Assembly: GCF_033958435.1 (NCBI RefSeq)
Contig: NC_134158.1
Location: forward strand, 4,731,837-4,795,836
Source of the DNA: Carettochelys insculpta
Lineage: Eukaryota > Chordata > Testudines > Carettochelyidae
Reading direction: 5' to 3'
DNA: 64,000 nt
The notes beneath the pieces are model-generated. The model was not told the origin of the DNA and made no database searches. It saw only the letters and a list, made by a program, of their open reading frames with translations. Position 1 is the stretch's first letter; each line of letters starts with the position of its first letter. Positions 1 through 64,000 of this stretch are shown piece after piece. Position numbers and translations under genes: made by a program.

Positions 1-377
1 TCAGCTGTGGGCTCTGGGTCCAGGACTGCACCGTGGGAGGTACATCCTGTAACTGTGTGTGGGGGAAAGGGCCAAGAGCCCCAGCGAGAGACTTGGTTCA
101 ATAGCATACGGGGGTGGGATCTTGTTTTAGATATCCGGCATCTGTCACTGTAACCGTGGGGTGGGTTTTGGTCATTAAATAAGCGGTTTCTGTCTTAGAC
201 TCTGTGCTTGTGGGGGGGGGAAGAACCTCCTTACAAGCACCCAGCAAGTGGGGTGAAATTATCCCAGGCTACTGGGTGGGGGCTGGAGCCGGTTGGTTGT
301 ATCCTTGACAGGAAACCCCCCAGGAGCTGAACCCGGCCATTCTGGCAGGCACCTGGCATAACAGAAGGGTTACATAA
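1..377 (+). mobile_element. Partial LTR, Gypsy-like family (right end)
   Basis: This stretch is the right part of an LTR. It is closely related to 7500-7905 (shared blocks around the agagccccagc, tgtaactgtgtgt and ggttggttgtatccttgacagg motifs) and, on the opposite strand, to about 27235-27480. It is followed directly by a primer-binding-site-like sequence and then a Gag-like reading frame, so order and orientation fit a 5' LTR on the plus strand. The left LTR boundary lies outside the window. Confidence 0.6.
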
Positions 378-378
378 G

Positions 379-396
379 TGGGGGCTCATTTGGGAT
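379..396 (+). other. Primer-binding-site-like sequence (tRNA-Pro type)
   Basis: TGGGGGCTCATTTGGGAT starts a base or two after the LTR homology ends. Gammaretroviral tRNA-Pro sites read TGGGGGCTCGTCCGGGAT, so 15 of 18 positions agree. It supports the reading of 1-377 as an LTR. The differences and the truncated gag behind it indicate a dead copy. Confidence 0.5.
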
Positions 397-489
397 GTCT
401 TTTGCTGGGTAGTACCCCTCACAAGCACATATATATAACATGGTAAGAAGCCCAGTTCTGTTGTTGCAGGATAAGTTAGAGTTTACGCC

Positions 490-903
490 ATGGCTGGCCG
501 TGTGCTAGAAGACTGGTGTGAGGAGTTGAGTATCTATCCTCAGAATTGTATATTAGTATTGGGGATACCTGAGGGTAGGGAAGATGGCCCAATCGAGGCC
601 CTTCTAACAAAAGCCATTGATTCTCTAACGAGGTGTCACATACGGGGGCATAGACCTCAAGTAGAGGACAAAGCCTCTGTGGTGCTGTGTGAACTGCCAG
701 TGGCTGTGGACTCTTTGCAGATCCCAAGTGAGAGAAAGACTCCCATTGGCACACTGAAAGTTGTGATCAGCAAGGCCTTTGCAAGGGGCCCTGCCTCACG
801 TGCGGGGGTTGAGGAGAAGATGATCGCCTTCTTGGCACAGGAAGGAAAGACTATGGCAGACGTGTTGAGTTTACTGAGTGCCAAACCATGGGCCCCTGGC
901 TCT
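490..903 (+). pseudogene. PNMA-like / Ty3-Gypsy Gag N-terminal fragment
   Basis: An open frame begins MAGRVLEDWCEEL and continues through IPEG, AVDSLQIP and IAFLAQEGKTMADVL. The LEDWC start, the IP-E motif, the AxDxxxIP motif and the FLAxEG motif are the pattern I associate with the N-terminal region of PNMA-family proteins, which derive from Ty3/Gypsy Gag. The frame remains open for about 138 codons. At about 904 it runs abruptly into U2 promoter sequence, so the C-terminal capsid part is missing. The ATG sits about 95 bases after the primer-binding-site-like sequence, as expected for a leader. It is read here as a truncated LTR-retrotransposon gag rather than a host PNMA gene. Family assignment is by motif recognition only. 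Confidence 0.5.
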
Positions 904-1179
904 TCAATGGCTCTACGGTGTCAGCGCGCTGCAGCCAGGGGGCGGGCTGCATGCAGATTAGGTGTTTTAATTAGGTGTTTCTAGTTTTAAAGCTGAATTA
1001 TGAGGTGAGAGAGGTTTTGCTTTGAGCAGCTAGAAAGGAGCTGCAGGATGAAGAAAGTAGGTGTACTTGCCAATCTGTGAAAATCTTGTTGCAGTACTCA
1101 CATGTGATCCATTGGGCTGAGTCATTGTGACGTTTAAAAGTGTCCAGATGGGTGGGCTGTGTAAAACTTACAGAATTGT
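904..1179 (+). promoter_or_regulatory. Degenerate U2 snRNA promoter region, copy 1
   Basis: The sequence aligns with the upstream regions of the other U2 copies: the cgctgcag block, the octamer-like ATGCAGAT near 952, the gaggttttgctttga and gctagaaaggagctgcagg blocks, and a proximal-element-like gtgacgtttaaaagtgtcc ending about 40 bases before the U2 start. It is the most diverged of the copies and its left edge is fused to the Gag fragment. Confidence 0.6.
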
Positions 1180-1672
1180 GTTGTTTTTGGGTCTTTTGTG
1201 GGTTAAGATCAAGTGTACTGTTGCCCTTGAGCCAAAAGCCAATATCTTATATTGTCTGTTAGTTGTAAAGTATTTTCCTCTTTTTCTTCTCAGGGTAGGG
1301 ATTGGTTAAAAGGCCGATATTTTATTTTATCTGTTATTTATAACTGTGGTTTTTTTTGTCTATCTGAGACTAGATGGGTTTCCTGTGTAGGTACTTAAAT
1401 ACTGTTTACTGTATGTTATGCTCCATAACCCGTTCTGGTTTCTCAGATGATATATTCTTATGTATGTTAATTTGTTATGCTCCTTGCTGTATTTGCAACA
1501 TTACTTCAATAAAACTCATTTAATCTGTTCTTATCAGTTTAATATTTGATATGTTCTTTTTCTGAGAACTATCTATCAAATGGATTTTTGGAACAGGGAG
1601 TTGGACTAGGAGCTTGCTCTGTTTATTCCAAGCATCAGCCCGGTATTGCAGTATTTCAAGGAATGGTACATT
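1180..1672 (+). pseudogene. U2 snRNA pseudogene, copy 1, split by a Utopia 3' end
   Basis: Bases 1180-1219 correspond to U2 nucleotides 1-37 with many substitutions (ttaagatcaagtgta is still clear). U2 resumes at 1523 (atctgttcttatcag) and runs to about 1672, covering stem-loop II, the Sm site region (atttttgg) and the 3' stem-loops. A 3'-box-like gttagaaaaatagatt follows at 1693. The 303 bases between are a Utopia 3' tail, inserted at the same nucleotide as in the copy at 31 kb. Substitutions throughout indicate a pseudogene. Confidence 0.8.
1220..1522 (+). mobile_element. Utopia-type non-LTR element, 3' UTR only (303 bp)
   Basis: This carries the same 3' tail as the elements ending at 3380 and 32486: two copies of the repeat with the ccgatattttat core, then ctgagactagatgggtttc, then the terminal aataaaactcattta. 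No coding part is present, so this is a strongly 5'-truncated insertion. It sits between U2 nucleotides 37 and 38. Confidence 0.75.
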
Positions 1673-1722
1673 TCCCTTTGGGAAAACTAATATTGTTAGA
1701 AAAATAGATTTTTAACTTCTAA

Positions 1723-2091
1723 GGTATATCTGTACTACGGAAAAACTTCAAAAGAGCGATTTAATTGGTCATTTAGAAGTTTACTAACGAAGTACATATT
1801 CGGTGTCTCATTAGCCTGCCGGGAGCTGTAGCACTTTGACATTGCCACAGCTGGCTCCTCCAGATAGAGCTTCTTTTTGAAAGGACCCAAGCTGCTTCAG
1901 AGTCCCCTTTGAAGTAGCCGGGGTCCTTTTGACAAGGAGCTCTGTCTGGATGAACCGTACCAATTTTGAAGTGCTGCCGCTCCCTGCACGCTAATGAGGC
2001 GTTGAATATGTTTTTCAGCACTTCATTAGTAAACTTTGAAAGTGCCATTTCCATGGCCATTTGGAAGTTTTTGGCGAGTGTAGACACGGCC
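1723..2091. mobile_element. Degenerate fold-back DNA element
   Basis: The right end (gagtgtagacacggcc) resembles the right end of the well-preserved fold-back element at 50270-50705. Internal blocks such as aaagtttac, ctcattag, agaaaaggacc and the central palindromic half also match. The left end reads ggtatatctgtacta. It is a decayed relative with inverted-repeat ends. Confidence 0.55.
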
Positions 2092-2124
2092 GAAAGGTCT
2101 GACTTGTCAATTAAAACTAGTCTG

Positions 2125-3380
2125 TTTTGGGGAGTGGTGCTTCACCCACTGAACATGCCTTAATTGCATCCCGCTCAAGGGCTCTGTCTGCCACGGACAT
2201 GCGAGAAAAGGTGCAGGCGTTGTGCGTGTCCATTGGACCCTCTTCCCCACATTCTCTGTGGCTGCCTGGTGCATTTGGCTGCTTGGCAGCGCCGCCATAA
2301 CGCTACCCAGGGCTGTCTGGTGAAAGGGCTCCCTCCGCCCCTTAGATCCGTAGCCGTAGACTCTTCCATCCCTGGCACTGACAGCCTCCTGCAGCCGGAC
2401 ATCGTCGCGACGGACGAGCAGTCCAAGAAGGTCCTCGTTGTGGACATAACGGTGCCCTTTGAGAACCGCACAGTGGCCTTCCGCAACGCCCAGGCCAAGT
2501 AATTATAAAAGTATACCTTGTTGGTGAACACCCTGTGGTCCCGGGGCTACTCGGTGGAGGTCCATGCATTGCTCGTGGGGGCACTGGGTGCCTGGGGCCC
2601 CCTGAATGACGGGGTACTGCAGGCCTGTGAGGTCAGTCGCTGTTATGCTCGACTGATGCACAGGCTGATGGTGTCATTCCATCAGGTGGTCCAGGGACAT
2701 TTACATGGAGCGTATCACGGGCCATCGCCAGGACTGTGACAGCTGATTACCAAGCTCCTTTGGCTTTTGCTTTTTTCTTTTTTTATCTATGATTTCTATT
2801 TTTTTTCTTTTTGTATTTTATTTTTTAAAAATAATTTTTTTTATTTTTTTTATTTTTTTTTCTCACTGGCACTTCATGGGTCGGGGATTGTTATGCACAA
2901 AGATTTTTTTTTTTTTATTCTTTTTCCTCTCAGAGATTGGCCAAAAGGCCGATATTTTATATTGTCTGTTACTTGTAAAATATTCCCTTTTTTTTTTCCC
3001 TCTTCTCACGGACTGGCCAATAAGCCGATATTTTATATTGTCTATTATCTGTAAAATATTACCTCCTTTTTTTTTTCCCAGGGATTGGGATTGGTCAAAA
3101 GGCCAATATTTTATTTTGCCTGTTACCTGTAAAATATTCCTTCTTTTTCTTCTCAGGGTAGGGACTGGTCAAAAGGCTGATATTTTATACTGTCTGGTAT
3201 TTGTAACTGTGTTTTGTTGATCTGAGACTAGATGGGATCCTTTTGCAAGTACTAAGATACTGTTTACTGTATACAATGCGCCATAACCCGGTCTGGTTTC
3301 TCAGATGATATAGTCTTGTGTATGTTAATTTGTAGTGCTCTTTGCTGTATTTCAAACATTCCCCAAATAAAACTCATTTA
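2125..3380 (+). mobile_element. Utopia-type non-LTR retrotransposon, 5'-truncated, decayed
   Basis: The element encodes the C-terminal part of an R2-superfamily protein: a zinc-knuckle stretch (CRRCACPLDPLPHILCGC) and the start of a restriction-like endonuclease (QPDIVATDEQ...VVDITVP), clear in the frame 2164-2502. Near 2503 the frame is broken, and the rest (VEVHALLVGALGAW) continues in another frame to about 2739. A T-rich 3' UTR follows with four tandem repeats (about 2930-3212) and the terminus aactcattta at 3380, directly abutting U2 nucleotide 38. The 5' end fades out next to the fold-back relic. Compared with the copy at 31 kb it has a frameshift and many substitutions, so it is a dead copy. 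Confidence 0.8.
2930..3212 (+). repeat. Four tandem ~75-bp repeats in a Utopia 3' UTR
   Basis: Each unit holds a ggactggccaaaaggccgat-like core followed by attttatattgtctg, a ttgtaaaatattc block and a pyrimidine run ending in cag or tctcacgg. Copy number differs between elements: about four here, three at 32105-32310 and two at 1225-1345. Confidence 0.75.
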
Positions 3381-3530
3381 ATCTGTTCTTATCAGCTTAA
3401 TATCTGATACGTCCTCTATCTGAGGACTATATATTCAACGGATTTTTGGAACAGGGAGGTGGAATAGGAGCTTGCTCCATCCACTCCACGCATCGATCTG
3501 GTATTGCAGTGCTTCCAGGAATGGTGCATC
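3381..3530 (+). pseudogene. U2 snRNA 3' portion, copy 2
   Basis: The sequence corresponds to U2 nucleotide 38 to the 3' end (atctgttcttatcag, then tgatacgtcctctatctgag, atttttgg, ccactccacgcatcgatctg, ggtattgcagt). It lies immediately downstream of a Utopia element. A 3'-box-like ttaaaaaaatagaattt follows at about 3555. The 5' 37 nucleotides and the promoter are absent. Confidence 0.8.
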
Positions 3531-3559
3531 TCCCTTTGGGGGGAATACAATTGTTAAAA

Positions 3560-4185
3560 AAATAGAATTTAACTCTAAAGGTCTTGGTTTGCTGAACTAA
3601 AAATAGAGTTCTCTGTACACGTATTCATTGAGAAAATCGTTTATGCTTTTGTATACGGGTTGTGTTTCCATTAGCCCAAGAGTTTACAGTTACCATATAA
3701 ATGACTGTTTTGAAACCTGCGAAGAGAGCACTGGAATACATAGTGACAGAGAGGAAGCTGTGCTCGTCTATACACTATCAAAACAAAAAGCAGATTAGCA
3801 CTATTCTTCCAAGTCCTACTTGACTGCTTTTTGTTTTGACACTGAAATACATATTTAGCACCTCTAAAAGCAGTCAAATGCACATTAAGCACCTCATTAG
3901 CAAGGGCATGGTTGGGGCACTTTGGAATTGCAGCTCTGGTCTAGGTGGGGGTCCTTTTCAAAAGAACCCTGGCAACTTCGAAATCCCCTTATTCCTATCA
4001 GCAAATTAAAATAAGGGGATTTCCACGTCTGGACCAGCTGCGCAGCGCGAGCCGCTGCAATTTCCAAGTGCTGCCCCCCACCCCGCCCCCCCGCATTCCA
4101 AAGAGAGTCTCATTCGTAATCTTCGAAATGGCTATTTGCATGGACATTTTGAAGTTTTGGGCTAGTGTAGACATAGCCACTTTGT
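3560..4185. mobile_element. Decayed fold-back DNA element with a nested PLE tail
   Basis: Between the U2 3' box and about 4185 lies a decayed relative of the fold-back element. Recognisable parts are cacctcattagcaag, the central inverted stretch around ccccttattcc / aataagggg (about 3985-4020), tcttcgaaatggc, and the right end tagtgtagacatagcc. A Penelope-type tail fragment (ctacttgactgctttttgttttg, about 3815-3838) is inserted in its left half. Confidence 0.5.
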
Positions 4186-4199
4186 TTGATGTGACTCTG

Positions 4200-4400
4200 G
4201 ATTTCTCCCCTTCCTACTGCTCTTCTGATGTGCCCACTTTGATTCCGATTTTTCTGATTTGTCAACCTTGATGACTACTTTTGGTTGTCTGTGCCTTAAA
4301 TATTGAGTCTTATGGTCTGAAGATGTAGGTCTATTCCAGAAAAGCTCACCCCTTAATAAATTATTTTGTTAGCCTTTAAAATGCTCATAGACTGCTCTTT
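4200..4400 (+). mobile_element. 3' tail of a Penelope-like element
   Basis: Blocks shared with the longer PLE fragment at 8755-9515 are present in the same order: gatttgtcaaccttgatgac, tgtgccttaaatattgagtc, tctgaagatgtaggtct, ccagaaaagctcac, ttaataaattattttgttagcc, then a degenerate gctc-tagactgctcttt. The same tail precedes or follows U2 units throughout the window. Confidence 0.6.
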
Positions 4401-5200
4401 ATTTTGCAGAGAAAAGAATCCAAGTGTTTGTAAGAGGCAGGTCTGCTCTAGGTCAGCAGGCCTCCAGGGCTGGTGAAAGCAGAGGGCTGCAACTCCCCTT
4501 CATCAGCACTCCCATGATAAAAATTGTTCCAGCCCCCCTGGCCAGACCTGGTTTGTTTAACCATTAAGAACAGATTGAAACGTTTTGATTGTGCAGGTTT
4601 AAGACAAAGAGGAGACGCAACTGAAGACAGTTGGCAGTTTTTCCATGGGGCCTAAAAGGGCCTAAAAGCAAGCAAGCTGCACCCCTGTAGTCTAAAACTC
4701 TTTCAGTTCTGTGTAATGTTCACCTGGATCTGACATTGAATTCAGTGTGATGGTTTTGAAATTAACTTGCTGTTCAGTCTCAGTACTGATTGTAGCTGTG
4801 CTAATGAAAGCTCCTTGTTGTGTGAGTGAGAATGGATGCTGTACGTATGCGAGACTGTCACCAGACGTTCCAGGAAGCGATCAGGACAGACCCTTCGCGC
4901 TGCGGATCATTACAAGGTGAGCAGTGGGCAACTCTAGAGAAGGAGAGAGGCAGTGAGAAACAGTCCTCAGTCAGCAGTAGCAGGCTGGGCCAATAGAAGA
5001 CGAGCCTGTAGAGTGAGAGGGAAAAGGCGAGCAGTGGGCGCATTGCCACCTAGAAAGGCTGGCGCACTCTGGGATGAAGCGGGGCTTTGCCCACGAGAGC
5101 TTATGCTCCAGAATGTTAGTCTCTGAGGTGCCCCAGGACTTGTTTTTCTTACAGTGCACTGCAGGGCAGTCCCAAGGGGGTATTAACCCTGAGCGAAATG
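4401..5200. other. U2-unit spacer without a gene
   Basis: I see no gene here. The stretch is part of the block repeated at 10054-10853 and, more distantly, at 33415-34200 and (inverted) 50915-51710. Near 5085-5160 it contains a SINE-like 3' end (cacgagagcttatgctccag, then gaggtgccccaggacttg). Confidence 0.6.
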
Positions 5201-5449
5201 CAAGTCCCCTCTCTCATGCGCTCTGCTGCCGCTTGTCCCGCTCCCCGCCCCCGCTCCCCCCAGCTGTTGGTCACCCCTTGGGAACAAGGCTGGGATGTTG
5301 GCCCAGCTGAGTTGGTGCTTCCTCTGTAAAACCCGGGCTGAGACTCAGCCTTCCCGTTAACTTTTCCCAGGCACCTGTGGAATGAATTTGTTCCGTGCAC
5401 CCCTCATGTGAAATGTGACACGTCCCCTCCATATCAGTAGTCTGACAAA

Positions 5450-6300
5450 GCGTGGGGGGGTGAGGTCAAGGGGTTCGGTGTGTGGGAGGGGGGCTCAGGG
5501 CTGGTGCAGAGGGTTGGGGGTGAGGGTGCTGTCTGGGCGTGCGGGCTCTGGGGTGGAGCCAGGTCTGAAGGGCTTCGGGTGCCGGCTGGCTCCGGGCTAC
5601 AGCAGAGAGGACCCCACCCCAGCTCTCCCCCCCCCACAGCCCTCAGGCTGAGGCAGGGGGAGGCGCCACGTGGGGCTGGGCTGGGAGATCGACATCCCTC
5701 CCCTGCCCTCAGTGGGTCTGGGGCTGGCGGGGGCTCCCCTGGGCCGGGGGGTTCCCCAGCTGCAGCAGGTCCCTGCCAGGCTGGGGCGCCTTCCCCTGAC
5801 CGCGGCAGGCTCGGGCCAGTTGGGTCCCGCAGCGCCCGGCTTGCAGGGGACGTCGCCCCAGGTGACCTCCGAGAGCAGCGTTCACCCCCAGCGGGGCTAA
5901 GCGGCGCCACGTGTCCCCCACCCCCGGGAGGAGCCCCAGCTCCTCGCCCCCGCCGGGAGGCCCGGCCCCGGCACAGCCCAGCGCCGAGCTCCCCGCACAG
6001 CGGCCAACGCCCCATGAGCTCAGCGCCCCGGGAGGGGCTGGCCGGGGAGCCCCGTTACTCCCGGAGCAGCAGCCGGGCGGGGCGGGGCGGAGCGGGGCGG
6101 GGCGGGGCACGTCCCCTTCGCGTCCCGCTCCCCCAGGCGCGCGGGAGCTGCAGGGGCGGCCCCAGCGCGGCAGCGGCGGAGGGCGCCGGGCTCGAACCTC
6201 GGCTCGGGGGAGCCCGCGGCCGCGGGCGGCTTTAGCGCGCCCCCTGGCGGCCGCAGGTGGTCACTGCCGGCAGGGAGCTGAAGCCACCGAAGCAGCCGCC
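5450..6300. promoter_or_regulatory. GC-rich CpG-dense block with GC boxes, unit A
   Basis: Base composition changes sharply to GC- and CpG-rich. Sp-type GC boxes (ggggcggggc, repeated around 6078-6107) and NotI-like gcggccgc are present. No reading frame here resembles a known protein, and the long frames are composition artefacts. It may be a CpG island linked to the U2 repeat unit, because it recurs downstream of the U2 copies at 8.3 kb, 31 kb and 52.5 kb. Confidence 0.55.
6233..6255 (-). promoter_or_regulatory. CTCF-like binding site, unit A
   Basis: On the minus strand the sequence reads GCGGCCGCCAGGGGGCGCGC, which fits the CTCF core (CCxxxAGGGGGCGC). The same site is conserved in the duplicated block at 11868-11890. 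It is a motif match only. Confidence 0.5.
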
Positions 6301-6519
6301 CGGGCTGACCAGACCCTCCCAGCACCTGGTGTGACCCAGACATTTCCCGCCCCCCGCCCCCCGCCCCAGCGTGATCTGACCCAGAGCCCCTCCACCGCCT
6401 TCCAGCCTTGCCTGATCCAGACCCCCGCCCACAATGCATCCACCCCTCCCCCGGCACGCCCCAGTCTGGTGTGAGCCAGGTGCCCTGCTGCAAAGCCCTG
6501 AGTAGTTTCCGGGGTCTGC

Positions 6520-6840
6520 CATCACTCCAACTTTAGCCACGCCCTCTTGCCCTTGAGCCACGCCCCTTTCCCCAGCTGTTCCGTCCCAGCTCTGCCCACC
6601 TGTCCTTGGCAGCCGGGCCCTGGCGCGTCACTTCCGGGGGTGTGGCCTACCAAAAGCAAACCTTCGCCACAACGCCTTTTCCCTTCAGCCACGCCTCAGC
6701 CCTTTTAGCTCCGCCCACCCCTTGCACCAGAAGTCCCACCCCCTTAACCCTTTCGACCCTCCCTCCTGTCACCCGAAGTTCTACCCCAACCTTTTTAGGC
6801 CCGCCCCCTGTCACCGGCAGACGTGCCCTTGGGGGGTAGG
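6520..6840. repeat. Degenerate CACCC/GC-box array, copy 1
   Basis: Roughly 40-bp degenerate units alternate agccacgcccc, tttagctccgcccacc and cagaagtcccaccccctta. Related arrays lie at 12165-12500 and, inverted, at 57005-57215, each next to the same downstream segment. The density of CACCC and GC-box motifs could be promoter-like or just a minisatellite. Confidence 0.5.
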
Positions 6841-7050
6841 AGTACATCGGGGTCAAGTGAGACACGTGCCTGGAAGGAAAGGGTGTCATGCGACCCCTCG
6901 AAATGTCTCTCAAAAAATTCTGTCTGAATTGTTCTGGGCTTGGAGCTTCAGGCACCTCAGTCCCCTCCTTAATAGGGCCCTGGGCACGTCCAGCGCCCTC
7001 TCACCTGCAGCAGCTCCAGCGCCGGCTGCTGACACGTCCCCTCCAGCTGT
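6841..7050. pseudogene. Deleted copy of the 12.5-13.6 kb segment
   Basis: The sequence enters as at 12505 (agtgagacacgtgcctggaaggaaa, gtcatgcgacccctcgaa). It then jumps at about 6901 to what corresponds to 13419 (tctctcaaaaaattctgtctg) and ends in the reverse complement of the 3' end of a TRIM coiled-coil exon with an intact donor (ctcacctgcag, about 7001-7011). About 870 bp are missing relative to the copy at 12.5 kb. Confidence 0.65.
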
Positions 7051-7104
7051 GTGTTGTTGTGGGGGACAGGGCAGTCGCCATAGCTGCATAAGACATTGAT
7101 TACA

Positions 7105-7905
7105 CAGGGCTCCCTGGTGTAAAGACTTGTAAGAAAAAAGGTGGCGGTGCAGTGGTTAAGTCACTTTTCTCAGTGCCTTGGCTGTGCGGCTCTAAGTCTG
7201 GCTTGGCTAGTCCTTCCCTGCTGTTGAAAGGTAAAGGTGGTGACGAGGGTGTTTGTAAAACCCTCTCTGAGAAATACCAGGAGCTGTAATGCCAAAGTGG
7301 CAGCTGAGGCCATGCTGAGGTAAAATCAGAGGGTTCTGCCTTTGGGGCAGCCCAAGCAGTGGGGTTGGGAACCATGGTGGGTGGCTGGTAGGAGTGGTGG
7401 TGGGTGACAGTGGGAGGCTGGTCAGAAGCCCATCAGATGAGGGTGGGTGGCTTGTGGCAGCAAGGGGAGGCTGCAGACAAGTGGACAGCTGGTCCTGCCC
7501 TGGTAATGAATGTATCTGCGGGCTTTGGGTTTGGGACTGCGCTGCAGAAGGTTCACCCTGTAACTGTGTGTATGGGGTAAAGGGCCAAGAGCCCCAGCAA
7601 GAGACTGGGTTCTACTGCATATGGGGATGGGAGCTGGGGAAAGGGGGTTTGTCTCTTCTTTGCTTAGATATACTGCATCTGTCAGTGTAACCTTGGGGTA
7701 GGTAATGGTCCTTAAAGAAGCCCTTTCTATCTCAGACTGTGTGCTTGCGAGGGGGGAGAACCGCCTTCCAGGCACCCAGCATGGGGGTGAAATTGTCCCA
7801 GGCCACTGGGTGGGGGCTCGAGCTGGTTGGTTGTATCCTTGACAGGAAAACCCCACAAGAGTTGAACCCGGCCCTTCTGGCAGGCATGTGGCATGAACAG
7901 AAGGT
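7105..7905 (+). mobile_element. Solo LTR, Gypsy-like family
   Basis: The right half matches the LTR at 1-377 (including ggttggttgtatccttgacagg near its end). No primer-binding site or gag follows. Instead a PLE tail and then a U2 promoter begin, so this is a solo or broken LTR. Left boundary near 7105 is approximate. Confidence 0.5.
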
Positions 7906-7962
7906 TTCCAAATTCTTTTGCTAGTCTTTACAGTGCTACTTGAGTGCTTTTTGTTTTGGTTC
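7906..7962 (+). mobile_element. PLE 3' tail abutting a U2 promoter
   Basis: Cttttgctagtctttac-agtgctacttgagtgctttttgttttgg followed by ttctgcagtcca is the same junction as at 30712-30745, 47935-47965 and (inverted) 37430 and 53000. The tail must have been part of the U2 unit before the units multiplied. Confidence 0.6.
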
Positions 7963-8298
7963 TGCAGTCCATCCAGGGTTAACAGCTCGATGGCGTCAGC
8001 ATGCTGCAGCGAGGGGACAGGCTTCATGCAGATTAGGTGATCGCTTAGGGAGCGAAACAGCCACCACAAAGGCAGCTCGCAGGTCTGGTGAAAGAAGTCA
8101 TTTTAAAGCTGAATTCTCTGGTGGGAGAGGTTTTGCTTTGACCAGCTAGAAAGGAGCTGCAGGATGAAGAGAGCCAGGTGTACTTGCCCATCTGTAAAGG
8201 TCTTGTTGCAATGCTCACATGTGTTGCATTCGGGTGAGTCGTCATGCCATTGAAAAGTGTCCAGATGGGTGGGCTGTGTAAAATTGTTGGAAAATGGT
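7963..8298 (+). promoter_or_regulatory. U2 snRNA promoter, copy 3 (DSE octamer and PSE)
   Basis: An octamer-like ATGCAGAT at 8026-8033, about 270 bp upstream of the RNA start, matches the distal element of vertebrate U2 genes at one mismatch. A proximal-element-like gtgagtcgtcatgccattgaaaag at 8234-8257 ends about 42 bp before the start. Spacing is as expected for an RNA polymerase II snRNA promoter without a TATA box. Confidence 0.65.
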
Positions 8299-8487
8299 AT
8301 CGCTTCTCGGCCTTTTGTAGGCTCAGATCAAGTGTAGTATCTGTTCTTATCAGTTTAATATCTGATATGTTCTCTATCTGAGAACTCTCTATTAAATGGA
8401 TTTTTAGAAGAGGGAGATGGAAGAGGGGCTTGCTCCATCCACTCCATGCATCGACCTGGTATTGCAGTGCTTCCAGGAGCGGTGCGC
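8299..8487 (+). pseudogene. RNU2: U2 snRNA copy 3, uninterrupted but mutated
   Basis: The full-length U2 sequence is present without a transposon: atcgcttctcggcc at the start, the branch-site recognition GTAGTA, atctgttcttatcag, and ccatccactcc-atgcatcgacctgg. There is a small insertion in stem-loop I (cttttgtaggctcag). The Sm region reads atttttagaagagg instead of atttttggaacagg, and stem IIa is altered. A 3'-box-like gtgaaaaattagattt follows at 8513. The promoter is present, but the Sm-site change and the stem-loop I insertion suggest a variant or pseudogene. Confidence 0.8.
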
Positions 8488-8754
8488 TTCCCTTTTGAGG
8501 GAAATGCGTTTGGTGAAAAATTAGATTTTGGGTGTGAAGATCTCGCTTTTCTGAACCAAAACCAGCGTTCTTAATATGCAAACTTATTCAAAGAATCATT
8601 GACGGTTTTGCTTCTAGGTTGTGTTTTTATTTGCTGTGATCTTTCAAGTTACTATATAAATGGCTGTTTTAAGAATTACTCAGGAAACGCTGAAATACGT
8701 GTTTAACATTTTGAATAATGACAGAAGCTCCTGGGTGACATGCCTGTTTGTTGT

Positions 8755-9515
8755 TTCAGACAATCTCCCAACCTTACGAGGTTTCTCACTAACAGGAACA
8801 GTCTATAAGCCCAGGAATAGCAGTCCTGGAACCTTTCCCTGCAACAAAGCCCGCTGCTCGCTTTCTCCACATATCTTCTCCGGAAATCCCATCACTGGAC
8901 CTAATCAGGTTACTCACAGAATCACGGGCACTTTGTCATGCTCCTCTACTAACATCATATATGCCAACAGTGCCCAGGTGCTTCGCATATTGGGCGGACT
9001 TCTAACTCCCTTAGACAAAGGGTCAATGGGCACAAAACAGACATCAAAACGCTCCAGATCCACAAACCAGTTAGTCAACATTTGCATGGAATGGGGCATT
9101 CTGTCGATGACCTCAAGGGATGTGTGTTACAGAAAAGCAATTCTTGCTCCGTTTTGGAAAGAGAAACATCTGAACTGGCTTTTCTATTCAAATTCGGCAC
9201 ATTAACACATGGTTTCAATCATGATGGGAACTTTCTGAGTCACTATAGCGGCTTGTCTGCATACTTGGCTCAATCTAATTCTTGGCCTTCCCCCCGCGCC
9301 ACCCCTCCGCTCTCTGATTTGCTCACCTTGATTATCTTTTTCCGATTTGTCCTCCTTGCTTACCGTTTTGGTTCTCTGTGCCTTAAATCTTGAGTCTGGT
9401 CTGGTCTGGCTATGGTCTGAAGAAGTGGGTCTGTCCCAGGAAAGCTCACCTAATAAACCATTTTGCTAGTCTTTAAAGTGCTACTTGACTGCTTTTTGTT
9501 TTGCTATTTATCATC
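8755..9515 (+). mobile_element. Penelope-like element 3' fragment with GIY-YIG endonuclease remnant
   Basis: The translated stretch contains GTFPCNKARCSLSPHI, ITGPNQVTHRITGTLSC and NIIYAN, then after a frame change near 9010-9030 RVNGHKTDIKT and SVDDLKGCVLQ. This order resembles the GIY-YIG endonuclease region of Penelope-like retroelements, whose conserved C-rich segment precedes the nuclease. The 3' UTR runs through tgtgccttaaatcttgagtc, ctgaagaagtgggtctgtcc and ttaaagtgctacttgactgctttttgttttg. Reverse transcriptase is absent. The insertion lies in the fold-back relic downstream of U2 copy 3. Confidence 0.6.
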
Positions 9516-9529
9516 TGTAAAAGCAGTTA

Positions 9530-9838
9530 AGTGCATATTTAGCACCTCATTAGCAAGTGCGCGGCTGGGGCACTTTGGAATTGCGGCGCTGGTCTAGATG
9601 GGGGTCCTTTTCAACAGAACCCCGGCAACTTCGAAATCCCCTTATTCCTATCAGCAAATTAAAATAAGGGGATTTCCACATCTGGAGCAGCTGCGCAGCG
9701 CGAGCCGCTGCAATTTCCAAGTGCTGCCCCCCACCCCGCCCCCCCGCATTCCAAAGAGAGTCTCATTCGTAATCTTCGAAATGGCTATTTGCATGGACAT
9801 TTTGAAGTTTTGGGCTAGTGTAGACATAGCCACTTTGT
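9530..9838. mobile_element. Decayed fold-back element, unit B
   Basis: Same relic as at 3890-4185, including the central inverted ccccttattcc / aataagggg stretch and the right end tagtgtagacatagcc. It is almost identical to its 5,653-bp-offset twin. Confidence 0.5.
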
Positions 9839-11099
9839 TTGATGTGACTCTGGATTTCTCCCCTTCCTACCGCTCTTCTGATGTGCCCACTTTGATTCCG
9901 ATTTTTCTGATTTGTCAACCTTGATGACTACTTTTGGTTGTCTGTGCCTTAAATATTGAGTCTTATGGTCTGAAGATGTAGGTCTATTCCAGAAAAGCTC
10001 ACCCCTTAATAAATTATTTTGTTAGCCTTTAAAATGCTCATAGACTGCTCTTTTTTTTGCAGAGAAAAGAATCCAAGTGTTTGTAAGAGGCAGGTCTGCT
10101 CTAGGTCAGCAGGCCTCCAGGGCTGGTGAAAGCAGAGGGCTGCAACTCCCCTTCATCAGCACTCCCATGATAAATATTGTTCCAGCCCCCCTGGCGAGAC
10201 CTGGTTTGTTTAACCATTAAGAACAGATTGAAACGTTTTGATTGTGCAGGTTTAAGACAAAGAGGAGACGCAACTGAAGACAGTTGGCAGTTTTTCCATG
10301 GGGCCTAAAAGGGCCTAAAAGCAAGCAAGCTGCACCCCTGTAGTCTAAAACTCTTTCAGTTCTGTGTAATGTTCACCTGGATCTGACATTGAATTCAGTG
10401 TGATGGTTTTGAAATTAACTTGCTGTTCAGTCTCAGTACTGATTGTAGCTGTGCTAATGAAAGCTCCTTGTTGTGTGAGTGAGAATGGATGCTGTACGTA
10501 TGCGAGACTGTCACCAGACGTTCCAGGAAGCGATCAGGACAGACCCTTCGCGCTGCGGATCATTACAAGGTGAGCAGTGGGCAACTCTAGAGAAGGAGAG
10601 AGGCAGTGAGAAACAGTCCTCAGTCAGCAGTAGCAGGCTGGGCCAATAGAAGACGAGCCTGTAGAGTGAGAGGGAAAAGGCGAGCAGTGGGCGCATTGCC
10701 ACCTAGAAAGGCTGGCGCACTCTGGGATGAAGCGGGGCTTTGCCCACGAGAGCTTATGCTCCAGAATGTTAGTCTCTGAGGTGCCCCAGGACTTGTTTTT
10801 CTTACAGTGCACTGCAGGGCAGTCCCAAGGGGGTATTAACCCTGAGCGAAATGCAAGTCCCCTCTCTCATGCGCTCTGCTGCCGCTTGTCCCGCTCCCCG
10901 CCCCCGCTCCCCCCAGCTGTTGGTCACCCCTTGGGAACAAGGCTGGGATGTTGGCCCAGCTGAGTTGGTGCTTCCTCTGTAAAACCCGGGCTGAGACTCA
11001 GCCTTCCCGTTAACTTTTCCCAGGCACCTGTGGAATGAATTTGTTCCGTGCACCCCTCATGTGAAATGTGACACGTCCCCTCCATATCAGTAGTCTGAC

Positions 11100-11960
11100 A
11101 AAGCGTGGGGGGGTGAGGTCAAGGGGTTCGGTGTGTGGGAGGGGGGCTCAGGGCTGGTGCAGAGGGTTGGGGGTGAGGGTGCTGTCTGGGCGTGCGGGCT
11201 CTGGGGTGGAGCCAGGTCTGAAGGGCTTCGGGTGCCGGCTGGCTCCGGGCTACAGCAGAGAGGACCCCACCCCAGCTCTCCCCCCGCCACAGCCCCCAGG
11301 CTGAGGCAGGGGGAGGCGCCACGTGGGGCTGGGCTGGGAGATCGACATCCCTCCCCTGCCCTCAGTGGGTCTGGGGCTGGCGGGGGCTCCCCTGGGCCGG
11401 GGGGTTCCCCAGCTGCAGCAGGTCCCTGCCAGGCTGGGGCGCCTTTCCCCTGACCGCGGCAGGCTCGGGCCAGTTGGGTCCCGCAGCGCCCTGCTTGCAG
11501 GGAACGTCGCCCCAGGTGATCTCCGACAGCAGCGTTCACCCCCAGCGGGGCTAAGCGGCGCCACGTGTCCCCCACCCCCGGGAGCAGCCCCAGCTCCTCG
11601 CCCCCGCCGGGAGGCCCGGCCCCGGCACAGCCCAGCGCCGAGCTCCCCGCACAGCGGCCAACGCCCCGTGAGCTCAGCGCCCCGGGAGGGGCTGGCCGGG
11701 GAGCCCCGTTACTCCCGGAGCAGCAGCCGGGCGGGGCGGGGCACGTCCCCTTCGCGTCCCGCTCCCCCAGGCGCGCGGGAGCTGCAGGGGCGGCCCCAGC
11801 GCGGCGCCGGCGGAGGGCGCCGGGCTCGAACTTCGGCTCGGGGGAGCCCGCGGCCGCGGGCGGCTTTAGCGCGCCCCCTGGCGGCCGCAGGTGGTCACTG
11901 CCGGCAGGGAGCTGAAGCCACCGAAGCAGCCGCCCGGGCTGACCAGACCCTCCCAGCACC
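11100..11960. promoter_or_regulatory. GC-rich CpG-dense block, unit B
   Basis: Copy of the block at 5450-6300. The GC-box run around 11740 is shorter. The long minus-strand open frame across it (11087-12082) is a composition artefact with no recognisable domain. Confidence 0.55.
11868..11890 (-). promoter_or_regulatory. CTCF-like binding site, unit B
   Basis: Base-for-base copy of the site at 6233-6255, with GCCGCCAGGGGGCGC on the minus strand. Confidence 0.5.
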
Positions 11961-12164
11961 TGGTGTGACCCAGACATTCCCCCCCCCCCCCCCCCCCGCG
12001 CCGCACAGCGTGATCTGACCCGCAGCCCCCGCCCCCCCCGCCTTCCAGCCTTGCCTGATCCAGACCCCCGCCCACAATGCATCCCCCCCCCGGCACCCGC
12101 CAGTCTGGTGTGAGCCAGGTGCCCTGCTGCAAAGCCCTGAGTAGTACAAGGGGTCTACCATCAA

Positions 12165-12500
12165 TCAAACTTTAGCCACGCCCTCTTTCCCTTTAGCCCC
12201 GCCCCTTTCGCCAGAAGTGCCGTCCCAGCCATTTCAGCTCCACCCACCTGTCATTGGAAGTCCTACCCTGTCGTGTCACTTCCGGGGGCTGTGGCCTACC
12301 AGAATCAAACTTTAGCCACACCCCCTTTTCCCTTCAGTCACGCCCCAGCCCTTTTAGCTCCGCCCACCTCTTTCACCAGACCTCCCACCCCCTTAACCCT
12401 TTCGACCCTCCCTTCTCCAAACAGAAGTTCCACCCCAATCTTTTTAGGCCCGCCCCTTGTCACCGGAAAACGTGCCCTTTGTGGGGTAGTTGTACAGCCG
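12165..12500. repeat. Degenerate CACCC/GC-box array, copy 2
   Basis: Units of ctttagccacgcc, tttagctccgcccacc and agaagt-ccacccc repeat with decay, directly upstream of the frame that begins near 12525. The array may have been a promoter of that segment, since it stays next to it in all three copies. Confidence 0.45.
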
Positions 12501-12524
12501 AGTCAAGTGAGACACGTGACTGGA

Positions 12525-12953
12525 AGGAAAGGGTGTCATGCGACCCCTCGAAGGACTCGCCCCGCCACCCTCTACCAATCGGAGCGCAGCGCTACCCCCA
12601 CAAAGAGGCCATCTGGCTCCAAGAGCGCGTGTTTCAGACCTGTGCAAAGGCTGAGCGGGAAGAGGGACACTTTCACCAGCCCTGCCAGGAGTTCGGACGT
12701 TGTTCATGTGCCGACGGGTCTCCGCCGCACGTGGAGAAAGCGCCGCATCCGCGGCAGGTCCGAGGGGAGCCCTTTGGCCCAACCCTTGTTGACGGAGACA
12801 CCGGAACCCGACCCCGAAACCCATCCGCTCTCGAGGCGGCCCGACAAGGTAGACGGCCTCTCTCTGTCCACCCCTCCGGAGGAAGGCGGCCGCAGCTCGC
12901 AGGAGTCGGACAAGGAGAACGGAAAAGAAGCCAACGAGGGAAGAAACGAATGA
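12525..12953 (+). CDS. Unrecognised conserved frame A
   Basis: I do not recognise this protein. The frame is Arg/Pro/Ser-rich, then acidic: it runs from about GRKGCHATP through SARSSDVVHVPTGLRR-like and TWRKRRIRGR stretches to TPEPDPETHP, DKVDGLSLSTPPEE and ESDKENGKE, and stops at 12951-12953. The inverted copy at 56982-56530 keeps the same frame and the same stop, with mostly conservative or in-frame changes (for example PLAQPLLTDTPEPDPQ there). This suggests the frame was under selection at some time. No ATG is obvious near the left end, and the true start could be upstream or in another exon. Low-complexity composition makes function unpredictable. Confidence 0.35.
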   Translation, partial: RKGCHATPRRTRPATLYQSERSATPTKRPSGSKSACFRPVQRLSGKRDTFTSPARSSDVVHVPTGLRRTWRKRRIRGRSEGSPLAQPLLTETPEPDPETHPLSRRPDKVDGLSLSTPPEEGGRSSQESDKENGKEANEGRNE

Positions 12954-13042
12954 GCGAGGTGGGGGGGGGGTGTGATGGGATTTTGTGAAAACCTAAAACG
13001 ACCCCAGGATCTTGCATTATTTTCTTTCTGGGAATCTCTCCA

Positions 13043-13381
13043 GAGCTCGACGGGGCCTTCCTTGAGGACCCAGAGCCCCAGGACGACGTTGTGTCAGAGA
13101 ACGAAGATGAAACGGGCCCACCTTGGTTTTGCTCAGCACCGATACAAACCACTGAAGATAACGCCAAGGACGACGGCGATGAGGAATTTAGGAAGAGGCT
13201 TGGTATGGAAGCGGCTGAGCCAGTCCCACATCGTCAGTGTAAAAAAGGTCTGCGTTCGATTGTACGCGATGCTGTTTGTGCTGTCCTCGAGCACTGCCTC
13301 CGGGAAAAGCTTTTTGAAGACTGTGAGGCCTGTGTCATAGGTGCACCAGGCCAAAGGCACCAGGACTTGGTGGCCCCTTAG
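13043..13381 (+). CDS. Unrecognised conserved frame B (possible 3' exon)
   Basis: The frame opens after an acceptor-like ttctttctgggaatctctccag. It starts acidic (FLEDPEPQDDVVSENEDE), then PPWFCSAPIQTTEDNAKDD, and ends in a Cys-containing segment (AVCAVLEHCLREKLFEDC, EACVIGAPGQRHQD) before the stop at 13379-13381. The inverted copy (56448 downward) has a 2-base deletion and a 1,018-bp LTR insertion, so only this copy is open. A donor for joining frame A to frame B in phase is not evident: the gcgag|gtgggg site lies after frame A's stop. They may be separate exons of alternative transcripts or unrelated. I cannot name the family. Confidence 0.35.
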   Translation, partial: ELDGAFLEDPEPQDDVVSENEDETGPPWFCSAPIQTTEDNAKDDGDEEFRKRLGMEAAEPVPHRQCKKGLRSIVRDAVCAVLEHCLREKLFEDCEACVIGAPGQRHQDLVAP

Positions 13382-13517
13382 AGACTAACAGAGATTTTGG
13401 AGCATGTGCTTCAAAACGTCTCTCAAAAAATTCTGTCTGAATTGTTCTGGGCCTGGAGCTTCAGGCACCTCAATCCCCTCCTTAATAGGGCCCTGGGCAC
13501 GTCCAGCGCCCTCTGCC

Positions 13518-13730
13518 CTGCAGCAGCTCCAGCGCCGGCTGCTGACACGCCCCCTCCAGCTGTGTGTTGAGGGCGCCAGTCCGGGAAATCTTCTCCCCCA
13601 GCTGGGTGGCATTTTCCTCCCTCCTCGGCCCGATCTCCTGGGCCTGCTCTCCCAGCCGTGCCAGCAGGCGGCGCTCTTGTTCAGCCAGGAACTCCCACGC
13701 CACCAGCTGCCTCTCCACCGCCGTCTGCCG
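13518..13730 (-). pseudogene. TRIM coiled-coil exon relic (exon-3 type)
   Basis: On the minus strand the frame RQTAVERQLVAWEFLAEQER, then LARLGEQAQEIG, then the end ACQQPALELLQ matches exon 3 of the TRIM gene at 22394-22624 (RQTQRERQ...EFLQ), but is 213 rather than 231 bp. The acceptor (cccccag-like ccccag|CGGCAG) is intact. The donor is lost (ctgcag|ggcaga), whereas the copy at 54741-54953 has lost the acceptor but kept the donor. No matching B-box or B30.2 exon lies nearby in this orientation. Confidence 0.65.
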
Positions 13731-14021
13731 CTGGGGTGCGCGGAGGGGCCGGGCTGGCCACGGGGAGAGGGACGCAGGACGTGGGCTGTTCCGCGCTGCC
13801 CGGGGCTTTTCATTCACAACTCAGCCGGGCCTAGCCAGCTCGCAGCCCCGAAAGAAGGCGGCCCCAGCGACTCCTGTGAGGAGCAGCGAACAGGAGCAGC
13901 TCGCGGGCAGCTCGCCTTTGGGAGGAGCCACACACCTGTTCTCACCTTTCTTGTCCGGGGTTTCTCTTGTGCCCTCCAAGGCGGCACTGGAAACAAATAA
14001 GGGATCTCTGTCAAGGGAGCA

Positions 14022-14210
14022 ATGGGGAGTGACGTGGCTGGGGAGAGCTCTGGTGCTGTGACCTGCGGGGCATGTGCCGTGTTTGTCTTCCTCCCGAATG
14101 AGAGAGAGGATTTTCTCTGGCCCAGGGGGAGCTGGGAGCCATTTTAGACGAGAAGGTGAAAGGACTCGAGGCACAAATCCCAACCCTCAGGTCCCTCAGA
14201 GAAGGTGAAG
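14022..14210 (+). pseudogene. LINE ORF1-like fragment
   Basis: The frame begins MGSDVAGESSGAVTCGACAV and continues FVFLPNERE. A longer version is on the minus strand at 54449-53868. From memory this resembles the N-terminal zinc-finger and coiled-coil region of turtle CR1 ORF1 proteins (a C-x-x-C pair then LEEKVKGLEAQI). Here it is frameshifted and cut at 14210 by a PLE tail (gcgacttggctgctttttgttttg). Assignment is tentative. Confidence 0.35.
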
Positions 14211-14240
14211 TGCGACTTGGCTGCTTTTTGTTTTGACAGT
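14211..14240 (+). mobile_element. PLE 3' terminal fragment
   Basis: Only the last bases of the tail (gtgcgacttggctgctttttg) are present, interrupting the ORF1-like frame. Confidence 0.5.
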
Positions 14241-14565
14241 GTAGAGACGAGCGGGGCTTCCTCTCTGTCACTGGGCTCCCCGCGCGCTGCGGACACACCC
14301 GCTGGGGGGTTGTGTTGAACACGTGTCCGTGGCCTCATCTGTGGTTGTGGTCACTGGGTTGTCGCACTCCCAATGGAGTCGGAGCACCTGACTGGGACCC
14401 CCCTGGGCGCAGCTGTGCGGGGGGGGGGGGTCGGGCGCTGGCGGCTGGAGCCGGAACTAACCGGTTTTTCCCGCCCTTTTCCCTCAGCGTTCCATCCCCT
14501 CAGAGCTGTTTGCCCCCCAGGGCGCCAGGGGCAGGTCCCCCCCCCCAGGCGTCTGTCAGAGCCGG

Positions 14566-14590
14566 GGACGGACGGACGGACGGACGGACG
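14566..14590. repeat. (GGAC)n microsatellite
   Basis: About six perfect GGAC repeats lie inside a GC-rich stretch (about 14380-14980) that has no recognisable gene. Confidence 0.8.
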
Positions 14591-15159
14591 TCCCAGGGCG
14601 GCTGCCCGGCTCTGCCCCCACCCCCACAGCAGCAGCGCCGTCTGGCCCAGGGCAGAGCCAGCGCGGGCGTCACGCTGCCCAGCGCCGGCCGGCTGCTGCC
14701 TGCCAAGGGAGGGGAAGGAGGAGATCGTCCTCCCACCCGCCCGTGTGTCCCCTCACGCCCCATCCGCACCCCTGCCCCGCTGCCTCCCTCAGCTCCCACC
14801 GCCCAGGGACTCCTCAGCGCCCACCGAGGGCTCCCCGCAGGCCAACGGCCGCAGGTCCTGAGCACCCGCCGCCCTGACGGACGCCACCCGGCGCTGCCCG
14901 AGGGCAGAGCTCTCCGGCCGGGGGCTGAGCGTGTGGGGTGTGCAGGGCGCTGGGCTGGGGCTGGGCTTCCTGCCCACTGCGACGTCCCCGGTCCCAGCAC
15001 GGGGTGTTTTATTCCACTGACTGTTGGTTACTGATTCTCTTCCCCTCCCCCACAGCGTAAATTAACCCCTAACACACCGAATTCTGGTGTGAATCCCGCT
15101 CACCGCTCCTCACTGTGGGATGCAGAGACAGAGCTGGACACAGGTATGTGTGAGACAGA

Positions 15160-15240
15160 GACCTGCAGAAGTGGGTCCGTCCCAGGGAAGCTCATCACCT
15201 AACACATCAGTTTTTCAGTCTTTAAAGCGCTCCCTGCTGG
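15160..15240 (+). mobile_element. PLE-type 3' tail, decayed
   Basis: Contains gcagaagtgggtccgtccc, agggaagctcatcacctaa and cagtctttaaagcgctccc in the order of the other PLE tails. Confidence 0.5.
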
Positions 15241-15784
15241 CAGGCGTGTGTTGCTGGAATAGAGACTCACACGGCGACCTCCCTGGTACTGTCCCTCGTT
15301 AGGGGATGAGGCAGAGGGAGGGGCCATTCGGGGTCAGCCACAGGGGACACACTCAATTGGAGGAACGGTTTTGCTTGCCCAGGAGAAGGGTGTTTAACAC
15401 ACTCACCCGCATCCACATCAAACTCCTGAGCCTTCCCTCGAACACCCCCACATACTGCCCAGTGTGCCCCCGACCGCCCCACCCCTCACTGCCCAGATCT
15501 CCCCACAGCCCCTCTGAGACCCCGTCTCCCACACGCCGCCCCCAGCAGCACTCCCCAGCCCTGCCGGACTGGGAATGTGTCCCCCGCTGGGCTGAGCGAG
15601 GCCGTAGGGCTGCATGGGGCTGTCTCCCCCTCACCAGCAGGACCCAGCAGCAGCAACATTTAAAGTTTTAAGTGTCCCTTGAAGGCTGGTCCCCCTGGGA
15701 GATTTGGCTCTGGTGGGAGCAGGCCCAGGGATGCAGAGTGGGGATGTCCTGAGCCGTGGGGACAGGTCAGTGGCCACCGTGATT

Positions 15785-15980
15785 GGACAAGTACCAGAGA
15801 GGCAGCCGTGTTAGTCTGTGTCTTCGAGAACAAGAAGTCCTGGGGCCCCTTGTAGACTAAGAGAGATTTTGGAGCATGAGCTTTCGTGGGCAAAGACCCG
15901 CTTCCCCAGATGCCTCCACGAACGCTCATGCTCCAAAGCCTCTGTGAGTCTCTAAGGGGCCCCAGGACTTCTTGTTCCTG
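15785..15980 (+). mobile_element. Reptile SINE-like repeat, two halves
   Basis: The sequence runs agaggcagccgtgttagtctgt, aacaagaagtcctggggccc, tagactaagagagattttgg, agcatgagctttcgtgggc, then a partial inverted copy ending in gccccaggacttcttgttc. It is typical of an abundant turtle/crocodile interspersed repeat, and I cannot give it a definite family name. Confidence 0.5.
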
Positions 15981-16499
15981 ACTGGACGGGCTGTCTGGAT
16001 GAGAGCAGCTGGGGTTGGCTGAAATGAGGGGCTCTTTCAATGGCAATGTACCCACTGTCGCAGGCCCAGGTGACGGACCCGGAAGCAGTGCGCCCCGGCG
16101 CTGTCCAAAGGCTGCCTGGTGGGACTAAGGGAATCACTTTGGCCTGTCCCTGCCCACGTACACACTAGCACAGCTCAGCCTTGCAGGGGGCAGCTCCCGC
16201 CTGGGGTTAGCTTTGCTACGCTCCAGGCTGATCCCAGTGGTACCTGGCAGGGACCTGCGCTGTCTGGAGCCCTGTTGTGGGGGGCCACAAAGCATTAGCG
16301 TCCACACAGTGTTCAGCTCCGTGACCTCCTCTAGTGTCGGCCGCAGCATCGATGTCTAACCCCTCGCGGAGCTGCCCAGGAGTTCTGCATCCCAGTGGGA
16401 CCTCCTCTCCCTGCCGGACATGGGGCCTTTATCACAGCACTTCCCCCCAGCGGACACACTCTTTCATGGGGGCAGTGGTGCTGCTGCTTAGCAGGCAGC

Positions 16500-16625
16500 A
16501 TGATCTAGAGGGTAGGGCCCTGACAGGACAAGGCATATTTGGCTTCTATGATGACCTCAGCCACTGACATGCTGGGTAACCCTCAGTAACTCACTGCCTT
16601 GCTTTGTGCCTCAGTTTCCCTTCTT
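16500..16625 (+). mobile_element. MIR-like SINE fragment
   Basis: The order gatctagagggta, ctgggtaaccctcagtaact and tttgtgcctcagtttccc matches the core and 3' part of MIR/CORE-SINEs. Confidence 0.55.
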
Positions 16626-17276
16626 ACCCTTTGTCTTCTCCATTTTAACCAAACCCCTCAGGGCCAGGATGTCCCTCAGCGTGTGTTGTGTGGAGCCCAG
16701 ATCTGAGCTGGAGTTTCTCAGGGCTACTCTGCTGCAAACACAGGTAATGGGGTAACAACTTTCTAACCGGTAAAAATCATTGCGTTGTGCTGTTCTTAAA
16801 ACAGGGATTACACAAAGTACCATTGGATGTTATTTACTATTTGTACATATCTATTAAGGACTGTCTTGTATTCACGTGCATTGCGGCTTTTGAAGTTTGG
16901 CTTTTGGAGCTGAATTTGAAAACAATGGCTCTTGTTGCTATTTCGGTTGCAGACTCCTGCACAAAGGGCTACGTCGCAGCTTCAGGGGCAAATTCTAAGA
17001 ATGAGCACCAGGGAGATGCCACCTGGTGACCTTTGCCACTACTTTTTGGTAAACAAGAGAACGGATGTACCTGGGCCATGATATTGTTGGGCACCTGCTG
17101 AGGCTTCACAAGATAAGGGCCACCAATATACCTCAGTGTGCGGTTACAAGAGCAAAGCTGGAACATGAGATCCAGATATTTTTATACTCACCTAACAGGC
17201 TATTTATACACTTATTTAAATCCATATTCGTAAGTGTCTGCCTACAATAGTAACACCTACCTAACATGGACACAGA
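16626..17276. other. No feature recognised
   Basis: I see no gene, RNA or named repeat in this AT-richer stretch. Open frames are short and featureless. Confidence 0.5.
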
Positions 17277-17986
17277 GGCTACGTCTACACGTGCACCCTA
17301 CATCGAAGTAGCTTATTTCGATGTTGCGACATCGAAATAGGCTATTTCGATGAATAACGTCTACACGTCCTCCAGGGCCGGCAACGTCGACGTTCAACTT
17401 CGACGTTGCGCAGCCCGACATCGAAATAGGCGCAGCGAGGGAACGTCTACATGCCAAAGTAGCACACATCGAAATAAGGGAGCCAGGCACAGCTGCAGAC
17501 AGGGTCACGGGGCGGACTCAACAGCAAGTCGCTCCCTTAAAGGGCCCCTCCCAGACACACTTTCATTAAACAGTGCAAGATACACAGAGCCAACAACTAG
17601 TTGCAGACCCTGTATATGCAGCACGGACCCCCAGCTGCAGCAGCAGCAGCCAGAAGCCCTGGGCTAAGGGCTGCTGCACACGGTGACCACAGAGCCCCGC
17701 AAGGGCTGGAGAGAGAGTATCTCTCAACCCCCCAGCTGATGGCCGCCATGGAGGACCCCGCTATTTCGATGTTGCGGGACGCGGATCGTCTACACGTCCC
17801 TACTTCGATGTTGAACGTCGAAGTAGGGCGCTATTCCCATCCCCTCATGGGGTTAGCGACTTCGACGTCTCGCAGCCTAACGTCGATTTCAACTTCGAAA
17901 TAGCGCCCAACACGTGTAGCCGCGACGGGCGCTATTTCGAAGTTACTGCCGCTACTTCGAAGTAGCGTGCACGTGTAGACGCAGCT
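17277..17986 (+). mobile_element. 710-bp inverted-repeat DNA element, copy 1
   Basis: The ends are GGCTACGTCTACACGTGCA and, inverted, AGCTGCGTCTACACGTGCA. The element is flanked by a 3-bp duplication AGA (17274-17276 and 17987-17989). Subterminal regions are packed with short permuted motifs (ttcgaagtag, atttcgatgt, catcgaaatag). Two other copies, also exactly 710 bp, lie at 36059-36768 and 39354-40063. There is no transposase, so it is non-autonomous. A 3-bp duplication would fit PIF/Harbinger or CACTA-like superfamilies, but AGA and TAG are not the TWA preferred by Harbinger, so I leave the superfamily open. Confidence 0.85.
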
Positions 17987-17989
17987 AGA

Positions 17990-19200
17990 GTGTGAGCTCT
18001 GCAGGCCATTTGCATTACTGCTAAAATAGACCAAAACAGCCTAAAATGGGGTAACTAGGGAAAACAGGCCAACTCCTCTTGCAAGCTAGAAATCCAACAA
18101 ATGTACCCCGATTAATAAATGTGTGAGCTATTACGCTTCAGGGTCGTGGTGTTCTTGTGATTATCCAGGCACCTACATATTTGACCAGGTGATGCTCTGC
18201 ATTGCAACATCTCTGCCCCTCCATGAATCCCACCCAGTCATTGAAATTAGAAGCTCACAGAAGAAGAGTTGCAGTCCTGGCTGAGGGTGGGGTTGCTCAG
18301 GGAATCTCCTTTCCCCAGGGCAGGAATCTGCTACTTGTGGCTCCGGAGCCACGTGGTGCTCCTTAAGGACTTCTTTGTGGCTGCCAATGTTGTAATTGCC
18401 AAGTAAAAAAAAAAAAAAGTAAACCTCCTGATTATTTTTGAAAAACGGTGAACATCTAAAAGCCCCCCACTAAAGCCCCAGCACTACCTAGAAAAGGACA
18501 CGTGCTCTTGAAATGTTGCATCAAATGGAGAGAGAAACTTTCTGCATCTCCGGGTCTCCGGTCACTGAATGACAATTCCCTGATGCCCGATTGTCTGAGT
18601 CCCCAGGTATTTCCCACAACTGTGAAAGGGAGGGAAAAAATCTTTAAAAACCACTTAGGGCCCTTTATTCTGTGCAGCTGAGAACATTTCACCGCGAAAT
18701 AATGAGAAATGCTGACAAAGAAACACCCGTGTCCCCCTCCAAGCAGAGCCGTGAATTCTGCCAGACTGGCGGCCCCCTTAGACACACGGCCCCGGCCCCT
18801 GCCCTGCGCCACAGGGGGAGGCTGACGTCCGGGGGAGCCTCTGTGAGCACAGGTGCGGGGAGGGAGCACTCCAGAGACGCGCTGCCCACACCACAACTTT
18901 AACTGCCAAGTGGGTGTCCCCGGCCCCTCCCGGCCCCTCTGGGTGGCCTCCCTGCGCCCTCCCCCACAGGCACCAGCACCCCTGGCAGTGACTCCCCACA
19001 CCTGAAACTGGCCCGAGTGGCCCCTTTCCCGCAACAGCCTCCAGGGCTCTGACTTCAGTTGGGGCCTGTTAGTCTGTTTCAGAGGCTGCGGCACCTGGAA
19101 GATAAACAGAGTTTGTTTGTTCTCCGGCGGCCCATGAGCGCTTAGGCCAGTCAATGAGCTCGTGGGAGTCCCAGGGCCCCGGTGTTTCCGTGAGCTCCTC
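17990..19200. other. No gene recognised upstream of the TRIM gene
   Basis: The stretch holds a poly-A run at 18402-18418 and anonymous sequence. The 303-codon minus-strand open frame (18456-19367) has no recognisable domain and overlaps TRIM exon 1, so I treat it as chance. Confidence 0.5.
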
Positions 19201-19282
19201 CCAGCCCAGCAAACAGCCTGAGTCAGATCCAGGCAGGGAAACACCCACTCGCTGCAGCGCATGAGCCTGTTCCTGAGCTCAG

Positions 19283-19294
19283 GGAAGTGAAACT
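19283..19294 (+). promoter_or_regulatory. ISRE-like element upstream of TRIM gene
   Basis: GGAAGTGAAACT differs at one position from the interferon-stimulated response element GAAANNGAAACT, 28 bp before the start codon. The paralog at 40.7 kb has a perfect match at the same place. Interferon control is plausible for TRIM genes but is not shown here. Confidence 0.35.
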
Positions 19295-19321
19295 CACCCT
19301 GTTCCCAGCCCAGAGGGAGCC

Positions 19322-22300
19322 ATGGCTGCAGGGAGCCCCCTGCAAAGTCTCCAGGAAGAAGCCACATGTCCCGTCTGTCTGGAGTATTTCACAGCCCCGG
19401 TCACTCTGCAGTGTGGGCACAACTTCTGCCGAGCCTGCATCAGCCAGTACTGGGAGGGACCCGACCCAGCCGCCTCCTGCCCTCAGTGCAGAGAGACTGT
19501 GCAGCAGAGAAGCCTCCGGCCCAACAGGCAGCTGGCCAATGTTACAGAAATAGCCAAACGGCTGAGTTTGCAGGCAGCGAAGGGAGCAGGAGGGGACGGG
19601 GTGTGTGGGGAGCACCAGGAGGCTCTGAAGCTGTTCTGTGAAGAGGATCAAACCCCCATCTGTGTGATCTGCAGAGAGTCCCGGGCTCACCGCGCTCACA
19701 CTGTGGTTCCCATCCAGGAGGCTGCCCAGGAGTACAAGGTACAGAGCTGCTGTCCAGGCTGATGGGTGATAACTTTGCGTTTTACTGACAAGTCAATGGC
19801 ACCATTCCGGTGTGTGCAGCCTGCAGGGCCTGAAAGTTGCTGTACAAATTAGTGATGCTCCAGCCTGGCAAAAAGGCAACAAAGAAAGTTTTTAAGTTTG
19901 TCTTGTGAGGGACACCCCTCCCCCCTGTGCTGTATGGAAAATGGGCTGTGACTGTAAATCTGTATAACTTAGAGATACTTTGAACAAAAGATGGTTTGTA
20001 ACCGGTTACATTTAATGTTCAAACCTGCTGAGTGTGTAATTGTTGTGAGTAGTTGGAAATACGCCGTGTGTGCTTGTTTAGAGTTAGAGGTGCTAATAAC
20101 AGCCATTGCTGGAGATTCTGGGGTTAGTTTTCCTCATGACTGAGCAATTAACCTGAGGGCTAGTAAATGGCTTGTTGTTCTGTAGGTCTGGGAGGTGGCT
20201 GGTTTAAAGACATGTAACTGTGCCACCTGGTGCAGGCCTCCATTTTGGGGGGATGCTTAACGGATGCCTGTTGGGGTGGAGTGGGGAGAAAGGGAGTCCA
20301 TGTTAGCAATAGGTGTTTTTCAGCCCAGTGTTTTAGCCAGCTTCACTTTTTGCTTCTAGCCTGCCTTCGAAATAGCCTGACATCCCCTGCGGCTACGTCT
20401 GCTCTTACTGGGAATGTTGACTGCTGTTACACAACTTTAGTTACACCAATTGCAAACCTAAAATTGATTTTGCAGCTGTCGACTTTGGTCCCTGTTCTCA
20501 CTGCCGAATGTTGATGGGAGCGCTCCTCCGGTCGGCAGTCCTTAATCTTTGTGGTTTGCAAGGAGTTCTGGGGGCAACCTAAACCCCAGAATGAGCCATT
20601 TCACGCAGGTGCAAAACAGCGCCCCAGAAGATCATCCCTTCTGTGACCCGTGTAGACCTGCCCTAAGGCTGTGTCCGCACTGCAGGTTTTTCAGAAATAA
20701 CTTTTCTCAATGTTCTAACAGGTAAATAAGTTATTTCTGAGACGAGCGCTCACACTGCCAGAGCATTTCAATCTGGAGCATTCACACTAGAGCGCCCAGA
20801 TTTGACATAAGAGCTAGGATGGGATGTCTCCCAAGAGGCCAATTAAGTCTTAATTTCCTCTCCTTCATACACACTGAGTCAGTTTCAAATTCGAAAGGGG
20901 GAGGAGGTCAGTGGAAGTTGTTTGTTTTGGGGGAGTTACTGTTTTGAGTTAAATGCCCTGTTACACCAGACTAGCAAGGTTTGCAGCGTGGGCACAAGGG
21001 TTTGTGGGATCTGCCCCCCACCTATAAAGGGGCTTTTCTGGGAAAACAAAACCAAACCAAAACCAGTGTAGACAAGTCCTAAGAAACACAGAGAACGTTA
21101 CTGGAGACCCAGGCTGGGATGAGATTCTTTTCGACGTAAAGATTTTACCTGCGATAAAGGCAGCTGTGACGCTATGAGGCCCATCTCACCAGCACTGAGC
21201 AGTGAAGAGAAGCAGCCGTTGCGAGGGAAAGACGCGCTGCTGAAGGCCCCAGGCCCAGCAGGGAGAGGAGGTTCCCACTGGGAGGCTGAACTCCTGCGCA
21301 GCTCCACGAGGGATTAAACTCAGATGCTGCGGCCGGCACTAGAGGAGGTCACTGGGCTGAACGCTGTGTGGGCCTCAGGTGCCCTCAGCCCACCCACAAC
21401 AGGGCTCAGATGGAGCAGCTGATTCACCCCCATGTGACTCCAGTGCCCTGGAATGTGCTGCACCTCTCCGCAATTCGCAAGTACCCACAAAGCTTGGGCA
21501 GAATCCAGATCTCCCACAAATTACTAAAAAGCCCTAATGTGAATTAGTATCACGTCTGGCTGTGACCAGCCTTGGGTCTGCATTAATAACGTGTCCTCTC
21601 CCGGGGAGTCTCGATGTCATCAAGCAAATAAAACTAAAAGTTATCTTGAGTTATCTTGGTGGAGAGAAATACCCAGCGCTCAACCCAAAGTAAAACCTCC
21701 CAAATCCTTTCTATTTCCACAGGAAAAAATCCAGGACCGTTTGAAGACTCTGAGAGAAGAGAGAGAAAAGCTGCTGGAACTGAAAGTGACTGGAGAGGGG
21801 AAAACCCAGGAGTGCCTGGTAGGTGCCGATTGTTATGAACCACCAGGGCTGGCAGAAGGAGGTCTGTTTGGAGGCAGACTCCTGTGCGGCCTTGGTGAAG
21901 GAGGGCTAGTGAGTGTCTCTGTGGTAGGGGATTGCTGGGTTAGAGCCATGGGAAGACAAGCCCTAAGCTTCCATTGCAGGGGATGAGTTAGTATCTATCC
22001 CTTGTGGCTTTCCCACAAATCCTCCCCAAGGGAACTCACTGTCCCTAGGAAGCGCTGCCTGCTGTGTCTGTTCACTTCCTTCTTTTTCCTCCACTTGCAT
22101 CTCTGTCAGTGCGGTGCTGAGCCCGGCCTCCTGCTGCTCGGAGTCTGAACTCCCAGAGGCCATGAATGACAGAATGTGCTAACTGGCAACCTTGGTAACC
22201 TCCCTTTCAGAGATAACAGGGGACAAAGGGGGAAACTCAGAGAGACTCTTCTGCCTTGTGTGCACAGAACAGAGTCAAAAGTCAGATATTGGGTTTTTCA

Positions 22301-25300
22301 AAGACATTCTCCCTACTGCGCACTCAGCTCCCCATGACAAGGCCCCAGGCCCCACCCATGGCCCTGACCAGCCCTTCCCCTGTCTTCCTACAGAGACAGA
22401 CACAAAGGGAGAGGCAGAAAATCGTGTGGGAATTCCAGCAGCTGCGGCAGTTCCTGGAGGAACAAGAGCGACTCCTGCTGGCCCGGCTGGAGAAGCTGGA
22501 GGAGGAGATTGTGAGGACCCAGAATGACAGTGTCAGTGAACTCTCTGCGCAGATTTCCCGTCTCAGTGAGCTGATGGGTGAGCTGGAGGGGAAGTGTCAG
22601 AAGCCAGCGAGTGAATTCCTGCAGGTGAGACTGAGGGAGACACAGAGACTCTGTGTGTGCCCCAGGGCTGGAGATCCCAGAGAAAAAAATAAGTTGTTGC
22701 TTTGCACCCACCAGCCACAGCTCCTCCACTTCTCCCTGCACGTCCTGCCTGCCACAGTCAGCTGTGGGGAGGAAAGGATCAGGTCCAGGGTGTGCTGGAG
22801 GGAGGGGATGGGCACAGGTGGGGAAGGGGAAGTGTGGGGGCAGGAAGAGGTGGGGCAAAGAGTGGCATTGCCGGAGGGGGTGGAGTGGGAGTGGGGTTCT
22901 GCATCCCCTGGGAGAAGTGGAAGCTGGTGCCTATGGCTACAAACATCCCAGCTCCCCTCACAGGGAAGGGAGGCTCCTGAATCATAAGCTCTGGGGTCCA
23001 GCAGTCTGAGGTCTTGAGTTACAGACACAGAGATATTAGAGATGGCAAAGCCCCATGAGCTCAGGGAATCCAAGGCCCTGGGGCCAGGGCAGGGCCCCTC
23101 TTCCCTAGATTTGCAAACTCCCTTCCCTGGGATCCCCTGTGCGTGTTGTGTGGGACTAAGATTCTTTTCTCTCCTTCCCTTGTAGGACGTCAGAAGCACC
23201 TTGAGCAGGTACGTGGCTCTCCGTCCCCCTCACACCTCTCAGTGTTGGGAAATATCTTGGAGGTGGTGTTACCACTGAATCTCCCCAGGACTCTATGGTG
23301 AGATGTTAGGGGAAGGTCCCATCTAAGCTACAAATTTCCCTGATCACCTCCAGCCTGAGGGTCTCACCCTTGCACAGACTTTCCAATTATCCCCTCAATG
23401 GCAAAGTCTGACCTCAAGTATTCCCTAGAGGTGTCACCTCCCTGGGGGACCGGCTGCCCCAGGACTATGAGGCTGGAACATCGGCTTGTCACTGCTGGGC
23501 ACTGGGTGAATTGGTGTCTGAGTCTAGTTCCTAGTGGGCAGATTTGTACAGCACTTCCACTGGCAGCATCCTGTCCCTCAGAGCCTGGAGGCCAAGGTGT
23601 GAATGGGCCATGGAGACGCAATTCCCCTTTTGTCCCCAGAGCTGGTCTCTCCAGGCCGTAGTTCTAGAATCTGAATGGGGCCTGCGAGGGGAATGTTGCA
23701 GGGCCCTGGGCTGTGCTGCACCTGCTCTCAGGCTGGGAGAGGCAGAGGGATTCTAACTCCCAGCCCCTCAGAGCAGCGACTCACTGGCAAGAACTGAAGA
23801 ACCGAGTCACTAAATTCTGATGTTGTTTCTGTCCAGGTGTGAGAAGGGGAAGTTCCAGCCGCCAGAGGAGATTTCCCCTGAACTGGAAGGACAAGTCAGT
23901 GGTTTCTCCATGAAAACTGTTGCTCTCTCCGAGACTCTGAGCAAGTTCAAAGGTACGTAGAAGAGATCTCGGAGGGCAAAGCGAGTTAAGCATCTGGAAC
24001 AGTGCCAAATGCCAAAGTCTCTGGTCAACTGGTTCACAATGAGGTTTGGCTTCTATTTAATTGTGGGGTGAGACTGGTACAAACTTGAGGTCCACCACTC
24101 AGGTTGATTAATTAAAAAACGTATTTGTTCCAAAAGGATGCTGTGCAGTTCCAGTTACCATCAGACACAGAGTGGCAGCCATGTTAGTCTGTATTCTAGC
24201 AATACTAAAAAGCAGTCTAGTCGCACTTTAAAGACTAACAAAATAATGTATTAGGTGATGAGCTTCTGTGCGACAGACCTACTTCTTCAGATCAGAGCCT
24301 TATGAGCACAGACTCAGTATATAAAGCACAGAGGTCCAAAAATTGTTATCAGCGTTGACAAATCAGAAAAATTGTTATCAAGGTTGGCAAATCAGAAGAG
24401 TAGAGGGACGGCAGAGGGTGTGATGTGGGGAAGTTAAGAGTTAAATAAAGCATCAAAGTATGTAAAAGAGTCCTTATAATGGGTCAGGTAATTGCTGTCC
24501 CTCTTCAAAACATGGGTTAATGTTTCAAATTTGAATATGAATGTTAGTTCTGAGCATTCTCTCTGTAGACACTTGTTAAAGTCCCTTTTCAATAGAACAC
24601 AAACTTTCAGGTCTTAAACAGGATGGCCCACTCCATTAAAGTGCTGGCTGACAGGTTTGTGTATTTGGAATTGTTTGATGTCTGTTCTATGTCCATTCAT
24701 TCTTTGTGGAAGAGTGTTTGCAGTCTGTCCTATATACAGGGTGTGTGGGCATTGTTGGCAGATGATGGCATATATGATGATAGTTGAGGGCCAGGAGAAT
24801 GTGTCCAGGATTCTGTAATTAACGTGGTTTGGTCCAGTGATGGTATCTTTGTCCAGAATAGCTATGTGGACAAAGTTGGCAACAGGGCTTGTTGCAAGGA
24901 AAAGTTCCAGGATTAGTATTATTGTGGTTTAGCCTGTGGTTGCTGGTGAGAATTCTCATAAGGTTGGGAGGTTGGCTATAGGAAAGAACAGGCCTGTCAC
25001 CTAGAGCCTTCTGGAGTGTGGCATCATGATTTAGGATAGGTTGTAGGGCTTTAATGATGCGTTGCAGTGGTTTGACTTGGGGGCTGCAGGTGATGACCAG
25101 TGATGTTCTGTTATTGGCTTTTTTGGGCCTGTCTTGGGGTAGTTGGCTTCTGGGTATTCGTCTGGCCCTGTTGATTTGTTTTTAAACTTCTCCTGGTGGG
25201 TAATTCAGGTCTATGAATGTTTGGCAGATTTTGGAGTTTTCGGTCTCTGTCAGTAGGATCAGAGCAGATGTGATTGTATCTCAGGGCTTGACTGTAAATG

Positions 25301-26659
25301 ATGGATTGTGTTGTGTTACCATTAGAGTGAGAAATGACAGAAACATGGAAAGAAATACTACCCATTTGCCTCCTCCTGCGGTATAGGCAGGCTGTGCTGC
25401 ATTTCCCCTGAGATGCTCTAACTATCCCTTACACTATCTACAATATTACGCACATCCTGTTTATATATTGACTAGCAGATTAATCCATCATTGCTTCGGT
25501 TCTTAAGTCAGTTGGGGCTGGTTTGAAAATGAAGGAAAAAGATTCACGCTTTATTGAAATGATTGTATTTTTCAAAATTACAGTGTTGTTTTGATTGTTA
25601 ATTTTTATGATGGATTTTTTTAAAAAAGGATTGTTAACATATTTCCATTAAATTTTTTAGTACAGAGGGGAACTTCACGATGTGTATATTTATTTTTTGT
25701 CACTATAAACTATTTCCATTCAGTTTTAACAAAAAAGGGCACCAGTTAATGTGGTTTCCAGTAACATTTTCTTTTAGTTTTCAAACCTTTCAGATTTAAG
25801 GTGTGGAGGAGGGGAGCTCTGCCAATGGTCACTGAGTTGGACCATCTGCTGGGGCTCCCAGTCTCTAGTCCCTCCCCAGGGAGAGGTGGGGGCAGGAGGG
25901 GAAAGATCCTGAGCCCCAGGTCTGGCCCAGCCGATCCTTTCACCCTGTCCCTGACCCGTCCCTGCCTGTGAGTGACTCTCCCCAGCCCTGGGCTGAGATC
26001 TCAGAGCTGTCGGGCACAGCCTGGGGGAAGGAGATTCCCTGAGTCACTCTCCAGCTGGGCCCGATTCTGTCACTGACCCCATCAAACCCTCCCCCAGGGC
26101 TGAGCTCTGCCCGTCACGCTCTGATTCTCTCTCCCCTGCAGCCAATGTGACTCTGGATCCAGACACCGCTCATCCCCACCTCGTCCTGTCTGAGGGTGGG
26201 AAAAGTGTGAGATGGGAACATACACGACAGCGCCTGCCCAACAACCCAGAGAGATTCGACGCTGAGCTCTGTGTGCTGGGCTGTGAGGGGTTCACCTCGG
26301 GGAGACATTGCTGGGAGGTGGAGGTGGGGGATGGGTTGTTCTGGGCTGTGGGGGTGGCCAGAGAATCTGTGAGGAGGAAGGGATGGATCAGCCTCAGCCC
26401 TGAGGGGGGGATCTGGGCTGTGGAGAAGTGGGATGGTCAGTTCCAGGCTCTCACCTCCCCTGAGACCCCCCTGACCCTTAGCCGGGCTCCCCGCAGGATC
26501 CGGGTGTGTCTGGACTGTGACCGGGGGCAGGTGACATTTATCGATGCTGGTGCCGAGGCCCCGATCTTCACTTTCCCGCCGGGCTCTGTCCCTGGGGGGA
26601 GAATCCGGCCCTGGCTGGGGGTGTGGCACCATAGCTCCCAGCTCCAACTGTGTCCCTGA
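19322..26659 (+). CDS. TRIM-family E3 ubiquitin ligase (RING-B-box-coiled coil-B30.2), complete six-exon gene
   Basis: Six exons join in frame to a 466-residue protein: 19322-19738, 21723-21818, 22394-22624, 23186-23208, 23837-23952 and 26142-26659. All introns are GT-AG, and exon sizes 417/96/231/23/116 are the class C-IV TRIM pattern. Exon 1 encodes a C3HC4 RING (Cys16, Cys19, Cys31, His33, Cys36, Cys39, Cys53, Cys56) and a B-box 2 (Cys95, His98, Cys106, Asp109, Cys114, Cys117, His123, His126). Exons 2-4 form the coiled coil. The last exon encodes PRY-SPRY (LDPDTAHPHLVLS, CWEVEV, RIRVCLDCDRG, stop after LQLCP). The family ligates ubiquitin through the RING and recognises targets through B30.2, often in innate immunity. 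It resembles the TRIM7/TRIM27/TRIM39 group, and I cannot choose between them. No defect seen. Intron 1 holds two DNA elements, and intron 5 a Penelope-like relic. Confidence 0.88.
20390..20668. mobile_element. Short inverted-repeat DNA element in TRIM intron 1
   Basis: The ends read ggctacgtctgctctta and gacccgtgtagacctgccc, the short inverted termini typical of the MITE-like elements in this window. The same element sits in intron 1 of the second TRIM copy (about 41765-42040), so it predates that duplication. Confidence 0.5.
20669..21083. mobile_element. Second MITE-like element in TRIM intron 1
   Basis: It starts aaggctgtgtccgcactgcag and ends accagtgtagacaagtcctaa. It is paired with 20390-20668, and the same tandem pair is present at 42041-42458. 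Confidence 0.5.
24160..25375 (-). mobile_element. Penelope-like element, decayed, antisense in TRIM intron 5
   Basis: Read on the minus strand, a frame near 25365-25260 gives IIYSQALRYNHICSDPTDRD, which fits the motif after the Penelope reverse transcriptase core. About 500 bp further, LYIGQT-like remnants (ccctgtatataggacagactgcaaacact) and KRMNGHRT/IDIKQFQIHKPVSQH-like sequence (degraded) mark the GIY-YIG endonuclease. The 3' tail (agaagtaggtctgtcgcac, ttaaagtgcgactagactgc) ends at about 24165. Several stops and frameshifts make it a dead copy. Confidence 0.6.
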
Positions 26660-26934
26660 AATCAGCCTCTCTAGCCTCAGTCTCAGTGGGGGGCTGGAGG
26701 GACCCCACTGAGCAGGGAACCAAACTCTCCACTCTGCCCCCAGGAACTGATGCCGGGAAATGAAAAAGGACAAAACACATCAGAATTGTCTTTCCTGCTT
26801 TATTTACTGGAAATACCTGACAGACCCCAGTGAGATCTTAGGACACAGATCGGTACAAATCGCATCCAGCTCCCCACCCCACCCTCTGGTGACCCTCATT
26901 AATTAATTGTGTCCTGCCCCTGCAGCGGCCTGGC

Positions 26935-27020
26935 TGTTAGTTCTGCCCCTGCCCAGCCCCACATCTGCCCCTCAGGGCCCCTCCTAAAGCCCCAGGGACA
27001 GGAGGGGGAGAGAGATGAGC
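26935..27020. repeat. Short repeat shared with 63160-63240 (inverted)
   Basis: The stretch gttagttctgcccctgcccagccccacatctg and its continuation to ggagagagatgag is the reverse complement of 63240-63160. Both lie 3' of a B30.2 end (26659 and 63051), so this is probably TRIM 3'-flank material that became rearranged. Confidence 0.5.
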
Positions 27021-27234
27021 CCCTCCAGCCCCAACAGCGAACAGACCAGCACGTCCCTGTGCTGAGGTGGGGCATTACTGGAGTGTAAAATGAACATGCA
27101 AAATATGATTGCAATCGCTCTTCTCTGCTTGTACCAAATCTTCTGCCAGCTAGGCCAAGGGAGGTGTCTGGTGATTCGCTGAATCTCTTTATTCGGCTCA
27201 GATGTTTGTATTATTGTTGTTACCCTTCTGCCGG

Positions 27235-28000
27235 AAGGAATTGGCAGCAACCAGGGCCGGGTTCAACATCGAGAGGTTCCTTTCATCCATCTCACACAGA
27301 ACCAGGTCAAGCCCCCAGCCAGTAGCCTGGGAATGTCACACACCCCTGGGGGCCTCGGAGAGGCAACGCTTCCCCCCTCGCAAGCACAAAGTCTGAGTGC
27401 AGAAATGGACTTTCAATAAAAGAGGCAGAAAAGTCAATTAGCATAAGCTTGGGAAAATCCCACACCCAGAGTTCATAACCAGTTCTCAAGTAACTGTCCC
27501 AGCTCAGATGCATTGAGCAGTGTCCTTGGCCTCTCAGGCTCTCCAGTCCAGTACTGTGACCAGCCAATCCACACACCCAACTTTCTCCCTACCCCCACTT
27601 CAAATGCCCCACTTACAACTTGGTCCAGTCCCTGTGGGCACTGACACCTCACGCTGATGCTTTCCCTCACGGAACCTGAGACAAGGCCACCTTTGCGCCC
27701 GTCCGGCGTTCTGCTTCCTCCTACCAGCCGTCCATGGGTCGTGCCTTCTGTCCATCCGCTGCTCCTCCTCCCGGCCACCCGCCAGTCCTGCCATACACTG
27801 CTCCTCCTACCAGCTGCTCGCCGGTCACACCATCCAGTGCCATGGTGGGTCTGGCCTGAGGCAAAACCCTGTAATTTCAGCACTTGGTGGCCTCAGCTGC
27901 CCCCCTGTAGTTTCAGCTCTGGATAGCCACCAAAGTGGAGTCTCACAAAAATACTCTTATGCAGCACTATCTTTTAACACAGGAGAGGACTACTCAGACC
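27235..28000 (-). mobile_element. LTR relic of the Gypsy-like family, minus strand
   Basis: The reverse complement matches blocks of the LTRs at 1-377 and 7105-7905 (cccagtagcctggga, cctcgcaagcacaaagtctgag) and further left-LTR material (gtttcagctctgg, aatttcagcacttgg). An AATAAA lies at 27415-27420 on the plus strand and could serve the TRIM gene as a distal polyadenylation signal, though this is uncertain. Confidence 0.4.
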
Positions 28001-28545
28001 AAACTTAGAGCTATAGGACCAAGGAATAGGTAGGGCCACGGCACTCAGCTACCTGGTTCAAACCATACGCCCCACCCCCTGCATATTTGCTTTATAATAT
28101 TTCAAACCAGGGAGCTCTGTGTAATCCATGTCTTTTGCAGTTATATCGACTGCCCTGCCCGCCCCCCCCAACGACTTGGAAAATTGGTGAGATTTCACAA
28201 TTCTCATACTGAGTGTTCGCATAAATTGTGATTCTACAACAATGTGTTTACAATAGACAAAATCTCATTGCTTCATTGATACCCATCACTCTTTGTTTGC
28301 CAGGTATCACATATGCACCCCTTTGCATTCTCATGCAAACAATCTCTGGGAGACACATTCCTCCCACCCTTCAGCAGCATTGAGTTCCTGCTGGCACATT
28401 CCTTCCAGAAATATTCAGAATAACGCCTCCATGCTGCAGGGAAAATAAGCAAAACTTATTCCCAAATAGTGTCTCCACACACAGTAGAGCCTCTTGTGGA
28501 TTAGAGTCCCTGAAAGCACAGCTTCCCGGGGCTCTAATCTGAAAT
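28001..28545. other. No feature recognised
   Basis: Anonymous sequence with no gene, RNA or repeat I can name. Confidence 0.4.
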
Positions 28546-28805
28546 ACCACGTCTACACAGCAAAGTTATTTCAGAATAAATATTCCATAGTAGCTCATTT
28601 TGAAATAGACCGTCGTCCTGTTTACACAGCCCCTAGTTTGGAATGGGCCCTGTTCTTCATGGAATGAGTTTGACCAAATTTGAAATAAGCCCTTCGCTAT
28701 TTCGAAATAATTTTGCAATAGTGGTTTTGCTGTGTAGACACTCGCAAAGTTATTTGGGAAGAGTGGCTGTTATTCCTCAATAAGTTTGCTGCGTAGACAC
28801 ACCCT
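28546..28805. mobile_element. Decayed MITE-like element
   Basis: Inverted ends acgtctacacagcaaagttattt and gtttgctgcgtagacacaccc enclose AT-rich sequence with internal short palindromes (tatttcgaaata). Confidence 0.5.
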
Positions 28806-29039
28806 CACTGACTGCAAACCTGGCCACCATGTTAAAGGGACACTGCCAATTTGAACGACAACAGGCTGGATTCTCATTCTCACCCAGGTCCCTTTATTTA
28901 CACCACTCTGGCATTGCCATCCCCGGTGGTTCAAAAGCCACAAATCAGGCCCAAAAACAATCATGAGAGATTTAGAAAAATAATGCTGTGAGGATTTTTT
29001 GTTATTCGTGTTCTGATTTTGAGGCTTGGAACTGGCACT

Positions 29040-30713
29040 ACAGTCACAAAGGTATTTGAATAGTATTTAGATTGTAGGTACATTATTATTTATAACACAT
29101 TCATAACACATCATTGCGGAGTTATTAACAGTGGTTTGTAACCTATCCTTTAAATCCACTTTGGTACCAAATGACTGGAAGACGGCCAATATAACACCAA
29201 TATTTAAAAAAGGCTCTAGAGGAGATCCTGGCAATTATAGACCAATAAGTTTAACATCAGTACCAGGCAAATTAGTAGAAACACTAGTAAAGAGTAAAAT
29301 TGCAAGGCACATAGAAGAGCACAAATTGTTGGGCAAAAGTCAGCATGGTTTCTGCAGAGGGAAGTCGTGTCTAACTAATCTATTAGAATTCTTTGAAGGG
29401 GTTAATAAACATGCGGACAAGGGGCACCCAGTGGACATAATATACCTAGATTTCCAGAAAGCCTTTGACACGGTCCCACACCAAAGGCTTTTATGTAAAT
29501 TAGGCGGTCATGGGATAGGAGGAAAGGTCCTTTCATGGATCGGGAATTGGTTAAAAGACAGAAAACAAAGGGTGGGAATAAATGGTAAATTTTCACAATG
29601 GAGGAGGGTAACTAGTGGTGTTCCCCAGGCGTCAGTCCTGGGACCAATCCTGTTCAACTTGTTCATCAATGATCTAGAAAATGAGGTAAGCAGTGAGGTG
29701 GCAAAGTTTGCAGATGACACCAAGTTGTTCAGGACAGTCAAAAGCAAAAGGGATTGTGAAGAACTACAAAAAGATCTCAGCAAACTGAGTGATTGGGCAG
29801 CAAAATGGCAAATGAAATTTAATGTGGGTAAGTGTAAGGTAATGCATGTTGGAAAAAATAACCCAAATTACACGTACTACATGATGGGGTCAAATTTAGC
29901 TACGACAGATCAGGAAAGGGATCTTGGAGTTATAGTGGATAGTTCTCTGAAGACATCCACGCAGTGTGCAGCGGCAGTTAGTAAGGCAAATAGGATGTTA
30001 GGAATTATTAAAAAAGGGATCGATAATAAGACAAAAGATATCCTACTTCCCCTATATAAAACTATGGTACGCCCACATCTCGAGTACTGCGTGCAGATGT
30101 GGTCTCCTCACCTCAAAAAAGATATATTGGCATTAGAAAAGGTTCAGAAAAGGGCGACTAAGATGATTAGGGGCTTGGAACGGGTCCGATATGGGGAGAG
30201 GCTAGAGAGACTGGGACTTTTCAGTTTGGAAAAAAGGCGATTGAGGGGCGATATGATAGAGGTATATAAAATCATGAATGGTGTGGAGAAAGTGAATATA
30301 GAAAAATTATTTACCTTTTCCCATAATACAAGAACTAGGGGACACCAAATGAAATTGATGGGTAGTAGGTTCAAAACTAATAAAAGGAAATTTTTCTTCA
30401 CACAGCGCACAGTCAACCTGTGGAACTCCTTGCCCGAGGAGGCTGTGAAGGCCAGGACTCTATTAGGGTTTAAAAAAGAGCTTGATAAATTTTTGCAGGT
30501 TAGGTCCATAAATGGCTATCAGCCAGGGATAAAGTATGGTGCCCTGGCCTTCAGAACAAAGGCAGGAGATGGATGGCAGGAGATAAATCACTTGATCATT
30601 GTCTTCTGTTCTCCTTCTCTGGGGCACCTGGCATTGGCCACCCTCGGCAGATGGGGTGCTGGGCTGGATGGACCTTTGGTCTGACCCAGTATGGCCATTC
30701 TTATGTTCTTATG
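29040..30713 (+). mobile_element. CR1 LINE, 5'-truncated, young
   Basis: The element spans a long uninterrupted reverse-transcriptase frame and ends in the CR1-type short 3' repeat (attcttatgttcttatg). The last part (29881-30713) is also the outermost piece of the palindrome's left arm, and its mate is 53862-53030 on the minus strand. At the 3' end the element is inserted into a PLE tail (gctacttgactac follows at once). The 5' edge near 29040 is uncertain. Confidence 0.85.
29131..30684 (+). CDS. CR1 ORF2 C-terminal part: reverse transcriptase (517 codons)
   Basis: An intact frame without stops encodes the reverse transcriptase of a CR1 non-LTR retrotransposon, which copies the element RNA into DNA at a nicked target. 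Visible are [14 protein letters not shown] (residues 15-28), NYRPISLTS (35-43), [10 protein letters not shown] (71-80), the catalytic-palm [10 protein letters not shown] (111-120), [11 protein letters not shown] (162-172) and the active-site FADD (193-196), followed by the CR1 C-terminal region ([32 protein letters not shown]) and the usual ending LDGPLV. The N-terminal endonuclease and ORF1 are missing, so it cannot move by itself. The lack of stops indicates recent insertion. ATG is simply the first in frame; translation of the full element would begin upstream. Confidence 0.85.
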
Positions 30714-30734
30714 CTACTTGACTACTTTTTGTTT

Positions 30735-31073
30735 TGGTTCTGCAGTCCATACAGGGTTAACAGCTCGATGGCGTCATCGCGCTGCAGCGAGGGGACAGGC
30801 TTCATGCAGATTATGTGATCACTTAGGCAGCGAAACAACCACCACAGAGGCAGCTCGCAGGTCTGGTGGAATAACTCGTTTTAAAGCTGAATTATCTGGT
30901 GGGAGAGGTTTTGCTTTGACCAGCTACAAAGGAGCTGCAGGATGAAGAAAGTAGGTGTACTTGCCGATCTGTAAAAATCTTGTTGCAAGGCTCACGTGTT
31001 GCATTCGGGTGACTCGTCGTGATGTGTAAAAGTGTCCAGATGGGTGGGCTGCGTAAAATTTTCACAAAATTGT
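30735..31073 (+). promoter_or_regulatory. U2 snRNA promoter, copy 4
   Basis: Octamer-like ATGCAGAT lies at 30804-30811, 270 bp upstream of the RNA start. A PSE-like gtgactcgtcgtgatgtgtaaaag at 31010-31032 ends 42 bp before it. The block begins right after the CR1-split PLE tail. Its mate in the right arm is 52670-53008. Confidence 0.7.
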
Positions 31074-31111
31074 ATCGCTTCTCGGCCTTTTGGCTAAGAT
31101 CAAGTGTAGTA

Positions 31112-31912
31112 GGACATACCATCGTCACCCCATCCGCCCGGACCCTGCTGGAGCGCTTGCTAAAGAGCACCATTCGCCACCAATATGCCGAGGCCCTGCG
31201 GAAGAAACCTGATCAGAGGAAGGTGTTTGACGTGACCAGCCACTGGGATGCCAGTAACCACTTCCTCCGGGCTGGCAACTTTACCCGTTTTGCGGACTGG
31301 CGCTTCATCCACCGAGCGCGCCTTAATTGCGTCCCGCTCAACGGCGCTGTCCGCCACGGGACCCGCGATAAAAGGTGCAGGCGTTGCGGATATCCGCTGG
31401 AGACTCTTCCCCACGTCCTCTGTGGCTGCATGGTGCATTCGGCGGCTTGGCAGCGCCGCCATAACGCCATCCAAGACCGGCTGGTGAAAGCGCTGCCTCC
31501 GACCCTTGGATCCGTTACCGTAGACTCTTCCATCCCTGGCACTGACAGCCTTCTGCGGCCGGACATCGTTGTGACGGACGAGCGGTCTAAGAAGATCCTC
31601 ATTGTGGACATTACGGTGCCCTCTGAGAACCGCATGGCGGCCTTCCGCGATGCCCGGGCCAAGAAACTGCAAAAGTATGCCCCGTTGGCGGACACCTTGC
31701 GGTCCCGGGGCTACTCGGTGGAGGTCCATGCGTTGCTCGTGGGGGCATTGGGTGCCTGGGACCCCCTGAATGATGAGGTCCTGGAAGCCTGCGAGGTCAG
31801 TCGCTATTATGCTCGAATGATGCGCAGGCTGATGGTGTCCGATGCCATTAGGTGGTCCAGGGACATCTACACAGAGCATATCACGGGCCATCGCCAATAT
31901 ACTGACAGCTGA
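31112..31912 (+). CDS. Utopia C-terminal protein: zinc knuckle and restriction-like endonuclease
   Basis: 266 uninterrupted codons end at the stop 31910-31912. Order: a linker (TLLERLLKSTIRHQYAEALR), a segment DASNHFLRAG...FTRFADWRF typical upstream of the knuckle, the Cys/His knuckle CRRCGYPLETLPHVLCGC, then the endonuclease motif RPDIVVTDERSKKILIVDIT (PD-x-D type active site) and a following K-x-x-KY (KKLQKY) stretch, ending in SDAIRWSRDIYTEHITG. In R2-like elements this nuclease nicks the genomic target for target-primed reverse transcription. The reverse transcriptase is lost by 5' truncation. The frame also stays open upstream through the U2 5' end to 31019, which I take as coincidental. 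Lack of stops fits a recent insertion. Confidence 0.85.
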   Translation, partial: GHTIVTPSARTLLERLLKSTIRHQYAEALRKKPDQRKVFDVTSHWDASNHFLRAGNFTRFADWRFIHRARLNCVPLNGAVRHGTRDKRCRRCGYPLETLPHVLCGCMVHSAAWQRRHNAIQDRLVKALPPTLGSVTVDSSIPGTDSLLRPDIVVTDERSKKILIVDITVPSENRMAAFRDARAKKLQKYAPLADTLRSRGYSVEVHALLVGALGAWDPLNDEVLEACEVSRYYARMMRRLMVSDAIRWSRDIYTEHITGHRQYTDS

Positions 31913-32104
31913 TTACCAAGCGCCTTTGTGTTTTCCTTTTTTCTCCTAATTTTATCTATTTTTTTTTTTAATTTTTTTTTTATTTTTTTTTCTCCTATTG
32001 TAATTTACTTATTTAATTATTATTATATTTTTTTTTCTTTTTTTTTTTTTTATTCTCCCTGGTACTTAATGGGTCGGGGAGTTTTATGTTCAAAGACTTG
32101 TTTT

Positions 32105-32310
32105 TTCTCAGGGACTGGCCGATAAGCCGATATTGTTTATTGTCTAGTATCTGTAAAATACTCCCCTTTTTGATTTTCCCCTAGGGATGGGGATGGATCC
32201 AAAGGCCAATATCTTATATTGTCTGCGACTTTGAAGTATTTTCCCCTTTTTCTTGTCAGGGTAGAGATTGGTTAAAAGGCCGATATTTTATATTATCTCT
32301 TGTTTGTAAC
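32105..32310 (+). repeat. Three tandem repeats in the Utopia 3' UTR
   Basis: Units carry gggactggccgataagccga, ggatccaaaggccaatatc and gattggttaaaaggccgat cores followed by tatattgtct-like and ttttcccc blocks. They are preceded by a 130-bp T-rich run. Confidence 0.7.
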
Positions 32311-32774
32311 TGTGTTTTGTTGTCTATCTGAGACTAGTTGGGTTTCTTATGTAAGTACTAAGATACTGTTTACTGTATATTACGCTCCATAACCTGTTCT
32401 AGTTTCTCAGATGATATATCCCTGTGTATGTGAATTTGTTAAGCTCCTTGCTGTATCTGAAACATTCCCTCATTAAAACTCATTTAATCTGTTCTTCTCA
32501 GTTTAATATCTGATACGTCCTCTATCTGAGGACTATATATTAAATGGTTTTTTGGAACAGGGAGATGGAATAGGAGCTTGCTCCATCCACTCCACGCATC
32601 GACCTGGTATTGCAGTACTTCCAGGAACGGTGCACCTCCCTTCGGGGGGCAATAGTCTTGGTAAAAAAATAGAATTCAACTTTAAAGGTGTTCTCTTTCT
32701 GAACCAAAAACAGAGTTCTTTGTATGTAAACTTGTTGTAAGAATCACTTATGCTTTTATGTTCAGGTTGGGTTT

Positions 32775-33176
32775 TTACTTGCCCAAAACTTTGAAATTAC
32801 CATAGAAATGATTATTATAAAAACTACTAAGAGAACACTGAAATACATATTTAGCATTTCTAAAAGCAGTTAAATGCATATTTAGCACCTCATTAGCAAG
32901 GGCAGGGTTTGGGCACTTTGGAATTGCGGCGTTGGTTTAGGTGGGGGTCTTTTCCAAAAGAACCCCGGCAACTTCGAAATCCCCTTATTCCTATCAGCAA
33001 ATTAAAATAAGGGGATTTCCACATCTGGACCAGCTGTGCAGCGCGAGCTGCTGCAATTTCCAAGTGCTGCCCCCCATCCGGCCCCCCCCCGCATTCTAAA
33101 GAGAGTCTCATTAGTAATCTTCAAAATGGCTATTTGCATGGACATTTTGAAGTTTTGGGCTAGTGTAGACAAAGCC
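32775..33176. mobile_element. Decayed fold-back DNA element, unit C
   Basis: Left part cttgcccaaaactttgaaatta, middle ccccttattcc / aataagggg, right end gctagtgtagacaaagcc. Mate in the right arm: about 51940-52342. Confidence 0.5.
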
Positions 33177-33179
33177 ACT

Positions 33180-33400
33180 TTGTTTTATGTGACTCTTGAT
33201 TTCTCCCCTTCCTACCGCTCTTCTGATGTGCCCACTTTGATTCCGATTTTTCTGATTAGTCAACCTTGATGACTAGTTTTGGTTGTCTGTGCCTTAAATA
33301 TTGAGTCTTATGGTCTGAAGACGTGGGTCTATTCCAGAAAAGCTCACCCCTTAATAAATTATTTTGTTAGCCTTCAAAATGCTAAGAGACTGCCCTTTTT
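33180..33400 (+). mobile_element. PLE 3' tail, unit C
   Basis: Same blocks as at 4200-4400 (tgtgccttaaatattgagtc, gtgggtctattccagaaaagc, ttaataaattattttgttagcc), ending in a T run at 33397-33413. Confidence 0.55.
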
Positions 33401-35100
33401 TTTTTTTTTTTGCAGAGAAAAGAATCCAAGTGTTTGTGAGAGGCAGGTCTGCTCTAGGTCAGCAGGCCTCCAGGGCTGGTGAAAGCAGAGGGCTGTAACT
33501 CCCTTTCATCAGCACTCCCATGAGAAAAATTGTTCCAGTCCCCCTGGTCAGACCTGGTTTGGTTAACCAATAAGAACAGATTGAAAGTTTTTGATTGTGC
33601 AGGTTTAAGACTAAGAGGAGATGCAACTGAAGACAGTTGGCAGTTTTTCCATGGGGCCTAAAAGGGCCTAAAAGCAAGCAAGCTGCACCCCTGTAGTCTA
33701 AAACTCTCTCAGTTCTGTGTAATGTTCACCTGTATCTGACATTGAATTCAGTGTGATGGTTTTGAAATTAACTTGCTGTTCAGTCTCAGTACTGATTGTA
33801 GCTGTGCTAATGAAAGCTCCTTGTTGTGTGAGTGAGAATGGATGCTGTATGTGTGCGAGACTGTCACCAGCTGTTCCAGGAAGCGATCAGGACAGACCCT
33901 TAGCGCTGCAGATCATTACAAGGCGAGCAGTGGGCAACTCTAGAGAAGGAGAGAGGCAGTGAGAAACAGTCCTCAGTCAGCAGTAGCAGGCTGGGCCAAT
34001 AGAAGACGAGCCTGTAGAGTGAGAGGGAAAAGGCGAGCAGTGGGCGCATTGCCACCTAGAAAGGCTGGCGCACTCTGGGATGAAGCGGGACTTTGCCCAC
34101 GAGAGCTTATGCTCCAGAATGTTAGTCTCTGAGGTGCCCCAGGACTTGTTGTTCTTATAGTGCACGGCAGGGCAGTCCCAAGGGGTTATTAACCCTGAGC
34201 AAAATGCAAGTCCCCTCTCTCATGCGCTCTGCTCCTGCTTGTCCCCCTCCCCGCCCCCACTCCCCCCAGCTGTTGGTCACCCCTTGGAAACAAGGCTGGG
34301 ATGTTGGCCCAGCTGGGTTGATGCTTCCTCTGTAAAACCCGGGCTCAGACTCAGCATTGCCGCTAACTTTTCCCAGGCACCTGTGAAATGAATTTGTTTC
34401 CTGCACCCCTCATGTGAAATGTGACAAGTCCCCTCCATATCAGTAGTCTGACAAAGCGTGGGGGGGAGGGGGAGGAGGCCTGGCGTGTGGGAGGGGGGCT
34501 CAGGGCTGGTGCAGAGGGTTGGGGGTGAGGGTGCTGCCTGGGCATGCGGGCTCTGGGGTGGAGCCAGGTCTAAAGGGCTTGGGGTGCTGGCTGGCCCCGG
34601 GCTACAGCAGAGAGGACCCCCCCAGCTCTCCCCCCAACACAGCCCCCAGGCTGAGGCAGGGGGAGGCGCCACATGGGGCTGGGCTGGGAGATCGGCATCC
34701 CTCCCCTGCCCTCAGTGGGTCTGGGACTGATGGGGGCTTCCCTGGGCTGGGGGGTTCCCCAGCTGCAGCAGGTCCCTGCCAGGCTGGGGCGCCTTTCCCC
34801 TGACCGCGGCAGGCTCGGGCCAGTTGGGTCCCGCAGCGCCCTGCTTGCAGGGGACGTCGCCCCAGGTGACTTCCGAGAGCAGCGTTCACCCCCAGCGGGG
34901 CTAAGCGGCGCCACGTCTCCCCCACCCCCGGGAGCAGCCCCAGCTCCTCGCCCCCACCAGGAGGCCCGGCCCCGGCACAGCCGAGCTCCCCGCACAGCGG
35001 CCAACGCCCCATTAGCTCAGCGCCCCAGAAGGGGCTGGCTGGGGAGCCCCGTTACTCCTGGAACAGCAGCCGGGTGAGGCAGGGCACATCCCCTTCGCGT
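33401..35100. repeat. U2-unit spacer copy C with GC-rich block
   Basis: Diverged copy of 4400-6120. It includes the SINE-like end near 34098-34160 and the CpG-dense block (about 34450-35080). The CTCF-like site and the longest GC-box run are missing because homology stops near 35098, where a short fold-back-type fragment (about 35115-35215) joins it to the Utopia-type element. Confidence 0.7.
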
Positions 35101-35236
35101 CCCTCTTCCTCAGGGTGTACGGGAGCTATTATTCCCCTCTGCTCATAGGCGTAAAGAGACTTTGAAGTAGGCAGGATCCTTTTGTAAAGGAGCCTCGTCT
35201 GGACGAACGCGTACCCGGTGTGGCGGGGGGGCATCA

Positions 35237-37016
35237 CCCGTGAGGTGCAGCATGGTCCAAGAATCAGAAGAGTGCATGAGGTAGTGGGTGCGACATTCCC
35301 CAACGTGGGGTCCATCTTTTCATTCCATGGTTGGCCAAGATGGAAGGGAAGTGGAACTTCAGCAATAGTTCAAAAGGTGGGTGGAAGCCAATGCTTCCAC
35401 TTAGCCCAGTCCTGTATCGTGTTCGTCATCTCGTCACGTGTCCTCGTTACCCATATTCCGTGTTGGCTGGGTCGTGGTCGATGAGTGGAAAGGGAACGAG
35501 GGAGGAATGCACTGCGAAGGGAGGCAGAGAGGAAAAGAAAAAAAGAAAAGGGAGGCTAGGGAAAGGGTAAAGAGATGGCTTCTCTCTGTGTAGTAGGGCC
35601 CGTTAGATGAGTTCTGGGTAGTTGGGCAGTTATTTGTCCTGATATTGGCGGAGGCCTGTAATATGCTCTGTGTAGACGTCCTGGGACCATCTGATGGCAT
35701 CTGACACCATTAGCTGTCGCGTGAGGCGGGCATAGTGGCGGCTGATGCCGCAGGCGTCGAGGACCATTTTGTTCTGGGGGTCCCAGGCCCCCAGGGCACC
35801 CACCAGCAGGGCATGTACCTCCACTTTGTAGCCCTGTGTCCTTAGCGGTGTGTATTTATCTAGCGTCTTTGCCCTTGCTTCCCGGAAGGCCACTGACAGG
35901 TTTTCGAAGGGGATGGAGACATCCACCATGGTGATCTTCTTTGCCTGCTCGTTAGTTATTACGATGTCTGGTCTGAGCAGGCTTTTGGTGTCCGGGATGA
36001 TGCAGTCCACTGTCACTCCACCCAGGGCTGCCGGGAGGGCCTCGATAAATCAATCTAGGGCTACGTCTACACGTGCACCCAACTTCGAAATAGCTTATTT
36101 CGATGTTGCGACACCGAAATAGGCTATTTCGATGAATAACGTCTACACGTCCTCCAGGGCTGGCAACGTCGATGTTCAACTTCGACGTTGCTCAGCCCAA
36201 CATCGAAATAGGCACAGCGAGGGAACGTCTACACGCCAAAGTAGCACACATCGAAATAAGGGAGCCAGGCACAGCTGCAGACAGGGTCACGGGGCGGACT
36301 CAACAGCAAGTCGCTCCCTTAAAGGGCCCCTCTCAGACACACTTTCATTAAACAGTGCAAGATACACAGAGCCAACAACTAGTTGCAGACCCTGTATATG
36401 CAGCACGGACCCCCAGCTGCAGCAGCAGCAGCCAGAAGCCCTGGGCTAAGGGCTGCTGCCCACGGTGACCACAGAGCCCCGCAAGGGCTGGAGAGAGAGT
36501 ATCTCTCAACCCCCCAGCTGATGGCCGCCATGGAGGACCCCGCTATTTCGATGTTGCGGGACGCGGATCGTCTACACGTCCCTACTTCGATGTTGAACGT
36601 CGAAGTAGGGCGCTATTCCCATCCCCTCATGGGGTTAGCGACTTCGACGTCTCGCCGCCTAACGTCGATTTCAACTTCGAAATAGCGCCCTACACGTGTA
36701 GACGTGACAGGCGCTATTTCGAAGTTACTGCCGCTACTTCGAAGTAGCGTGCACGTGTAGACGCAGCTTAGGATTGCGTTATGCTGTAGTTGCCAGGTCC
36801 TGGAGAGAACCAGACATCCACAGAGAACATAGCACAGAGTATCCTTAGAGTATCCACATCCTCTGTTACAGTTCCCATGCTGGATGGCTCTGTTGAGATA
36901 GATGCAGTTCAACCACACACAGTGCATAAAATACCATTGTGCAAAACAGATAAAGTTACTGGCCAACGAAAAAGTAGACCAAGATTACTGACACTTCATT
37001 TGCAGGTGATCTCAAA
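35237..37016 (-). mobile_element. Second Utopia-type element in U2 (left arm), carrying a 710-bp DNA element
   Basis: Mirror image of 48371-49440. It codes on the minus strand for the RLE domain (RPDIVITNEQAKKITMVDVS, VEVHALLVGALGAWDPQ, MVSDAIRWSQDVYTEHITG; 36016-35630). The frame is cut at 36058/36769 by the 710-bp element. Protein similarity to the 31-kb element is clear, but the nucleotide sequence and 3' UTR differ, so it is a separate family or an old subfamily. Confidence 0.7.
36059..36768 (+). mobile_element. 710-bp inverted-repeat DNA element, copy 2
   Basis: Flanked by TAG on both sides (36056-36058, 36769-36771). The right palindrome arm keeps the empty site with a single TAG (caatcTAGattg-type junction at about 48620-48626 read on the other strand: atcctagattga). 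Almost identical to copy 1. Confidence 0.92.
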
Positions 37017-37017
37017 T

Positions 37018-37034
37018 ACTACACTTGAGCTTGA
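37018..37034 (-). pseudogene. U2 snRNA remnant (nt ~22-37), left arm
   Basis: On the minus strand ggtcaagctcaagtgtagt matches U2 nucleotides 21-37 with few differences, then switches into the second Utopia-type element exactly after GTAGT. U2 nucleotides 1-20 are replaced by a low-complexity A/T stretch. Confidence 0.6.
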
Positions 37035-37422
37035 CCTTTCTTTCTTTTATTTATATTTTTAAAAAAAAACAAAAAGTGGGAGGGGTGACTTAATGCTATG
37101 AACATTTTACACAGCCCACCTGTCTGGACACTTTTGTATGTCATGACGACTAAAGCCAATGCATCACGTGAGCATTGCAACAAGATTTTCACAGATTGGC
37201 AAGTACACCGACGTTCTTCATCCTGCAGCTCCTTTCTAGCTGGTCAAAGCAAAACCTCTCCCACCAGATAATTCAGCTCTAAAACAAGTTATTCCACCAG
37301 ACCTGTGAGCTGCATCTGTGGTGGTTGTTTCTCTCCCGAAGCGATCAGCTAATCTGCATAAAGCCTGACCCCTCGCTGCAGCATGCTGATCCCATCGAGC
37401 TGTTAACCCTGTATGGACTGCA
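37035..37422 (-). promoter_or_regulatory. U2 snRNA promoter copy, left arm, minus strand
   Basis: Mirror of 47966-48349. It contains the PSE-like element (cttttgtatgtcatgacgac, about 37131-37150 as plus-strand reading) and the octamer-like ATCTGCAT near 37352. Confidence 0.6.
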
Positions 37423-37424
37423 GA

Positions 37425-37515
37425 ACCAAAACAAAAAGCAGTCAAGTAGCACTTTAAAGACTAGCAAAATAATTTATTCGGTGAGCTTTGGTGGGACAGA
37501 CCTACTTCTTCAGAC
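37425..37515 (-). mobile_element. PLE 3' tail, left arm
   Basis: Reverse complement of the standard tail: caaaacaaaaagcagtcaag, tagcactttaaagactagc, aaaataatttattcggtgagc, gggacagacctacttcttcag. Confidence 0.6.
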
Positions 37516-38345
37516 CATCAGACCACCGGACTGCAGAACCGGTGTCAACCACACACCTTGGCAGCCACCAAAAGTATTCAATCAGGCGCCAGCAAGGACA
37601 AAGAAGAGAAAAATCAGACTGGAGCAGAAAGGAGGAAGAAGAGCAGAATTCAGCCAGGCGTGTGGCAGGAGCAGGGAACCTTTGCGGGGCTGGAGGCCGC
37701 TGACTACAGAAAATGGTAGAGGCCTCAAGTGACAAGGAAACCACAAAGTAAAACAAAAAAGATACCGCAACGCAGCCCCAAATGATGAGAAAAAACCTGC
37801 ACAGACACGCCCCCCAAAGCAGCCTGGAGGGGGAAACAGCCCCCCCCTCCCCCCAAAGCCAACCTGCGGGCAATGCGGAGGCAGCTCCAGGGGGATAGCT
37901 CTGTGGAGCCTGCCCCCCACATCACCTGCCCCCCCAGAGTCTGCCCCTCCTTATACCGCCTACGCTCTGCAGGCAGCTGCTGTAGAGGGACAGCCTATCG
38001 GACCCTCACTCCCTGCCCACACAGCCCGCAGGGGAGCGGGAGCCCCATGGAGACTGGTGGGCAGCTCCCAGAGCCTGCCCCACCCCACAGCCTGCCCACC
38101 ATATGAAGGCCACAGGTGAGTTGGGGTAGCCCCAGAGTATCACCACCAGCTGGAGGAGGGGGCTGCAGAGAGAGGGCTGGAGCCCGGTTCTCCTTTCCCT
38201 TCCCCTGACAGCGAGTGTAGCAGAAAGGTGTGTTTGGTTAGTGTTGGTTTTGTGTATGAGGTACAGTTTCATGTCTGAGGACTTGCGTATAAATTCTGCA
38301 GTTTCTATTTCCCTCTGTGTCACTCAGGGTTAGATAGTACGTACT
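37516..38345. other. Unidentified sequence next to an LTR
   Basis: No gene can be named. A Pro-rich frame on the plus strand (PKPTCGQCGGSS, then PPESAPPYTAY) is faintly Gag-like and includes a PPY motif, but it is short and continuous with featureless sequence. Duplicated in the right arm (47039-47868). Confidence 0.35.
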
Positions 38346-39052
38346 GTAAGGCCTTGCTCCCTCCTAGCATTGCAGTTAAGTTGTATCCCTTGTCTGCATC
38401 ACAACTCAGTTGTGTCTATAGTAAGTAGAGGCCCAGTATGAGGCCTTAGGCCTGAACTAAAGTAATGGTCAAGCCTTTGCTAACAGAAAGCAAAGTGCAG
38501 CTGTGCGCTGAAGGGATGCATTGCTCACAGACGCTGGCATGAAGAGGGCTGATGGGGCATAAACAGAGCTACCCAGCATATTGAAGTATGAACATGGCAC
38601 CAGAACACCCGACCCTGGAACATTCCACAGAGAAGAAAGAACAGGCCGACCCATCCCAGTGACAGGGGCAGAAGGGTAACATGATGGATAGAGTTGTTTT
38701 GTTCGAACCAACATGTACAAGGTGAGAGGCGGCACCTGACTACGTACAAAGGGTTGTACCTCAGTACGTCAGGAGTGATGTGTGAATTGTTTGTACCTGT
38801 GTATAAGAATGTACTCCTGGGGTGTAGTCTGGGTCCGGCCAAGGGGGCAGTGGAAAGTCCTGCCACTGACTGAGCCGAGTCCGTTGACCGTGGGTGCATA
38901 TTTGTAGTATGCCCTGACTTAGACTAAGAAGTCTACAGGGAACTACTATTGTGTCCAATACGGCAATAAACCTGGCCGACGTGCCTTCGCACCTTACTAG
39001 ACTCTGTGGTCATTGGGGGTTCTCTTCGGGTCTGCTGTGTCGGCTATCTGCA
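38346..39052 (+). mobile_element. LTR-like sequence (707 bp), left arm
   Basis: Starts TGTAAGGCC and ends CTATCTGCA (TG...CA). It contains a TATA-like tgtataaga at about 38801 and AATAAA at 38964-38969 with a GT-rich stretch after it, the layout of a retroviral LTR. Mate in right arm: 47038-46332. The boundaries are inferred from the ends only. Confidence 0.45.
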
Positions 39053-39150
39053 GAGCTGGGGCAGCGCACAGAGGGAACACGCGCACGCAGCCGAGTGATA
39101 CCAACACTAGAGAGAGCAGAGCAGCACGCTGGTAGCATCTGACAACAGAG

Positions 39151-39353
39151 GTGATCAAAAACAAGTTGAGCCGCTTGTCACAGCTGCAAGATAGTCTTAT
39201 TCAAAAGCAGGTGCATGCCAATATGGATCTGGTCCAAATAGGTTCGGGAAACTTGAAAGCTAGATGGAAAGTGTGGCAGTGGCTGAACTCTATCACCTGG
39301 TTGCTAAACAAGAAAGAGATGGAATTAGGAAATAAAACTGCCCTGATGACTGG
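39151..39353 (+). pseudogene. Possible retroviral Env-like fragment, left arm
   Basis: An open frame (KNKLSRLSQLQDSLIQKQVH, then ARWKVWQWLNSITWLL) shows heptad-like Leu/Gln spacing and a Trp-rich stretch reminiscent of retroviral transmembrane-subunit ectodomains. It lies 100 bp after the LTR-like sequence. The frame is cut by a 710-bp element here; in the right arm it continues to 45924. I am not sure of this. Confidence 0.25.
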
Positions 39354-40063
39354 AGCTGCGTCTACACGTGCACGCTACTTCGAAGTAGCGGCAGTAACTT
39401 CGAAATAGCGTCCGTCGCGGCTACACGTGTTGGGCGCTATTTCGAAGTTGAAATTGACATTAGGCGGCGAGACGTCGAAGTCGCTAACCCCATGAGGGGA
39501 TCGGAATAGCGCCCTACTTCGACGTTCAACATCGAAGTAGGGACGTGTAGACGATCCGCGTCCCGCAACATCGAAATAGCGGGGTCCTCCATGGCGGCCA
39601 TCAGCTGGGGGGTTGAGAGATACTCTCTCTCCAGCCCTTGCGGGGCTCTGTGGTCACCATGTGCAGCAGCCCTTAGCCCAGGGCTTCTGGCTGCTGCTGC
39701 TGCAGCTGGGGGTCCGTGCTGCATATACAGGGTCTGCAACTAGTTGTTGGCTCTGTGTATCTTGCACTGTTTAATGAAAGTGTGTCTGGGAGGGGCCCTT
39801 TAAGGGAGCGACTTGCTGTTGAGTCCGCCCCGTGACCCTGTCTGCAGCTGTGCCTGGCTCCCTTATTTCTCTGTGTGCTACTTTGGCATGTAGACGTTCC
39901 CTCGCAGCGCCTATTTCGATGTTGGGCTGAGCAACGTCGAAGTTGAACATCGACGTTGCCGGCCCTGGAGGACGTGTAGACGTTATTCATCGAAATAGGC
40001 TATTTCGATGTCGCTACTTCGAAATTAGCTATTTCGATGTAGCGTACACGCGTAGACGTAGCC
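39354..40063 (-). mobile_element. 710-bp inverted-repeat DNA element, copy 3
   Basis: Same element in the opposite orientation. Flanks are TGG (39351-39353) and ACG (40064-40066); the right arm has gactgggtgtactg uninterrupted at about 46030-46043 (other strand). Arm-length bookkeeping (about 713 bp) supports a 3-bp target duplication, although its right copy has changed. Confidence 0.9.
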
Positions 40064-40657
40064 ACGGTGTACTGAAATGCAGATTCTCAGCTTAGTGACG
40101 CTGGAAGGTGAAATGTATTGGGTGTTATCTGGGAATGTTAAGGTTTTAGCGCATCTCCTGAAACAACACCTATAAATATGATGGATACAATACGTCTCCA
40201 GCATGGTTAAACCTGATTTACAATTTGGTGAAATTGTTGTTAAAATTGTTCCCCAGCAGTCTGTGGAGACAGACCTGGGGAAGGTAGTAACCCCTGTCAT
40301 TGTCATCTAGGATGAGCTGTAAATCCCTGAAGAAGTGCTGGAGAGATTTTAGCTGTGGGCTGTACGTGGGGGTCTGTGGTTCTCTTTGATGGATCTGTCC
40401 AGTAGCAGGTGACGTCTTACACACACAGACCCAACTAGCTCCTGAAAGCTCCTTGGGACAAGTGGATGCTCATGTGCCTGTGAAGCCTCAGTGACCCTCC
40501 ACATCAGGACCAGAGCCCTAGTGGCACGTTTTTCACCAAAGCCTCCAGGGCGGAATTGTTACCACTGGCACCTTCCAATTCAGCAAACAACCGAGTCAGT
40601 TCCAGGAAGGGAAAAACACCCAGCACTTGCTGAAGGTGGGGTACAGTGTGAGCTCAG

Positions 40658-40669
40658 GAAAGGGAAACT
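40658..40669 (+). promoter_or_regulatory. ISRE match upstream of TRIM copy 2
   Basis: GAAAGGGAAACT is a perfect match to GAAANNGAAACT, 28 bp before the ATG, at the same place as the one-mismatch site of the intact TRIM gene. Confidence 0.4.
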
Positions 40670-40697
40670 CACCCTGTTCCCCAGCCCAGAGGGAGCC

Positions 40698-43600
40698 ATG
40701 GCTGCAGGGAGCCCCCTGGAAAGTCTCCAGGAAGAAGCCACATGTCCCGTCTGTCTGGAGTATTTCACAGCCCCGGTCACTCTGGAGTGTGGGCACAACT
40801 TCTGCCGAGCCTGCATCAGCCAGTGCTGGGAGGGACCCGACCCAACCGCCTCCTGCCCTCAGTGCAGAAAACCTGTGCAACAGAGACACCTCCGGCCCAA
40901 CAGGCAGCTGGCAAACATGGCAGAACTCGTCAAATGGCTGAGTTTGCAGGCAGCGAAGGGAGCAGGCAGGGACGGGGTGTGTGGGGAGCACCAGGAGGCT
41001 CTGAAACTGTTCTGTGAAGAGGATCAAACCCCCATCTGTGTGGTGTGTGATAGATCCAAGGCTCACTGCGCTCACACTGTGGTTCCCATAGAGGAGGCTG
41101 ACCAGGAGTACAAGGTACAGAGCTGCTGTCCAGGCTGATGGGTAATAACTTTGCGTTTTACTGACAAGTCAATGGCACCATTCCGGTGTGTGCAGCCTTC
41201 AGGGCCTGAAAGTTGCTATACAAATTAGTGATGCTGCAGTATAGCAAAAAGGCAATAAAGGAAGGTTTTAAGTTTGTCTTTGTGAGGGACACCCCTCCCC
41301 CCTGTGCTGTATGGAAAATGGGCTGTGACTGTAAATCTGTATAACTTAGAGATGCTTTGAATAAAAGATGTTTTGTGACCGATTATGTTTAATGTTCTGA
41401 CCTGCTGAGTGTGTAATTCGTGTGAGTAGTTGGAAATACGCCCTGTGTGCTTGTTTAGCATTAGAGGTGCTAAAAACAGCCATTGCTGGAGATTCTGGAG
41501 TTAGTTTTCCTCAGGCCCAGCAATTAACCTGAGGGCTTGTAAGTGGCTTTTGATCTGTAGGTCTCGGAGATGGCTGCTTTAAAGACATGTAACTCTGTCA
41601 CCTGGTGCAGGCCTCCATTTTGGGGGGATGCTTAACGAATGCCTGTGGGGAGGAGTGGGGAAAGAGGGAGCCTATTTAAGCAATAGGTGTGTTTCAGCCC
41701 AGTATTTGGGCCAGCTTCACTTTTTGTTTCTAGCCTGCCTTCGAAATAGCCTGACATCCCCTGAGGCTACGTCTGCTCTTACTGGGAATGTCAGTGGCTG
41801 CTACGCAACTTTAGTTACACCAATTGCATTCCGAAAATCAATTCTGCAGCCGTCACCTTTGGTCCCTGTCCTCACTGCCAAATGTCGATGGGTGCGCTCC
41901 TCCGGTCGGCATTCCTTCATCCGTGCGGCTTGCAAGGAGCTTCGGGGGCAACCTAGGCCCCAGAATGAGCCGTTTCACGCAGGTGCAAAACAACGCCCCA
42001 GAAGATCGTCCCTTCCGTGACCCGTGTAGACCTGCCCTAAGGCTGTGTCCGCACTGCAGGGTTTTCAGCAGTAACTTATCTCAGTGTTCTAACACCTAAA
42101 TAAGTTATTTCCGAGATGAGCGCTCACACTGCCAGAGCATTTCAATACGGAGCATTCACACGAGAGAGCCCAGATTTGACATAAGAGCTACAACCAGGTG
42201 TCTCCAAAGAGGCCAATTAAGTCTTAATTTCCTCTCCTTCGTACACACTGAGTCAGTTTCAAATTGGAAAGGGGGAGGAGGTCAGTGGAAGTTGTTTGTT
42301 TTGGGGGAGTTACGATTTTGAGTTAAATGCCCTGTTAGACCAGACTAGCAAGCTTTGCACTGTGGGCACAGGGGTTTGTGGGATCTGCCCCCCACCTATA
42401 AAGGGGCTTTTCTGGGAAAACAAACAAACAAAACCAAAACCAGTGTAGACAAGTCCTAAGAAACACAGAGATCGTTACTGGAGACCCAGGCTGGGATGCG
42501 ATTCTTTTTCACCAAAAGATTTTACCTGCTTTAAAGGCAGCTGTGACTCGATGACGCCCATCTCACCAGCACTGAGCAGTGAAGAGGAGCAGCGGTTGGG
42601 AGGGAAAGACGCGCTGCTGAAGGCCCCAGGCCCAGCAGGGAGAGGAGGTTCCCACTGGGAGGCTGAACTCCTGCGCAGCTCCACGAGGGGTTAAACTCAG
42701 ATGCTGCGGCCGGCACTAGAGGAGGTCGCTGGGCTGAACGCTGTGTGGGCCTCAGGTGCCCTCAGCTCACCCACAACAGGGCTCAGATGGAGCAGCTGAT
42801 TCACCCCCATGTGACTCCAGTGCCCTGGAATGTGCTGCACCTCTCGGCAATTCGCAAGTACCCACAAAGCTTTGGGCAGAATCCAGATCTCTCGCAAATT
42901 ACTAAAAAGCCCTAACGTGAATTGGTAACACGTCTGGCTGTGACCAGCCCTGGGGCTGCACTAATAACGTGTCCTCTCCTGGGGAGTATTGACCTCACAA
43001 AGATTAACAGTTATCTTGAGTTCTGGGGGCGAATACCCAGCGCCACCCCCCTCTCGACCCAAAGTAAAACCTCCCAAATCCTTTGTGTTTCCTCAGGGAA
43101 AAATCCAGGCCTGTTTGAAGACTCTGAGAGAAGAGAGAGAAAAGCTGCTGGGACTGAAAGCGACTGGAGAGGGGAAAAGCCGGGAGTACCTGGTAGGTGC
43201 CTGTTGTTATGAACCATCAGGGCTGGCAGAGGGAGGTCGGTTTGGAGGCAGACTCCTGTGTGGCCTTGGTGAAGGAGGGCAAGTGAGTGTCTCTGTGATC
43301 GGGGATTGGTGGGTTAGAGCCGTGTGCAGACAAGCCCTGAGCTTCCATTGCAGCTAGAGTGTAAATGGCTCAGGGCAGGGATTCCACTGCAGGGGATGAG
43401 TTAGTATCTGTCCCTTGTGCCTTTCCCACAAACCCTCCCCAAGGGAACGGACTGTCCCCAGGCAGTGCTGCCTGCTGGGTCTGCTCCTTTTGTTCACACA
43501 CACTTCCTTCTTTTTTCTCCACTTGCGTCTCTGTCAGTGCGGCGCTGAGCCCGGCCTCCTGCCGCTCAGGGTCTGAACTTCAACAGCCCATGAATGACAG

Positions 43601-43910
43601 AATATGTAGAGAATGACAGGCCTGGAAACCTCCCTTTCAGAGGTAACAGGGGCCAAACGGGAAACTGTGAGAGAATCCTTTATCTTGTATGCCCAGAATA
43701 GAGTCAAACGTCAGATATCAGGTTTTCCAAAGACGTTCTCCCTCCTGCGCACTCAGCTCCCCATGACAGGGCCCAGGCTCCACCCATGTCCCTGACCAGC
43801 CCGTCCCCTGTCTTCCTACAGAAACAGACACAAACCGAGAGGCAGAAAATCGTGTGGGAATTCCAGCAGCTGCGGCAGTTCCTGGGCTGTGGAAGTTCAG
43901 ACCCTGAGCG
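40698..43910 (+). pseudogene. TRIM paralog, 3'-truncated (RING, B-box, part of coiled coil)
   Basis: Direct duplicate of the 5' half of the TRIM gene at 19.3 kb. Exon 1 is 40698-41114 and encodes a complete RING (Cys16-Cys56 spacing conserved) and B-box (ICVVCDRSKAH). Exon 2 is 43097-43192 (96 bp). Exon 3 starts at 43822 with a good acceptor but after LRQFL (about 43890) the sequence changes abruptly (gctgtggaagttcagacc), and no B30.2 exon follows. Introns retain the same two MITE-like elements. The open frame extends upstream of the ATG to 40491, probably as 5' UTR. A truncated RING/B-box product is conceivable, but a pseudogene is more likely. Confidence 0.75.
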
Positions 43911-45090
43911 GTATCGAGGACGTGAGTGACGTATGAATAAATTTGAATATTGAGTAGGCCAAGTCAATCACACCAGAGCAATGGACTGGACTAAAACTGA
44001 GTCCTTACCAATGCTCCCAGGATTTTACCCCGCGACCCTGCTCGCTGTCTACGGTGGGTCTAATCACAACGGGGTTTCAGGGTGTGTGAACTGCGCTGCT
44101 GCGGTGTGTTTACCCAAGGAAGAAAATACAAACAAGATGTCAGGTTCAAACAGGGAGACAGGGTTTATTTTATAACTCAAAAGTATGAATTTTGGTAAGC
44201 TAACTTGCACAAAAGATGTAAGCCCTTGTTTTTGTGGAATAGGCACAGGATTTGAATACTATGGCTTGTAGCCTTAAACAATAGGTAACTGCTGTAACAG
44301 CACTGCTATCTAATCCCTCAGCTACTTACTGTGCTTCCGGGACGGACCGTGCAGCCTTCGATGCGTGCTGTAAAATGGAAAGATTAACTTCAGAGCCGAG
44401 TTATATTTATTTATTTATTCCTGGATCTTCCTGAGGTTCACCAGGTCGCTCAACCCTTGGCCGACTACCGCGGGGAGCAGATCTTATAAGAATAAGAATT
44501 TGCCTGCACTAAGCTAGGTCAATTCTCTAGTTAAGTGGGTTGCCCTGCTGGCCAAGCAGGGGAGAGCCCAGTATTTGCGGGGTTTCCTTCTGAGAGGTTT
44601 TCCCCTTAGTTAAGTAGTGGGGTTTTCCTAGTTAAAGGTTATCCCCTCAAAAATGGTACTGCCTATTTCGACCACCTTGTTATGGTAGCCCTTTATTGCA
44701 GACCTTTATTACCCTTAAACCTTATTAACCTTATTAACCTTATTACCTTATTAACCAATCAGTTTGCAACTTTTCAAACCATAACTTCATACATATTCAT
44801 AGCCCGCCGAATATTAATTGCAACTGTCATTTTCTAACTGTCATTCTCCGGCGGCCATTTTGTATTTCTAAAACTTCATTTTAACAGTGAATATGGTTTT
44901 TTAATTTATCTAATTTTGATGTGGTTTGTGAGGGAAATATGTCACCACTGCTGGTAAAGCAGATTATAGATCTTAAATGCTTAGCTTAAGAGCTGTTTGG
45001 TTAGGGTGCAGGGCAACCATACAGACACCACAGCTCATGGACAGGGACATATAAATCACCTCAGATGAGGATATTTCTACAAGCGGCAGG
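41009..45090. other. Loop of the palindrome
   Basis: The 4.1 kb between the arms is single-copy relative to the inverted repeat. 41009-43890 is the rest of the TRIM duplicate (MITE-like elements at about 41765-42040 and 42041-42458). 43911-45090 is anonymous: an AT-rich stretch with short attaacctt repeats near 44705-44755 and no recognisable gene. Confidence 0.7.
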
Positions 45091-45401
45091 AGTTTCAGAG
45101 CCTCCTGGTGCTCCCCACACACCCCGTCCCCTCCTGCTCCCTTAGCTGCCTGCAAACTCAGCCGTTTGACGAGTTCTGCCATGTTTGCCAGCTGCCTGTT
45201 GGGCCGGAGGTGTCTCTGTTGCACAGGTTTTCTGCACTGAGGGCAGGAGGCGGTTGGGTTGGGTCCCTCCCAGCACTGGCTGATGCAGGCTCGGCAGAAG
45301 TTGTGCCCACACTCCAGAGTGACCGGGGCTGTGAAATACTCCAGACAGACGGGACATGTGGCTTCTTCCTGGAGACTTTCCAGGGGGCTCCCTGCAGCCA
45401 T
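45091..45401 (-). pseudogene. Third TRIM exon-1 copy, truncated at the palindrome edge
   Basis: From ATG at 45401 the minus strand encodes the RING and the first B-box residues (VCGEHQEALKL). At 45091 the homology ends and the frame runs on through unrelated sequence (PLVEISSSEVIYMSL...) to 44973. It is nearly identical to the 40.7-kb copy. The break point of the inverted duplication is therefore inside this exon. Confidence 0.75.
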
Positions 45402-45923
45402 GGCTCCCTCTGGGCTGGGGAACAGGGTGAGTTTCCCTTTCCTGAGCTCACACTGTACCCCACCTTCAGCAAGTGCTGGGTGTTTTTCCCTTCCTGGAAC
45501 TGACTCGGTTGTTTGCTGAATTGGAAGGTGCCAGTGGTAACAATCCCGCCCTGGAGGCTTTGGTGAAAAACGTGCCACTAGGGCTCTGGTCCTGATGTGG
45601 AGGGTCACTGAGGCTTCACAGGCACATGAGCATCCACTTGTCCCAAGGAGCTTTCAGGAGCTAGTTGGGTCTGTGTGTGTAAGACGTCACCTGCTACTGG
45701 ACAGATCCATCAAAGAGAACCACAGACCCCCATGCACAGCCCCCAGCTAAAATCTCTCCAGCACTTCTTCAGGGATTTACAGCTCATCCTAGATGACAAT
45801 GACAGGGATTACTACCTTCCCCAGGTCTGTCTCCACAGACTGCTGGGGAACAATTTTAACAACAATTTCACCAAATTGTAAATCAGGTTTAACCATGCTG
45901 GAGACGTATTGTATCCATCATAT

Positions 45924-46235
45924 TTATAGGTGTTGTTTCAGGAGATGCGCTAAAACCTTAACATTCCCAGATAACACCCAATACATTTCACCTTCCAGCG
46001 TCACTAAGCTGAGAATCTGCATTTCAGTACACCCAGTCACCAGGGCAGTTTTATTTCCTAATTCCATCTCTTTCTTGTTTAGCAACCAGGTGATAGAGTT
46101 CAGCCACTGCCACACTTTCCATCTAGCTTTCAAGTTTCCCGAACCTATTTGGACCAGATCCATATTGGCATGCACCTGCTTTTGAATAAGACTATCTTGC
46201 AGCTGTGACAAGCGGCTCAACTTGTTTTTGATCAC
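45924..46235 (-). pseudogene. Possible retroviral Env-like fragment, right arm (uninterrupted)
   Basis: Same frame as 39151-39353, here 103 codons because the 710-bp element is absent. It has heptad-like spacing and a Trp-rich core. Assignment is weak. Confidence 0.25.
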
Positions 46236-46331
46236 CTCTGTTGTCAGATGCTACCAGCGTGCTGCTCTGCTCTCTCTAGTGTTGGTATCACTCGGCTGCG
46301 TGCACGTGTTCCCTCTGCGCTGCCCCAGCTC

Positions 46332-47038
46332 TGCAGATAGCCGACACAGCAGACCCGAAGAGAACCCCCAATGACCACAGAGTCTAGTAAGGTGCGAAGG
46401 CACGTCGGCCAGGTTTATTGCCGTATTGGACACAATAGTAGTTCCCTGTAGACTTCTTAGTCTAAGTCAGGGCATACTACAAATATGCACCCACGGTCAA
46501 CGGACTCGGCTCAGTCAGTGGCAGGACTTTCCACTGCCCCCTTGGCCGGACCCAGACTACACCCCAGGAGTACATTCTTATACACAGGTACAAACAATTC
46601 ACACATCACTCCTGACGTACTGAGGTACAACCCTTTGTACGTAGTCAGGTGCCGCCTCTCACCTTGTACGTGTTGGTTCGAACAAAACAACTCTATCCAT
46701 CATGTTACCCTTCTGCCCCTGTCACTGGGATGGGTCGGCCTGTTCTTTCTTATCTGTGGAATGTTCCAGGGTCGGGTGTTCTGGTGCCATGTTCATACTT
46801 CAATATGCTGGGTAGCTCTGTTTATGCACCATCAGCCCTCCTCATGCCAGCGTCTGTGAGCAATGCATCCCTTCAGCGCACAGCTGCACTTTGCTTTCTG
46901 TTAGCAAAGGCTTGACCATTACTTTAGTTCAGGCCTAAGGCCTCATACTGGGCCTCTACTTACTATAGACACAACTGAGTTGTGATGCAGACAAGGGATA
47001 CAACTTAACTGCAATGCTAGGAGGGAGCAAGGCCTTAC
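46332..47038 (-). mobile_element. LTR-like sequence, right arm
   Basis: Reverse complement of 38346-39052, with the same TG...CA ends and polyadenylation signal. Confidence 0.45.
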
Positions 47039-47829
47039 AGTACGTACTATCTAACCCTGAGTGACACAGAGGGAAATAGAAACTGCAGAATTTATACGCA
47101 AGTCCTCAGACATGAAACTGTACCTCATACACAAAACCAACACTAACCAAACACACCTTTCTGCTACACTCGCTGTCAGGGGAAGGGAAAGGAGAACCGG
47201 GCTCCAGCCCTCTCTCTGCAGCCCCCTCCTCCAGCTGGTGGTGATACTCTGGGGCTACCCCAAGTCACCTGTGGCCTTCATATGGTGGGCAGGCTGTGGG
47301 GTGGGGCAGGCTCTGGGAGCTGCCCACCAGTCTCCATGGGGCTCCCGCTCCCCTGCGGGCTGCGTGGGCAGGGAGTGAGGGTCTGAGAGGCTGTCCCTCT
47401 ACAGCAGCTGCCTGCAGAGCGTAGGCGGTATAAGGAGGGGCAGACTCTGGGGGGGCAGGTGATGTGGGGGGCAGGCTCCACAGAGCTATCCCCCTGGAGC
47501 TGCCTCCGCATTGCCCGCAGGTTGGCTTTGGGGGGGGGGGGGGGGCTGTTTCCCCCTCCAGGCTGCTTTGGGGGGCGTGTCTGTGCAGGTTTTTTCTCAT
47601 CATTTGGGGCTGCGTTGCGGTATCTTTTTTGTTTTACTTTGTGGTTTCCTTGTCACTTGAGGCCTCTACCATTTTCTGTAGTCAGCGGCCTCCAGCCCCG
47701 AAAAGGTTCCCTGCTCCTGCCACACGCCTGGCTGAATTCTGCTCTTCTTCCTCCTTTCTGCTCCAGTCTGATTTTTCTCTTCTTTGTCCTTGCTGGCGCC
47801 TGATTGAATACTTTTGGTGGCTGCCAAGG

Positions 47830-47965
47830 TGTGTGGTTGACACCGGTTCTGCAGTCCGGTGGTCTGATGGTCTGAAGAAGTAGGTCTGTCCCACCAAAGC
47901 TCACCGAATAAATTATTTTGCTAGTCTTTAAAGTGCTACTTGACTGCTTTTTGTTTTGGTTCTGC
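47830..47965 (+). mobile_element. PLE 3' tail, right arm
   Basis: tctgaagaagtaggtctgtcc, accaaagctcaccgaataaa, ttttgctagtctttaaagtgc, then ttgactgctttttgttttgg joined to ttctgcagtcca, the junction shared by the U2 units. Confidence 0.6.
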
Positions 47966-48349
47966 AGTCCATACAGGGTTAACAGCTCGATGGGATCAGC
48001 ATGCTGCAGCGAGGGGTCGGGCTTTATGCAGATTAGCTGATCGCTTCGGGAGAGAAACAACCACCACAGATGCAGCTCACAGGTCTGGCGGAATAACTTG
48101 TTTTAGAGCTGAATTATCTGGTGGGAGAGGTTTTGCTTTGACCAGCTAGAAAGGAGCTGCAGGATGAAGAACGTCGGTGTACTTGCCAATCTGTGAAAAT
48201 CTTGTTGTAATGCTCACGTGATGCATTGGCTTTAGTCGTCATGACATACAAAAGTGTCCAGACAGGTGGGCTGTGTAAAATGTTCATAGCATTAAATCAT
48301 CCTGCCCCCCCCTTTTTTTTTTTTAAAAAAAATATAAATAAAAGAAAGA
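47966..48349 (+). promoter_or_regulatory. U2 snRNA promoter copy, right arm
   Basis: Octamer-like ATGCAGAT near 48027 and PSE-like ttagtcgtcatgacatacaaaag at 48232-48253. The expected RNA start is replaced by a C-run/T-run stretch (48303-48345). Confidence 0.6.
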
Positions 48350-48370
48350 AAGGTCAAGGTCAAGTGTAGT
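48350..48370 (+). pseudogene. U2 snRNA remnant (nt ~17-37), right arm
   Basis: aggtcaaggtcaagtgtagt ends exactly at U2 nucleotide 37; the next bases belong to the second Utopia-type element. Confidence 0.6.
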
Positions 48371-49440
48371 ATTTGAGATCATCTGCAAATGAAGTGTCAG
48401 TAATCTTGGCCTACTTTTTTGTTGGCCAGTAACTTTATCTGTTTTGCACAATGGTATTTTATGCACTGTGCGTGGTTGAACTGCATCCATCTCAGCAGAG
48501 CCATCCAGCATGGGAACTGTAACAGAGGATGTGGATACTCTAAGGATACTCTGTGCTATGTTCTCTGTGGATGTCTGGTTCTCTCCAGGACCTGGCAACT
48601 ACAGCATAACGCAATCCTAGATTGATTTATGGAGGCCCTCCCGGCAGCCCTGGGTGGAGTGACAGTGGACTGCATCATCCCGGACACCAAAAGCCTGCTC
48701 AGACCAGACATCGTAATAACTAACGAGCAGGCAAAGAAGATCACCATGGTGGATGTCTCCATCCCCTTCGAAAACCTGTCAGTGGCCTTCCGGGAAGCAA
48801 GGGCAAAGACGCTAGATAAATACACACCGCTAAGGACACAGGGCTACAAAGTGGAGGTACATGCCCTGCTGGTGGGTGCCCTGGGGGCCTGGGACCCCCA
48901 GAACAAAATGGTCCTCGACGCCTGCGGCATCAGCCGCCACTATGCCCGCCTCACGCGACAGCTAATGGTGTCAGATGCCATCAGATGGTCCCAGGACGTC
49001 TACACAGAGCATATTACAGGCCTCTGCCAATATCAGGACAAATAACTGCCCAACTACCCAGAACTCATCTAACGGGCCCTACTACACAGAGAGAAGCCAT
49101 CTCTTTACCCTTTCCCTAGCCTCTCTTTTCTTTTTTTCTTTTCCTCTCTGCCTCCCTTCGCAGTGCGTTCCTCCCTCGTTCCCTTTCCACTCATCGACCA
49201 CGACCCAGCCAACACGGAATATGGGTAACGAGGACACGTGACGAGATGACGAACACGATACAGGACTGGGCTAAGTGGAAGCATTGGCTTCCACCCACCT
49301 TTTGAACTATTGCTGAAGTTCCACTTCCCTTCCATCTTGGCCAACCATGGAATGAAAAGATGGACCCCACGTTGGGGAATGTCGCACCCACTACCTCATG
49401 CACTCTTCTGATTCTTGGACCATGCTGCACCTCACGGGTG
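48371..49440 (+). mobile_element. Second Utopia-type element in U2 (right arm)
   Basis: This encodes a degenerate knuckle (CNRGCGYSKDTLCYVLCGC) and, after one in-frame stop at 48623-48625, the RLE domain 48629-49045 (LRPDIVITNEQAKKITMVDV, VHALLVGALGAWDPQ, SDAIRWSQDVYTEHITG). The 5' junction is at the same U2 nucleotide as the 31-kb element. The 3' UTR is unlike that element (no ggcc-aaaa-ggcc repeats), and the 3' U2 junction is missing, because about 49470-49565 is a fold-back-type fragment followed by the GC-rich block. Confidence 0.75.
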
Positions 49441-49609
49441 ATGCCCCCCCCGCCACACCGGGTACGCAGTTCGTCCAGATGAGGCTCCTTTACAAAAGGA
49501 TCCTGCCTACTTCAAAGTCTCTTTACGCCTATGAGCAGAGGGGAATAATAGCTCCCGTACACCCTGAGGAAGAGGGACGCGAAGGGGATGTGCCCTGCCT
49601 CACCCGGCT

Positions 49610-50266
49610 GCTGTTCCAGGAGTAACGGGGCTCCCCAGCCAGCCCCTTCTGGGGCGCTGAGCTAATGGGGCATTGGCCGCTGTGCGGGGAGCTCGGCTGT
49701 GCCGGGGCCGGGCCTCCTGGTGGGGGCGAGGAGCTGGGGCTGCTCCCGGGGGTGGGGGAGACGTGGCGCCGCTTAGCCCCGCTGGGGGTGAACGCTGCTC
49801 TCGGAGGTCACCTGGGGCGACGTCCCCTGCAAGCAGGGCGCTGCGGGACCCAACTGGCCCGAGCCTGCCGCGGTCAGGGGAAAGGCGCCCCAGCCTGGCA
49901 GGGACCTGCTGCAGCTGGGGAACCCCCCGGCCCAGGGAAGCCCCCATCAGTCCCAGACCCACTGAGGGCAGGGGAGGGATGCCGATCTCCCAGCCCAGCC
50001 CCATGTGGCGCCTCCCCCTGCCTCAGCCTGGGGGCTGTGTTGGGGGGAGAGCTGGGGGGGGTCCTCTCTGCTGTAGCCCCGGGCCAGCCAGCACCCCAAG
50101 CCCTTTAGACCTGGCTCCACCCCAGAGCCCGCATGCCCAGGCAGCACCCTCACCCCCAACCCTCTGCACCAGCCCTGAGCCCCCCTCCCACACGCCAGGC
50201 CTCCTCCCCCTCCGCCCCACGCTTTGTCAGACTACTGATATGGAGGGGACTTGTCACATTTCACAT
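49610..50266 (-). promoter_or_regulatory. GC-rich CpG-dense block, right arm
   Basis: Mirror of 34408-35067. Long open frames here are composition artefacts. Confidence 0.5.
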
Positions 50267-50269
50267 GAG

Positions 50270-50705
50270 GGCTGTGTCTACACGTGCCCCAAACTTCGAA
50301 ATGGCCATGCAAATGGCCATTTCGAAGTTTACTAATGAAGCGCTGAAATGCATATTCAGCGCTTCATTAACATGCGGGCGGCAGCCGCGCTTCGAAATTG
50401 ACGCTCCTTGCCGCCGCGCGGCGCATCCAGACGGGGCTCCTTTTCGAAAGGATGCCGCCTACTTCGAAGTCCCCTTATTCCCATGAGCTCATGGGACTAA
50501 GGGGACTTCGAAGTAGGCAGCGTCCTTTCGAAAAGGAGCCCCGTCTGGACGCGCCGCACGGCGGCAAGGAGCGTCAATTTCGAAGCGCGGCTGCCGCCCG
50601 CATGTTAATGAAGCGCTGAATATGCATTTCAGCGCTTCATTAGTAAACTTCGAAATGGCCATTTGCATGGCCATTTCGAAGTTTGGGGCACGTGTAGACA
50701 CAGCC
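50270..50705. mobile_element. 436-bp near-perfect fold-back DNA element
   Basis: The whole element is an inverted repeat centred at about 50487 (atgagctcat). It has ends GGCTGTGTCTACACGTGCC on both sides and a 3-bp duplication GAG (50267-50269, 50706-50708). The left arm has the empty site (reverse strand, near 34410, catGAGGGGTGC). The internal order aaacttcgaaatggcc, cgcttcattaacatgcggg and tttcgaaaggatgccgcctac mirrors across the centre. Decayed relatives occur at 1.7, 3.9, 9.6, 33.0 and 52.1 kb. Confidence 0.9.
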
Positions 50706-50708
50706 GAG

Positions 50709-52345
50709 GGGTGCAGGGAACAAATTCATTTCACAGGTGCCTGGGAAAAGTTAGCGGCAATGCTGAGTCTGAGCCCGGGTTTTACAGAGGAAGCATCAAC
50801 CCAGCTGGGCCAACATCCCAGCCTTGTTTCCAAGGGGTGACCAACAGCTGGGGGGAGTGGGGGCGGGGAGGGGGACAAGCAGGAGCAGAGCGCATGAGAG
50901 AGGGGACTTGCATTTTGCTCAGGGTTAATAACCCCTTGGGACTGCCCTGCCGTGCACTGTAAGAACAACAAGTCCTGGGGCACCTCAGAGACTAACATTC
51001 TGGAGCATAAGCTCTCGTGGGCAAAGTCCCGCTTCATCCCAGAGTGCGCCAGCCTTTCTAGGTGGCAATGCGCCCACTGCTCGCCTTTTCCCTCTCACTC
51101 TACAGGCTCGTCTTCTATTGGCCCAGCCTGCTACTGCTGACTGAGGACTGTTTCTCACTGCCTCTCTCCTTCTCTAGAGTTGCCCACTGCTCGCCTTGTA
51201 ATGATCTGCAGCGCTAAGGGTCTGTCCTGATCGCTTCCTGGAACAGCTGGTGACAGTCTCGCACACATACAGCATCCATTCTCACTCACACAACAAGGAG
51301 CTTTCATTAGCACAGCTACAATCAGTACTGAGACTGAACAGCAAGTTAATTTCAAAACCATCACACTGAATTCAATGTCAGATACAGGTGAACATTACAC
51401 AGAACTGAGAGAGTTTTAGACTACAGGGGTGCAGCTTGCTTGCTTTTAGGCCCTTTTAGGCCCCATGGAAAAACTGCCAACTGTCTTCAGTTGCATCTCC
51501 TCTTAGTCTTAAACCTGCACAATCAAAAACTTTCAATCTGTTCTTATTGGTTAACCAAACCAGGTCTGACCAGGGGGACTGGAACAATTTTTCTCATGGG
51601 AGTGCTGATGAAGGGGAGTTACAGCCCTCTGCTTTCACCAGCCCTGGAGGCCTGCTGACCTAGAGCAGACCTGCCTCTCACAAACACTTGGATTCTTTTC
51701 TCTGCAAAAAAAAAAAAAAGGGCAGTCTCTTAGCATTTTGAAGGCTAACAAAATAATTTATTAAGGGGTGAGCTTTTCTGGAATAGACCCACGTCTTCAG
51801 ACCATAAGACTCAATATTTAAGGCACAGACAACCAAAACTAGTCATCAAGGTTGACTAATCAGAAAAATCGGAATCAAAGTGGGCACATCAGAAGAGCGG
51901 TAGGAAGGGGAGAAATCAAGAGTCACATAAAACAAAGTGGCTTTGTCTACACTAGCCCAAAACTTCAAAATGTCCATGCAAATAGCCATTTTGAAGATTA
52001 CTAATGAGACTCTCTTTAGAATGCGGGGGGGGGGGCGGGGGGGGGGGCAGCACTTGGAAATTGCAGCAGCTCACACTGCACAGCTGGTCCAGATGTGGAA
52101 ATCCCCTTATTTTAATTTGCTGATAGGAATAAGGGGATTTCGAAGTTGCCGGGGTTCTTTTGGAAAAGACCCCCACCTAAACCAACGCCGCAATTCCAAA
52201 GTGCCCCAACCCTGCCCTTGCTAATGAGGTGCTAAATATGCATTTAACTGCTTTTAGAAATGCTAAATATGTATTTCAGTGTTCTCTTAGTAGTTTTTAT
52301 AATAATCATTTCTATGGTAATTTCAAAGTTTTGGGCAAGTAAAAA
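50709..52345 (-). repeat. U2-unit spacer, right arm
   Basis: Mirror of 32.77-34.41 kb: GC-poor spacer, PLE tail (about 51720-51940) and decayed fold-back element (about 51940-52342). A G/C run at 52024-52048 replaces the shorter C run of the other copies. No gene seen. Confidence 0.65.
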
Positions 52346-52443
52346 CCCAACCTGAACATAAAAGCATAAGTGATTCTTACAACAAGTTTACATACAAAGA
52401 ACTCTGTTTTTGGTTCAGAAAGACAACACCTTTAGAGTTGAAA

Positions 52444-52456
52444 TCTATTTTTTTAC
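52444..52456 (-). terminator. snRNA 3' box of the intact U2 copy
   Basis: On the minus strand GTAAAAAAATAGA fits the GTTTN0-3AAARNNAGA 3'-box consensus well, about 25 bp past the RNA 3' end. The 3' box directs Integrator-dependent 3' processing of snRNA transcripts. Equivalent boxes follow every U2 copy here. Confidence 0.6.
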
Positions 52457-52481
52457 CAAGAGTATTCCCCCCTCCAAAGGG

Positions 52482-52669
52482 AGATGCACTGTTCCTGGAA
52501 GTACTGCAATACCAGGTCGATGCGTGGAGTGGATGGAGCAAGCTCCTATTCCATCTCCCTGTTCCAAAAATCCATTTAATATATAGTCCTCAGATAGAGG
52601 ACGTATCAGATATTAAACTGATAAGAACAGATACTACACTTGATCTTAGCCAAAAGGCCGAGAAGCGAT
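52482..52669 (-). ncRNA. RNU2: U2 spliceosomal snRNA, uninterrupted copy
   Basis: Read on the minus strand from 52669, the sequence is full-length U2 (about 188 nt): atcgcttctcggccttttgg, the branch-site recognition GTAGTA, atctgttcttatcagttt, gtcctctatctgagga, the Sm site atttttgg, gggagatggaataggagc, then ccatccactccacgcatcg and ggtattgcagt. U2 pairs with the intron branch site in the spliceosome. Differences from mammalian U2 are few (ctatata instead of caatata after the stem IIb region, some 3' changes such as acagtgcatc). Promoter elements and 3' box are at proper distances, so this is the best candidate for an expressed gene in the window. It is the empty-site partner of the Utopia insertion at 31111. 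Confidence 0.88.
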
Positions 52670-53008
52670 ACAATTTTGTGAAAATTTTACGCAGCACACC
52701 CATCTGGACACTTTTACACGTCACGACGAGTCACCCGAATGCAACACGTGAGCCTTGCAACAAGATTTTTACAGATCGGCAAGTACACCTACTTTCTTCA
52801 TCCTGCAGCTCCTTTGTAGCTGGTCAAAGCAAAACCTCTCCCACCAGATAATTCAGCTTTAAAACGAGTTATTCCACCAGACCTGCGAGCTGCCTCTGTG
52901 GTGGTTGTTTCGCTGCCTAAGTGATCACATAATCTGCATGAAGCCTGTCCCCTCGCTGCAGCGCGATGACGCCATCGAGCTGTTAACCCTGTATGGACTG
53001 CAGAACCA
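52670..53008 (-). promoter_or_regulatory. U2 snRNA promoter of the intact copy
   Basis: On the minus strand: octamer-like ATGCAGAT (52939-52932) and PSE-like gtgactcgtcgtgacgtgtaaaag (52734-52711), ending 42 bp before the RNA start. Near-identical to the promoter at 30735-31073. Confidence 0.7.
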
Positions 53009-53029
53009 AAACAAAAAGTAGTCAAGTAG

Positions 53030-53862
53030 CATAAGAACATAAGAATGGCCATACTGGGTCAGACCAAAGGTCCATCCAGCCCAGCACCCCATCTGCCGAG
53101 GGTGGCCAATGCCAGGTGCCCCAGAGAAGGAGAACAGAAGACAATGATCAAGTGATTTATCTCCTGCCATCCATCTCCTGCCTTTGTTCTGAAGGCCAGG
53201 GCACCATACTTTATCCCTGGCTGATAGCCATTTATGGACCTAACCTGCAAAAATTTATCAAGCTCTTTTTTAAACCCTAATAGAGTCCTGGCCTTCACAG
53301 CCTCCTCGGGCAAGGAGTTCCACAGGTTGACTGTGCGCTGTGTGAAGAAAAATTTCCTTTTATTAGTTTTGAACCTACTACCCATCAATTTCATTTGGTG
53401 TCCCCTAGTTCTTGTATTATGGGAAAAGGTAAATAATTTTTCTATATTCACTTTCTCCACACCATTCATGATTTTATATACCTCTATCGTATCGCCCCTC
53501 AATCGCCTCTTTTCCAAACTGAAAAGTCCCAGTCTCTCTAGCCTCTCCCCATATGGGACCCGTTCCAAGCCCCTAATCATCTTAGTCGCCCTTTTCTGAA
53601 CCTTTTCTAATGCCAATATATCTTTTCTGAGGTGAGGAGACCACAGCTGCACGCAGTACTCACGATGTGGGTGTACCATAGTTTTATATAGGGGAAGTAG
53701 GATATCTTTTGTCTTATTATCGATCCCTTTTTTAATAATTCCTAACATCCTATTTGCCTTACTAACTGCTGCTGCACACTGCGTGGATGTCTTCAGAGAA
53801 CTATCCACTATAACTCCAAGATCCCTTTCCTGATCTGTCGTAGCTAAATTTGACCCCATCAT
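53030..53862 (-). mobile_element. CR1 3' fragment, right arm, inserted in a PLE tail
   Basis: The minus strand carries the C-terminal 267 codons of CR1 ORF2 (53862-53059) without stops, and the 3' repeat. Flanks on both sides are the two halves of one PLE tail (tttaaagtgc | CR1 | ctacttgactac), so this is a bona fide 5'-truncated insertion with its original target. It matches the left arm only up to 29881; upstream of that the left CR1 continues. Confidence 0.85.
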
Positions 53863-53975
53863 GCACTTTAAAGACTAGCAAAATAATTTATTAGGTGAGC
53901 TTTGGTGGGACAGACCCACTTCTTCACACCATCAGACCACCGGACCGCAGAACCGGTGTCAACCACACACCTCGG
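53863..53975 (-). mobile_element. PLE 3' tail interrupted by CR1
   Basis: Second half of the split tail: gcactttaaagactagc, aaaataatttattaggtgagc, gggacagacccacttcttc in plus-strand reading. Confidence 0.55.
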
Positions 53976-54129
53976 CAGCAACCCCCTGCTCTCATCCACT
54001 GCCATTGTCCCTCCCTGAGCAATCACACTGCTGGGGATTGCCCTGAGGCAGAACCCTGTGATTTCAGCTCTGCAAGGCCCAAGCTGCTGCTCTGTGATTT
54101 CAGAGAGAGGCTGAAAGCAGCTACTTAAC

Positions 54130-54449
54130 TCCACGGCAATTGGAGAGGCTTGAACTGGTTTTCTCCTCCTCCTGGAGGTAACACGCTTCCAGTTCTCCTC
54201 CTTGTTTTGGGCAGCCTGCTGTACCTGCAGTATTATCTGTTGCCTTCTGTCCAGAAAGTCTTCACCTTCTCTGATGGACCTGAGGGTTGGGATTTGTGCC
54301 TCGAGTCCTTTCACCTTCTCTTCTAAAATGGCTCCCAGCTTCCCCTTGGGCCAGAGAAAATCCTTTCTATCATTCGGGAGGAAGACAAACACGGCACATG
54401 CCACGCAGGTCACAACAACAGAGCTCTCCCCAGCCACGTCACTCTCCAT
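54130..54449 (-). pseudogene. LINE ORF1-like frame
   Basis: From ATG at 54449 the frame reads MESDVAGESSVVVTCVACAV, FVFLPNDRKDF, then a coiled-coil-like LEEKVKGLEAQIPTLRSIRE and FLDRRQQIILQVQQA, becoming basic (WKRVTSRRRRK). It resembles the N-terminal region of turtle CR1 ORF1 proteins as I remember them; the second Cys pair expected near LWPKGKL is missing. The open frame continues into unrelated repeats to 53868. It is the mate of 14022-14210. Confidence 0.4.
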
Positions 54450-54740
54450 TTCTCCCTTGACAGAGATCCCTTATTTGTTTCTAGTGCCGCCTTGGAGGGC
54501 ACAAGAGAAACCCCGTACAAGAAAGGTGAAAACAGGTATGTGGCTCCTCCCAAAGGCGAGCTGCCTGTGAGCTGCTCCTGTTCGCTGCTCCTCACAGGAG
54601 TCACTGGGGCTGCCTTCTTTCGGGGCTGCTAGCTGGCTAGGCCCGGCTGAGTTGTGAATGAAAAGCCCTGGGCAGCGCGGAACAGCCCACGTCCTGTGTC
54701 CCTCTCCCCGTGGCCAGCCCGGCCCCTCTGCGCACCCCGG

Positions 54741-54953
54741 CGGCAGACGGCCGTGGAGAGGCAGCTGGTGGCGTGGGAGTTCCTGGCGGAACAAGAGCGC
54801 CTCCTGCTGGCACGGCTGGGAGAGCTGGCCCAGGAGATCGGGCCGAGGGGGGAGGAAAATGCCACCCAGCTGGGGGAGAAGATTTCCCGGACTGGCGCCC
54901 TCAACACACAGCTGGAGGGGGCGTGTCAGCAGCCGGCGCTGGAGCTGCTGCAG
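54741..54953 (+). pseudogene. TRIM coiled-coil exon relic, right copy
   Basis: Frame RQTAVERQLVAWEFLAEQER ... ACQQPALELLQ followed by an intact donor (ctgcag|gtgaga). The acceptor is mutated (ccccgg instead of ccccag). 213 bp, as in the left copy. Confidence 0.65.
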
Positions 54954-55190
54954 GTGAGAGGGCGCTGGACGTGCCCAGGGCCCTATTAAGGAGGGGACTG
55001 AGGTGCCTGAAGCTCCAGGCCCATAACAATTCAGACAGAATTTTTTGAGAGACGTTTTGAAGCACATGCTCCAAAATCTCTGTTAGTCTGTAAGGGGCCA
55101 CCAAGTCCTGGTGCCTTTGGCCTGGTGCACCTATGACACAGGCCTCACAGTCTTCAAAAAGCTTTTCCCGGAGGCAGTGCTTGAGGACAG

Positions 55191-56208
55191 TGTCGTGAGC
55201 GGGTGTGGCCTCCTGCTGACTCAGAAGCAGAGGAGGCTGCGCAGAGGCCCTGGTGGGCGGGCCCGGAGCCAAAACACCAGGGGCCCAACCCTCACAGGGC
55301 AGGGCCTAGAGCCAGAGGGGCCAAGAGCAGGGCTCGGGACCTATTAAAGCCTGGGCCTCCAGGCAGGGAGGGAGCACCTGTATGAGCTCCCCGGCGCTCG
55401 GGGCAGAGGGCCTGCTGTTGCCTGACCGGTCCAGAGGAGCAAGCCCCCAGCAACCCAGAGCAACCACGGATCCAGATGCCCCAGGGGACCTACCCGGACT
55501 TCCCAGACCTGCCAGGACCCTGACGCCGGTGGAGACCCCCCGCTTTGGGGGAAACTCCGGGCCCTGCTAGTCCAACAAAGGCTAGCGACCATGAGGCCCC
55601 CGGAATGGCCTGCCCCGGAGCTCCGGCGGGCCCCTGCAGCCCCCAGGATCACCTCGGGCCCACTGTGCTACCACCGCCGGACTACCCCAATGATGTGGAC
55701 ATGACCGACTGGCCGGAGCCCCCAAAGGTGGACGATCTGGAGGGGGCTGATTCCACGGGACCCCCTGACCAGATGGATTGGGACCCTTCCCGGTGGAGGC
55801 AGAGGTAGGAAGTGGACCGGGGAACGCTGCTCCCGAACCCATGGCGGTGTGTTGCGGCCTGGATCCCCACCGCCGTGGTCGCGTATGAGCGACCCCCCAG
55901 GCCCCTGGGCGGGGTCACAGGGGTGTGGGTGGGCCTGCAACCCCCTACCCCTCTCCCTCATGGGGCGAGCCCTTCCTGGGCTTGTGCTCCAAACCCTTGT
56001 GCTGCTGCCCTGCCCCAAACTGAGGGCTGGGCTTGGCTTGTACTATAAACTGTGAACTGCTGCCCGCCCTGAAGTGAGGGCTGGGCCTGTGTCATAACCC
56101 TTGTGTTCCTGTGCTGCCCTGAGCCAAGGGCTGGGCCTCCCAGGACTGCCGGTGTGGCTGCAGTCCCCTTCGGAGCTATCGGCACTGCCCTAGCACCGGA
56201 CACCTGCA
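55191..56208. mobile_element. Solo LTR-like insertion (1,018 bp) with GACAG target duplication
   Basis: Starts TGTCGTGAGC and ends ACACCTGCA (TG...CA), flanked by GACAG at 55186-55190 and 56209-56213. The left copy of the segment has a single GACAG and no insertion (about 13286-13290, other strand). A tattaaagcc box lies at 55342. No coding domain is recognised. It does not resemble the other LTRs in the window. Confidence 0.75.
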
Positions 56209-56213
56209 GACAG

Positions 56214-56448
56214 CATAAACAACAATGCGTACAATCGAACGCGTACCTTTTTTACGCTGATGACATGGGACTGGCTCAGCCAGTCCCATACCAAGCCTCC
56301 TTCTAAGTTCCTCACAGCCATCGTCCTTGGCGTTATCTTCAGTGGTTTGTATCGGTGCTGAGCAAAACCAAGGTGGATCCATTTCATCTTCGTTCTGACA
56401 CAACGTTGTCCTGGGGCTTAGGGTCCTCAAGGAAGGCCTTGTCCAGCT
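56214..56448 (-). pseudogene. Frame B relic, right copy (5' part)
   Basis: Starts after a conserved acceptor (ttttctttccag). It has a 2-base deletion at the position of vseNEDE, then PPWFCSAPIQTTEDNAKDDG, and is broken by the LTR at 56208. The 3' part (HCLREKLFEDCEACVIGAPG) resumes at 55185-55091. Clearly disabled. Confidence 0.6.
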
Positions 56449-56529
56449 CTGGAAAGAAAATAATGTACGATCCTGTGGTCTTTTTAGGTTTTTACAAAAT
56501 CCCATTACACGACCCCCCAACCTCGCTCA

Positions 56530-56982
56530 CTCGTTTCTCACCTCTTTGGCTTCTTTTCCGTTCTCTTTGTCTGACTCCTTCAACCTGCGGCCGCCTTCCT
56601 CCATAAGGGTGGACAAAGAGAGGCCGTCTACTTTGTCGGGCTGCCTAGAGAGTGGTTGGGTTTGGGGGTCGGGTTCCGGTGTATCCGTCAACAAGGGTTG
56701 GGCCAAAGGGCTCCCCTCGGCTACCGCCTCCCCCTCGGAGCTGTCGCGGATGCAGCACTTTCTCCACATGCGGCGGAGACCCGTCGGCACATAAACAAAG
56801 TCCGAACTTCTGGCAGGGGTGGTGAAAGCGTCCATCTTCCCGCTCAGCGTTTGCACATTTCTGAAACGCGCTCTTGGAACCAGATGGCCTCTTTGTGGGG
56901 GTAACGCTGCTCGCCGATTGGGAGAGGGTGGCGGGGCGAGTCCTTCGAGGGGTCGCATGACACCCTTTGCTTCCAGTCTCAC
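56530..56982 (-). pseudogene. Frame A, right copy
   Basis: Open for 151 codons from MRLEAKGVMRPLEG to KEAKEVRNE and stop, in the same frame as 12525-12953. It has an insertion (EGEAVAEG) that keeps phase. Function unknown. Since frame B is destroyed on this copy, it is listed as a pseudogene, although this frame itself is intact. Confidence 0.4.
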
Positions 56983-57004
56983 TTGACCCAGATGTACTCT
57001 TACC

Positions 57005-57215
57005 CCCGAAGGGCAGGTCTTCCGGTGACAGGGGGCGGGCCTAAAGGAGTTGGGGAGGAACTTCTAGTGACAGAAAGGAGGGGCAAAAGGGTTAAGGGGG
57101 TGGGACTTCTGGTGAAAGGGATGGGCGGAGCTAAAAGGGCTGGGGTGGGGCTTCTGGTGAAAGGCATGTGGCTAAAGGGAAAAGGGGCGTGGCTAAAGTT
57201 TGATTGCTGGTAGAT
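57005..57215. repeat. Degenerate CACCC/GC-box array, copy 3 (inverted)
   Basis: Units of about 40 bp: gggtgggacttctggtgaaag, gggcggagctaaaagggctgg, ggggcgtggctaaag. Mate of 12165-12500. Confidence 0.55.
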
Positions 57216-57234
57216 CCCTTATACTACTGGGACC

Positions 57235-57362
57235 CATCACCAGGCCTGATAGTTTTGGGGTTTTTTCAATCTATCCTGCCCCAGACCCTTGAAGGCCCTT
57301 CTGAAGGGTTAATCCCACAGCCCTGGGTTTACCAGGCCAACGCTCTAACCACTGACCTCTCC
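57235..57362 (-). mobile_element. tRNA-derived SINE
   Basis: On the minus strand gtcagtggttagagcgttggc, ctggtaaacccagggctgtg and gggattaaccc form a degenerate tRNA head with A- and B-box remnants, followed by ttcaagggtctggggcagg, the body of a SINE common in turtles and crocodiles. The cloverleaf is too decayed for a functional tRNA. Confidence 0.55.
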
Positions 57363-58029
57363 CTCCTCACCATTGTTCCCCTCCAGCGGCAGAATAAAAT
57401 GCGTATGCGCACCAAAGCCTGTGTGGCTGTGCGCCTGCAATAGAAACACAGGCTGCCAGCGCTGGGTGCTCTGCAAACCAGCTGAGTGGCCCTGAATCTT
57501 TCCTGGGCAGCCGCCCAAGCGCTCCGGGGTGGTCACAGAACTGGAAGAGACCTGGAGCGATCCTGGAGCGATTGTAATCCAGGCCCTCTACGGCAGCGCT
57601 CTCTGAAACGCTCCCACTTCCACGGGCAGGGCCAGGTGAGCAGGGAGGACTGCAGAGTCTCAGCGCAGGGGTGAGACGATGGGGCCGGGCAGAGAGGTTC
57701 ACATTCATTAGGAACTGGGGACACTTTTGGAGAAGCGGGAGGCTGTACGGGGGGGATGGGCCCCACCTACCCCAAAACGGAACCAGGCTGCTGGCACTTA
57801 ACACTGAGATGTCGCAGAGCAGTTTTGAAGCGAAGGGCTGGGGGGAGCCGACGGGCGCAGAGGAGCGTGTGGATTGGACACAGGCATCTCTTACGGGAGG
57901 GTCGATAAATAGGGATTCTCTGTGTTCTACTCAGGAGGAGAGGGCTGAAGATGATAAAACGGGTAAAATCAGATGAGAATCAATCGACTGGAAAGGGATC
58001 TAATCCATCTGGAAAAGGCAGACAGATCA

Positions 58030-58250
58030 GAATCACACAATCACAGAATCCGAGGGCTGGAGGGGACCTCAGGAGGTCGTCCAGTCCAGCCCCCTGCCTA
58101 AAGCAGGATCAACCCCCCCAGAGCATCCCCTTTGGGTAGTTGAAGGCTGCTATCAAATCGCTCCCCAGTCTTCTCTTCAGGAAACTAAACAAACCCAGAT
58201 CCCTCAGCTTCTCCTCATAGGTCATGTGCTCCAGCCCCTTCATCCCCCTC
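58030..58250 (-). mobile_element. CR1 3' end fragment
   Basis: The sequence aatcacagaatccgagggct, ggacctcaggaggtcgtccag, ccccctgcctaaagcagg is the standard CR1 3' region in reverse orientation. Confidence 0.65.
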
Positions 58251-58779
58251 CTTCCCCAGAGGGCAAAGAAGCAGGTCTGGGTGTTCAAAGGGACATGAGT
58301 GGCCGAGTCCCACTGGGTGCATCTCCAGTGGGAGCACAGAGCTCCATGGCCAGAAATCCAGTTGGGTCGTGTCCCTTCCCTTGCAAGGGGCGGCCGGGGC
58401 GTGAGGGGCCTGCCGGGGCTGGAGAGCAGGCAGGGGCAGGTGGGAGACAGCGCTGCTTCCCCAGCTCAGCTCAAGCTACTCACCACTCCCTCCCTGTGCC
58501 TCAGTTTACCCTGAGGGGTTCCGTAGAGGCAAACCCGGCCCATGGGGTGCCTGTGCTGGGGAACGCAGCTCTTGTTGTCTGTCACAGGCCTCGGGGAGCT
58601 GAGGCAGGCGACATTCTGACACAAGTTGGCCGGTCAAGGGGAAGTCTCCCCCTCACTTGCTCTGAGGCAGCTTGTCGGAGCTGTGGGGCAGCCCAATGGG
58701 CTGCAGTAACCCCCATGCTCCTTGGTGTATCTCGAGTATGCTCACGATAGTGGCATGAAGCCCCTCTCGGTGAATTATT

Positions 58780-58945
58780 CCGACTGCCCAGCTCCCCGGG
58801 TTGCTGGGAACCTGTCCTCACTCACCAAGGGAAACCGAGGCGCAGAGCGACAGGGAAGTGAGGGAGAGCAGGCCAGAGCTCAAACCACTCGACCCCACTG
58901 CCCTCCCAGAGCTGAGAAGAGAACCCAGGAGTCCTGGTGCCCAGC
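58780..58945 (-). mobile_element. MIR-like SINE
   Basis: gggaaaccgaggcgcagag is the reverse of the CTCTGTGCCTCAGTTTCC core. It continues to gagaacccaggagtcctggtg. A second copy of the end lies at about 61535-61570. Confidence 0.55.
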
Positions 58946-59170
58946 CCTGCCCCTGCTTCAACTGCGAGATCTCCCTCTGCTCCTACAATAATGTACCCAT
59001 GAGATGTCACACCGACGGGCGGGGCGGGGCGCTGCGCTGCGGGGGGAGGGGCAGGACACCGCACACACCCGCTGCAGGGCCGGGCCGGGCGCGGGTGACA
59101 ACAGCCCTGTCCCGCCCTCTGAGCGCGCGGGGGGGGCGGGGCTCACCCCCTGGGGACTGTCCCCCCGTGG

Positions 59171-59190
59171 GGCTCTAGGGGGCACTGACC
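59171..59190 (+). promoter_or_regulatory. CTCF-like site (three copies)
   Basis: ggctctagggggcactgacc fits the CTCF core reasonably. It is repeated exactly at 59531-59550 and 62241-62260. Motif match only. Confidence 0.35.
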
Positions 59191-59644
59191 CCCCCCTCCC
59201 CCCGCAGCGCTTTGTCACGTGCGCACCGTTGTGGCCGCGCCCCCCGGCCCTGGTGCTGTGCGGTGCGGTGCGGCCCAGGGGAGGCGGCGCTGGGCGCCCC
59301 GGGAACACGTGACGTGCACGTGGCGGGTGTGACAGTGTCACACCTACGGGCGGGGCGGGGCGCTGCGGGGGGAGGGGCGGGACTCCGCACACACTCGCTG
59401 CAGGGCCAGGCCGGGCGCGGGTGACAACAGCCCTGTCCCGCCCCCTGACCGCGCGGGGGGGCGGGGCTCCCGGACGGGGCCGCGCACGCGGGAGGGCGGG
59501 GCTCACCCCCTGGGGACTGTCCCCCCGTGGGGCTCTAGGGGGCACTGACCCCCCCCGCAGCGCTTTGTCACGTGCGCGGCGAGCGGGCAGCGGCCGCCAC
59601 AGCCCCAGCAGGGTCAGGCCGCGCAGCAGCTTCCGCCGCGCTCA

Positions 59645-59658
59645 CTGCGCATGCGCGG
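59645..59658. promoter_or_regulatory. NRF1-like palindrome
   Basis: ctgcgcatgcgcgg contains TGCGCATGCGC, the NRF1 consensus, about 65 bp past a cacgtg E-box. The second module copy has ctgcacatgcgcgg at 62355-62368. Together with the CpG density this suggests a promoter start region. Confidence 0.5.
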
Positions 59659-59699
59659 TACGGGGGGCGGGGCACAGCCCGAGCTGCGCGGGGGTTTTT

Positions 59700-60180
59700 C
59701 GTACAGCCCCGCCCGGCGGTGAGTGTCGGGGTCCCGGGCCGGGGGAGCCCCGGGGAGAGCCGGGGGTGGGGACAGGAGAAGCTGTGGGGGGGTCTCTCAC
59801 CCCGTGGGGGGGGGACACAGAGCCGGGGTAATGGGGGGGCGCTCGGTCCCCCCGGGGCTCAGCTCGGGCCCAGCGGGGGGAGGGGGGTGTGGTCCGGCCG
59901 CACGCGCCCTCTGCGGGGGGGGGCGGTTCTGTCCCGTCTCCTGGGCGCGAAACGCTCCTGCGTTGGGGGGGGGGGGGTGTCACGTGCTCCAGCGGCTCCT
60001 GAGCCGCGGGGGCGGGAAGCGGCGCTTCTCCTCCTCGGGGGCCCGAGGGGCCGGGCTGGGCCGGGGGGGCGGGGAGAGACGGTCCCGGGGGGCGGGGGGT
60101 TCGCACACCGGGGTCTCTCGCGGCTCTGGAGGGGCAAAGGGGGGGGGGCGATGCCGCCCCAGCAGCTGCGCTGAGCAGCC
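59700..60180. promoter_or_regulatory. CpG island body, no gene recognised
   Basis: G-run-rich and CpG-dense with possible first-exon/donor sequence (cggcggtgagtgtcgg at about 59712 and again at 62424). No protein identified. The donor-like ggcg|gtgagt in both module copies could mark a non-coding first exon. Confidence 0.4.
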
Positions 60181-61520
60181 AGGGCAGGCTGGGTTCTTTG
60201 GTTTGTGCTTAGTTTGGGCACAGCAGCAAGAGGAAAATTACACTTATTAGAGGCCTTAACAGTTACTTTGTATTTCTACACAGATGGAAACAATATAACT
60301 CAGACAAGTGATCGAAGTACCACAATTGTGAATTTTTGTTTATAACTTTTCTAACAGTTAATAGGAAACCGCTGGCAGCGATTTTACCACAGAAGCGGCT
60401 GCCGCGTGTGAAAGGGGGTTTTAAACTGACCGCTCACTTTATGAATGAAACCAAGATGGCCGCCGAGTGAGTGACAGGCGAATGATTTTACTCGTGGTTA
60501 CTACTATTTGCAGAAGGTCATTGCTGACCACAGCTCGCCAGTTCAGGTAAGGCGAGGACCCCCTGCGGTTTGATAGGCAAGATAAATTTTCTCCAGTTCT
60601 ACGTAAAAGATAGCGGAGGATCGCAGTGTTCTAATAGATCAAAGGGGTAAACGCGTTTTAAAGATAAGGTCAGGGCTTCCCGCGGTCTGAGTGACAGGCT
60701 TATGGTTTTAGCAGTTTATAGCCCGAAAACAGCTCGTACCCGCGGTTTTTAAAGGGGAAACAGCACAATTTAACTTAAGAAAATTTTTAGACAAATTCGC
60801 TAGCTTAAACTAATACAAGTAATGTGTACCCAAGAAAGGCAAGTTGGAGGTGTGATTTTCACCCCTGCCTCTTAGACCTGGTGGAACCAGAGTCTTTCCC
60901 TCAATTCCTATAGGAAAGAAGTGCAATACAGGTGTAATTCTTACCCCTGCCTCCTAGATCCAGTGTGACCCACATTCTCTCAATCCCTCGGGACGAAGTT
61001 GCTACGAACCAGGCATCCCCAGTCTCGGGAGTTAGTTCCAGACCTGGCCAGTAGCTGTAGGTGATTGAAACTCAAAGGGGGGGTGGTTTGCTAATCCCCT
61101 TTATACCCCTTCTGGCACGTAGGCTTCTTCCTGGTGTCAAGTGGCCAATTGGGAGGAGAGTGTTTGAACCCCAGGTTACCCAGGGAAGATGCAAGGCTCA
61201 ATTTGCACCTGTGAATTGTGGACAATTGGGCACCTTTGGAGGTGATGGGCGGGGTTCCCCAATCTTCCTCGTGAAGTGATCAAGGCTGGGGAAGTGATCA
61301 AGGCGCGTCAATTACTGAGATCAGCCAGAAGGGCGGCCATTAGCTAGCCCATCCACTGTCTGGTTTTTGTGTATAGCAGAGAGGCTGGGCGAGACACCAC
61401 ACCTGTGTTCCCAGGACATCAAAGGCCGCCTGCCTCCCCTGCTTATTTCTCTCTCTGCCTCTCCCAGTGGAGGGGAGGGAGAAGAGGAAGAAAAGGCCAA
61501 ATAGGGGGTTCATGTCTGGC
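60181..61520. other. No gene recognised
   Basis: AT-richer anonymous sequence. One YY1-like accaagatggccgccg lies at about 60449-60464. Nothing else I can name. Confidence 0.4.
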
Positions 61521-61524
61521 TACA

Positions 61525-62560
61525 CCTCCCAGAGCTGAGAAGAGAACCCAGGTGTCCTGGTGCCCAGCCCTGACCCTGCTTCAACTGCTAGATCTCCCTC
61601 TGCTCCTACAATAATGTACCCATTAGATGTCACCCTCCTTTGAGAGATGGAAATAGACACCCCGCCCCTCCCAACCCCGCTGCAGTGCCCCTCGCCCCCC
61701 CCCATCCTAAAGCCAGCCTCTGAACCAGGCACCCATTTCACAGCCCCACACACTGAGTCCTGCACGGCCCTTCCTGCGCAGCCCCGCCCCCTGGTCACTC
61801 ACTCATGGGCACAGGACACGTGGCAGTGCCGGAGCGCTCCCCGCAGGCAGCGGCTGGGTCCCAGCCCAGCCCGGCCCAGGTGCAGCGCAGGGCGGCGGTG
61901 GCAGCGGGACGGGCAGCGCCGTTGTGGCCGCGCCCCCCGGCCCTGGTGCTGTGCGGTGCCGCCCGGGGGAGGCGGCGCTGGGCGCCCCGGGGCTGCACCG
62001 GGAACACGTGATGTGCACGTGGCGGGTGTGTAGCGGGTGTGACAGTGTCACACCGACGGGCGGGGCGGGGCGCTGCGGGGGGAGGGGCAGGACTCCGCTC
62101 ACACCCGCTGCAGGGCCGGGCCGGCCGCGGGTGACAACAGCCCTGTCCCGTCCTCTGAGCGCGCGGGGGGGCGGAGCTCCCGGACGGGGCCGCGCGCCCG
62201 GGGGGGCGGGGTTCACCCCCTGGGGACTGTCCCCCCGTGGGGCTCTAGGGGGCACTGACCCCCCCCGCAGCGCTTTGTCACGTGGGCGCCGAGCGGGCAG
62301 CGGCCGCCACAGCCCGGGCAGGGTCAGTCCGGGAAGCGGCTCCCGCCGCGCTCACTGCACATGCGCGGCACGGGGGGCGGGGCATAGCCCCAGCTGCGCG
62401 GGGGTGTTTCGTACAGCCCCGCCCGGCGGTGAGTGTCGGGGTCACGGGCCGGGGGAGGGGGAGCCCCGCGGAGAGCCGGGGGGGGACGGGACAAGCTATG
62501 GGGGGGTCACTCACCCCGTGGGGGGGACACGGACCCGGGGATAATGGCGGGGGGGAGCGG
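61525..62560. repeat. CpG-rich module, copy 2
   Basis: Second copy of 58905-59830, with a roughly 270-bp stretch at about 61632-61900 that differs. It keeps the E-box, NRF1-like site and donor-like gtgagt. Confidence 0.75.
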
Positions 62561-62974
62561 TCGGTCCCCCCGGGGCTCAGCTCGGGCCGCAGTGGGCGGG
62601 GGAGGGGGAACAGACCCAGCCCCAGGGTAGGGGCGCGGGGAGCACTTCTGGGTACCCCGCTCTGCCGGGGGGGGGGGGTCGCTCCGCGGCGCGTGCGCAG
62701 TGCTGGGTGCGCGAGCGGGGCCCCACGTGCGCGTGCAGCTGCCCCCGGCCGGGCCGAGCGGGGGAGAGGGGGGCGTGGTTCGGCCGCGCGCGCTCTCTCC
62801 GGGCGGGGGTTGGTTCTCCTGTCTCCTGGGCGCGAAACGCTCCTGCCGGGGGGGCGGGGAGCGGCGCCATCGCCCCGGCCCAGGTGACAGCGACCTCCCC
62901 GCGCCCGGCTGCTGCCTCCCCCCGAGCCCCCACCGCCGCGTCTGGGGCCTCTGCGAGCTGCGAGGCTCCCCCAG

Positions 62975-63080
62975 CTCCGGCCCTGGGGGCAGAATCCGGC
63001 CCTGGCTGGCTGTGTGGGACCGTAGCTCCCAGCTCCGACTGTCCCTGAAATCATCCCCTCTAGCCTCAGTCTCTGTGACC
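62975..63080 (+). pseudogene. 3' end of a TRIM B30.2 exon, relic
   Basis: The sequence gggggcagaatccggccctgg, agctcccagctccgactgt, ccctgaaatcatcccctct matches the last coding bases, stop and 3' flank of the intact TRIM gene (26597-26690). Only about 25 codons remain (GAESGPGW-L-CGTVAPSSDCP in the altered frame). No other exon is nearby on this strand. Confidence 0.65.
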
Positions 63081-63530
63081 TTGGAGGACTCCCATCTCCC
63101 CAGCCCCCGACTCAGCTCTGTGACCCCTGGATGCCCCTTCCCCTCCCTCCCTCCCTCCCTGCAGGGGGAGAGAGATGAGTTCCTGGGGCTGCAGGAGGGG
63201 CCCTGAGAGGCAGATGTGGGGCTGGGCAGGGGCAGAACTAACAGAGAGGCTTCTGCGGGGACCCCCCTTTAAATTCTCCTCAAACCCCCCCCATTCATGT
63301 ACCTGACCAGGCAGGTCTTTGCCACCAAAGCTCTCTGAGGTGCCCCAGGACGGTGCCTGTTGTCTTCTAGTCACCAGCACAACCAGGTCCCACAAGGGGC
63401 CGGGCGGGAATCGCACACACGGAAATGCCGGCAACGCTGGGGCCGGACAAGCCCCACACAAGCGCCCAGCTGGGAAAGGAAATGACTAGAAATCACAGGA
63501 GTCCCGGGGCTCCCACCCCGCAACCTATCC

Positions 63531-63740
63531 TGAGCCCGGCCCCGCCCACAGTCTGTCCCCACCCAGAGCTCTCACAGCCCCGCCCCCCAAACCTGTCCCG
63601 AGCCGGGCCCCGCCCACAGCCTGTGTCCCCACCCAGAGCTCTCACAGCCCCGCCCCCAAACCTGTCCTGAGCCCGGCCCCGCCCACAGCCTGTGTCCCCA
63701 CTCAGAGATCTCATAGCCCTGCACCTCAAACCTGTACCGA
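63531..63740. repeat. Three tandem ~69-bp GC-box repeats
   Basis: Units begin gagcccggccccgcccacag at about 63532, 63600 and 63669 and contain acccagagctctcacagcccc. The last unit is decayed. Confidence 0.8.
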
Positions 63741-63814
63741 GCCTGGGCTCGCGGTGCCAGCAAAAGGGTCCCTCCGGGGATTGAGCAGCGGCTGAGAAGG
63801 CGGACTCTTGTGTG

Positions 63815-64000
63815 TAATGGCCAATAGCAAGACACGTTACCGTTGATTGGCCAATGAGGAAACGGGATTGTGTCGCTCTAGCCAATGGCCGTGAGGATTG
63901 CCTGGATTGATATAATTGTCACAGAGAGCGGGAACAGAACGGGCGACCAATGGCAGGGAGGACTGAGAAGAACAGGTCAAATTCGGAAGGGGATTGGTTA
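63815..64000. promoter_or_regulatory. CCAAT-box cluster, probable promoter at window edge
   Basis: Six CCAAT boxes in both orientations lie within 180 bp (63821, 63846 and 63851 as a back-to-back pair, 63882, 63947, 63993), with gatataatt at 63908-63916. Such clusters are typical of NF-Y-driven promoters, for example divergent histone H2A/H2B pairs. The gene itself would be outside the window. Confidence 0.45.

Follow-up and report, generated by a model that had tools for sequence, protein, structure and literature searches.

The closest systems described so far are the reptile Utopia retrotransposons and the R2 elements of ribosomal RNA genes. Kojima and Jurka (2015) describe only a small number of reptile Utopia copies flanked by U2 small nuclear RNA (snRNA) gene sequence, and they report 20-bp target duplications for the reptile Utopia families (PMC4640811). 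Their paper also raises the question of how a parasite can persist when its insertions break an RNA gene that is essential and low in copy number (PMC4640811). The turtle Pelodiscus sinensis is among the hosts in which Utopia has been reported (PMC4640811). For R2, duplications of the upstream target are described when its RNA keeps upstream 28S sequence (PMC3774820), and R2-like proteins without a Myb domain have been classed as Utopia (PMC13188248). What is added here, from the genome of the pig-nosed turtle, Carettochelys insculpta, is a reciprocal pair of empty and filled sites, exchange between units, a high occupancy of the U2 cluster and the absence of the reported 20-bp duplication.

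By the window we mean the whole stretch of 64,000 nucleotides that was analysed. It contains a palindrome with a U2 gene in each arm, one of them interrupted by a truncated Utopia and the other unbroken. Its features are the following, with coordinates counted from the first letter of the window.

31074–31111, plus strand: 5' piece (nt 1–38) of the U2 snRNA gene in the left arm, from the match to the U2 model and the junction comparison.
31112–32486, plus strand: 5'-truncated Utopia element, matching positions 3900–5257 of a 5,257-bp copy on contig C12.
31112–31912, plus strand: open reading frame for the end of the Utopia protein (266 C-terminal codons and the stop), which includes its CCHC finger and restriction-like endonuclease.
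31913–32486, plus strand: Utopia 3' untranslated region, whose last letters, ATTAAAACTCATTTA, stand directly ahead of U2 nt 38/39.
32487–32640, plus strand: 3' piece of the U2 snRNA gene (nt 38 to the end).
52479–52669, minus strand: unbroken U2 gene of the right palindrome arm, the natural empty site.
29880–41008, plus strand: left palindrome arm, with the Utopia and two 710-bp foldback insertions.
45091–53863, minus strand: right palindrome arm, with one 436-bp foldback insertion.
1229–1522, plus strand: older 5'-truncated Utopia in another U2 gene, whose 5' piece ends near 1217 and whose 3' piece starts from 1523.
2124–3380, plus strand: older Utopia copy with a non-U2 5' flank and, from 3381, a U2 3' piece behind it.
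8299–8492, plus strand: unbroken U2 gene of a variant class, marked by an insertion of 3 nt in the first stem-loop.

A first-pass annotation had placed the element exactly inside the left-arm U2 gene, with U2 resuming at 32487, and both junctions agree with it. U2 nt 1–38 end at 31111 and U2 restarts at 32487/32488; a single A (U2 nt 38) can be assigned to either side, which gives an element of 1,375 bp with a 1-bp duplication or one of 1,376 bp with none. The same annotation took the U2 gene of the opposite arm (52669–52479, minus strand) for an unbroken copy of the same gene, and rightly so: this gene scores 192.6 bits against the U2 model, the best of the five matches in the window, and the rejoined left flanks (191 nt) are identical to it at 187 of 191 positions, with 4 differences. 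Its further proposal of essentially no target-site duplication or deletion is right for the window copy and describes the commonest state in the genome as well. As for the sums of paired arm coordinates, they change from 83743 ahead of the insertion to 85119/85117 past it, a shift of 1,376, or of 1,374 past a 2-bp gap. The claimed shift at the site is thus real, but the arms are not otherwise alike nearby, as had been said: the sums change again at 34407, where the right arm has 436 bp more, and at 36059 and 39354, where the left arm has 710 bp more in each case. All three extras are foldback elements. The homology between the arms ends outward at 29880/53863.

Some other repeats of the window can be recorded here. 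The foldback elements have ends like GGCTGCGTCTACACGTGC...CGTGTAGACACAGCC and are found at 36059–36768, 39354–40063 and 17277–17986 (710 bp) and at 50270–50705 (436 bp). An older remnant of Utopia, a 193-bp fragment about 78% identical, is present in both arms (35642–35834 and 48841–49033) and in the left arm is inverted relative to the main copy. At 63522–63743 there is a GC-rich minisatellite with a 69-bp period and 3.2 copies.

Two units related to that of the window are found on the same chromosome. We call the window unit W and the related ones D and X, with L and R for left and right arm (WL, WR, DL, DR, XL, XR). Unit D, 170 kb upstream, runs collinear with window 1–52632 at 99.4–99.7% identity but has no counterpart of the 710-bp foldback element at 36059; as this element is missing from D too, the element is younger than the W/D duplication. 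DL carries the same truncated Utopia at the same point as WL, so that the left insertion predates that duplication. DR is not empty, and its Utopia is a different one, the short copy also found in XR. Unit X is the mirror case of the window, with the left arm empty (an unbroken U2 gene starting at C22:4657847) and the right arm filled by a Utopia of about 190 bp. In XR, 198 bp separate the two nt-38 positions: U2 runs on as far as nt 44, which duplicates 7 bp, and is followed by T-rich sequence and about the last 172 element positions. When X is taken as the outgroup, the empty state is ancestral: the 1,375-bp copy was gained on the WL/DL branch and the short one on that of XR, two gains without any loss.

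The presence of one short copy in two units is explained by the alignment of the six arms. At ten sites from 30085 to 33049, XL, XR and DR agree with one another and differ from WL, DL and WR, whereas beyond 33394 DR is W-like; moreover, D and X do not differ at all from C22:4612223 outward over 5.4 kb, where the compared stretch ends, and are about 2% different inward. These three observations indicate that a segment moved from X to D. As the alignment has it, DR is an X/W recombinant that got the X insertion through non-allelic exchange. In the same alignment, nine outer sites separate WL and DL from the other four arms, WR, DR, XR and XL. Outside U2, DR keeps matching the window left arm for 6.7 kb (window 24414–31111 against C22:4613.3–4620.0 kb) and WR stops at 53863; the right arm of W seems, from this comparison, to have been cut short or rearranged at that point.

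We think it very probable that these arms record one course of events. The Utopia restriction-like endonuclease would have cut the U2 snRNA gene after nt 38 in the left arm of a U2 palindrome that already existed, the right arm remaining empty. The cut bottom strand would have primed reverse transcription from the 3' end of the RNA, as is established for R2, and reverse transcription would have halted 1,375 nt in. The cDNA would then have been joined to a top strand cut at about the same position, the observed junctions having nothing lost or duplicated. Unit W would subsequently have been duplicated to give unit D, the sister unit X would have gained a shorter Utopia in its right arm independently, and the X right-arm segment would later have replaced the matching segment of DR by non-allelic exchange. 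That the insertion followed the inverted duplication had already been proposed for the window, and units D and X now give support to this order.

Some observations count against such a course. The nine derived changes on the WL/DL branch face two private WR ones in the same 1.2 kb, which is an uneven split. In the coding part of the element (31112–31906), 8 of 795 positions distinguish WL from DL although their flanks are only about 0.1% different, possibly because of CpG decay. Gene conversion inside Utopia between WL and DL was considered for these differences and rejected: six of the eight are peculiar to either WL or DL, the other two recur in some further copies, and no donor pattern appears among nine copies. 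Finally, private WR changes are clustered at 32629–32674 and could mark a short conversion tract beside the site. A conversion donor for this cluster was sought among 22 other U2 rows aligned with WR, of which 21 are usable and one, L071, reaches the upstream part alone. The variant U2 class shares two of the private WR states, but none of these rows carries the entire cluster, and a donor among them was rejected.

The cluster is one of the reasons for weighing the reverse order, in which the insertion would be older than the palindrome and the right arm would have lost its Utopia by gene conversion from an empty U2 gene. We consider it improbable. Exchange is active at the locus, as the recombinant DR demonstrates, and the private WR changes lie just 3' of the site. 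In addition, another inverted pair of U2 genes, about 9 kb apart (L083 at C22:1143 kb and L084 at C22:1152 kb), has the same truncated Utopia in both copies, which suggests for that pair an order of events opposite to that of the window. However, given the empty outgroup arm XL and the different insertion in XR, this order would take at least one loss as well as a new gain, and none of the 21 usable rows is a matching donor.

We give even less probability to the view that the assembly process produced the empty right arm or the duplicated units. The region is highly repetitive, and D and X share those 5.4 kb without a difference. Nevertheless, the Carettochelys insculpta assembly was obtained from HiFi and Hi-C data with hifiasm and has a contig N50 of 126 Mb (PMC10960847), so that the palindrome was probably resolved by long reads. 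The substitutions are also consistently arm-specific (27 LL|RR sites, 0 W|D and 0 crossed in the four-arm alignment), the empty WR arm has substitutions of its own, and unit X offers a second pair of empty and filled arms.

The nature of the element can be read from its protein. The window frame holds the last 266 codons, open to a stop at 31910–31912, with a CCHC finger and a PD...D endonuclease motif that can be aligned with R2 proteins (E=9e-14 against the R2 protein in PDB entry 9nl2). The reverse transcriptase (RT) domain is absent from the window copy through 5' truncation. In the C12 copy this domain is present (Pfam RVT_1, E=2.4e-31), and the frame that bears it matches the same PDB protein at E=1.7e-77. 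A Utopia protein is expected to have one to three N-terminal zinc fingers and to lack a Myb domain. Two C2H2-like motifs can be seen by eye in the C12 frame, where the Pfam zinc-finger matches are weak (best zf-C2H2_4, E=0.009, below the cut-off). Pfam detected no Myb domain in the C12 frames, an absence that is weak evidence when it comes from Pfam, and its scan of the two C12 frames listed no apurinic/apyrimidinic-like endonuclease domain. Rfam matched no ribozyme in 551 bases towards the 5' end of the C12 copy, but one may still be present there.

In the protein search, among the matches listed (best 120 of 387), the named turtle matches have 58–68% identity and the named ant matches 47–49%. 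A tree was made of 25 proteins, the C12 copy and 24 chosen by hand from those best 120 of 387, and in it the partner of the C12 copy is Pelodiscus sinensis (96/95), both within a clade of turtles (100/100); no row of this tree is labelled Utopia, so membership of the clade is indirect. Seven copies whose endonuclease frame is open were compared in pairs; of the 21 uncorrected nonsynonymous-to-synonymous ratios, 20 are 0.18–0.60 and one is 0.98, with few changes each, as expected of a lineage whose source copies were under selection. The earlier assignment to a Utopia-type element holds, given the 3' junction in U2 together with the R2-type RT and the CCHC/restriction-like endonuclease. Judged on these sequence features, the window copy is a dead, 5'-truncated Utopia, a non-LTR retrotransposon of the R2 superfamily and a kind of element already known. 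It is scarcely credible that it should be another U2-targeting element, Keno, or an R2 with a changed target: the 3' site of Keno is identical (PMC4640811) and the tree has no labelled Utopia proteins, but the Keno endonuclease is of the apurinic type, whereas the C-terminal CCHC finger and PD...D motif here align with R2 proteins, a Myb domain was undetected in the C12 frames (the feature by which R2-like proteins are classed as Utopia in PMC13188248) and the target is U2, not 28S.

The window copy has many relatives in the genome. The 25-nt 3' end of the element has 87 matches at up to 3 mismatches, with 0 for the reversed control, and the element 3' end followed by U2 from nt 38 on (32 nt, up to 3 mismatches) has 58; the reversed pattern has 0 here too, which excludes chance. 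These 58 U2 junctions are distributed as 49 on C22 (chromosome 22), 4 on C27, 3 on C2 and 1 each on C12 and C3. The claim that reptiles have few U2-linked copies, taken over from the 2015 paper, does not fit this genome, with 49 of its 58 junctions in one cluster. Comparison of the two lists by hand assigns a U2 tail at that threshold to 52 of the 87 ends and none to the other 35, among them C27:3055065, whose 3' flank is not readable.

Unbroken U2 nt 25–58 has 50 matches in the genome, 32 of them in C22:0.75–5.54 Mb. In the cluster on chromosome 22, 49 U2 sites are interrupted and 32 are not, an occupancy of 60% of 81, where the numbers are of copies and not of events, as many were made by duplication of whole units. 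Three of the unbroken genes (near C22:1952, 1974 and 4037 kb) adjoin a Utopia with the U2 3' half or its duplicate. Among 20 unbroken loci inspected, 11 belong to the variant U2 class with the 3-nt insertion in the first stem-loop (for instance L065, L069, L072, L073 and window 8299–8492). This insertion was considered as a Utopia footprint and rejected, for it marks a second class of U2 gene and is present in unbroken genes. At C22:4871053–4897174 there is a regular tandem array of five U2 genes about 6.5 kb apart, unbroken at the tested site. Among the titles listed in searches of the open-access literature, none dealt with Utopia occupancy in a turtle U2 cluster.

The upstream joints were compared at 23 loci with a U2 5' half plus the L021 group. 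By our own grouping according to truncation point, in which L017 and L027/L028 (positions 4036–4039) are taken as one, these amount to 18 distinct insertion events, 16 on C22 and 2 on C27. Omitted were the loci that have no U2 as 5' flank or whose 5' flank was not reached (window 2124, L025, L045/L053, L046/L055, L047/L054, L092, L093, L094, L098 and L100). At L020, L089, L096/L097, L099 and L102 the local alignment overran into the element, and the end was set by eye where unbroken U2 sequence stops. In 10 of the 18 events the U2 part ends at nt 36–40, three of these with filler. There are deletions of about 14, 6 and 4–7 nt in 3 events and duplications in 2, of 7 nt (XR/DR) and of about 220 bp (the L021 group, with an intact U2 gene left upstream); 3 events are too degenerate for placing. 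A 20-bp target-site duplication was found in none of the 15 placeable events. Two composite arrangements were also seen: L095 (C22:2018 kb) has two truncated Utopia copies in tandem in one U2 gene, and L035 (C11:16.64 Mb) is a head-to-tail Utopia, in which the 3' end is followed by AT and then by the 5' start of another copy.

Utopia is also found outside the U2 genes. Of the 35 ends that lack a U2 tail we inspected 15, and one of these runs into another Utopia. Directly past the element, 10 of the remaining 14 agree with U2 nt 39–44 at 5 or more of the 6 positions (background frequency 0.6%), so the same target is sought outside the cluster as well. At C31, for example, the flanks are AAGTGTACT and ATCTATTCC, to be compared with AAGTGTAGT and ATCTGTTCT in U2. 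Poor matches to the U2 target are seen at L031, L033, L041 and L032. Short dispersed U2 fragments that have no Utopia, within about nt 21–67, occur at L080 (C1:148.4 Mb), L077 (C6) and L079 (C21); they look like small retrocopies of U2 and would serve as Utopia targets. L080 is flanked by the repeat TTAATGTCATGC, which overlaps the U2-like TTTAAT.

Five dispersed copies have U2 on both sides. U2 extends from nt 1 to about nt 100 around the C12 copy, from nt 2 to nt 63 at C2:200 Mb, from nt 9 to about nt 104 at C2:136 Mb, from nt 13 to nt 98 at C2:128 Mb and from nt 14 to nt 129 at C3:164 Mb. Co-retrotransposition of U2-Utopia-U2 transcripts was rejected as their origin, since the junction at C2:136 Mb, the one tested, occurs once in the genome, so that no source copy was found. 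We prefer insertion into dispersed U2 fragments, because unbroken fragments exist as ready targets; it explains four of the five, and C12 needs an extra U2 leader. The C12 locus, bounded by the 12-bp direct repeat TTTGTTGGTTAT, consists in order of an 11-nt piece, U2 nt 21–39, U2 nt 1–39 starting exactly at nt 1, and the full-length element, which seems to lie in a dispersed U2 fragment. The simplest reading of these pieces is that the template RNA brought U2 nt 1–39, that is, began at the U2 start site. The upstream-target duplications of R2, seen where its RNA retains 28S leader sequence, are comparable (PMC3774820). From this one locus we draw a tentative idea, possible but in our view open to real doubt, that the Utopia template RNA may be the U2 transcript itself, from U2 nt 1 (the cap site) and with no 5' end of its own. 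The U2 1–38 leader in the cDNA would then pair with the target U2, and full-length insertions would obtain a precise 5' junction free of duplication.

The question of how such a parasite persists (PMC4640811) now has a worked case on one chromosome of one turtle, where 49 of 81 sites are interrupted by many distinct insertions at one nucleotide. Two reciprocal pairs of empty and filled arms have a readable order, and one insertion has spread by exchange between units. As the exact sequences before and after insertion are at hand, the joints can be seen without guesswork, and they do not fit a 20-bp duplication as a rule for all reptiles.

Compared with the reptile Utopia described in PMC4640811, the likeness lies in an RLE-encoding (restriction-like endonuclease) non-LTR element, the 3' junction at U2 nt 38/39, turtle hosts and U2-like targets outside U2 genes; the differences are the 58 U2 junctions, the 49 of 81 cluster sites interrupted and the 20-bp duplication in 0 of 15 placeable events. 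Keno shares the 3' insertion site in U2 and differs in its type of endonuclease, which is apurinic (PMC4640811). With R2 of the 28S rRNA genes the element has in common an R2-type RT, a CCHC finger, the RLE and a multicopy RNA gene as home, as well as 5' junctions with microhomology or filler and an upstream target sometimes duplicated at the 5' end (PMC3774820). It differs from R2 in its target, which is U2 (the window copy and 58 junctions) and not the R2 site in 28S, and in that no Rfam ribozyme match near the 5' end of the C12 copy and no Myb domain were detected.
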